The position numbers and the translations under genes are program-made. The notes beneath the pieces were generated by a model. That model worked only from the letters and a program-made list of their open reading frames with translations, did no database searches and had not been told where the DNA came from. From positions 1 through 35,555 of the IMG/VR virus record IMGVR_UViG_3300021185_003161: 35,555 bases of DNA; one strand, given 5' to 3'. Below, piece by piece: positions 1 to 35,555 of this stretch; the stretch's first letter is position 1; every line of letters starts with the position of its first letter. Origin of the DNA: a virus.

Positions 1-411
1 GGTAGCATAAGCATCCCAGTCAATACAAAAAGGTTTGTCATCACTCTTTCGATATAATAAATTATAATATTGTAGATCTCTTTTAGAATAATCATACCCT
101 AACTTTTCGATTAGTTTTAGATAACATCTAATATTATGTGTGTATCCAAAATCCTTGCATGGTTTATGCTCTATAAAGTTTTGAGTAACACAATAAAAAT
201 CATCAGTAGTTTCTTCACTTACATATAAGTCTGGATGTACTAACTTCATGAAAGATGTGGTCTTCTTTACATTCTTTACAAAGTGAGTGTCTCCACCTTC
301 AGCTGTTATTACATGACACATAGGATAGTATTTCTTAATAAACTCTCCTTGTTTCAATATAATATGAGATCTACCAATAAGCTTTTCATCCTCTTCTAAT
401 ATTAGATACAT
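1..411 (-). CDS. Kinase-like (HRD/APH-type fold) protein, C-terminus cut by window edge
   Basis: An open minus-strand frame of 137 codons runs off the left edge without a stop. Near the cut end it reads KRDLQYYNLLY and then FCIDWDAYA. This has the spacing of a protein-kinase or aminoglycoside-phosphotransferase catalytic loop: catalytic Asp112, Asn five residues later (Asn117), and a metal-binding Asp131 in an IDWD motif 14 residues further on. The conserved His of HRD is Lys here. The N-lobe is too short and divergent for me to place a Gly-rich loop or the ATP-binding Lys with confidence. The substrate is unknown; sugar or lipopolysaccharide kinases share this fold, and the neighbours are glycan-type enzymes. 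The ATG at 411 directly follows an in-frame TAG, so the true start may lie further upstream. The fold call is inference from a short motif. Confidence 0.45.
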   Translation of the reverse strand, partial: MYLILEEDEKLIGRSHIILKQGEFIKKYYPMCHVITAEGGDTHFVKNVKKTTSFMKLVHPDLYVSEETTDDFYCVTQNFIEHKPCKDFGYTHNIRCYLKLIEKLGYDYSKRDLQYYNLLYRKSDDKPFCIDWDAYAT

Positions 412-507
412 CTACTCATCTTCTTCGTATATAAAGTAAGAATCTTGCTCTTCCTTTTTAAATAAATTCTTTATTCTATACAATAAATTTTTATACTTAT
501 ACTTCAT
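412..507 (-). CDS. Small 31-codon ORF, or leader of the kinase-like gene
   Basis: ATG at 507 opens a 31-residue very basic then acidic peptide (starts MKYKYKNLLYRIKN, ends YIYEEDE-like) that stops at TAG 412-414. The next codon, in the same frame, is the ATG of the kinase-like gene. It overlaps the end of the SGNH gene by 11 nt. Two readings are possible: a tiny coupled peptide, or the first part of one longer kinase-like protein interrupted by an amber codon. No strong Shine-Dalgarno sequence is visible at 507 (only AAAG). I cannot decide between these from one sequence. Confidence 0.3.
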   Translation of the reverse strand: MKYKYKNLLYRIKNLFKKEEQDSYFIYEEDE

Positions 508-1261
508 AATCTTTAATTTTTTCATTAATGATCTCCCCTAGCTTTTTCTGACCTGATCTATTAGGATGACTATCACCGTCTCCTATTCTCTCTTCTTTAG
601 CAATTAATATGTTTAAATCTTCACCTCCAAAGTAAGAGAAAAAAGGCCAGCCTATTAAATCAATATCCTCACAGTCCTCTAAATAATTAAAATAAAAATT
701 ATCGTATATACAAGACGCGACATATTTTAATTTTTTATTAACTAAATTAAAAGGTTTTAACATCTGAAATATATGTAGCTTTATTTTTCTTTCTCTACAT
801 AATGTATGAAGTAAAAAAATATCTCTGAATAAATCTTCTGTCATAACCTTATAAGTTTGTTCTGAATCTAAGATATCCTTTGCTTTATTAGTAAATTTTT
901 TTAATAAATATAGCTGTTTGTCTGCTATATTTTTTTCATTTCTAGAATAGTTACTTATTAGTTCTTTCTCCTTATCACCATAACCTTCTCTAGTTATAAT
1001 ACCTGGGTTAATACTATAGCCTCTCAAAGAGAATCTTTCCCATTGAGATAGCGATATAATAACTCTTGTTACATTAGGGTTAGAAACAATAGCATCTATT
1101 GCAGAACTTATTATTGTATCATTACCTCGGCCAGATTGAGAAATATTCAAAACAGGGTCTTTATACTTTAAGTAGTCAGACCAAACCGGCCATGTAATTC
1201 TAGATCTATCTGCTAGCTTTAAATTAGGAGCACAAAAACTGCACCCTGATACAATTATCAT
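497..1261 (-). CDS. SGNH/GDSL-family hydrolase-like protein
   Basis: A 254-residue protein with the SGNH esterase blocks in order. Block I is VSGCSFC with the candidate nucleophile Ser8. An NISQSGRGND segment follows near residues 39-48. A SQWERF segment near residues 72-77 fits block III of phage members of this family. The C-terminal block V is GDSHPNRSGQ, supplying the catalytic Asp/His. Family members remove or transfer acyl groups, often acetyl, on sugars and cell-wall polymers; the substrate here is unknown. It starts at ATG 1261, overlapping the carbamoyltransferase stop by one base (TAATG), so the two are probably translated together. There is no signal peptide or membrane segment, so it should act in the cytoplasm of the infected cell, for example on activated sugars or on a decorated phage product. 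Confidence 0.65.
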   Translation of the reverse strand: MIIVSGCSFCAPNLKLADRSRITWPVWSDYLKYKDPVLNISQSGRGNDTIISSAIDAIVSNPNVTRVIISLSQWERFSLRGYSINPGIITREGYGDKEKELISNYSRNEKNIADKQLYLLKKFTNKAKDILDSEQTYKVMTEDLFRDIFLLHTLCRERKIKLHIFQMLKPFNLVNKKLKYVASCIYDNFYFNYLEDCEDIDLIGWPFFSYFGGEDLNILIAKEERIGDGDSHPNRSGQKKLGEIINEKIKDYEV

Positions 1262-2565
1262 TAAAACACTCTAACTCCGTATATCTTCTCAAACTCTTTA
1301 GCTTGCTGTAGATTATCTACCATAGGTTTACCCTTTATATTTAGACTAGTGTTTAGCAGCATAGGGCATTTAGTCTGTTCATACCATTCTTCTAGTATAG
1401 GTCTAATAACTGACTTACAATCTTTCTTAACAACTTGAACTCTTGCAGTACCATCAACATGAGTTACACTCTTATGATCATGTTTAGCTTTGGCTACGTA
1501 TTGCATATATTCATTCATTGGACCTTCGAAATATTCATCAGCAAACTCTTCTAATATAGCAGGTGCGAAGGGTCTAAACTTTTGTCTTCGTTTAATCTGA
1601 TTAACAGTATCTTTGATATCTTTTCTAGGATCAGCAATAAGGCTACGATTGCCAAGAGCACGAGGACCAAACTCAGCACGTCCATTAGCAATACCGCAGT
1701 ATGAATTATCTATAAGATAACTAACAACTTCTTTAACATTTATATCTCTCTTTATATCTGTACCTAGATAAGGATCAACCCAATTTAATTGTTTATCAAG
1801 ATAAGCTGCAGCAGCACCTAGAGAAGATCCAGCATCTCCTGGATTAGGTAATATCCACACTTTGTCAAACATATAATGTACTCTGGTATTAGCAACACAG
1901 TTAAGAGCAACTCCACCACCATAACAAAGATAATTAGAATACTTCCTTGCTCTATACATTATCTCTATTATTTCATATTCAATAATGGCTTGAGCACTAG
2001 CAGCAATATCATTGTCTGATAATTCCCGTGGAAGATATATGCCTTTATGATAGTTGTTATATGGATCTATCTTAATATGAGGATTACCATAAGCAGCCAT
2101 ACCCATAGTTATATACTCATCTTCATTAGGTTTTAACTTAATAGCTTTAGTTATAGCAGTATAGAATAATCCTAATGATTTAGGATACTTCATAGACCAC
2201 TTCTTCTTTTTCTTATACCATATAGAAGCAGTATCCCATTCACCTATAGCATCTATAACAACACAAACAGGTTCTTCTTCGTATGGTCTTGTATAGTATG
2301 CAGCTGCAGCATGAGACCAATGATGATTAATATATGCATCATGATTCTGTCTTGTAACCCAACGTTGACCATATAGAAATCTTCTTATATTTTTCTTAAA
2401 AGGTTTTTCATAAAAGACTGAAAATCCATCTATTTGTGTATGAAGGTTTCTATCGTTCTTTATTCGTGAGTGTCTCTCACTATGATGAGCTTCTACTATA
2501 TCCTGCCCCTCTAAATAAGAGTAAGCGGCATCATGAAAGCCGTAAGATAAACCAAATATAGTCAT
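1261..2565 (-). CDS. Carbamoyltransferase (NodU/CmcH/TobZ family)
   Basis: It transfers a carbamoyl group from carbamoyl phosphate through carbamoyl-adenylate to a hydroxyl, usually on a sugar or natural product. Numbering is from ATG 2565. The N-terminal Kae1-like domain has FGLSYGFHDAA near the start, the metal-site NHHWSH (His81, 82, 85), MGMAAYG and YGGGVALN (216-222). The C-terminal YrdC-like part has GRAEFGPRALGN (295-306), FRPFAPAI and LNTSLN (404-409). At about 434 residues it is shorter than the usual 550-600 but keeps both domains. ATG 2577 is also possible, but 2565 has a GGA seven bases upstream and gives the usual family N-terminus. A TATAAATA late promoter lies at 2596-2603, inside the divergent glycosyltransferase gene. 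Relatives occur in several marine T4-like phages. Family call is firm; substrate unknown. Confidence 0.92.
   Translation of the reverse strand: MTIFGLSYGFHDAAYSYLEGQDIVEAHHSERHSRIKNDRNLHTQIDGFSVFYEKPFKKNIRRFLYGQRWVTRQNHDAYINHHWSHAAAAYYTRPYEEEPVCVVIDAIGEWDTASIWYKKKKKWSMKYPKSLGLFYTAITKAIKLKPNEDEYITMGMAAYGNPHIKIDPYNNYHKGIYLPRELSDNDIAASAQAIIEYEIIEIMYRARKYSNYLCYGGGVALNCVANTRVHYMFDKVWILPNPGDAGSSLGAAAAYLDKQLNWVDPYLGTDIKRDINVKEVVSYLIDNSYCGIANGRAEFGPRALGNRSLIADPRKDIKDTVNQIKRRQKFRPFAPAILEEFADEYFEGPMNEYMQYVAKAKHDHKSVTHVDGTARVQVVKKDCKSVIRPILEEWYEQTKCPMLLNTSLNIKGKPMVDNLQQAKEFEKIYGVRVF
2510..2517 (+). promoter_or_regulatory. Possible weak late promoter for the glycosyltransferase block
   Basis: TCTAAATA on the plus strand differs from the T4 late octamer TATAAATA at one base. 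It lies inside the carbamoyltransferase coding region, about 58 bases before the glycosyltransferase ATG at 2576. It is the best candidate I see upstream of that plus-strand block, but a one-mismatch octamer in AT-rich DNA is weak evidence. Confidence 0.25.
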
Positions 2566-2575
2566 AGTGAAGTCC

Positions 2576-3478
2576 ATGAAAAGAATTATATACAGTATTT
2601 ATATTGACATTGCAACTGATAAATTAGATGCTCAACCTCCTCATCATGGAGAAAAAGAAGATAAGAATCAAAAAGCTAAAAGAGAGTTTGCAGAGAATGT
2701 AGATTGGCTTATAGCGAGACAAAAAGAGTATGCAGATTTAATAAATGCTGAATATAAACTATATGGTAATGATGATGATTACATAAAGTATCAAGCGTGG
2801 TTTAACACACATCATCCATATATTACTGAATATAATATTATAAATTTCTATAAAATACATTTGATGTATCAATTAAAAGATAGTTATGATGAGATACTCT
2901 ATCTTGACTTAGATGTACTACCAGCTACTACAGAAGACTTTTTTATCGCACATGACTTATCTAAAGGTGTCGCTATAAAAAAGAACAATCATGGCATGTC
3001 TATGAATAAGGATAGTATAGCTCATAGAGAAGAAAAGTTCTTTAATCAGGGCATGTTAAGTAGTGTAAGAAGTCCATGGGCCAAGTGGTGGAACTCCAAA
3101 GCTCTTTGTATGGAGTATGGTGAACCTGTAGATGATATCCCTGTTTATAATACTGGTATTGTAGGTATAAACAAACACTGGTTAGATAAAATAAACTACT
3201 TTGAAGACTTTGAAGAAATTTTAGCTGATATGAAAGAGTTAAAAGAAGAAGAAGACTCTATGTGGCCTAACTTTGTACAAGCTATGTTCGGATGGGATAA
3301 TGAAACTATATGGGGAGTTAAATGTCATCTTAATAAAGTACCTTCAGTATGGTTAGATGGTAGATGGCATACATTTTTAGATAAAGGAGTTACTATACCT
3401 TCTAAATCTAAACTTGTTCATATCATAAACAAAAACTTCGGTGCAGTGAGAGAGTGGTATGAAGCGCGTAATCTATAG
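2576..3478 (+). CDS. Glycosyltransferase-like protein (GT-A fold), copy 1
   Basis: A 300-residue protein starting MKRIIYSIYI. Its core is YDEILYLDLDVLP, with a DxD motif (Asp111-Asp113) of the kind that holds the metal and nucleotide-sugar in GT-A glycosyltransferases. Further on, NQGM and VYNTGIVGIN resemble the acceptor-side loops of GT8/GT32-like enzymes. The next gene begins MKRVIYSMY and has the same layout, so the two are paralogues; that conserved start is why I place this start at ATG 2576 rather than GTG 2567. Its reading frame overlaps the next gene by 20 bases. The start lies only 10 bases from the divergent carbamoyltransferase start. The likely role is adding a sugar to a glycan or protein; donor and acceptor cannot be read from sequence. 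Confidence 0.75.
   Translation: MKRIIYSIYIDIATDKLDAQPPHHGEKEDKNQKAKREFAENVDWLIARQKEYADLINAEYKLYGNDDDYIKYQAWFNTHHPYITEYNIINFYKIHLMYQLKDSYDEILYLDLDVLPATTEDFFIAHDLSKGVAIKKNNHGMSMNKDSIAHREEKFFNQGMLSSVRSPWAKWWNSKALCMEYGEPVDDIPVYNTGIVGINKHWLDKINYFEDFEEILADMKELKEEEDSMWPNFVQAMFGWDNETIWGVKCHLNKVPSVWLDGRWHTFLDKGVTIPSKSKLVHIINKNFGAVREWYEARNL
2596..2603 (-). promoter_or_regulatory. T4-type late promoter for carbamoyltransferase/SGNH genes
   Basis: The plus strand reads TATTTATA, so the minus strand carries the exact T4 late octamer TATAAATA. Transcription would begin about 6-7 bases downstream, near 2589, giving a leader of about 24 bases to the ATG at 2565. The octamer sits inside codons 7-10 of the divergent glycosyltransferase gene. 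T4 late promoters need only this -10-like element, read by the gp55 sigma factor; that this phage uses the same system is inferred. Confidence 0.6.
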
Positions 3479-4247
3479 CATGTATCAACCTAACATCCCT
3501 AAGGTAGGTTTTAGTGTAGATACTTATAAACAAGACCAGTTTGAAAAGTATAAAGATAAGTTAATTAAGTGTAAGCAAGAATATGCTGATCAGTGTGAAG
3601 CAGACTTTTTTATGCACTACCCTAATCTTAAAGATTATACATCTCTTCAATATGAAAAAATAAGACTACTAGAAGAGTATGCAGAGAGTTATGATGAGGT
3701 ATTATATCTAGACTTTGATGTTATACCAGCTCATTCTCCTAGAAATATATTTGAATGTGTAGACCTCAGTAAGATAAACATGCATCCTTTTAAACGAGAA
3801 ATAAAACCTTATGAATTAAAAAGAGCTATAACAAATAAAAATGTAGAGTACTTTGATGATCAGACAATGTTTGTAAAGGTTTGTGCTAAGAAGTCTATGC
3901 TCTTATTAGAAGGTGTAAACAGTAACGATCTATGCTATAATACAGGTGTGGTTTGTGCAGGCAGTGACGTTATAAAAAGTATTAACTTTATTGATAAACT
4001 AGATGAGATGAAAGAACTTCTGGATGAAAGTAAAGAAGATAGTTTATATCCAGAAGGAATAACTAAACATTTCTCTTATAATAATGAAGTGTTTATATCT
4101 TATATTATAGAAAGATATAACATACCTCATGTAGACCTTGGAATGAACTGGAACTATATTATAGATGATAGAATGGAATTAAGCCATGGAGGATATGATC
4201 TTCTACACATGGTTAGTAAAAACTTTGTATTAAAATTTGGTGAATAG
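3459..4247 (+). CDS. Glycosyltransferase-like protein (GT-A fold), copy 2
   Basis: A 262-residue paralogue of the preceding gene. It shares the MKRVIYSMY start, a Tyr/Lys-rich helix with EYAD, then YDEVLYLDFDVIP with a DxD motif (Asp85-Asp87), and YNTGVV in the second half. It is about 40 residues shorter than copy 1, mainly in the N-terminal third and the tail. ATG 3459 lies inside the end of copy 1 and the frames overlap by 20 bases, so coupled translation is likely. There is no signal peptide or membrane helix, so it should be cytoplasmic. GT-A transferase is well supported by the DxD context; donor sugar and acceptor are unknown. Confidence 0.72.
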   Translation: MKRVIYSMYQPNIPKVGFSVDTYKQDQFEKYKDKLIKCKQEYADQCEADFFMHYPNLKDYTSLQYEKIRLLEEYAESYDEVLYLDFDVIPAHSPRNIFECVDLSKINMHPFKREIKPYELKRAITNKNVEYFDDQTMFVKVCAKKSMLLLEGVNSNDLCYNTGVVCAGSDVIKSINFIDKLDEMKELLDESKEDSLYPEGITKHFSYNNEVFISYIIERYNIPHVDLGMNWNYIIDDRMELSHGGYDLLHMVSKNFVLKFGE

Positions 4248-4249
4248 CT

Positions 4250-4810
4250 ATGCGTGTGATATGTGTTCGTACAGGAGATAAATTTGACTCTTGGTATGAA
4301 GAAAACTTAAAACATATGATTGATACCTACTCTAATTTAGAGTATAGTAGTTTCGAAGTTATACGAGATGATGTATATGAAGGTGTGTATAATAAGTTAC
4401 TAATGTTTGACCGATATAGAGATGGACAAAACATTTACTTTGATTTAGATGTCTTAATAAAAGGTGATTGTAATAAGTTTATACAGAAAGACTTTACATT
4501 GTGTCATGCTTGGTGGCGTAAAGAATATCATACTAGAGTCAATAGCTCTATAATGTCTTGGCACGGAGATCAGTCTCACCTCTTTAACGAGTTTAATAGA
4601 GATCCAGAATATTATATGATGAAATATAACAAAGGTATTGATCAAATAATATATGAGACTATGACATATAAGGTGTATGGATGTGTAGACAGTTACTGCT
4701 CTTATCAAACAGTAACTGATGAGAAAGACTACAGTGTATATCTATTTAATCAAAATCACCAAGCTATGAAGCTTCCTGGATGGCATCAACAATATCAATT
4801 GCCGCTCTAA
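4250..4810 (+). CDS. Small glycosyltransferase-like protein, copy 3
   Basis: A 186-residue protein with the start MRVICVRTGDKF and NIYFDLDVLIKGD, again a DxD motif (Asp65-Asp67) after a hydrophobic strand. It is more distant from copies 1 and 2 and shorter than most GT-A enzymes, ending soon after a CSYQTVTDE segment. It follows copy 2 by two bases, in the same direction, so the three form one unit. Its last 47 bases overlap the end of the convergent gene on the other strand. It could be a minimal glycosyltransferase or a glycosyltransferase-like partner of copies 1 and 2. Confidence 0.6.
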   Translation: MRVICVRTGDKFDSWYEENLKHMIDTYSNLEYSSFEVIRDDVYEGVYNKLLMFDRYRDGQNIYFDLDVLIKGDCNKFIQKDFTLCHAWWRKEYHTRVNSSIMSWHGDQSHLFNEFNRDPEYYMMKYNKGIDQIIYETMTYKVYGCVDSYCSYQTVTDEKDYSVYLFNQNHQAMKLPGWHQQYQLPL

Positions 4811-5270
4811 TAGCTCCAAGCGGAGTACTAGCACGACGTAATGCTTTCTTTAATTCTTTATCTTTACAATCCTTTACTGCTTGTTTTTCAAACAATTGTA
4901 ACTTAAGATAGAATAGCTGCTCTTTGTCTTTCTTTTCGTCGTAAGTATCAAATATCATATCAATGACTATTTTCAGAAAATCGTTACTACCTCCATCATC
5001 GATATTAACCAGCCAACCTTTTTCTTTCGCAATATGAATTACTTGATCTTTAAAGGCTTGTTCAGACTCTTTTATATATTCCCATGTGTTACTATGAATT
5101 TCATCTAATGTAATATGTTCTAATAGATTAGCGTATGAAGAATCTTGCTCATCAGCTTCAATTATATTCTCTATTAATACCCCTTGGTTCTCTGGATCTT
5201 CCCAGAAAGACATAATAGTTGTTTTATCTTCATTACTAAAATATGCAGATACAAATGTAAAATTATTCAT
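4764..5270 (-). CDS. Hypothetical protein in the modification island
   Basis: I do not recognise this 168-residue protein. It is acidic in the first half (PENQGVLIENIIEADEQD), mostly helical in character, with KGWLVNIDDGGSNDFLKIV in the middle and a basic C-terminal helix ending in a hydrophobic AAIDIVDAIQEAS. I place the start at ATG 5270 because AAGGAAGAAGAG stands directly upstream; an upstream ATG at 5303 lacks this. The start overlaps the SPASM ORF stop by 8 bases, so it belongs to the radical SAM unit. Its end overlaps the last glycosyltransferase gene by 47 bases on the opposite strand. It may be a small partner or substrate carrier for the neighbouring enzymes, but nothing in the sequence proves that. 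Confidence 0.6.
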   Translation of the reverse strand: MNNFTFVSAYFSNEDKTTIMSFWEDPENQGVLIENIIEADEQDSSYANLLEHITLDEIHSNTWEYIKESEQAFKDQVIHIAKEKGWLVNIDDGGSNDFLKIVIDMIFDTYDEKKDKEQLFYLKLQLFEKQAVKDCKDKELKKALRRASTPLGAIRAAIDIVDAIQEAS

Positions 5271-5577
5271 TCTCTTCTTCCTTTTGTGTACACCATTTAG
5301 CACACTGCTTTAAAGTTTTACTTTTATCAGACCAAGATTGCTCAAGCTCTTTCCACCACTGATGTTTATTTATAGAGTCCATATCATTTTTAAATATGTT
5401 AAGTTCATCCTTATATGTAGTATAACTCTCTAACACTTCTTGGTTGTCTTTATATCCACTCTTACTGTTAGAAACAGCATACTCATACTCATTGTTAACA
5501 AGATAACAACAAGGCCAGACCTGTCCGTCTATATTAACTAGAACTCTATTCTCATCTCGCCATTTACATTTTATCAT
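5263..5577 (-). CDS. Stand-alone SPASM (auxiliary Fe-S cluster) domain protein
   Basis: A 104-residue protein that looks like the C-terminal part of a radical SAM/SPASM enzyme. Cysteines stand at Cys4 (IKCKW), Cys23-Cys24 (GQVWPCCYL) and Cys92/Cys96 (QCAKWC), the pattern that binds an auxiliary iron-sulfur cluster. The segment RVLVNIDGQVWPCC is the typical SPASM hairpin. It starts at ATG 5577, sharing ATGA with the stop of the radical SAM gene, in a different frame. In most families these two parts are one chain, so this is either a true two-subunit enzyme made by stop-restart coupling or a split gene. It has no role alone that I can see. Confidence 0.7.
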   Translation of the reverse strand: MIKCKWRDENRVLVNIDGQVWPCCYLVNNEYEYAVSNSKSGYKDNQEVLESYTTYKDELNIFKNDMDSINKHQWWKELEQSWSDKSKTLKQCAKWCTQKEEENE

Positions 5578-6278
5578 AATCGTATACGCTCTGCTACTCT
5601 ACTACCTGGTTCAGATAGTACTGATGATGGCTCTAAAATCTCTTGTACACCTTCTTCATTAGAGAATCTAAATTCTAACTTATTGAATGGAGGACAAGCA
5701 GCAAATCTATCTGTATATATGATTTTATGATTAGTAGCGCCATGCTCTTTTACTAGTTTGGTTATATCTTTTAAATAGCTTTCATTGTGTTTAAAGACTA
5801 TAGTAGAAGCTGTAGTTCGAGCATTAGTATTAGAATACTCTAGCATATGATTTAATACTTTATCTAGTTCAGTTTTTCTTCTGTATCTGGAATGCATCTC
5901 TTGAGTTATACCATCTACACAAAATACTACTTCAAGCTGGCTACCACCTGCAACACCAACCTCCCACCAAAACTGTTCATCTCTAATAGACCCGTTAGTA
6001 TCTATAATTATAGTAGAATTACTGTTACTGGTTATATATTTTAATATAGGTAATATATCTTTATTCATCATAGGGTCACCCCATGTACCACAGATAGTAT
6101 ATTCTTTATGTCTAGCTGGATTAGGAAATGCTTTCTTAAAAGTCTCTAGACTCCATTGTTCTAAAGGAAGCCAATCTACTTTACCTAACCCGTTAACATT
6201 TGTACGATGGCATTGAGGACAAGCAGCATTACAAAATGTAGATATATCTAACCAAATTTCAGTTTCTGCTAACCACAT
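5574..6278 (-). CDS. Radical SAM enzyme (catalytic domain)
   Basis: A 234-residue protein with the [4Fe-4S] motif FCNAACPQC (Cys16, Cys20, Cys23; CX3CX2C) near the N-terminus. GTWGDPMMN follows in the place of the GGE motif, then IIIDTNGS and VVFCVDG, the usual strand ends of the partial TIM barrel. It cleaves S-adenosylmethionine to make a radical. SPASM-type relatives modify peptides, proteins or sugars; the substrate here is unknown. The chain ends at ERIRL and the SPASM half continues as the next overlapping ORF. It starts one base into the preceding methyltransferase stop (TAATG-type overlap), so methyltransferase, radical SAM and SPASM are probably co-translated. Confidence 0.88.
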   Translation of the reverse strand: MWLAETEIWLDISTFCNAACPQCHRTNVNGLGKVDWLPLEQWSLETFKKAFPNPARHKEYTICGTWGDPMMNKDILPILKYITSNSNSTIIIDTNGSIRDEQFWWEVGVAGGSQLEVVFCVDGITQEMHSRYRRKTELDKVLNHMLEYSNTNARTTASTIVFKHNESYLKDITKLVKEHGATNHKIIYTDRFAACPPFNKLEFRFSNEEGVQEILEPSSVLSEPGSRVAERIRL

Positions 6279-6877
6279 TAAACTTCTCCTATAATCATAT
6301 ATCTATCATGATTTTCAAAAGGCATTTCACCGATGTAATAAACTTTAGATAAATTAGTTTTATCCTTAAACTCTTGCAAGTCTTTACAACAGTTAACATG
6401 ATCTTCAACTTTATAATAATTATTTGATTGTAAAGCAACTATAGTTTTAGGCTTTAAGGATTGAAGTATATGCTCTACTGATAATTGATTAATATGTTCT
6501 ATACTAGTATTAATATATACATCACATATAGGAACATTTATCACTGTATCTCTTACTTCAAATGATATGTCATGCTCTTGAAATAGGTATTCTCCCATAT
6601 CTTTACAACCAGCGTCTCTATCAGAATTTATTATCTTATTATTCGAAAACTCTTTTCGTAGTAAATAAGAAGTTAACCCAAGCCAGCCAGCTGCTACATG
6701 TATATTATGATTAAAGATGTAAGGTGAAAGCTCATCTACTAGCCATTGCTTACCTATCCAATGCTTCTCAGATAGTCCATTACCCACCTCTTTAACTCTA
6801 TGTGTAGGAAACTTATCAGCATTATCATAAATGTATTCAACGAGTTTAAACCCTCGTTTCAAAATGTCTAAATCCAT
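6278..6877 (-). CDS. Putative SAM-dependent methyltransferase-like protein
   Basis: A 199-residue protein with a Rossmann-like pattern: NHNIHVAAGWLGLTSYLL in the place of the SAM-binding motif I, NSDRDAGCK after the second strand, and CDVYINTSIEHI at the fourth strand. The classic GxGxG is degenerate (AAGWLG). The second half has several cysteines and a KVYYIGEMPF strand. Methyl transfer is the likely activity, but the substrate cannot be read from sequence. It lies directly upstream of the radical SAM gene and is translationally coupled to the coiled-coil gene before it. The fold is moderately supported; activity is less sure. Confidence 0.55.
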   Translation of the reverse strand: MDLDILKRGFKLVEYIYDNADKFPTHRVKEVGNGLSEKHWIGKQWLVDELSPYIFNHNIHVAAGWLGLTSYLLRKEFSNNKIINSDRDAGCKDMGEYLFQEHDISFEVRDTVINVPICDVYINTSIEHINQLSVEHILQSLKPKTIVALQSNNYYKVEDHVNCCKDLQEFKDKTNLSKVYYIGEMPFENHDRYMIIGEV

Positions 6878-7455
6878 TAGATTAAATGTTTTAAGGCAGC
6901 AAGTAAGCTTTTAGATTTTTTAGTTTTATCAGATTTATTCTGCACAATATTGAGAGCTTCTTCATTAGTATTAAACACTTTGAAAAACTCAATTATATTA
7001 GTTAAAGTATAATTAATATCATCTGTAGGAATAGTCTTAGACATAAATGCATTCATAGATTTTACTTTATCAGAGAAGTCAGCCTCTAGCTTGTTAAGAT
7101 AAGTTAGTCTTTTTAACGCTTCTTCTTTTCTTTGCTTAGTAAGTATTTGAGCTTCTAATAATTGTTTACGTAGAATAGATAATTCTCTTTTTATATAATT
7201 GAGCTCTATCTCATAAACATCTCTTGCAGCTATTTTAAGATTTTCTCTCACTGCTCTAACTTGCTGTCTTTTAAAGTTAGCTGTGCAGTCAATAATTTTA
7301 TCTTTATCCCAGCCCGCTTCTGTTAATTGTTTATATTGAATTGATCCAACTTCTATACATTCTTCTATTACACCATCTTCATCTGTGTTATATAATACTA
7401 AAATATTATCTTGTTGCTCACTGGTGTATCTAGCTTCCACGACATCATTATACAT
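6877..7455 (-). CDS. Coiled-coil protein next to the fibre genes, possible fibre assembly factor
   Basis: A 192-residue protein. Its N-terminal 60 residues look like a small folded domain (NILVLYNTDEDGVIEECIEV, then AGWDKDKI). A long charged helix follows from about residue 65 to 130, rich in Lys, Glu, Arg and Leu with heptad character, and a short helical C-terminus ends AALKHLI. It stands directly after two fibre-type genes and starts nine bases past the end of the first. T4 puts fibre chaperones (gp38, gp57A) near fibre genes, so an assembly or tip-attachment role is conceivable, but I see no homology to support it. Otherwise unknown. Confidence 0.55.
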   Translation of the reverse strand: MYNDVVEARYTSEQQDNILVLYNTDEDGVIEECIEVGSIQYKQLTEAGWDKDKIIDCTANFKRQQVRAVRENLKIAARDVYEIELNYIKRELSILRKQLLEAQILTKQRKEEALKRLTYLNKLEADFSDKVKSMNAFMSKTIPTDDINYTLTNIIEFFKVFNTNEEALNIVQNKSDKTKKSKSLLAALKHLI

Positions 7456-7464
7456 ATATTTTCC

Positions 7465-8418
7465 CTAAACTTGATAAATTTTAAGATAGTTTGTACTCGC
7501 TACTACTGGTGTACCGTCTGGAAATTCTTGTGCACGGTAATCATCAACACCAACAAATCTTGTTTGATAATTACCTGACCCATTTAAGACAGTGTTTGAC
7601 ATACCAGTACCTCTATTATTACCATCCCCGTTAATCCGATAGCGAATTCTCGATCCTGGTACTTCTGAAGCTACGTGTCTTACACAGTTCTTTAAAATAG
7701 CATCAAAACTTGCAGTAGTATATTCTTGTAAGTTATTATCAGATCTGATAAAAACAGGAGAAGAGTATGCTATTGCTGATCCAGCATTTACTCTGAATAA
7801 ATAATAGTTAGCTACTGTATCAGGTGAAGCGTCCATATTATTACCAATATTACCTGATGTGTAATCAGATAGATCTGCTCTTGTGTCGGTAAAGACAGGA
7901 GTTGTACTTATTAAAGTGGAGCCAGTTAGAGCATTAGCTGAATGTATCCTGTATGTGCCGGGTCGATCCGTACCGTCTGTAATATTATCAATTTCAGGGT
8001 ATATAAACGTATCGTACATATCTGTAAGAGTCATAGCTTGAATGTTTCCGTTATTATTGTAAACTGGAAAAACTATACTATCTGTATCTGCCGTTTCTGT
8101 TGTATCAAAGTGGCTTTGATCTATTCTAGAATACTCAACTGATACAGTTCCTGGTTCATCAGTGTCTGATTCCGGTGCATACTCCGCCGCGCCGTCATCA
8201 TCACCATCTTGATTACCAGTTGTTGTAGAGACAGCACCAGCTACTTTTCTAGTGTCATTTATAGCACCTAAATTACCACCAGACGATACAACGCTCAGGT
8301 CTACTGACGGGTCAGTAGCGTAAAGATATCTCACTTGAGACTTTATCTCATTTATCTGGGTTGTCGTCATCTCCTGGAGGTTTCCTCCATTAAGATAGAG
8401 TGGAGTTCTAACAGTCAT
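7465..8418 (-). CDS. Virion structural protein with a triplicated module (fibre-associated)
   Basis: A 317-residue protein with three copies of a lead motif: TPLYLNGGNLQEMTTTQI (residues 5-22), FPVYNNNGNIQAMTLTDM (117-134) and SPVFIRSDNNLQEYTTASF (220-238). The last two copies are followed by a beta-rich stretch with PGxRxR-like text; a degenerate fourth lead motif may sit near residues 173-187. Composition is rich in Asp, Thr, Ser and Asn, without cysteine except one, as in fibre and baseplate proteins. It lies 4 bases after the tail fibre gene and has a good AGGAAG ribosome site. It is probably a fibre tip, collar or baseplate decoration protein of marine T4-like phages. The repeat is seen directly; the location in the virion is inferred. 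Confidence 0.7.
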   Translation of the reverse strand: MTVRTPLYLNGGNLQEMTTTQINEIKSQVRYLYATDPSVDLSVVSSGGNLGAINDTRKVAGAVSTTTGNQDGDDDGAAEYAPESDTDEPGTVSVEYSRIDQSHFDTTETADTDSIVFPVYNNNGNIQAMTLTDMYDTFIYPEIDNITDGTDRPGTYRIHSANALTGSTLISTTPVFTDTRADLSDYTSGNIGNNMDASPDTVANYYLFRVNAGSAIAYSSPVFIRSDNNLQEYTTASFDAILKNCVRHVASEVPGSRIRYRINGDGNNRGTGMSNTVLNGSGNYQTRFVGVDDYRAQEFPDGTPVVASTNYLKIYQV

Positions 8419-8422
8419 TTAC

Positions 8423-11383
8423 TTAACTTCCTGCACCATACAAGGTTTTTACAGCTGTTCCTGCACTGTTATAAATTATTAAAGAAACAACACTTTTTAA
8501 TTCATCTGCACCAACCGCATCATCAGCAATATGTTCATTATCGATTGAACCGGCTGCATAGTGTTCTGAGTTAATTACATCATCAGCAATCTTAGTACCA
8601 TCAATAGCATCAGCGCCAATCATTGCTCTTACTACTTGAGTTTCACCAATAACTCCTGCAGCTGTTGCTCCTAATACTCTATTAGCTGTTACTAAGTTCT
8701 GCATTTTAGCATAAGTAACCGCATCATTTGCAATTGTTGTAGCACCATCACCGGAAGATGTTACATCTCCTGAATGGTTAGGATGTGTGTATACTGTATC
8801 AGTCCAAGGTACGTTTACATAAGCTTTTTCACTAGACAACTCAACCGGATAGTTTTTACCATTTTCAGCGTAACCTATCTTCATACCGCCTCTAGTAGCA
8901 CTAGCAGATAAAGGTAGAGAATAGTTATTAGCTCCATCAGCCACGTTTATCATATTACGTATATTTACTGGAGCTAGCTCTTCTACAGTACCATCTCCAG
9001 AATCTCTACCTAACAGCCTACTTGTAGCCGATACATTCTGCATCTTAGCATATGTTACTTTATCATTACCGATTGTAGTAGCACCATCACCACTAGAAGT
9101 TACATCACCAGTGTGATTTGGATGTGAATAAGCAGCCGGTAAAGTAATTGTCTTAGTGCGAGCTCCAGTAACGTGTCCTCTTGCATTTGTTGTGAGAGTA
9201 TCAATAGCTGTGAATGTAGCTCCATAACCAGGAGCAGCTGTTGTTGTAGTGTTCGTTCTAGTTATATTAGCGTGGTTGATAGTAATAATCTCATTACTAC
9301 CTTGGTTAGTTGTAAAGTTACCACCTGTGACTAAGTCTGTACCAGCTGTAAGCGTGATAGTAGCGTTTTCAATATCACCAGTAACAGCTAACGTACCAGT
9401 CTTAGGACCTGTAAACTCCCACTGATCAGTGTTTTCGTTGAATTGGAATACAGCATTTGCAGAGCTGCCGCGTTCTACTTCAATACCAGATCTAAGAGTT
9501 GTTGATGGAGTACCTGTTTGATTCTTATTAAGAGTAATAATATTATCTTCTATAAGAAGAGTGTTGGTGTCGATAGTAGTAGTTGTACCATTAACTTGTA
9601 AGTTACCAGTAATTGATAAATCACTAGTCACTGTAAGATCTCCAGTAACATCTAAATCACCACGTGCAACAGTATTACCAGCAACAGTTAGATTATTATC
9701 TACAGAGAGTGCAGTAAAGTTAGCACTATCATTTTCTAGAGCAATAAGCTGCATATCATTAGTTGTACCAGCTTGCCATCTGTCTAATGATTCATTCCAT
9801 ACTAGCTGGGCACTATCTGAAGTACCTCTATCAATTGATATAACACCATTTTGTACTGGTGTTCCGGATGTGCCATCACCTAGTTTAAACTCATGAGCTG
9901 CTAGAACGGTAGATCCAGATACAACAAAATTACCAGTAACATTAAAGTCATTAGTAACAGTTAAGTTATTACCTATAACAACATCATCAGGTAAAGATAT
10001 TGTTGCTGAGGATCCTTCTCCTGCGCTATGTACTACTGTAATCTCATTTGCTGTTCCTGAAATACCTGACATATAGTTACCAGTAGTTTCAGTTCCAAGT
10101 ATAACACCGTTATTTTTAATTGTGACTACACCTGAGCTAACCGCAAAGTTATCTGAACTAAACGATGCAACACCTTTGTTAGATGTTGTAGCAAGCTCAC
10201 CAGCAACTGTAATAGTATTACCTGACACTGTTGTATCAATACCTTCACCAGCTGTGACTGTAAATGTTTCTCCAAGATTAACTGCATTAGCTGTACCAGA
10301 AGAAGCAGCGATATTAATATAACTATTATCAATCTGTGAGTTACCAATCGAAGCAATTGACACCGCTCCAGATGATACGTTAAAGTCTGCTGCAGCAAAT
10401 GATGCTACACCTTTGTTAGTTGTTGTTGCTAACTCACCAGTAATATTGATCTTATTATTTGATACTGTAGTGTTAATACCTTCGCCAGCTTCAAATGTGA
10501 TTGTATCACCTAACGTAATATTATCTGTTGATCCAGTTTCAGCTGCAATCCTTAGAGCCCATCCAGTAGATGTTACATTACCAGTGATATCTAAATCACC
10601 ACCAATGTTAGTATTACCTGATGCTTGAACTATGTTTGTAGCACCTACAGTAAATGTAGTACCATCAAATGTTAATGTAGAAGCATCTTCTAGTTCACCA
10701 CCTGTACCTACAATAACAATTCTGTTATTAGTTAAATCTTCTATCTTAGCTGTGGCTATTGTAGCAGATGTGTTTACATCTAAAGTATTAGATACTGTAA
10801 TATCATCTGCAGATACAGTGTCAATATTACCTGTACCATGAACATGTATGTTACGCCATTGCTGAGTGTTTGAACCTAGGTCGTATGTGTTGTCTGTATT
10901 TGGAATAATATGAGAGTTAACATCAGCTGAGAATACAACGTTATCTGTATTTGCATCACCTAACGTAACTGATCCATTAGACCCGGCTTTCATATTAACA
11001 ACACCGTCTACAGTAAGAGTACCATCTACTTGTAGGTTACCCCCAATGTCCACGTTGCTATGAACGTCTAAATCGCCCTTTATAGTGTTGGTAGCACTAG
11101 AATCTCTCATATGTAACTTAGCTGAGTTAATCAGGGTATCGTTAATTGAGTCTAATCTTGTATCTAATTCTAGTATAGCTGTAGATACTGTACTAGCAGT
11201 AGTACCCATCGCAGCAGCAGTTATTGTTCCTAACTCTGCATCATGTTCATTAATCGCACCGACTACATCAGAGTCTTCTGTGGTTGTAAGATTACCTCTC
11301 CAACCTACGTCAGCTGAGATGATGTTGACCTTCTCTTGAAACGTCTTTACTGTATCACTAATGTTTACAATTTGCTTTGGCAT
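8423..11383 (-). CDS. Repeat-rich tail fibre protein
   Basis: A 986-residue protein of low-complexity beta repeats. Its N-terminus has a helical [14 protein letters not shown] segment that probably anchors to the baseplate. The middle has serial strands of the [11 protein letters not shown] and [10 protein letters not shown] type, as in intertwined beta-helical fibres. Two copies of [13 protein letters not shown]...VSSG lie around DNA 10130-10450. Two copies of [18 protein letters not shown] lie at 8697-8785 and 9036-9124. It ends in a short VKTLYGAGS tail with no intramolecular chaperone domain I recognise. This is the typical style of long fibres in marine T4-like phages; it should bind the host surface. 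It is preceded by the small coiled-coil gene with a 3-base gap and an internal late promoter octamer. Confidence 0.85.
8697..9124 (-). repeat. Duplicated 89-bp segment in the tail fibre gene
   Basis: Positions 8697-8785 and 9036-9124 are two diverged copies of the same 89 bases, in frame, 339 bases apart. Each encodes [18 protein letters not shown] followed by [11 protein letters not shown]. The number of residues between copies (113) marks one structural period of the fibre. Such in-frame copies allow recombination that lengthens or shortens the fibre. Confidence 0.75.
10133..10445 (-). repeat. Duplicated [13 protein letters not shown] segment in the tail fibre gene
   Basis: Two in-frame copies, about 10133-10207 and 10372-10445, encode GELATTxNKGVASF followed by a short strand and VSSGxVxI. 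A GEGIxTTVSxNxIxI segment precedes each copy, so the full repeat is about 80 residues. It is a common fibre repeat of marine T4-like phages, in my recollection. Confidence 0.7.
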
Positions 11384-11386
11384 ATC

Positions 11387-11608
11387 TTACTTCTCTGCTA
11401 GTTTTTTCAGTAAATCTTTTATAACACTAATATCATTCTTAAGTTGATCCACGTCAGATTTAAGTTCTCTTTGTTCTTGTTCTTCTAATGACTGTCTATG
11501 CTTTCTTTCTCTAGCATTGTTAGCCTCTGTACTATTTATACTAATAACAGCACCGGTATTCATATCCCGAACAAGATCTATATGACCTTCTACTTTCACT
11601 TTATTCAT
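11387..11608 (-). CDS. Small coiled-coil protein between DUF4815-like gene and tail fibre
   Basis: A 73-residue protein. Residues 1-28 are a small beta-like segment (VKVEGHIDLVRDMNTGAVI). From about residue 30 on it is one charged helix with leucines at heptad spacing (QLKNDISVIKDLLKKLAEK). It starts at ATG 11608, right after the 1718-residue gene stop, and ends 3 bases before the fibre start, so it is part of the same late unit. A trimeric or dimeric coiled-coil connecting or chaperoning the fibre is a reasonable guess; no homologue is recognised. Confidence 0.65.
   Translation of the reverse strand: MNKVKVEGHIDLVRDMNTGAVISINSTEANNARERKHRQSLEEQEQRELKSDVDQLKNDISVIKDLLKKLAEK
11533..11540 (-). 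promoter_or_regulatory. Possible internal late promoter for the tail fibre
   Basis: TATTTATA on the plus strand gives an exact TATAAATA on the minus strand, inside the small coiled-coil gene and about 150 bases before the fibre start codon. It could give extra fibre message. Because it also encodes Ser-Ile-Asn codons in an AT-rich gene, chance is a real alternative. Confidence 0.4.
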
Positions 11609-11609
11609 A

Positions 11610-14600
11610 TTACACCGTTAATGCTATAACTCTTAAATCACCAAACTGAGGGACCTTTGCGTTATTTGTTGATTTCATAACAATTTTAATCTGGAACTGA
11701 TCAAAATCATTTAAAGTACCTCCAATACCTCCTGGCAAGTACCTATAGTCTCTATAGATATTAGGATTTTCATCTGCAGGTAATGTAACTTCTGGTGCTA
11801 TCAATGTATACACAGTGTCTAGTAGCTTGCTGCTGCTGTTTGTCCTAAAGTAAACATCAAAATCACTTGTAGATGGTTTATTAGCTGATAGCAGTATCTT
11901 TAAGCCTTTTGCTTTTTCTGATAAGGTAATTGGTTTAGTAACATGTTTAGCTAGCGATGTACCTCCTAGTGAATTTGTTTCTGCAGAGCTGCGTAGAGCA
12001 TTATTCTGATCAATTCTATTATGAACAGTGGTAATGGATGTTCTCTGCATATCAATTACTGGAGTGGTATATGATGTGGATGTAGTAAGATCTAGCTTTA
12101 CAGTTGTTGATGAATTACCAGACATGTTATCTGTTTCGTTACGCTTTGTAGCTAAGAGCTTAGGGTTCTCAAAATATATGTTCTTATTAATAGGGTATGC
12201 TTTATATGAAACATCACCTTGATAAGCCACTTCTGATCCAGCTGTAGACTTACCACTAGTTAATTTAGCCACAGCAGAAACGTTACAAGCAAACGGTAGA
12301 ATGTTTTCTATATTCAATCTTGCGAGTTCAAATTGATTCTGTCTCTCAATTATAAAGCTGCCTCCTCCTCTAGTTGAAGAAGTAGCATTAGAAGATACAT
12401 TAAATTTAAATTCATCACCAGCTACATGAGTAATAGTGTGCACTGCATTTAACTGATTAGCTGGAATACCACCTGTAGCTGCAGCGCCTGTTATCTGAAC
12501 ATCATCTCCTACAACAAATCCGTGATCTCTCATTCCTACTTCCACTGAGTTAGATGATGCATCTGTTCTAATAAAGTTAGTTAAATTAACACTTGCAGGT
12601 GAACTATTAGTTAATACAGCTGCGCCAGAAAGATTAAAGTTAGCCCGCGAGAGTTTAAAAGTAAGATCTTTAGTTTGATCTGGTTCCCATGTCTTACCAT
12701 TCTGAGATTTAAATAATGAGCCTAGAGTAGCTTGCTTAGATAGTTTTTTCTCTGTTGATCCAAGAATAAACTTACCAGCTTCTGCAACATACACATTATA
12801 ATCTTTTGAATCAGATAATAGAACTATACAGAAATCTGTATTACCAGTTAAATAAACTGGTTCTTCTAAAGTAAATGTTGTTATTGCAGAACCGTCATCT
12901 GATACAGTAATAGCTGAAGGGCTCTTGAATACAGTTGATCCTGGGACTATTGCTTCTGCAGAAGGTTGACCGTTTACCATAGGTCTTAATTGAGCTACAA
13001 CTGGAGTTTTATTAACAGCAGGTTTAGACTGAAATCTAACTTGTATATCAGTAATAAAGCAACCTGATGTTTCTGCTACAGTAAATGATTGAGCTAGCGG
13101 GTCTTTTGATCCACTACCTACTGAGCCGCCACTATTGGACCAACCGCCGCCCCATCCATCATCAGCAGGAGGTACAACAACAGTAGATCCGCCATTACCG
13201 CCGCCTCCTCCGCCGCCTCCGCCTCCGCTAGTAACAGATCCTGGAGGAGGTCCTATATTAAGATTAGTTACAGTTACTTGTAGATCTACTACTCGTGTAG
13301 ATAAAACCGTTTGCTGTCTATGAACAACTACACCTTGAGCATAATATTTTGCTGATGCAATTGATGTACAGTCTTTTTCGTTATTTCTAGAAATATCAAT
13401 TAATGTTAAAGCTTTATCTCCAGATGTAAACTTAATATCTTTTGTATTAGGTAAGAAGAAAGAACCTTCTATAGCGCCGTTATCATCTGACAGCAGCGGA
13501 GTGGTTGGTGTTCCTGGATGCTGAGTAAGCTCATTGTAACCGTTAGAATAATCAGAATCAAGAGTAGATATATGTCGGAACGTTTCTTGTTTAACCCAAC
13601 TATCTACAGCTTTTAATCCAAAGAATGGATAATGTCTAGTTAAAGGTTTTAATCCTTGTGCTTTAAAAAATATTTTACGAGTTCTCATATAAGGTAAGAA
13701 CGCACGACTTAACTCTACACCCTCTTCATCAATAAAAGTAGTACTAGTACTAATACCAGCAATTTTTACATCTTTGGTGGTTTGAATATTATTACTTATT
13801 GTAACTTTACTATCACCTACTTGATCACCCACTTCTAGTTCAGTTGAAATGCCCGCCCAATTGAAGCTCCAATCATTCCAAACATTACCTGCTACATCTC
13901 CTTGTACAAAACCACCATCAATTACAATAGGCTCAGCAAACTCTGTATCGAACCATTCATCTGATGTTGGAGATAGCTCCATAAACCCTCTACGTAAAAC
14001 AACAGCAAATGGGTTAACATTTTCAATACCAGTCATATGTTCATTTTCAAGGTAATCAACAGTATCATATGATAACATAATATTATCACCTTTGATTACT
14101 ACATTAGTATTCTCACTATGATCACTATCATAAAAGAGATTAGTATTTCTACTAGTAAATGTAGGTCTCATGCGTTTATTAATAGGATCAATAGCTGATT
14201 TGTTTGCACCAAGTAATGTAAATACTCTTTGTTGATCTTTAAAGTTATCAACAAAAAACCCTGATTTATTACGACTTAGACCTGCAGAATCAAACACATC
14301 AAATTGAGACGTTTCTAATTCCAATAAGCTTAATGCAGTTGTCTCTTCTAAGTCAGATACGCGCTTTTCTAATTTTCCTATATCTGCCATAGTAAAACGT
14401 TTATAAGAAAGCATTTTACTGTTAATATCATTATCATCTAATACATATGGGTTCATTACAACATTAAATATATCCATAGAATTTTCAGGAGACTTAGGTA
14501 ACTGTGGCTCAATAGCAGGCTGGCCAGGTATTACAGATAGGTTACCTGATTGACCTATTACTACCTTAGCAGCTTGTCCTTGATAATAATTGGCATCAAA

Positions 14601-16766
14601 CGTAATAAGGTCAGTAGGTCTTGGTAGTTCATTAATAACTGACCCTGACGTAAAGGTTCCAGATGAGTTAACAACCGGTCTAAAATCAATAACATTTCTT
14701 AAATTAATTGTATTACCATCTGCTTTTACAAAGTCAGGAATCTTATCGTAATCTACTTGACCTGTATAAGAGTTAACTGCAAAAAAATCTCCAGATGCAC
14801 CGTGATTGAAATGTTTATATTTTACGAATATAGCTGTTGGAGCTGAGTTACCTGATATTAATTTAAGTCTACCGTTATCATAATAATCATCAGTTTGTCC
14901 ATTATCTAGTTCGTAGTTAGATGAAATATCATCACCGTCAGAATCGTTTGCTTTTACCACATCAAAAGAAAAGATATCAGGTTGAGCTAATGTAAACCCT
15001 GTTACATTTCCACTTCCATCACTGTCTGCATCCGTTGCTGTAACTATAGTTTGTGTTGCACTTGCAAGAGTTTTAGACCTAACAAAACCAGCTGACTTAT
15101 TAACATACGCTAAAATTTCATAAGTACTTTGAGAAGCTTGTGCGCCAGTAATATTAGCAGAAGCTGTACCTGCTCCAGATACGGAAGCGCCTGTATCTGC
15201 TGGTTGATCAGTACCACCCATTACCCATAAGTTAGTGTCAGCAAAGGTTTCTCCTGATGCTGTAAGAGCTATAGATGCTACTCCTGATGAGTTAGTTGCA
15301 ACCGTAAACCGTCTTTGAACTGTAAGAGAAATATCACTTAACGATTGAGGTCGTGTGTTAGGAAGGTCAAACAATAAATTAGAATTAGCAGCGTCTTTTA
15401 TAACAGCTTTACTTACTTCTAATATTAAGTTCCAATAATCACTAGTACTATTACCTATTGATCTTACATCAGCGAAATTCTGACCTGCATTCATCGCAAC
15501 ATCAAATAAGTATAATCTAAAGTTAGCGCCATCTTCTTCTACATGACGAACTCTAGCAGTACCAATAGTTGATCCGCCATGATTAGTAACAGTGCGTAGG
15601 TTCATAACCTGTAATTCATTTATATTAGGTATACCTTTATTATTACTAGCTACAATTATATAATTGCCGAATTCAGATGCAACAACCTGATTATTCAATA
15701 AAGCAACTGTTCTAGGCTTAGGTACACTTATAGCCGTTTCTCCTGTACGAAAAGCTCTATAACCATCTACATACGCTGTACCTGCACTAACGATAAAATC
15801 TAAATTAGTAGTATCTGAATCATTGGTTTGAAATTCTAACTCAAAAGGTTTTACAATATAATCACCAGACTCTTCCTTTGTTCTTAGAGCCATAGCTTCA
15901 TTTATTTGATTATAATTATCAATAGCAGCTACTTGAGACTCAACGACTCCATCTCTTATTGAAGCGATTTCAACAAAATTTTCATCAGAGTTTATTTCTT
16001 CTTTTGTAGCTATTACTAATCTAATTCTATACCTATCTGCACCTGGTGACGCTAGATTAGGAGTAGCACCTTGATTATCAAATAATGTATTATTATCACT
16101 TGAAGTAATAATATCTTGTATAACTTTAAATCCTATTCTTGCGGTAGGATACTCATTATATTTTGCAATAATTTTTGATTGTTGTGGAGCAAACACAAAA
16201 TGGTTTTCTGCAAAGAAATCACCAGCTTGAATTGATACTTTTGTACCTCTACCTACAGCTGGATTAGATACTGTATTAGTGGATTGAACTGTTAAAGAGA
16301 ATGATGAGCTTGTTAATGAATCTCCTGCAGCTACCCTTACAGGGGTATTGTTAGGTGTTGATGCTCCGCTTGAGGTATTAGTATATGCAACAAATAAAGT
16401 AGCTGGATCTGAATCAGTTGCAGCAACCACTTCTAACACTTCAAATGCGATTGTACCTCCTGAAGTAAATTCTACTCCTACAACATCCGTTATATTAGCT
16501 GGAAGAGAGTTGGTACTGGTGTCTAGCTTTATAAACTCATAGCCGTTATTAACAGTAATACCTCCAGGATTTACTGAAGCGCCAGGTTTAAATATATGAT
16601 TACCTAGTCTGCTTAGCTCAGTTTGCATAATAGTTTGTAACTGAGTAAGCTCACGAGCTTGCAATGCACGGCCACTATTAAATAGAATCCTGTGGAAGTT
16701 GTCGCTGTCTTTAAAATCATCTCTGTAAGTAGATGAGAATATTTCGGATGTAAATGCTTTTACCAT
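11610..16766 (-). CDS. Giant baseplate/tail structural protein (DUF4815-like)
   Basis: A 1718-residue protein. The first 75 residues, with FHRILFNSGRALQARELTQ and FKPGASVNPGGIT, match the N-terminal signature of DUF4815-type virion proteins of marine T4-like phages. The middle contains many beta strands and linkers. A ten-glycine tract (residues 1181-1190) and a Gly/Trp-rich linker follow, then DPLAQSFTVAETSGCFITD, a motif also typical of these proteins. The C-terminal 400 residues are beta-rich. Position between gp8 and the fibres suggests the outer baseplate wedge, perhaps taking the role of the large part of T4 gp7 or of gp10-gp11, and holding the fibres. The virion role is inferred; structural identity is strong. 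Confidence 0.8.
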   Translation of the reverse strand: MVKAFTSEIFSSTYRDDFKDSDNFHRILFNSGRALQARELTQLQTIMQTELSRLGNHIFKPGASVNPGGITVNNGYEFIKLDTSTNSLPANITDVVGVEFTSGGTIAFEVLEVVAATDSDPATLFVAYTNTSSGASTPNNTPVRVAAGDSLTSSSFSLTVQSTNTVSNPAVGRGTKVSIQAGDFFAENHFVFAPQQSKIIAKYNEYPTARIGFKVIQDIITSSDNNTLFDNQGATPNLASPGADRYRIRLVIATKEEINSDENFVEIASIRDGVVESQVAAIDNYNQINEAMALRTKEESGDYIVKPFELEFQTNDSDTTNLDFIVSAGTAYVDGYRAFRTGETAISVPKPRTVALLNNQVVASEFGNYIIVASNNKGIPNINELQVMNLRTVTNHGGSTIGTARVRHVEEDGANFRLYLFDVAMNAGQNFADVRSIGNSTSDYWNLILEVSKAVIKDAANSNLLFDLPNTRPQSLSDISLTVQRRFTVATNSSGVASIALTASGETFADTNLWVMGGTDQPADTGASVSGAGTASANITGAQASQSTYEILAYVNKSAGFVRSKTLASATQTIVTATDADSDGSGNVTGFTLAQPDIFSFDVVKANDSDGDDISSNYELDNGQTDDYYDNGRLKLISGNSAPTAIFVKYKHFNHGASGDFFAVNSYTGQVDYDKIPDFVKADGNTINLRNVIDFRPVVNSSGTFTSGSVINELPRPTDLITFDANYYQGQAAKVVIGQSGNLSVIPGQPAIEPQLPKSPENSMDIFNVVMNPYVLDDNDINSKMLSYKRFTMADIGKLEKRVSDLEETTALSLLELETSQFDVFDSAGLSRNKSGFFVDNFKDQQRVFTLLGANKSAIDPINKRMRPTFTSRNTNLFYDSDHSENTNVVIKGDNIMLSYDTVDYLENEHMTGIENVNPFAVVLRRGFMELSPTSDEWFDTEFAEPIVIDGGFVQGDVAGNVWNDWSFNWAGISTELEVGDQVGDSKVTISNNIQTTKDVKIAGISTSTTFIDEEGVELSRAFLPYMRTRKIFFKAQGLKPLTRHYPFFGLKAVDSWVKQETFRHISTLDSDYSNGYNELTQHPGTPTTPLLSDDNGAIEGSFFLPNTKDIKFTSGDKALTLIDISRNNEKDCTSIASAKYYAQGVVVHRQQTVLSTRVVDLQVTVTNLNIGPPPGSVTSGGGGGGGGGGNGGSTVVVPPADDGWGGGWSNSGGSVGSGSKDPLAQSFTVAETSGCFITDIQVRFQSKPAVNKTPVVAQLRPMVNGQPSAEAIVPGSTVFKSPSAITVSDDGSAITTFTLEEPVYLTGNTDFCIVLLSDSKDYNVYVAEAGKFILGSTEKKLSKQATLGSLFKSQNGKTWEPDQTKDLTFKLSRANFNLSGAAVLTNSSPASVNLTNFIRTDASSNSVEVGMRDHGFVVGDDVQITGAAATGGIPANQLNAVHTITHVAGDEFKFNVSSNATSSTRGGGSFIIERQNQFELARLNIENILPFACNVSAVAKLTSGKSTAGSEVAYQGDVSYKAYPINKNIYFENPKLLATKRNETDNMSGNSSTTVKLDLTTSTSYTTPVIDMQRTSITTVHNRIDQNNALRSSAETNSLGGTSLAKHVTKPITLSEKAKGLKILLSANKPSTSDFDVYFRTNSSSKLLDTVYTLIAPEVTLPADENPNIYRDYRYLPGGIGGTLNDFDQFQIKIVMKSTNNAKVPQFGDLRVIALTV
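13197..13226 (-). repeat. Ten-glycine codon tract (GGN)10
   Basis: Thirty bases of GGA/GGC/GGT codons inside the giant structural gene. This is a sharp GC-rich spike in AT-rich DNA. It encodes a flexible hinge and is a likely site of length change by slippage, although mixed codons reduce that. Confidence 0.85.
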
Positions 16767-16778
16767 ATTAGTCTTCCA

Positions 16779-18146
16779 TTAAAGTTGGATAATAATTTTT
16801 ATATCTTCTGTTTGATCTGCTGATCTTTGTATTGCTGCTCTATTATCTATATACATTACTTCACCTGTAGATATATCTACATCACCGTTTATATACGCAA
16901 AAGAATCGCCGTCTACACCAGATGCATCTAGAGTACCAGCTCCTGATCCATCAGTTTCAGATATAACTTCACCTTCTACAAACGGTTCAAATTTAGTATC
17001 TGAATCTTGGATGTACCAAACTTCATCTGAGTCTGATTTAACTACATAAGCATTAGCTAATGATGTAGAGCCAAGAATAGTTTTATCTGCTGAGAAACTT
17101 GAACTGATATTTGAGAACTTCATACGTCTTAATGCGTTGCCAGTAACTCCTGTATACAAAGCATCTGAGTCTGGTATTTCTATATTTTTAACTAGAGTAA
17201 CCTGTCTAAAGTCATTTCCAATTACCCAGTTAGATCCTTCATCACCAGCTGGTTTTGCTGTAAACATCATTGCTGTTGCTTTAAGATCGTCTCTCGGATC
17301 AGCACCAAACCCAGCTGCAGGTCCTATAATAGGTCTTGCTACTGCTCCTGATCCATTACCGCCAGTAATTTTTACGTAAGCTTGTGTAAAGTTTCTACCA
17401 TGAGCTTTATTACCATCAGAATCTTTTACATTAATCTTTGTTACAGCACCACCGCTAATAGTAGCGGTAGCATTTGCAGCTACTCCGTTACCTATAACTT
17501 CAACTGTAGGTACAGTTGTATATCCAGATCCTCCTGAAGTAACTTGATAACCTACAACTTCACCACCTGAAGCCGCGTTTTGAATACCCACCTGCTCAAC
17601 ATGGTCAGCAGCATCATCAGAGTCAAACGCTCCAAACTTAGTTACAGGCATAAAGTTAGCAGATAAAAACTGTGATGCTCTCAAAGCACCAACTGAGTAT
17701 AAGAACTTCCATACATACCCGTCAGCAGTTTCGAATGCTGTAGTAAGAGTACCAGTAGGTTTAACTGTAGATGTAACTGATTGACCTAAAGCTGTTTCAC
17801 CTGCTTCAAGACAGACATAAATGTTATTTTCATCTGTGATAACATAGAAGCTATTTGTTGGATGTCCTACTGAGTTATCATTATAAGCTTGATAGATCGC
17901 TCCTAAAGACCATGTGTATCTAGGTATAACAAATGAATGAGCTTCAACGTTCTTAACAGCTGTCATATTATACTGAGCATCTCGAATTGTTCTAATAGCA
18001 TTAGTAGGAGTTGGAGCAGTGTCAGTTCCATTCCAATCAATAGGTCTACCTACAGAGACATAATAATTGTTAGCTGCGCTATCAATATCTTTTTGAAGGT
18101 TTAAAAGAATCTCTTTTTTGAATCTATCTGTAATAATTGCTGGCAT
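16779..18146 (-). CDS. 8: Baseplate wedge subunit gp8
   Basis: A 455-residue protein similar to T4 gp8, a wedge protein that binds gp10 and gp7 at the baseplate edge. The N-terminus (IITDRFKKEILLNLQ, then YYVSVGRP) matches the gp8 start (VTSKFRTEKMLNF, FITFGRSEPW). FETADGYVWKFLYS corresponds to the DGYVWEYLFE of T4. The C-terminus GEVMYIDNRAAI...DQTEDIKI corresponds to GEMIYMENRPPI...DQTEEINI. It is about 120 residues longer than T4 gp8 (334), with a Gly-rich insert near residues 195-260 (GGEVVGYQVTSGGSGYTTV). It starts 10 bases past the gp10-like gene and belongs to the same unit. Confidence 0.92.
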   Translation of the reverse strand: MPAIITDRFKKEILLNLQKDIDSAANNYYVSVGRPIDWNGTDTAPTPTNAIRTIRDAQYNMTAVKNVEAHSFVIPRYTWSLGAIYQAYNDNSVGHPTNSFYVITDENNIYVCLEAGETALGQSVTSTVKPTGTLTTAFETADGYVWKFLYSVGALRASQFLSANFMPVTKFGAFDSDDAADHVEQVGIQNAASGGEVVGYQVTSGGSGYTTVPTVEVIGNGVAANATATISGGAVTKINVKDSDGNKAHGRNFTQAYVKITGGNGSGAVARPIIGPAAGFGADPRDDLKATAMMFTAKPAGDEGSNWVIGNDFRQVTLVKNIEIPDSDALYTGVTGNALRRMKFSNISSSFSADKTILGSTSLANAYVVKSDSDEVWYIQDSDTKFEPFVEGEVISETDGSGAGTLDASGVDGDSFAYINGDVDISTGEVMYIDNRAAIQRSADQTEDIKIIIQL

Positions 18147-18156
18147 GTTATATCTC

Positions 18157-19176
18157 TTATGCTGTTATATAGTATAGTGCGTCAGTGTCACTTGATGTAT
18201 ACAATTTAGGCATCATTAACATCCACCCATCTGTATTATCAATCCATACACAGTTTACTATACCGTATTGTTTTACTGTAAAGCTAGTACCGTTGAAGAA
18301 TGTTGTAGGAGTCACGGTAACAGCTCCTGCAGCTCTATTAACAAATGTTTTTGTTTGTCCTACTTCTGTACCATCAGCTAGTGTAGCTGTAGATGTAGTA
18401 CCTAAGTTAAATATAGACATTGTTCGTGCTAAACTAATAGCTTGAGCATTAGCGTTAACAGTCTCTGATTTATATGTGACACCAGTCTGTATTTCTACAA
18501 GACCAGTACCAGTACCTGATAATCCTAAACTAACATTAGTGTCTGTACCTACAGCTGCGACTTGAGGAACACCTGTTGTTGCAGCGTTACTAATCTGAAT
18601 CTCATTTACAGCAGAGGCTGTAGGAGCTAGTTTTATTATTTCTGCATTGTTAACATCATTAATCGCAGTTGTAATCTTAGGAATTACAATGCTTGGAGAT
18701 GTTAATGTTTTATTTGTTAACGTCTGAGTATGAGCGTTAAATGTAAATTCATCGTTTGTTGTAAGTAATGGTAATGTAATTGTTCTGTCTGCTGCTAATT
18801 CACTTACACCTACTAAGTACTGATGATCAGCTGACGTATCATTAATCTGAGGTGAAGTTAAAACCGGCACTGTTAATGTTTTATTAACAAGTGTTTGAGT
18901 ACCACCTACAAGAGCAAGAGTACCACTTTCAGCAGGAAGGTTAAGTGATACTGCAGCAGATCCTTCTATGAAACCTAATGTAGTGTCATATGTAAGACCT
19001 TTGTAGATTAAACCGTTATCTGATAAAGACATCTTTGAGGTAACTTGAGCACTATCACCACCTAGAAGCTGGTACAATTCTCCAAAGTTATCGTTTATTT
19101 TACCGGCAGCGATCCTAAGCGTATCGCCTGTACCATCATTGGCTGTAGTGCCTTTATTAATGTTTTGTCTTGCCAT
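18157..19176 (-). CDS. Fibre-like baseplate protein with a T4 gp10-type N-terminus
   Basis: A 339-residue protein. Its first 43 residues (RQNINKGTTANDGTGDTLR, KINDNFGELY) match the start of T4 gp10 (QNINIGNVVDDGTGDYLR, KINENFDELY), the part that holds gp10 trimers to the wedge. The rest is not gp10: it is Thr/Ala-rich beta with two copies of TQTLTNKTLTSP-like text (near residues 92-110 and 133-150), common in marine phage fibres, and a C-terminal strand cluster with WMLMMPKLYT. It is thus a chimera of a wedge-attachment domain and a short fibre. A late promoter stands 28 bases upstream, making it the first gene of its unit, before gp8. Confidence 0.78.
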   Translation of the reverse strand: MARQNINKGTTANDGTGDTLRIAAGKINDNFGELYQLLGGDSAQVTSKMSLSDNGLIYKGLTYDTTLGFIEGSAAVSLNLPAESGTLALVGGTQTLVNKTLTVPVLTSPQINDTSADHQYLVGVSELAADRTITLPLLTTNDEFTFNAHTQTLTNKTLTSPSIVIPKITTAINDVNNAEIIKLAPTASAVNEIQISNAATTGVPQVAAVGTDTNVSLGLSGTGTGLVEIQTGVTYKSETVNANAQAISLARTMSIFNLGTTSTATLADGTEVGQTKTFVNRAAGAVTVTPTTFFNGTSFTVKQYGIVNCVWIDNTDGWMLMMPKLYTSSDTDALYYITA

Positions 19177-19203
19177 TGCTAAGTCCGTATCTGTGGTTAG
19201 TTT

Positions 19204-19211
19204 TATTTATA
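19204..19211 (-). promoter_or_regulatory. T4-type late promoter for the gp10-like/gp8 unit
   Basis: The minus strand reads TATAAATA in the 42-base gap between the gp7/gpI-like stop and the gp10-like ATG at 19176. Initiation would fall near 19198, with a GGA ribosome site (CGGACTTAGCA) before the ATG. Exact octamer in a true intergenic gap makes this a confident site. Confidence 0.78.
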
Positions 19212-19218
19212 ATGGTTA

Positions 19219-20196
19219 TTATGCTGAATCTGAATCATAGTAAGTATATTTAACTTCATCCATAGTATCGAATACTGAACGATCTTGACTAAATCTCTGA
19301 ACTCTACTATCTAGTCCAGCTGAATCTTCGTCCATTGTTGGGCTAGTAGTACCGATAAGCTCTCTAATAGTATCGTAGTTGCGATCGATTTCTGCAAGTG
19401 GAATATCTTGAATAGCTTCGATTGCTTCTGGTAGACCTATTCTTAGTTTGCCGTATGTTCCTCTACCATCTGAATCTACTTCACCTGTTAAGTCTGTTAC
19501 CAGTAGTCCAGCACCTAGTGACGCTTCACCTTGTACAACAGGATCAACATTAACAACTTCGAAGTCTGGCATAATACCAAAGTTAAAGCTTCCTGTTGCT
19601 TCAAGTAATACTTGTCCTCCGAAATACATACCAGCTGGATGAACAAAGAGCTTATAAGCCTCTCTCCACCTCTCTACAGGAATATCAGCTTTGATTAAGA
19701 TAGCAAACACTTGATATAGTTTATCATCTGTTAAAAACTTCTGAGAATCAAATCCAATTCTAGAGTCATCTTCACCTATCATAAACCTATCTTCTTTAGT
19801 GTATCTTACATCTGGAGTAATACCAAAGAATGTTCTAAAGAACTGTTGTATAGAGTATAGAGTACCTTTGGATCTATAAAGGTTATTAGAGAACTTAGCA
19901 GCTGCTCTTTTGTTTGTAAATCCTTCGAAGTAGGATTGACCTAGTAGTAGCTCATCTTCAATAAAGGATAACAAAGATAAATCATTAGCTGTAATATCTC
20001 TTGCAGTAATAACATCATGCACTAGTCTAGCTGGAGACTGGTCTGAGTCTTCGAATTGATTATACGCTTCAAGTAGCTTAATTAGCTTAGGATAATCTGC
20101 TTTAAAGTAGTCTGGAAGGACCTGCTCTACAGCATGATGATCAGTAAACCTATAATCTCTACGTAGGTTATCTTTTAGGGTATAATCTCTAGGCAT
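19219..20196 (-). CDS. Short gp7/P2-gpI-like inner baseplate wedge protein
   Basis: A 325-residue protein. The first 200 residues are helical: LPDYFKADYPKLIKLLEAY, SPARLVHDVITARDI, FTNKRAAAKFSNNLYRSKG and QQFFRTFFG. This pattern is typical of tail protein I (P2 gpI) and of the core part of T4 gp7, which with two gp6 chains forms the wedge core. It follows gp6 by one base, as gp7 follows gp6 in T4 and gpI follows gpJ in P2. It is only a third the length of T4 gp7 (1032), so only the core is kept here. The C-terminal third is acidic with little predicted structure (EVDSDGRG, DEDSAGLD). Family call rests on pattern and position. Confidence 0.65.
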   Translation of the reverse strand: MPRDYTLKDNLRRDYRFTDHHAVEQVLPDYFKADYPKLIKLLEAYNQFEDSDQSPARLVHDVITARDITANDLSLLSFIEDELLLGQSYFEGFTNKRAAAKFSNNLYRSKGTLYSIQQFFRTFFGITPDVRYTKEDRFMIGEDDSRIGFDSQKFLTDDKLYQVFAILIKADIPVERWREAYKLFVHPAGMYFGGQVLLEATGSFNFGIMPDFEVVNVDPVVQGEASLGAGLLVTDLTGEVDSDGRGTYGKLRIGLPEAIEAIQDIPLAEIDRNYDTIRELIGTTSPTMDEDSAGLDSRVQRFSQDRSVFDTMDEVKYTYYDSDSA

Positions 20197-20197
20197 T

Positions 20198-22021
20198 TTA
20201 TACTGACTCTACTATAACTGCTGATGCAAAGGATGGATCTTCATCAAATTGAAGAATATCTTCTCTCTGAGGAGCAATAGCACTCTGATTAGCTGGAACA
20301 GCACTAATCTTAACATAGTTAACTCCTCCTATGATACTATTAGGTTTAAAGCCTACAAGAGATATAATACCTGTCGCTGTATCAAAGGTACCTATATTAT
20401 CTACAATAGTAGTTAAACCATCTAAAGTAACAATTTGAAGTTTATTACTGTTTAGTTTATTTCGTATTTTACCTGCTATATTGTCAATGTTAAAAGGAGT
20501 ACTATCTATAATATAGTTTATATCATCAGCAGGTGCTATAGATGCCGGGTATCTTAAAGTAAAATCATTCTGAGCGTCTAACCTAGGTACAATTCTTTGT
20601 TGCATCTTTACTTCCATACGAGAAGAAAGTACAGCTGGAGATACTTCATCAATAAGAGTAAGTATATTTGAACGTCTATAAGCTTGACCAAACTTACCTG
20701 TATTATTATTGAAGTAATCTCTCACTACAGTATTAACATTATCAGTAATACTATTTAGAGATAAGGTAGTAAGTTTAGGGTTAAACTGGAAGAATGTATT
20801 TGTTTCAATAAACGTGGTAATAGGATCTAGGTATCTTAATCTAAATGATACAACAGATAATTGATCTACTAAATCTTGAATACTATTCTTTGTTGTAGTC
20901 TGAGTAGATAGAGGTACATCATCTTCAAATACAATAGACATATATACAGCGCCAAACTCAGGTTCTAGAGCATCTTCTCCTCCAAAAGATTTTATATCTT
21001 TAATAAGAGTAGAGAAGTTTCTTAGCACTAGAGATGAGTAGTCATCTGCTGTAACCATTCTATTCTGAGTAGCATATTGGAATGGAGCATTTGTTCTAAT
21101 AGACTGATTAGTTTCTTTTATATCTCCACCAAGTGAGTTAGTAACTGTCTGAGCTGTTATAGTATAACCTGTACCACCTACATTAACTTGAGATATAGGA
21201 GTAAATAAGGCACCATCATTAGCAGCCGGACCTGCTACAGAAAGATAATCAACTTCTATTTTATATCCAGCCTTTGGAGTCACACCAAATGTAATACCAT
21301 CACCAAATGACAGTTCAAAGAACTCATTAGGAGATTCTTTTAAGATATAAAGAGCTGTAGCAGCATTAATTAATGTAGCTTGTTTTAAGTTTTGATATGT
21401 TGTAAAGGCAACAGAAGTAGGAGACTCATATACTCTAACAATAGTAGTATCAACATCTAAGTTCTTATCTGGAATAATATACAAAGCGTCTTGAGATACA
21501 GCATCAGCAATAAACGTCTTTGTTCTCTGAGTACCTTCGAAGATCTCTATGTTAGCAGATCCAGCATTTGTTTTAAATGAATATATACCAGAACCGTCAT
21601 CAGTTGCTGTTACAGTTTCTCTTGTTTGGAATGTATAAGTAATATCATCAATAGAGCTTTCAAATACAACCCCTGGTGCTAAAGACACCGTTGTAGGTCT
21701 TTCAGCTAGGGTAGAAAGATTAATAGAGAAAGTAACAACAGCTCTAGATGCTGTTCTTGATTTTGGAATATAGCCAATACCTTCGGCTAACGACACGAGA
21801 GAGCTTCTCAGCTGTGCAGTCCCAAGGAATGACTCGTTCAAAGCGAAGTTAGCGATAAGTCCATTATAGTGAGTGTTATAAGCTAACACATCTAGTATAT
21901 TAGACAGGCCAGATGCTTCGAAGTTATAGTCAGCAAACTCATCTTGTTGAGCTAAGAATGTCTTCAAGTTATTTTTAATCGACGTAAAGTCTAGGTTTGT
22001 TGACTTAATTGTAGTTGCCAT
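20198..22021 (-). CDS. 6: Baseplate wedge subunit gp6
   Basis: A 607-residue homologue of T4 gp6 (660) and P2 gpJ, the protein that forms the continuous ring of the inner baseplate. The N-terminus is diagnostic: FTSIKNNLKTFLAQQDEFADYNFEASGLS followed by LDVLAYNTHYN and NESFLGTAQLRSSLV, matching T4 FAEIKQNLIEWL, LLAYNTLY and ESFMRTANLRSSVV. The central part is beta-rich and the RMVTADDYSSLVLRNF helix near the middle is also conserved in gpJ-type proteins. It overlaps the gp25 stop by one base (TAATG) and is followed by the gp7/gpI-like gene. Confidence 0.95.
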   Translation of the reverse strand: MATTIKSTNLDFTSIKNNLKTFLAQQDEFADYNFEASGLSNILDVLAYNTHYNGLIANFALNESFLGTAQLRSSLVSLAEGIGYIPKSRTASRAVVTFSINLSTLAERPTTVSLAPGVVFESSIDDITYTFQTRETVTATDDGSGIYSFKTNAGSANIEIFEGTQRTKTFIADAVSQDALYIIPDKNLDVDTTIVRVYESPTSVAFTTYQNLKQATLINAATALYILKESPNEFFELSFGDGITFGVTPKAGYKIEVDYLSVAGPAANDGALFTPISQVNVGGTGYTITAQTVTNSLGGDIKETNQSIRTNAPFQYATQNRMVTADDYSSLVLRNFSTLIKDIKSFGGEDALEPEFGAVYMSIVFEDDVPLSTQTTTKNSIQDLVDQLSVVSFRLRYLDPITTFIETNTFFQFNPKLTTLSLNSITDNVNTVVRDYFNNNTGKFGQAYRRSNILTLIDEVSPAVLSSRMEVKMQQRIVPRLDAQNDFTLRYPASIAPADDINYIIDSTPFNIDNIAGKIRNKLNSNKLQIVTLDGLTTIVDNIGTFDTATGIISLVGFKPNSIIGGVNYVKISAVPANQSAIAPQREDILQFDEDPSFASAVIVESV

Positions 22022-22467
22022 TATCTTAGCCTCGATAGGTTCGTAGTGAATGTTACTGTTTCTTGTGTACTAATAATTTTAAAGTATACTGATACTCTCA
22101 TATCATTTTGATCTGGAAGTACATTAACAGTTATGGTAAGTATTTCAGCTCTTGGCTCATACTTGGTTATAGCGTTTCTAATATTCTCTTCTACTTCATC
22201 TTCTGTATCTTCATCAGCTAATTCGAATAACATAGCTCGTAAATTAGCACCAAAGAAAGGTTGAAAAGGTTTTTCATAGAAGTCTGTAAGAAGAAGATTC
22301 TTTATTGATTGCTTAACAGCAGCTGCGTCTCTTTTCTTGTAGATATCACCTGACGGTCTTTTTGCAAAGGTTAAATCAATATCCAAATAGTCTACGGTAC
22401 GCGAGGATATCAGCGTACTCTTCTGAAGATTACCATCTTCTGTAGATAAAACTCTTCTTATAGCCAT
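22021..22467 (-). CDS. 25: Baseplate wedge subunit gp25 (gpW/gp25 family)
   Basis: A 148-residue protein of the gpW/gp25 family, which clamps the gp6 ring to the hub and starts sheath assembly. The signature is the C-terminal EPR motif in KYEPRAEILTITV (around residues 102-114), preceded by FQPFFGANLRAMLFEL and an acidic DEDTEDEVEENI helix. Length is close to T4 gp25 (132). It has its own late promoter and a clear GGAAG ribosome site (ATTGGAAGACAA) before ATG 22467, and it leads the gp25-gp6-gp7-like unit. Confidence 0.95.
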   Translation of the reverse strand: MAIRRVLSTEDGNLQKSTLISSRTVDYLDIDLTFAKRPSGDIYKKRDAAAVKQSIKNLLLTDFYEKPFQPFFGANLRAMLFELADEDTEDEVEENIRNAITKYEPRAEILTITVNVLPDQNDMRVSVYFKIISTQETVTFTTNLSRLR

Positions 22468-22488
22468 TTGTCTTCCAATAATTTCTGT

Positions 22489-22496
22489 TATTTATA
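22489..22496 (-). promoter_or_regulatory. T4-type late promoter for gp25-gp6-gp7-like unit
   Basis: The minus strand reads TATAAATA in the 31-base gap upstream of gp25 (plus strand TTATTTATAA). Initiation would fall near 22483, giving a leader of about 15 bases that contains the GGAAG ribosome site. Exact octamer in a true gap. Confidence 0.8.
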
Positions 22497-22498
22497 AG

Positions 22499-23593
22499 TT
22501 AAATTAGTATGTTTGATATTGATATGTAAGACTCTTTGCTTAATGATACTCCATCAGATGCAAAGAAGTATTGAGAGTCATTAAGATCTACGATTCGTAT
22601 ATTATTAAGCGTACTCAGCTTATTAACTATAGCCTGTCTTACTTGTAATTGCCTGCTAGAGGTAGTTTTATTTGTGACTTTAAACAACATAAAACTAATA
22701 TCATGGTTTAATTTATATGATGTGTTTACTATCTTAAATACCCTCTCAGCGATTTGAGTAGGAGTATCATTTGAGCTTATAGCATCATTGACACCAGCAG
22801 ATATAACAACCACTTCACTAGCTTTGATTAGTTTAATGTTTTTGATAATCTCTTGATCTCTAGAAGTTCTCGCATCCCTAGCAAATGTTTGCCACGGATC
22901 CCCTCCGAACACTTTTAAGTTTCTAGCATGTACATCACCAATAGTAAAGTAGCCTGTAACTTCATCAGGTAAGTCTGCTGGGAATTCTATTGCTGTAGAT
23001 GGTGCCTCGGTTATTTCAATTAGCTGGTTTGTAGCTTGTATTTTATTATTAAAGCGTGTCTCTACTATTCCTTTAAAATTTAAATTATAATTAGAAGGAA
23101 TAGCAGGCATCTCAATAATAATTTGAACATTCAGCTCACCTTCATTATAAGTGTCATAATCTAATATTAGCTTATCATATGTGCGGTGATAGGTTTGTAA
23201 AAATCTAGCTAGTTCAAAAGTTTTATCATTATCAATCGAATTATTACGTCTTAGCTCATATACTACAGACCTCCCAGCTGTCGCTAAAAAGTTTGTGTTC
23301 TCTTCTGATTCAGTAATTTGTTCTTCTGGATCAGCTTTATATAATCCTTCTATAACAACGAGTTTATGTCTACTAAACCGTTTACTATCTTCTCCAATAG
23401 TTTTTAATATCTGAGCTTGAGGTAATAAGTTACGAGCTATTTGTATTCTATCACTTACTTCAGGTATATGATCTAATGTAACACCTTTAAGAAAGTTACC
23501 CATTGTAATGCCACTATTAAGTGATGTGTTAGCATTCACTTTAGAAAGTCCTTCAGGTAAGTATCTAAGATCTGGTAAATATTTAAGAGTCAT
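22499..23593 (-). CDS. Baseplate-hub-associated protein with a degenerate SGNH domain
   Basis: A 364-residue protein. The N-terminal half (LPQAQILKTI, then HKLVVIEGLY) reads like a peptidoglycan-binding or hub-attachment region. Residues 213-364 follow the SGNH hydrolase fold: TIGDVHARNL, VVVISAGVNDA and FASDGVSLSKESY. The catalytic Ser of GDS is Val221 and the His of DGVHL is Ser350, while the block III Asn269 is kept. It is therefore likely inactive as a hydrolase, perhaps a binding module. It overlaps the needle gene stop by one base and is the last gene of the hub unit. The fold call comes from motif order; the role is inferred. Confidence 0.6.
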   Translation of the reverse strand: MTLKYLPDLRYLPEGLSKVNANTSLNSGITMGNFLKGVTLDHIPEVSDRIQIARNLLPQAQILKTIGEDSKRFSRHKLVVIEGLYKADPEEQITESEENTNFLATAGRSVVYELRRNNSIDNDKTFELARFLQTYHRTYDKLILDYDTYNEGELNVQIIIEMPAIPSNYNLNFKGIVETRFNNKIQATNQLIEITEAPSTAIEFPADLPDEVTGYFTIGDVHARNLKVFGGDPWQTFARDARTSRDQEIIKNIKLIKASEVVVISAGVNDAISSNDTPTQIAERVFKIVNTSYKLNHDISFMLFKVTNKTTSSRQLQVRQAIVNKLSTLNNIRIVDLNDSQYFFASDGVSLSKESYISISNILI

Positions 23594-25041
23594 TATCTAA
23601 TAATCCTTTTAGAAGTGAGATGAGGAGATGGATTACCTAGAACAGAGCTACCTTGTATTATTAGAGTTTCTGTGTCTTGTACAGTTTCTATATTAGGAGG
23701 AGATGTGTTAGCATAATCTGGAGATAGTTTACCTTCCGATAACATTAAGGTTGTAAACTCTACATTGTCTCTATGTGCTGGATCTCTCATCTTACGTCTT
23801 ACTTGAGTCATATCTATATTCTTATTTGTTACCCCTGAGGTCTTTTTAGATAGATCTATATTGTTCTTTTGTATATCTTCTGGATCAACCTTAACAACTC
23901 TTACACCTTTATCACTTTTTGTTCTATAGTCAGTTAAAAGAGTAGCTGTAGGTTTAGAGGTTGCTGTTGTATTATTAGCTAAATCATCTGCTGAGTTGTT
24001 TGTATATGAATACGCAGATCCAGATGTGTTGCCTCCAGGATCAGTATCAGGGTAATTCTGTGCTGCTGTAATATTAGATTGCTTTGCAGTACCATTTAGA
24101 TCACCATGGAATGTAGTGTAGTGAGCTGATGTTCCTTCTACTCTAGTAATAGCGCCTTTAGGAGTATCTACTGAAACGTCAGCGTATACTGTACCACCAG
24201 CTCTTAGATTCATTGTATACATTTGCATATTCTCACCACCTATTGTACCTGTATCACCAAATACAGATAAGTTATCAGCAGCTATGTTGGCTGCAGGTGA
24301 AGTAAGCACTACTTCAAGTTCTGAGGTCATAGTTAATACTCCAGATACAGCTTCTGTATGAGGCCCTTCTACAATATACCTACTCTCACCTTTAACAACT
24401 GTTGATAGCCCTTCTAGGTACTGATGAGCTCCTCCACCAGTAACTAAATTAGTTTGATTACCATCAACAGTCTTTATATCATCTCCAGTAACAGTCCTTT
24501 TGTACGGCCCGTTAACCACTTCTGTTTTCTTAGTAGAGTTAACATTGTATTCACCACCTACATTAACATTGAAATCACCTGTTACATCGATAGTAAGATT
24601 ACCTTCAAACTTTAGATTGCCATTCTTTACTTCTAAGAAATAGTCTTCGTTAGCTTTATCAATACGTCTCTTAGATGATATAATAATAGACCCATCAGGT
24701 CCAATGTTTATACCATCACCATTCTTATGACGAATCATTATTCTTTCTGAACCAGGAGTGTCGTTATATTCAACTGTATGACCAGCTGGTGTTGTATGAG
24801 CGTAGCATGTTGTGTTGTTAGCAGCATTACCTTGAGCAGTATCAGCAGGAACATCTGCGCCATACGTATTAATTAATAGCCCACCTTGAGTGGTAACTGA
24901 CTTTTCTTCTTTTCCTGCTTTAGGGTAGGTACCTGTATTATCTGAAAATGGATGTTTAACGAACCCTTGAGAATGAACTGCACCTGATCCTTGAACCACC
25001 TCTCGGTTAACTACTGACTCTACATTATTTGTCTTACCCAT
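23593..25041 (-). CDS. Baseplate needle: gp5 C-terminal/VgrG-like beta-helix protein
   Basis: A 482-residue protein corresponding to the membrane-puncturing spike at the tip of the tail (T4 gp5C). Residues 87-125 (GHTVEYNDTPGSERIMIRH, GPDGSIIISS) are the conserved entry segment of gp5C and VgrG needles. Residues about 140-235 show regular Val-x-Gly strands such as TIDVTGDFNVNVGGEYNV and VVNGPYKRTVTGD, the triple-stranded beta-helix. Unlike T4 gp5 (575), the needle is a separate chain here, with the OB-fold and lysozyme parts encoded two genes upstream. The tail (300-482) is polar and disordered-looking and its role is unknown. One-base overlaps link it to its neighbours. Confidence 0.8.
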   Translation of the reverse strand: MGKTNNVESVVNREVVQGSGAVHSQGFVKHPFSDNTGTYPKAGKEEKSVTTQGGLLINTYGADVPADTAQGNAANNTTCYAHTTPAGHTVEYNDTPGSERIMIRHKNGDGINIGPDGSIIISSKRRIDKANEDYFLEVKNGNLKFEGNLTIDVTGDFNVNVGGEYNVNSTKKTEVVNGPYKRTVTGDDIKTVDGNQTNLVTGGGAHQYLEGLSTVVKGESRYIVEGPHTEAVSGVLTMTSELEVVLTSPAANIAADNLSVFGDTGTIGGENMQMYTMNLRAGGTVYADVSVDTPKGAITRVEGTSAHYTTFHGDLNGTAKQSNITAAQNYPDTDPGGNTSGSAYSYTNNSADDLANNTTATSKPTATLLTDYRTKSDKGVRVVKVDPEDIQKNNIDLSKKTSGVTNKNIDMTQVRRKMRDPAHRDNVEFTTLMLSEGKLSPDYANTSPPNIETVQDTETLIIQGSSVLGNPSPHLTSKRIIR

Positions 25042-26420
25042 TATACATTCCCTTGTGCAGCACTAATTAATTGAGCTGTTGAGAAGGACCTACCTGTTCC
25101 TCCGTTATTTACCTTTTTAAATGTTTCAATATAACTTGATATTGAAAGACCTACAGGTACTTTAGATTCATCTAAATCCTCATGTGCATCAAATACTTGA
25201 CCTCCAGGCCATACTTGATAGAATGCTTCAAGTATCTTATCAACAGTAGCACCTTGATGTATTGTAGCATCTCCATTTTGGTAGTGAGGTAATACTATAC
25301 CTATAGAATACTTATCATGAGTTGTAGAGTATGTACCATTTACTGATAACGGTCTACCTCGCTGTAGATTACCATTTGAATGTATTACATAATGAAACGG
25401 TATTCCATCATTACCATCAGCAACATACGATGCATGAATATCTTTTGCAGTGAGTACTTGATCAGGAGTCATTTCATGACCATAAAATACTATCTCAGTT
25501 ATTTCTCTGTTAGCTTTTATAAATTCAATCATTAATTGTTCTTGAGTAGCAATGATATCAAAGTAGTCATCTTTAGTAACAGGTCCCACCCATGTGTTAT
25601 TTTTACTTGTTACTTCATAAGCACCAGTAGTAGATGAAAATGCGGTTTCTGTCTTAAGCTGTTCGTTAATAGTAATAGGAACTGAAGGTATAAAAGTCTC
25701 TACATCTCCAACAGGCTTCTTAGTTAGCTCCTGAATTAAAATAACTGCTTTCTTATCTTCTTTAGCCTGTAGTAATACAAGCACATCTACAGTTCGATGC
25801 TTAGGAACTCCAAAGTTTTCTATTACAGTTAAAGGTGTTTTATCTGATTGTAATAGTATATCTTGTATAGGATTGCCAGTTTGAGTGTTAGTTTGATTAT
25901 TAAACGAAGATATAAAAGACCCTAATGATGTTGAAAACTCACTAGAAAAATCTGAAAACCCTTTTGTAGATATATCTTTTACTTGATTTGAATATTTCTT
26001 TGGAGTTATATTACTAATAATCGTTTCTGTCTGTGAATCAGTCGGAGTAGCAATTAAGTTTATAGACGCTTTAACTCCTTCTGGAGTAGGACAAGTAATA
26101 ACAACATCTAAAAACCCGTTAGAAACACTTGCTCCTATTATCTTATCTAAATCTGTTTTACTATCATCTACAACTTTTATTATCTGGTCTTGTATACCAG
26201 GTATATTTTGAGATAGTATTGCTATATTAGATGAAATATTAGTAGATGTATTAAGAGACTGTATACCACTTATAGTCTCATTTAAAAGTCCACCAAGGCT
26301 TGTTGAATTTAAAGCTTGTATAGAAGATGCAACTGCAGATGTATCTTTAACAAGAGAGTCAAACCCAGCCCCAACCTTTACATTTTTTAAGATATTGTTA
26401 ATTTCTGGTATTGTTGCCAT
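25041..26420 (-). CDS. Amidase_2-like hub protein (peptidoglycan amidase fold)
   Basis: A 459-residue protein. Residues 1-250 are helical and unrecognised. Residues about 270-430 follow the N-acetylmuramoyl-L-alanine amidase (T7 lysozyme/PGRP) layout: FYGHEMTP (His315, first zinc ligand), IPFHYVIHSNGNLQRGRP with the conserved HY and RP, HDKYSIGIVLPH, and VFDAHEDLDESKVPVG (His413 second ligand, Lys420). The usual third ligand, Cys or Asp just before the Pro-Gly, is Val421. It may therefore be inactive or use another ligand. It sits between the needle and the OB-fold/lysozyme gene with one-base overlaps, so it is probably part of the tail tip and acts on, or binds, host cell wall during entry. 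Confidence 0.7.
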   Translation of the reverse strand: MATIPEINNILKNVKVGAGFDSLVKDTSAVASSIQALNSTSLGGLLNETISGIQSLNTSTNISSNIAILSQNIPGIQDQIIKVVDDSKTDLDKIIGASVSNGFLDVVITCPTPEGVKASINLIATPTDSQTETIISNITPKKYSNQVKDISTKGFSDFSSEFSTSLGSFISSFNNQTNTQTGNPIQDILLQSDKTPLTVIENFGVPKHRTVDVLVLLQAKEDKKAVILIQELTKKPVGDVETFIPSVPITINEQLKTETAFSSTTGAYEVTSKNNTWVGPVTKDDYFDIIATQEQLMIEFIKANREITEIVFYGHEMTPDQVLTAKDIHASYVADGNDGIPFHYVIHSNGNLQRGRPLSVNGTYSTTHDKYSIGIVLPHYQNGDATIHQGATVDKILEAFYQVWPGGQVFDAHEDLDESKVPVGLSISSYIETFKKVNNGGTGRSFSTAQLISAAQGNV

Positions 26421-27529
26421 TATGCATCTCCAAATTTCTTAGAGACTTCCTTAGCGGATACTAATCTCTTTTCAAATGCTGCAGAGTAAGCTAGTAAAGC
26501 GCTACTCTGTTTAGATGTTCTACTCACCGCTCCTCTTATACCGCCGTTACGAGCGTGTAGATTATAATTGCTTATAAACGAAGATTCTTTATGGTAATTA
26601 TATGCTGTAGAAGGAGTCTCATATAAAGCCATAACAACTTCTGTGTATTCTAATATTGTGCTAGAAGTTACTAGTCTAGAATAAGTTCTTTTAGATTGTT
26701 TATTTTCTAACTCATATACTACAAAAGCTAACTGTACAGAGAAGTTTAAATAGTTTGCTCCTGGTATAGAGTTAGCAAATGCTTTTAATTCTGGTTGTCT
26801 TGAGTTCCACTGAGCTATACCTACAGCAGGTTCTCTTGGAGGTCTAGCTTTAGGATCAAGGGTATGACCTGATTCATGAATAAAGTTACCTACAAAAGCT
26901 GCAGCGCATGATCCAGGATCACCAATATTACCTCTTGTTTCGAAGTAACTCTTAAGATAATTAAATGCTTGTTCTTGACGAGTAGAGCCAATAAGATTAA
27001 TATTTAAATCTCCAGACCCAGAAGCACCTTCATCTAGTAATTGAGCTTGTCTAGCATTAATAGATGTTCCTACATCTGGAGTAGGCTCACCAATAATCTC
27101 AAGCTTATTTACTTCTTGTTGTGTAACTTTATCACCTACTTTTATAGAGCTTTCGCTTTTAGATGGTTTCGGGACTGCAAAGCTATCTATAGGCTCATCT
27201 ACAACAACTCTTAACCCTGAATCGTGAGGTATAGATCCTAAGATAAGAGGACTTTGAGAGTGTTTACCGTCTAAGAATATACCGTAGACTTGAGCTCCCA
27301 CTTGTATACCATCAGGCATAGTAGATCCTGATACACCACCTTGAGTAACAGGTACAACAACAGATGCCCAAGGTAGATCACTTATCTTAACTTTAGCTGT
27401 ATCTTCATTGTGAATACCAAATATACGTACTCTAACTCTACCTAGGTTTCTTATATCACCTATCTGTGAAACTACTCCAATAAACCATCTGGAGTCATCA
27501 CCATAAAACTCTGTGTTTATTGTTCTCAT
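26420..27529 (-). CDS. 5: Baseplate hub gp5-like protein: OB-fold plus tail lysozyme
   Basis: A 369-residue protein carrying two parts of T4 gp5. Residues 1-105 are the gp5 N-terminal OB-fold (RWFIGVVSQIG, GRVRVRIFG, PWASVVVPVTQGG, GAQVYGIFLDG, PLILGSIP) that binds gp27. Residues about 185-330 are a phage tail lysozyme/transglycosylase-type domain: FVGNFIHESG with catalytic Glu219, then GIAQWNSR, distinct from the T4-lysozyme fold of gp5. It locally opens peptidoglycan during entry. No beta-helix is attached; that is a separate gene. A 4-base overlap with the gp27 gene upstream fits their complex. Confidence 0.85.
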   Translation of the reverse strand: MRTINTEFYGDDSRWFIGVVSQIGDIRNLGRVRVRIFGIHNEDTAKVKISDLPWASVVVPVTQGGVSGSTMPDGIQVGAQVYGIFLDGKHSQSPLILGSIPHDSGLRVVVDEPIDSFAVPKPSKSESSIKVGDKVTQQEVNKLEIIGEPTPDVGTSINARQAQLLDEGASGSGDLNINLIGSTRQEQAFNYLKSYFETRGNIGDPGSCAAAFVGNFIHESGHTLDPKARPPREPAVGIAQWNSRQPELKAFANSIPGANYLNFSVQLAFVVYELENKQSKRTYSRLVTSSTILEYTEVVMALYETPSTAYNYHKESSFISNYNLHARNGGIRGAVSRTSKQSSALLAYSAAFEKRLVSAKEVSKKFGDA

Positions 27530-28908
27530 GATTCACCTGTCTTATCAGTTAGTTTAACTATGTCCATTTTTACGTCATAGTTACCTTCAGTAAACTTATG
27601 TCTAGTTCGATACACTAAAAACTTACCAGATTTGTTTCTATCTACGTCTCCAGTTATAATCGATCCATCCGCTTGAGATGGTATAGCATAGTTAAGTGAA
27701 ATATTAGAACCAACTCCAATATTTAACCCGCTTATTAAATACGGTTGACCTGGCACTTCTATTTCAAATACATTATTTAAAAGAATAGCTCTTAACGAAG
27801 CTGATTTAATCTTTAATTTATATAGAGCTTCTTGCTTATACTCATCAGCATATCCAGCAATAGGAGTCACACCATCTGTGTCATAAAACTTCCTAGATGC
27901 TACAACTTCACTAAACACTTTAGAGTTTAGATCTCCAATATTTTTAATATCAGAGTTTCCTTTTTTAAACCTTAATTGCCAATCATACCCTATTGAAGAA
28001 TTTAAGTCAGCGTTTGATTCTACACTTTCAATAAATTTATTTAATGTATTATTAGAATTGTGTCTACTATTTTGAGTTTGACTAGATGAAGTTAAATCCA
28101 TAGTTTTAAATTCAGACCCAATAGCTCCGCCTTGAGCAAGTCTTAAAGTGCTTTCTATTTGCGTTGCTCTATATGACTTAACATGAAAATACTCAGCGCG
28201 CATATCACTTATTTTACTTGTATTATGTGATGTTTGAGAGTATGAATAAGGCTCAGTTTTATTCCAAGCATCTTTTTTCATCATATTATCTAAGTCTTCT
28301 AATCTTAGAAATTCATCTCTAAAAGAAGCATAAAGGAAGTATGGTGCACCTAGAGAAGATGACATTCTATCTCTAAGCCATTCTGTGGCCTGTAAAGGGT
28401 TCCAGTACGGTATATTCACTTTCATTTTTTGTTGCAAAGCTATCCCAGCATTAGGTCTAAGAACTTTACCTAGATGTGAGTTCAATATATTCATAACTAT
28501 CTGTTCTGGGTTACCAGTATATGATTCACTTATCTTCATAATAGAACTTAGATATCCATGCTCTTCCATAAGAGTGAGCATATGAACTTCTGTTCTTTCA
28601 TTAGCAGATGTATTAGCTGCTACTCCAGTAATCATAAATGTTTTTATAATAGGCTCAGCGTTTTCCTTCTCAAGTATAGTAAATGTTATTCGTTCACTAC
28701 CTTTAATACCTACAGAGTCTCTAAAACGTACATCATCTACCAGAGCACAAGTACCTGTCAAATAAGGTAGCTCTAAACTCTCAAATATATTAAGTTCAGC
28801 TATTGATCCAGATAAATCTATAGGTTTTAATATAGGAAGATCCGGGCGTCTATCTGCTGTAAAGATAGCACTTTCAATTAGATATTGGGTTTGAGCTGTT
28901 TTAGCCAT
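27526..28908 (-). CDS. 27: Baseplate hub protein gp27-like
   Basis: A 460-residue protein matching the hub ring of marine T4-like phages. The N-terminus has IAELNIFESLELPYLTGTCALVDD, then IGIKGSERITF, which form the first tube-like barrel domain; PYWNPLQATEWL and FRDEFLRLEDL follow in the middle, and a Thr-Arg-His-Lys-Phe segment (YRTRHKFTEG) near the end. In T4 gp27 forms a trimeric cup that holds gp5 and continues the tail tube. It is about 70 residues longer than T4 gp27 (391). It is directly upstream of the gp5-like gene with overlap, as expected. Direct sequence similarity to T4 is low, so position and pattern carry the call. Confidence 0.78.
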   Translation of the reverse strand: MAKTAQTQYLIESAIFTADRRPDLPILKPIDLSGSIAELNIFESLELPYLTGTCALVDDVRFRDSVGIKGSERITFTILEKENAEPIIKTFMITGVAANTSANERTEVHMLTLMEEHGYLSSIMKISESYTGNPEQIVMNILNSHLGKVLRPNAGIALQQKMKVNIPYWNPLQATEWLRDRMSSSLGAPYFLYASFRDEFLRLEDLDNMMKKDAWNKTEPYSYSQTSHNTSKISDMRAEYFHVKSYRATQIESTLRLAQGGAIGSEFKTMDLTSSSQTQNSRHNSNNTLNKFIESVESNADLNSSIGYDWQLRFKKGNSDIKNIGDLNSKVFSEVVASRKFYDTDGVTPIAGYADEYKQEALYKLKIKSASLRAILLNNVFEIEVPGQPYLISGLNIGVGSNISLNYAIPSQADGSIITGDVDRNKSGKFLVYRTRHKFTEGNYDVKMDIVKLTDKTGES

Positions 28909-28910
28909 GA

Positions 28911-29660
28911 TTATACTTTCAGTAGTTTAAAGTATTCACTTACAACACTTACTATCTTACTTGGTTTTATTACAATTATTTCTTTTAATTTATTATTGAA
29001 GTTTATATTGTCTTCCATAGTAGTTGTAGGTACTAGTCCAGATGTTGTTTGGTTATATGGATCAATATCTACTATATCTCCGGATGAGTTTTTATAGTAC
29101 AGCGTAGAATTGTACTGTACAGATTCACTAATAAGAGTAGCTGTGTTTGCTGCTTGTTCTTCTGCAGTAGTACCTGCTGCTATCTGTTCTGTTTGTCCAA
29201 AGTTATTATTTAATCCAGCATCATTCTTATCAGAAGCAATAACAATCTGACCTAGATCTAAGTTACGTTCAATTACTCTACCAGTTGTACCGGATGTCTT
29301 TCCTATAACAAAGTCACCAGGTAGAAAGTTAGATGCAATATTACTCTGAGTTGTAACAGTTCTATGAGGATATCTTTTTTTAACAAGAGCTCTCATCTCT
29401 CTTTCAGATAAAGGCCAACCTGACTCTCTTAATCCATCATTCATAAAAAAGAATGTCCAATGATACTCAGGAGTGCTATATAATTTTTGAGATACAATAT
29501 CAGGTCTGTCACCATCAAGTATAGTATACTTCTCATAGAAAGCTACTTCATCCTTTATTTGATCAACAATATCAATGTATGCAGTGATGTTAGGGAAGAT
29601 AGTATCAGCTTCATTATTACCAAAGTTGTAATTTACGAATGGAAATCTTTGAAAATACAT
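28911..29660 (-). CDS. 53: Baseplate wedge subunit gp53
   Basis: A 249-residue homologue of T4 gp53 (196), which completes the wedges and joins them into the ring. The shared core is YTILDGDRPDIVSQKLYSTPEYHWTFFFMND, with GDRPDxxSxxLY and P-x-Y-x-W matching T4 gp53's PRPEELANAIYGNPQLYWVLLMCND. Then GWPLSEREMRALVKKRYP follows. The second half is Asn/Thr-rich and ends with an IIVIKPSKIVSVVSEYFKLLK strand, also like gp53. It lies between gp48 and gp27 with gaps of 1-2 bases. Confidence 0.93.
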   Translation of the reverse strand: MYFQRFPFVNYNFGNNEADTIFPNITAYIDIVDQIKDEVAFYEKYTILDGDRPDIVSQKLYSTPEYHWTFFFMNDGLRESGWPLSEREMRALVKKRYPHRTVTTQSNIASNFLPGDFVIGKTSGTTGRVIERNLDLGQIVIASDKNDAGLNNNFGQTEQIAAGTTAEEQAANTATLISESVQYNSTLYYKNSSGDIVDIDPYNQTTSGLVPTTTMEDNINFNNKLKEIIVIKPSKIVSVVSEYFKLLKV

Positions 29661-29661
29661 A

Positions 29662-30669
29662 TTAATAACCTTCTTTCTGTACTAGTTCTTTATGAAGTGT
29701 ACCAGATTCCATAAAGGTCATAGTAATATCTACTTCAGAGAAATCTCCGCCTTCTAGAAAACCCATACCGGATGCATTGTAAGTAGCATTAAAAGTTTTT
29801 ATATAAGAAGGAAGTATTTTAGTTGCAATGTTTTTATCTTTATACTTTAAATCAATAGTAAATACATGTGGGAATTTATAACCAGCTGGTATATCACCCA
29901 TTGTAATAACTTCTGGATATAAATTCTCTCTAAAAAATCCAATAATATGTTTTATACTTCTTGATTCTTCTTTAGATGTTGGTATCATTTTAAAAGTAAA
30001 TGTAAACTCTCTCAGAGGTATACTATCAAATATAGCTCGTGTATTAGGGTTTACAGAAACTCTTGTAGCAGAACTTACAGCCCCTCTCATTCCTTGCCCT
30101 GGTAGCATTTTAGAAGCTCTGTTAACAGCCAGCTTAGCTAGATCTCTTGTGTCTCCTCTACCATTTAAAATAACATCAACAATAGATGCTGCAGTGTCTT
30201 TAGCTTCAGATATTAAAGTTGGTAAAATAGCAGCGCCATCAGACAGCGCTGCTTGTGTAGCTCCACCCATAATACCTAAATTAGTATTACTGTAAGCAGC
30301 TTGATCTGTAATTTGAATAGCTTGAGGGAGATATAAAGTAGCACTTCCTTTATTACCAGGTTTTAATATTTGCCCTGTCCCTCTATTTGTTTCACTTGAT
30401 TCTAAACCTCTATTAGCTGTAGTCCTTGCTGCAGCATCTTTTTGAGCTTGAGCTATTCGTTGCTGATTAGCTATAACATCATCAGGGCCCTGAGGTTGAA
30501 CAGTGTTTATACCTGCAATATCAAACAAAAAGTTAACATCAAATGATTCCACTTCCCTAGCAGTGAATTTAATCTTAGCTTCATAAGGTGTATTCTTAGT
30601 ATCAAGAGGAAATTTTAAATTGTTAGCTCTATAACTATTTGTAGCAGCTGTACGTTGTGCATCATCCAT
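29662..30669 (-). CDS. 48: Baseplate tail tube cap gp48
   Basis: A 335-residue homologue of T4 gp48 (364), which caps the hub and, with gp54, starts the tail tube. The N-terminus has PLDTKNTPYEAKIKFTA. Alanine-rich helical text follows (residues 70-185). The C-terminal tube-fold part has NPNTRAIFDSIPLREFTFTFKM, HIIGFFRENLYPEV and FPHVFTIDLKYKD, with NATYNASGMGFLEGG near the end; this is the diagnostic stretch of the family. ATG 30669 is the first gene of the minus-strand hub unit and follows a perfect late promoter. Confidence 0.9.
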   Translation of the reverse strand: MDDAQRTAATNSYRANNLKFPLDTKNTPYEAKIKFTAREVESFDVNFLFDIAGINTVQPQGPDDVIANQQRIAQAQKDAAARTTANRGLESSETNRGTGQILKPGNKGSATLYLPQAIQITDQAAYSNTNLGIMGGATQAALSDGAAILPTLISEAKDTAASIVDVILNGRGDTRDLAKLAVNRASKMLPGQGMRGAVSSATRVSVNPNTRAIFDSIPLREFTFTFKMIPTSKEESRSIKHIIGFFRENLYPEVITMGDIPAGYKFPHVFTIDLKYKDKNIATKILPSYIKTFNATYNASGMGFLEGGDFSEVDITMTFMESGTLHKELVQKEGY

Positions 30670-30681
30670 AGGTAAATATCC

Positions 30682-30689
30682 AATAAATA
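30682..30689 (+). promoter_or_regulatory. Near-consensus late promoter for the gp4 unit
   Basis: AATAAATA on the plus strand differs from the T4 late octamer TATAAATA only at the first base. It ends 24 bases before the gp4 ATG (30714). It overlaps the leader of the gp48 transcript on the opposite strand, so the 44-base gap serves both directions. Confidence 0.5.
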
Positions 30690-30706
30690 GGGTTATCTTA
30701 TGAAAG

Positions 30707-30714
30707 TATTTATA
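30707..30714 (-). promoter_or_regulatory. T4-type late promoter for gp48 and the hub unit
   Basis: The minus strand reads an exact TATAAATA (plus strand TATTTATA), ending at the first base of the gp4 start codon. Initiation would fall near 30700, leaving a leader of about 30 bases before gp48. No other convincing late octamer was seen in the eight tightly packed genes from gp48 to 22499, so this may drive the whole hub unit. Confidence 0.78.
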
Positions 30715-31226
30715 TGGCTTATTCCGGAAAATATCTAGTTAAACACAGAAGCAAGTACAAAGGCGATGCAGATAAGGTGACTTATCGTTCAATGTGGGAG
30801 AGACATTGCTTTGTTTGGTGTGATAACAATCCAAATATACGTAATTGGTCATCAGAAGAGGTAGTTATACCATACTTCTGGGATGTAGATAAACGTATGC
30901 ATAGGTACTTTATGGACCTTAAGATAACATATAAGTCAGGTAGAACAATACTTGTAGAAGTAAAGCCTGATAAGGAGACAAGACCCCCTAAGAGACCAGA
31001 CAAGTCTAAACGTTATATAAACGAAGCTATGACCTATGTTAAGAATATGAACAAGTGGGAGACTGCTGAAGGTTATGCTAAAGATAGAGGTTGGGAGTTT
31101 CAGATATGGACAGAGAAGACTCTAACAGAGATGGGCATAATGCCTAAACAATCAACTAAAGGTGCATTAAAACCTCTTAAAAAGTTAAAGCCCTTTCGTA
31201 AGAAAAAGCCTAGAAAAAAGACATAA
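30714..31226 (+). CDS. 4: Head completion nuclease-like protein gp4
   Basis: A 170-residue homologue of T4 gp4 (50), needed to finish the packaged head before tail joining. It has a TnsA/PD-(D/E)xK nuclease core: YRSMWERHCF with Glu29, HRYFMDLKI with Asp68, and ILVEVKPD with the ExK pair Glu82/Lys84. The C-terminal 30 residues are very basic (PLKKLKPFRKKKPRKK) and probably bind DNA. Length is close to T4 gp4 (150). It starts the plus-strand tail/head unit; the ribosome site is weak (GAAAG). Confidence 0.92.
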   Translation: MAYSGKYLVKHRSKYKGDADKVTYRSMWERHCFVWCDNNPNIRNWSSEEVVIPYFWDVDKRMHRYFMDLKITYKSGRTILVEVKPDKETRPPKRPDKSKRYINEAMTYVKNMNKWETAEGYAKDRGWEFQIWTEKTLTEMGIMPKQSTKGALKPLKKLKPFRKKKPRKKT

Positions 31227-31234
31227 ATACAGGT

Positions 31235-31822
31235 ATGAGTAATTTATTTCAAAACTTAGAGATGGAGGCATTCCGAAAAGGAATAACTCCTCGTACGCAA
31301 GAATCAAGAGACTGGTTTCGTAAGAAAGCACAATCAATGAGGCGTGTCAATCGTAATCAGATTATGAAAGAAGAACCTATTGAACTTAAGGGTACCTTTC
31401 AACCTGGTGCTATGGCAATGTTCTTTTATAATCCAAAGACAAAAGACAAGCTTCCATACTATGACTCTTTTCCTTTAACTATTATTGTTGATAAAGCTGA
31501 AGGAGGGTTCTACGGTTTGAACTTACATTACTTACCTCCAGTACTCAGAGCTAAGTTCTTAGATGTACTATTAGATAATACTAATAACAAAGCATACGAT
31601 GAGAAGACTAGATTTGCGGTTAACTATAACTATCTAAAGAAGTCTGCTCGTACAAAATACTTTGCTCCATGCTTTAAACATTATCTTACTGATCATGTAA
31701 AGAGTAGATTTGCTATCGTACCAGCTCCTGAATGGGAGATCGCAACGTTTCTTCCTCTTGCTGATTGGCAGAAGTCTAGTGGTAGTAAAGTATATGCAGA
31801 TTCAAGAAGGATGTTAGGATGA
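31235..31822 (+). CDS. Conserved marine T4-like phage protein of unknown function (beside gp4)
   Basis: A 195-residue basic protein. It begins with a charged helix (FRKGITPRTQESRDWFRKKAQ), then has MFFYNPKTKDKLPYYDSFPL and GFYGLNLHYLPPVLRAKFLD, and ends with WEIATFLPLADWQKSS. I recognise this pattern from marine T4-like phages, where it also follows gp4, but I know of no assigned role. It starts 8 bases after gp4 and its stop overlaps the next ATG by 4 bases (ATGA). Being in the head-completion/tail-tube unit, it is probably a virion or assembly protein, for example at the neck or on DNA ends. Confidence 0.7.
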   Translation: MSNLFQNLEMEAFRKGITPRTQESRDWFRKKAQSMRRVNRNQIMKEEPIELKGTFQPGAMAMFFYNPKTKDKLPYYDSFPLTIIVDKAEGGFYGLNLHYLPPVLRAKFLDVLLDNTNNKAYDEKTRFAVNYNYLKKSARTKYFAPCFKHYLTDHVKSRFAIVPAPEWEIATFLPLADWQKSSGSKVYADSRRMLG

Positions 31823-32388
31823 ATATTGATCAATTAAAAAGTGTAGCATCTAAAGGTAGAGGTTTTGCATCTGCTAATCAGTTCTTAGTACAATTACCTT
31901 CCTTAGGTAATTTTGATACAAGAGATCTTAATATACTTTGTACTAACGTAAATATGCCTGGTAGGCAGATAATGACTCAGGAAAGAATTATAGGACCTAA
32001 AGCTCGTAAAATGCCTACAGGTTTTGCTTCTGATGATATTAACATGACGTTTCATGTTATGAATGACTACCTTATTAAAAAATATTTTGAAACTTGGCAG
32101 AATAAAGTTATCAATCAAGACACTTTTGAAATAGGGTATGCAAGCGAGTACTGCAAACAAGTAAGAATACAACAACTTAAAAAAGGAATGGCGTTCGACT
32201 TTCCTATTGATAAGATATTTGGATTAAATTTAGATCTAGATATAAGAACCAGGGAATCTATTGTATATGAATGTACATTAAAAGATGCATTCCCGACAAC
32301 AATGAGCGCAGTTGAATTTAACAATGACCAAGATGGCCTAGTAAGGCTTTCTGTTCAGCTTTCGTATACAAACTGGACAACAAAATAA
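31819..32388 (+). CDS. Tail-tube-fold protein, gp54/gp19-like
   Basis: A 189-residue protein with the layout of T4 tail-tube-family proteins: NQFLVQLPSLG, then LNILCTNVNMPGRQIMTQE, DDINMTFHVMNDYLIKKYFETWQ and a final LSVQLSYTNW strand. This is the tube fold shared by gp19, gp48 and gp54. It is a little longer than gp19 (163) and much shorter than T4 gp54 (320). Because gp48 is next door and the tape measure follows, I favour the gp54 role (first tube ring on the baseplate), but a second tube protein is possible. Start ATG 31819 has AGAAGGATGTTAGG upstream. Confidence 0.65.
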   Translation: MNIDQLKSVASKGRGFASANQFLVQLPSLGNFDTRDLNILCTNVNMPGRQIMTQERIIGPKARKMPTGFASDDINMTFHVMNDYLIKKYFETWQNKVINQDTFEIGYASEYCKQVRIQQLKKGMAFDFPIDKIFGLNLDLDIRTRESIVYECTLKDAFPTTMSAVEFNNDQDGLVRLSVQLSYTNWTTK

Positions 32389-32404
32389 TAAGGATGATTA
32401 AATT

Positions 32405-33109
32405 ATGGCATTACCTAAACTAAATGACTTACCCTCGTATAGTCTTACTATACCTTCGTCAAAAAGAAATGTAACCTTCAGACCGTTTTTAGTAAAAGAG
32501 CAAAAGATACTATTAATGGCTATGGAGTCTCAAGATAATGATCAAATACTTCAAGCGATAAGTGATACATTAAAATCTTGTATTACAGAAGATATAACAG
32601 ACAGGGAGTTAGCCACCTTTGATATTGAGTACTTATTTACTCAAATTAGATCTAAATCTGTAGGAGAAACTACCAAGCTTAACTTAGCCTGCTCTTCATG
32701 TGAAACAAATAATGAGACACAGGTAAACTTATCTGAGATTGCTGTTGAGTTAACTCAAGACAAAGTGATTAAACTGAATGACACATATAGTTTAGAAATG
32801 AGATATCCATCTTATTATGACGTGTCTAAGATTGAAGCTAAAGATAGCTCTACTACTGATGAAATTATACAACTATCTAAACTATGCTTAGATAAAATAC
32901 TCACAGAAGATGAACAAATAAGCGTTGTAGAAGAAAGTGATGAAGAAATTCAAAGCTTCATAGAATCATTAACTACAGATCAATTTGATAAGATAGTTAC
33001 TTTTGTTATGAACTTACCGAAGCTAACAAAGAAGGTTAGTTTTAAATGTACTAATTGTGAAAAGGATAACGAAATTATAGTAGAAGGGTTGGCTAATTTT
33101 TTGTCCTAA
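32405..33109 (+). CDS. 26: gp26-like baseplate hub/tail assembly protein
   Basis: A 234-residue protein of the T4 gp26 family (T4 208). It has LPSYSLTIPSSKR and FRPFLVKEQKILLMAMES near the start, then ILQAISDTLKSC. Two CxxC pairs, CSSC (Cys96, Cys99) and CTNC (Cys215, Cys218), can form one zinc ribbon. T4 gp26 is needed for hub formation. A good AAGGATGATTAAATT precedes ATG 32405. The last codons are AAT TTT TTG TCC TAA, containing a -1 slippery heptamer (see 33097-33103), so a fraction of ribosomes should make a longer product of about 295 residues carrying the next ORF. Confidence 0.9.
   Translation: MALPKLNDLPSYSLTIPSSKRNVTFRPFLVKEQKILLMAMESQDNDQILQAISDTLKSCITEDITDRELATFDIEYLFTQIRSKSVGETTKLNLACSSCETNNETQVNLSEIAVELTQDKVIKLNDTYSLEMRYPSYYDVSKIEAKDSSTTDEIIQLSKLCLDKILTEDEQISVVEESDEEIQSFIESLTTDQFDKIVTFVMNLPKLTKKVSFKCTNCEKDNEIIVEGLANFLS
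33097..33103 (+). promoter_or_regulatory. Predicted programmed -1 frameshift site (T TTT TTG)
   Basis: The heptamer T TTT TTG matches the X XXY YYZ rule in the gp26 reading phase (codons TTT 33098-33100, TTG 33101-33103), two codons before the gp26 stop at 33107-33109. After a -1 slip the ribosome reads GTC CTA AAC and on into the open frame ending at 33291. I see no convincing stimulatory hairpin downstream (only the short palindrome CTCATGAG), and no obvious upstream Shine-Dalgarno spur. Confidence 0.7.
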
Positions 33110-33291
33110 ACCTCTCTCATGAGTCTCTAGTTAATTACTTTCAAGTTAATTATCAGCTAGTGCAAAACCATAAATACTCGTTAACAGATGTAGAAATGAT
33201 GATGCCATGGGAGAGAGAAATATATGTTTCGTTATTAGTCGACCAAGTAAAAGAAGAGCAACAAGCAAGAGAACAACAACAATATGGCTAG
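33097..33291 (+). CDS. 51: gp51-like small protein, made as a -1 frameshift extension of gp26
   Basis: An open frame from 33097 to TAG 33289-33291, entered by the -1 slip from gp26. It reads LVNYFQVNYQLVQNHKYSL, then MMMPWEREIYVSLLVDQ and a Gln/Glu-rich end, with no ATG, GTG or TTG in its first 20 codons; the first GTG is at 33160 and the first ATG at 33196. The region before those codons looks coding (alternating aromatic and polar residues in a helix), which argues for the frameshift. The P-W-E-R-E-I-Y core and position after gp26 suit gp51, the hub assembly catalyst in T4. It overlaps the tape-measure start by 8 bases. Most of the 174-base space between gp26 and the tape measure is this ORF. 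Confidence 0.68.
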   Translation, partial: FFVLNLSHESLVNYFQVNYQLVQNHKYSLTDVEMMMPWEREIYVSLLVDQVKEEQQAREQQQYG

Positions 33292-35089
33292 TTTACAAGA
33301 AGTAACCCAAGAGTTACAAAACCAGACTAAATCAATTGATAGCCTCGTTTCGGTTATTGAAAATCAAATTAACCGTGAAAAAGCCGGTGCTGGAGATGAT
33401 CTTGAAGCTAGACTTAAGGCAAGTAGAAGTACTTCATCATCAAGTGCTGGCTCTCCTACTACATTTAAAGGAGGACTAGTCGATGCTGTAAAGGGTGATT
33501 TAGGTTTAAACCTTATGGGTAATCTTCTAAGGTGGGGGATGGGAGGACTATCTGGTGCTTTAGGCGCGCTAGGGGTTGGGGGATTAGCAGGAACTTTAAT
33601 TCCAGGTCTTGGTGCAATGCTTGGTAGATTAATAACAAGAGGTCCATTAGGCGCCGCATTACTATTATTTGGAGAGGATCTTTTTACTAAGGCGTTTGAT
33701 TATGCTGGTCTTGAAAAGTATGTAACAATAGATGTAGAAGATAAAAAACTATATGCTGCTTCTCTTTCTAAAGCTATTGGTAGCGGATTAATTGCAGGTA
33801 TATTTAATAAAAAATTAGGATTAGCTGTCTTTATAGGATCACTATTAGGGGATGGTATAAAAGGATTATTCAGCGACGAATCTTTAAAAGAAAACTTTAT
33901 ATCTGGATTCGGACTTAACTTTAGTAAAGAGCAATTTATAACATACGGAAGTGTGTTCGCAGCATTCTTCGCACCAAGCTTAATAAGAGGTGCACTTAGC
34001 GGTGCGTTAGGATTAGGTGCAGCTGCAATTGGTAGAGGAGGTCCTCCAGGAACAGGTCCATCACCAAACGGCAAAGCTAAAGCAGGATTCCTAAAAGGTT
34101 TTAAACCAAAAGGATTTAAAGGTTTAGGTTGGGCTGGTATGCTAATGTTTACTGGGTCTCTATTAGCTGACTATATAGGAGATTTAACCGGCAGTCAAAC
34201 AGCTCATGATCTTATTGGTATTGGTGCTACTGGATTAACAATTGCTGCTTTATTAGGTCCAACCCCAATTGGGTTAGCAGCAGCAATAGCTGGTATGGCT
34301 GTTCACGGCATTATACTTGCAAGAAACCATATTAATGAAAAACGTGCTGAGATGGATGCTGAGTTTGATAAACAAGTAGCGTTACGTAAATTAGAATTGG
34401 ATAGTATGGATCCAGCAGATGTAGCTACATCTGCTATGGACTTAGCACAACGAGCTGCAATGAATGCTGCAAATGGTAAAAGAGATGGTAAGTACAGTGC
34501 AGCTGCAGCTGACGAAGTAGCTGCTATAGAATATTACAAAGACGATCCAAAAATGCTAGATAAGCTGTTTCTGCAAGAGGAGAGAAGTCATCTTTTAGCA
34601 GAGTACGAAAGCGCTAAACTAGCAGGCAATTTAGGCATGATATCCCAAACAGGTACCGCTTATAAAGCTTTCCTTAAAGAGAATGCAGAGTTAATGGGTA
34701 TTCCAAGCTCTCAAGTTAGAAAGCTTGATAGTCAGCTTAGTAGATTAACTTCTACTCCTAAAGCACCTCCTGGGCAAACAACAGGTACATTTTTAACAAT
34801 GCCTGTTGAACCTAAATTAGAAGATTTTAAATCATGGTGGAAAGGTGAACGTAAAGAGAATTATGATTTTCAGAAAGCTTTACAAAAGTACCGTATGGAT
34901 ATGAATGAGCTTATGCCTCCTCCACAGATTCAATCTGGAATGGGAGCAGGTGGTGGATTTGTTAATAATGATAACCGAGTTAGTAATACAGGGTCAGTAA
35001 CCTTCACACAAAGCACTACCACCCAAGATGTTCTCCGAGGTGGTAGTAGTCTGTTTAGTGATATAGCTGGATACGGACTTTACCGTTAG
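33284..35089 (+). CDS. Tape-measure-like tail protein (gp29-like role)
   Basis: A 601-residue protein, close to T4 gp29 (590). A helical start (LQEVTQELQNQTKSIDSL) is followed by several hydrophobic Gly/Ala/Leu stretches at about residues 65-130, 160-195, 220-250, 280-300 and 310-355, then charged helices and a short C-terminal beta part (GGGFVNNDNRVSNTGSVTF). Such membrane-active segments are common in tape measures, which set tail length and help DNA cross the membrane. It directly follows the gp26/gp51 frameshift pair, the usual neighbour order. The ATG at 33284 lies inside the gp51 end with no strong ribosome site, so translation is probably coupled to gp51. No direct gp29 sequence match can be shown here. 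Confidence 0.7.
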   Translation: MASLQEVTQELQNQTKSIDSLVSVIENQINREKAGAGDDLEARLKASRSTSSSSAGSPTTFKGGLVDAVKGDLGLNLMGNLLRWGMGGLSGALGALGVGGLAGTLIPGLGAMLGRLITRGPLGAALLLFGEDLFTKAFDYAGLEKYVTIDVEDKKLYAASLSKAIGSGLIAGIFNKKLGLAVFIGSLLGDGIKGLFSDESLKENFISGFGLNFSKEQFITYGSVFAAFFAPSLIRGALSGALGLGAAAIGRGGPPGTGPSPNGKAKAGFLKGFKPKGFKGLGWAGMLMFTGSLLADYIGDLTGSQTAHDLIGIGATGLTIAALLGPTPIGLAAAIAGMAVHGIILARNHINEKRAEMDAEFDKQVALRKLELDSMDPADVATSAMDLAQRAAMNAANGKRDGKYSAAAADEVAAIEYYKDDPKMLDKLFLQEERSHLLAEYESAKLAGNLGMISQTGTAYKAFLKENAELMGIPSSQVRKLDSQLSRLTSTPKAPPGQTTGTFLTMPVEPKLEDFKSWWKGERKENYDFQKALQKYRMDMNELMPPPQIQSGMGAGGGFVNNDNRVSNTGSVTFTQSTTTQDVLRGGSSLFSDIAGYGLYR

Positions 35090-35555
35090 TCGTCAGCTGC
35101 TAACTTAGCAAAGTACGACATAGTATCATCCTCATCAAGAGCAGTATTCTCTGCTGTTGCCATAGGAGCAGCAGCAGCCATAGGAGCAGCAGCTGCAGGA
35201 GCAGAAGCCTGAGGAGCCACATAAGGTGTAGAAGTATCTAATGATACATTCTCACGTACAGTACGTGGTGCACTCTCACCTAATACAAGAGCTAGACGAG
35301 ACTTAAGCTCATCATATGTCTTGAAGTTCTTAGGATCAGTCCATTCAGTACAGTCGTGTTGCTTATTGTAGATAGCTTCTAGCTGATCATCATCGCCAGC
35401 TACTTGAGCAGGAGACTTAAAGCTAGACGCATCGTAGTTAGGGTAACCCTCTACCTTACGAATCTTAATCGTAAAGTCAGCACCTTGCCACATATCAAAT
35501 GGATTCACAGGAGCCTCGTCAGGGAACTGAGGCTGCATAGAGTCCATAATCTTAT
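35086..35555 (-). CDS. 32: Single-stranded DNA-binding protein gp32, C-terminal part
   Basis: Minus-strand frame open to the right edge; the 153 residues from Met at 35547 are the middle and end of gp32. NPFDMWQGADFTIKIRKVEGYPNYDASSF matches T4 [26 protein letters not shown], part of the ssDNA-binding core. YDELKSRLALVLGE corresponds to FEELNTKFGQVMG. An Ala/Pro-rich linker (APAAAAPMAAAAPMA) and the acidic tail DEDDTMSYFAKLAADD follow; the T4 acidic tail recruits replication and recombination proteins. The true start is outside the window: the frame continues upstream of 35547 with Lys-Ile. Its stop and the tape-measure stop share TTAG. Confidence 0.9.
   Translation of the reverse strand, partial: KIMDSMQPQFPDEAPVNPFDMWQGADFTIKIRKVEGYPNYDASSFKSPAQVAGDDDQLEAIYNKQHDCTEWTDPKNFKTYDELKSRLALVLGESAPRTVRENVSLDTSTPYVAPQASAPAAAAPMAAAAPMATAENTALDEDDTMSYFAKLAADD

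Follow-up and report, generated by a model that had tools for sequence, protein, structure and literature searches.

Glycosyltransferase, methyltransferase and radical SAM genes recur beside a fibre-type gene in the host recognition cluster of a marine T4-like phage

T4-like pelagimyophages are a widespread group of ocean viruses. Like cyanomyophages, they carry beside VrlC and the tail fibres a variable island, the host recognition cluster (HRC), which holds glycosyltransferases and radical SAM cassettes and has the neck gene gp14 as its far border. The region is hypervariable, host surface modification has been proposed for its GT8-type genes in pelagimyophages, and a text search of the paper describing it found methyltransferase or carbamoyl genes not mentioned (PMC7029224). 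A comparable cluster in the Campylobacter phages CP220 and CPt10, exchangeable as a block, has its radical SAM genes, with two genes resembling nucleotide-diphospho-sugar transferases, in the vicinity of baseplate genes (PMC2853527), but an amidinotransferase is annotated there in place of a carbamoyltransferase, and the radical SAM protein is only about 28% identical over 73% of the sequence. Virus-encoded glycosyltransferases are also a feature of virion glycosylation systems, such as those acting on the PBCV-1 capsid and in mycobacteriophages (Freeman 2023, as cited in PMC12619734); the locus described below has such enzymes in common with them, though a match of fold is not a match of function.

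The window analysed here is the whole 35,555-nucleotide IMG/VR record IMGVR_UViG_3300021185_003161, from a marine, T4-like phage whose hosts are probably SAR11 bacteria. Positions 1-6877 are the fibre-proximal part of a pelagimyophage HRC. This block adjoins the structural region, namely a large repetitive fibre-like protein (8423-11383, minus strand; recognized by sub-threshold DUF5907 repeats, size and position) and a VrlC-like baseplate protein (11610-16766, minus strand; PHROG_358, with a 'putative VrlC' at the same place in Pelagibacter phage Mosig), the latter being one HRC border (PMC7029224). In the loci of relatives, glycosyltransferases and radical SAM cassettes occur in variable order. 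The island continues past the left end of the record, and its neck-side border lies outside. A prior sequence-only reading had placed the block next to tail fibres, as is borne out, and had listed a kinase-like protein, an SGNH hydrolase, a carbamoyltransferase (CT), three glycosyltransferases (GTs), a radical SAM (rSAM) plus SPASM pair and a methyltransferase-like protein (MT); all are present except that the kinase is a weak call, and a tenth gene, O179, was left out. A literature search combining all five key terms found no paper. The island type itself is already known; what is new is how closely it is tied to one fibre gene and that its radical enzyme comes in two parts. Beyond the published HRC, we describe a near-constant g317-O179-GT-MT unit, a CT-SGNH pair and a split radical enzyme.

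The fibre-type gene in question, g317 (7465-8418, minus strand), encodes a structural or fibre-like protein, as judged by alignment and its location after the fibre and VrlC. Directly downstream of it is an O179-family gene (6877-7455, minus strand; alignment, bait loci), and a paralogue of this, the undescribed protein O179 (4764-5270, minus strand), belongs to a family almost always adjacent to g317 and to GT and MT genes. Neither g317 nor O179 has relatives among PDB sequences or good PHROG matches. The only cultured phage carrying a g317 relative is Mosig EXVC030M (MT647606; PMC7892664), whose HRC holds in one region g317, O179, CT, MT, GTab, GTc, SGNH, rSAM with a separate Twitch gene, and VrlC. 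Mosig differs in adding an epimerase, a DegT aminotransferase and nitroreductases; its g317 is only 45% identical to that of the window, and its MT is 24% identical to that of one relative of the window (L033). In Mosig and several relatives, the fibre operon itself contains a nucleotide-sugar epimerase gene, placed between g317 and O179.

To measure linkage, g317 was used as bait, being a neutral neighbour, with loci dereplicated at 90% and only those with at least 6 kb downstream counted (n=34). Within that 6 kb, GT families occur in 33 of the 34 distinct loci, GT together with MT in 27 and O179 in 32; in the 60 loci of the combined set, the 6 kb upstream of g317 held none of these families. 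With MT and other baits, a GT lies within three genes of 68 of 73 distinct MT genes. Gene order and strand vary between loci, adjacency to g317/O179 is kept, and some loci carry desaturases, 2OG oxygenases or PP-loop enzymes as cargo. Of 38 distinct CT loci, 29 have SGNH immediately downstream of CT, making CT-SGNH a second conserved pair; other phages carry this pair at a distance from fibres too, in replication regions. GT, MT and rSAM co-occur far beyond chance beside the same fibre-type gene. This recurrence, together with the CT-SGNH pairing, refutes the proposition, raised in the sequence-only reading as grounds for abandoning a common role, that the genes never co-occur in related genomes.

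The three GT genes lie on the plus strand and thereby form an inverted sub-cassette. GTa (2576-3478) has an AF2 model of pLDDT 92.8 with a predicted GT-A fold that matches GT-A enzymes at Z 11-14.5, and the DxD motif is invariant in the GT alignments; the GT-A assignment comes from the model for GTa and from homology or motif for the other two. GTb (3459-4247) is a GTa homologue by DxD alignment, and the two are fused as one protein of 554-591 aa in 18 distinct relatives. Against GT8 (PF01501), GTb scores 21.4 bits, below the cut-off of 24.3, and GTa and GTc have no match. GTc (4250-4810) is a small GT-A-type protein with a YFDLD motif in its alignment and a match to the glycosyltransferase family PHROG_1962 (3e-4). 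The best structural neighbour of GTa is a PBCV-1 GT (Z 14.5 over 188 residues, 3.3 A), said to glycosylate that virus's own capsid; LgtC and WbbM are also among its neighbours.

CT (1261-2577, minus strand) is an O-carbamoyltransferase of the NodU/TobZ type, with both Pfam domains of those enzymes: Carbam_trans_N (122 bits against a cut-off of 24; E=5e-35) and Carbam_trans_C (159 against 27; E=1e-46). It also matches the Nol-like PHROG_1601 and the sequences of the GdmN, TobZ and novobiocin carbamoyltransferase structures, and its C-terminal half aligns to the solved enzymes. At 438 aa it is shorter than NodU, TobZ and GdmN (576-702 aa), and it scores only 128 bits against the NodU ortholog model NF041651 (cut-off 1000). 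Its start is perhaps at 2565, judging from a close relative (L022). The neighbouring SGNH/GDSL-type hydrolase (497-1261, minus strand) has a near-invariant GCSF motif and an invariant DxH (DxHPN in the window), which supply the block I Ser and the block V Asp-x-His; 6 of 22 aligned relatives match Lipase_GDSL_2, and the window protein itself falls below Pfam thresholds. The ORF at 1-411 (minus strand), its C-terminal end cut by the window edge, has no match in Pfam, PHROG or NCBIfam. Its full-length relative beside SGNH in L022 matches only RIO1 (E=0.03); in another locus (L265), Pkinase is matched by a kinase-like neighbour (4e-4). The kinase label is thus unsecured.

The sequence-only reading had also given CT a late promoter. 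An octamer of that kind, TATAAATA, does exist upstream of CT (2596-2603, minus strand) and is retained in L022, but it is ambiguous: it overlaps the GTa codons for Ser-Ile-Tyr-Ile and is replaced by TATAGATA in L144, L145 and L211. Because it falls within the GTa coding sequence, we downgraded it as evidence. For the wider claim of late expression, [TC]ATAAATA occurs within 90 nt upstream of MT in 11 of the 23 cases in which MT is the first gene of its transcription unit; the corresponding figures are 148 of 709 for other leading genes and 75 of 1528 for internal ones. Late expression is only suggested, by motifs.

MT (6278-6877, minus strand) belongs to a family found mainly in phages and is predicted to be a class I SAM-dependent methyltransferase: its AF2 model (pLDDT 96) has that Rossmann-like fold, and the 50 top structural entries (VIA; Z 15.7-17) are nearly all methyltransferases. 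Profile matches to spermidine synthases and CntL (E 1e-3 to 0.05) raised the possibility of an aminopropyl or nicotianamine-type synthase, rejected since the best neighbours of the model are ordinary methyltransferases. As profile bait, the full MT alignment contained no conserved stretch, and a subset of it worked. Distant MT genes occur in a few soil and marine MAGs beside unrelated genes, such as an ABC transporter or, in L108 and L119, a sugar-transferase-like gene judged by eye; such neighbours were uninformative as to function.

The radical SAM subunit (5574-6278, minus strand) matches PF04055 at 29.8 bits (cut-off 29.5), and its CxxxCxxC cysteines are invariant in 23 sequences. An ATGA overlap joins its gene to that of a stand-alone Twitch/SPASM-like subunit (5263-5577, minus strand), which scores 19.3 bits against PF13186 (cut-off 21.5). 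With five invariant Cys on a separate gene product, in place of the seven-Cys C-terminal domain on the same chain that defines SPASM, the auxiliary-cluster protein is closer to a one-cluster Twitch domain. Its separation is not a sequencing error or frameshift, since the genes of 29 distinct pairs share 1-52 nt, lying in one or the other of the two alternative frames and never in the same one, and 30 other relatives have the two fused in one protein; the pair is a stable two-gene form of a protein elsewhere fused. An rSAM family with an N-terminal Twitch also occurs among the relatives. Similarity to viperin is at the superfamily level (pVip, 18.6 bits against a cut-off of 180; PADLOC, 25.7 bits, E 2e-6).

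With catalytic motifs intact and the genes recurrently linked to each other and to g317/O179, the explanation we tentatively favour, at somewhat under an even chance, is that the block encodes one glycan-tailoring module acting on a virion protein encoded in the neighbouring fibre operon. Going by family chemistry, the three GTs would assemble a short oligosaccharide, MT would methylate and CT carbamoylate it, the SGNH enzyme would add or remove an acyl group, and the two-subunit radical enzyme would make a C-H change on sugar or acceptor. Least secure are the acceptor, which would be g317 or the large fibre, and the part of O179, perhaps an assembly partner or adaptor. Decoration would change receptor binding or act as a shield for the fibre. 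If the acceptor is indeed a virion protein of the fibre operon, each fibre type would travel with its own decorating enzymes. The fuller version is possible but rather doubtful: a self-decorating adhesin, in which each g317/O179 allele travels with a late-expressed glycan assembly line, two-subunit radical enzyme included, that glycosylates host-recognition proteins with a methylated, carbamoylated and radical-modified glycan.

As to the target, we lean towards the virion over host glycans. MT divergence tracks O179 (r=0.43; 0.41 with VrlC removed) more than VrlC (0.22) or g317 (0.09), although physical linkage by itself increases co-divergence, and g317 itself is not tracked by MT. TM-like segments are absent from all proteins of the block (19-residue hydropathy peaks at 1.21). 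The capsid-glycosylating neighbour of GTa and the epimerase gene inside the fibre operon also support the virion; the presence of CT-SGNH far from fibres and the dependence of late expression on motifs weaken it.

The same enzymes could instead alter the O-chain or capsule of the host while it is infected, and so block superinfection or keep progeny from re-adsorbing to debris, and we consider this possible, though well short of an even chance. It is the role proposed for GT8-type genes here in pelagimyophages (PMC7029224); the folds recovered, LgtC, WbbM and the sub-threshold GT8 of GTb, serve LPS synthesis, and the DegT aminotransferase and epimerase of Mosig are types common in O-antigen sugar pathways. 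Of 117 SAR11-order genomes, 55 carry the CT family and 46 carry GT8; about half therefore possess a CT or GT8 of their own, which makes host surface glycans a plausible target. These detections also imply that the search could see such genes, yet of 247 SAR11-order genomes only 1 has GTab and 2 have MT. The sole strong case is a short contig that holds CT and SGNH as well, and the second is a borderline MT match (1e-5). The g317 search of these genomes was empty, as expected, and is uninformative alone. Nor does the window hold a flippase, polymerase or membrane GT; the part of the block within it therefore does not resemble gtrABC-like O-antigen conversion, with its membrane flippase and polyprenyl-linked GT. 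A host-glycan role would not need fixed adjacency to g317/O179, and its benefit would be short-lived in a lytic cycle.

An account in which the island is only a hotspot, where insertion tolerance gathers auxiliary genes that are independent and lack a common product, is unlikely. Hypervariability of the region (PMC7029224), the varied cargo and the CT-SGNH pairs in replication regions fit such an account, but GT, MT and O179 recur in nearly every locus and not at random, CT and SGNH are paired as counted above, and GTa-GTb and rSAM-Twitch each occur both fused and as overlapping pairs. Very unlikely is a RiPP-like activity of the radical enzyme on a ribosomal peptide or a specific fibre-protein residue, independent of sugars. 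NCBIfam matches include the peptide maturases StsB and mycofactocin rSAM, but all are far below cut-off and at the superfamily level, rSAM co-occurs with GTs, and no precursor ORF recurs beside the pair in relatives, among ORFs above the 45-60 aa limit of the listing. A peptide is the weakest of the three proposed targets, and both the virion and host glycans stay in contention. Hypermodification of phage DNA bases, in which phage GT, MT, rSAM and carbamoyl-transfer enzymes have a known or proposed part, is highly improbable here, as the block lies in the late structural region with fibres, away from nucleotide and replication genes, and family searches found no base-modifying enzyme or dNTP gene in it.

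The choice between virion and host is directly testable, since the cultured SAR11 phage Mosig has the same gene set. The split radical enzyme, with its auxiliary-cluster domain on a separate polypeptide, is a useful biochemical model. Should the target be a host glycan, the module would be a recurrent receptor-masking system. If fibres are glycosylated by a fibre-linked kit, the host range of pelagimyophages would depend on chemistry as well as on protein sequence, and predicting fibres from sequence alone would give misleading results.

The 35,555-base source is a virus contig according to its IMG/VR record, and T4-type baseplate, tail and neck genes fill it from 11.6 kb rightward. Next to the block at 1-6877 lie two genes of fibre-like type and a baseplate protein resembling VrlC. 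ORF analysis and family searches bear out the carbamoyltransferase (CT), radical SAM (rSAM), SPASM/Twitch-like, three GT-A-type glycosyltransferase (GTa, GTb and GTc), SGNH hydrolase-like and methyltransferase-like (MT) genes of the sequence-only reading. The kinase-like protein claimed there does have an ORF, cut by the window edge, but its assignment is weak, and one gene was missed: O179 (4764-5270, minus strand), which is paralogous to the 6877-7455 gene. All three glycosyltransferases lie on the plus strand, with the rest of the block on the opposite one. A small ORF of 73 aa (~11386-11607) separates the VrlC-like gene from the large fibre; it is conserved in many relatives and contains a TATAAATA site at 11533-11540.

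The block genes constitute a recurrent module. IMG/VR was searched with three baits, CT, MT and g317, the last a structural, fibre-like gene (7465-8418, minus strand) picked as neutral; its set comprises the best 80 loci by closeness to the query g317 profile. Among g317 loci with at least 6 kb of downstream sequence, the glycosyltransferase families occur within 6 kb in 33 of 34 distinct loci, and the same 34 include O179 in 32, a glycosyltransferase with MT in 27, rSAM in 16 and CT in 14. In the combined set, the 6 kb upstream of g317 contained none of these families at any of 60 loci. Across all viral loci, a glycosyltransferase lies within three genes of 68 of the 73 distinct MT genes, joined by O179 in 37. 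Gene order and strand are shuffled between loci while closeness is retained. Because SGNH directly follows CT in 29 of the 38 distinct loci from the CT bait, the two are regarded as a mobile pair, present inside and outside the fibre region. The key test proposed from sequence, whether these genes ever co-occur in related genomes, is thus answered: they do.

Judged by motifs and models, the enzymes appear functional. Both carbamoyltransferase domains are recognised in CT, which also aligns with solved antibiotic carbamoyltransferases; the Ser and Asp-x-His blocks are retained in SGNH, as is CxxxCxxC in rSAM, and DxD is invariant in alignments of both glycosyltransferase families. The confident MT model (pLDDT 96) superposes on many class I methyltransferases (Z 15.7-17) and has an unusual loop, (G/A)GW(Y/L)G, at the place of the usual glycine-rich motif. 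Top structural matches of the GTa model (pLDDT 92.8) are PBCV-1 glycosyltransferase crystal entries (Z 14.3-14.5), described as glycosylating the viral major capsid protein, a modelled likeness of fold that does not imply function; xyloglucan xylosyltransferase (13.2), LARGE1 and LgtC follow.

Fusions in relatives support joint action of the enzymes. In the window GTa and GTb lie side by side and overlap, and two such domains form one protein in 18 distinct relatives; rSAM and the Twitch-like gene, separate in the window, are fused in 30. An error as the source of the latter split is ruled out by 29 distinct split pairs, whose overlaps (1-52 nt) are never in frame and use both other frames; the split is thus an evolved two-gene arrangement. 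A limited literature search found no description of such a split enzyme. Five invariant cysteines in alignments of the small protein fit one auxiliary cluster, which by definition marks Twitch rather than SPASM (PMC10470005). In many relatives (L019:5181-6281, L009, L011, L014, L020 and others), the pair is directly followed by one to three tandem copies of another radical SAM family, whose members have a Cys-rich segment at the N-terminus; this family is absent from the island part visible in the window.

As to timing, five of eight [TC]ATAAATA sites in the window precede a start codon by at most 45 nt (2.6% of strand positions fall within 60 nt of one). In relatives the motif occurs at 11 of 23 MT leaders; its share is 21% among other leaders and 5% among internal genes. 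The late promoter proposed for CT exists as a site, but it falls among the GTa codons, and three relatives lack it.

We tentatively favor the virion as the target of the module. This is supported by the fixed linkage to g317 and O179, by the enzymes being soluble only, and by MT divergence, which correlates better with O179 (r 0.43, partial 0.41) than with VrlC (0.22), though not with g317 (0.09), with linkage as a confounder. Near absence of two of its families from bacterial genomes points the same way: in the order containing a MAG labelled Candidatus Pelagibacter, the GTa/GTb family is missing from 246 of 247 genomes and MT from 245; the single clear exception is a short contig on which SGNH and CT are also present. 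A host glycan is nearly as probable a target, with both readings somewhat below even odds. In its favor are GT8 in 46 and CT families in 55 of 117 genomes of that order, LPS-type structural neighbors, and the host O-chain modification proposed for a published host recognition cluster, which holds glycosyltransferases and radical SAM cassettes and has its counterpart in the window's island region (PMC7029224). Three contigs in bacterial MAG bins (L124, L125 and L126), one labelled Candidatus Pelagibacter, carry a CT-MT-GTa/GTb phage cassette and are probably misbinned phage. Alphaproteobacteria MAGs from soil and sea (L108, L117 and L119) contain a distantly related MT subfamily, which neighbors an ABC transporter or sugar-transferase-like gene and has no link to the block's glycosyltransferase families.

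A relative of g317 (45% identity) and, by sequence, one of MT turned up in a single one of 50,697 phage records, Pelagibacter phage Mosig EXVC030M. Its region shares VrlC, g317, O179, CT, MT, GTa/GTb, GTc, SGNH and rSAM with a separate Twitch gene, and adds a DegT sugar aminotransferase and an epimerase. The window therefore most likely derives from a SAR11-type phage. The nucleotide-sugar epimerase gene sits between g317 and O179, within the fibre operon, in Mosig (L286:16792-17520) and in the metagenomic relatives L253, L263 and L265. Further cargo of the island in L018, L030, L065 and L286, some identified by eye, includes a fatty-acid desaturase-like gene, Asp/Arg-hydroxylase and dioxygenase annotations, PP-loop-like enzymes, nitroreductases and an aminotransferase. 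Campylobacter phages CP220 and CPt10 have an analogous block of radical SAM and sugar-transferase genes (PMC2853527); that of CP220 (NC_027997.1, 66461-82949), a phage of another host, follows baseplate/PAAR genes in an analogous arrangement and comprises five radical SAM genes, a putative amidinotransferase and two nucleotide-diphospho-sugar transferase-like genes. Islands of this type are already known. New variants, as far as checked, are the way the module is defined, its linkage to g317 and O179, and the two-gene radical enzyme.
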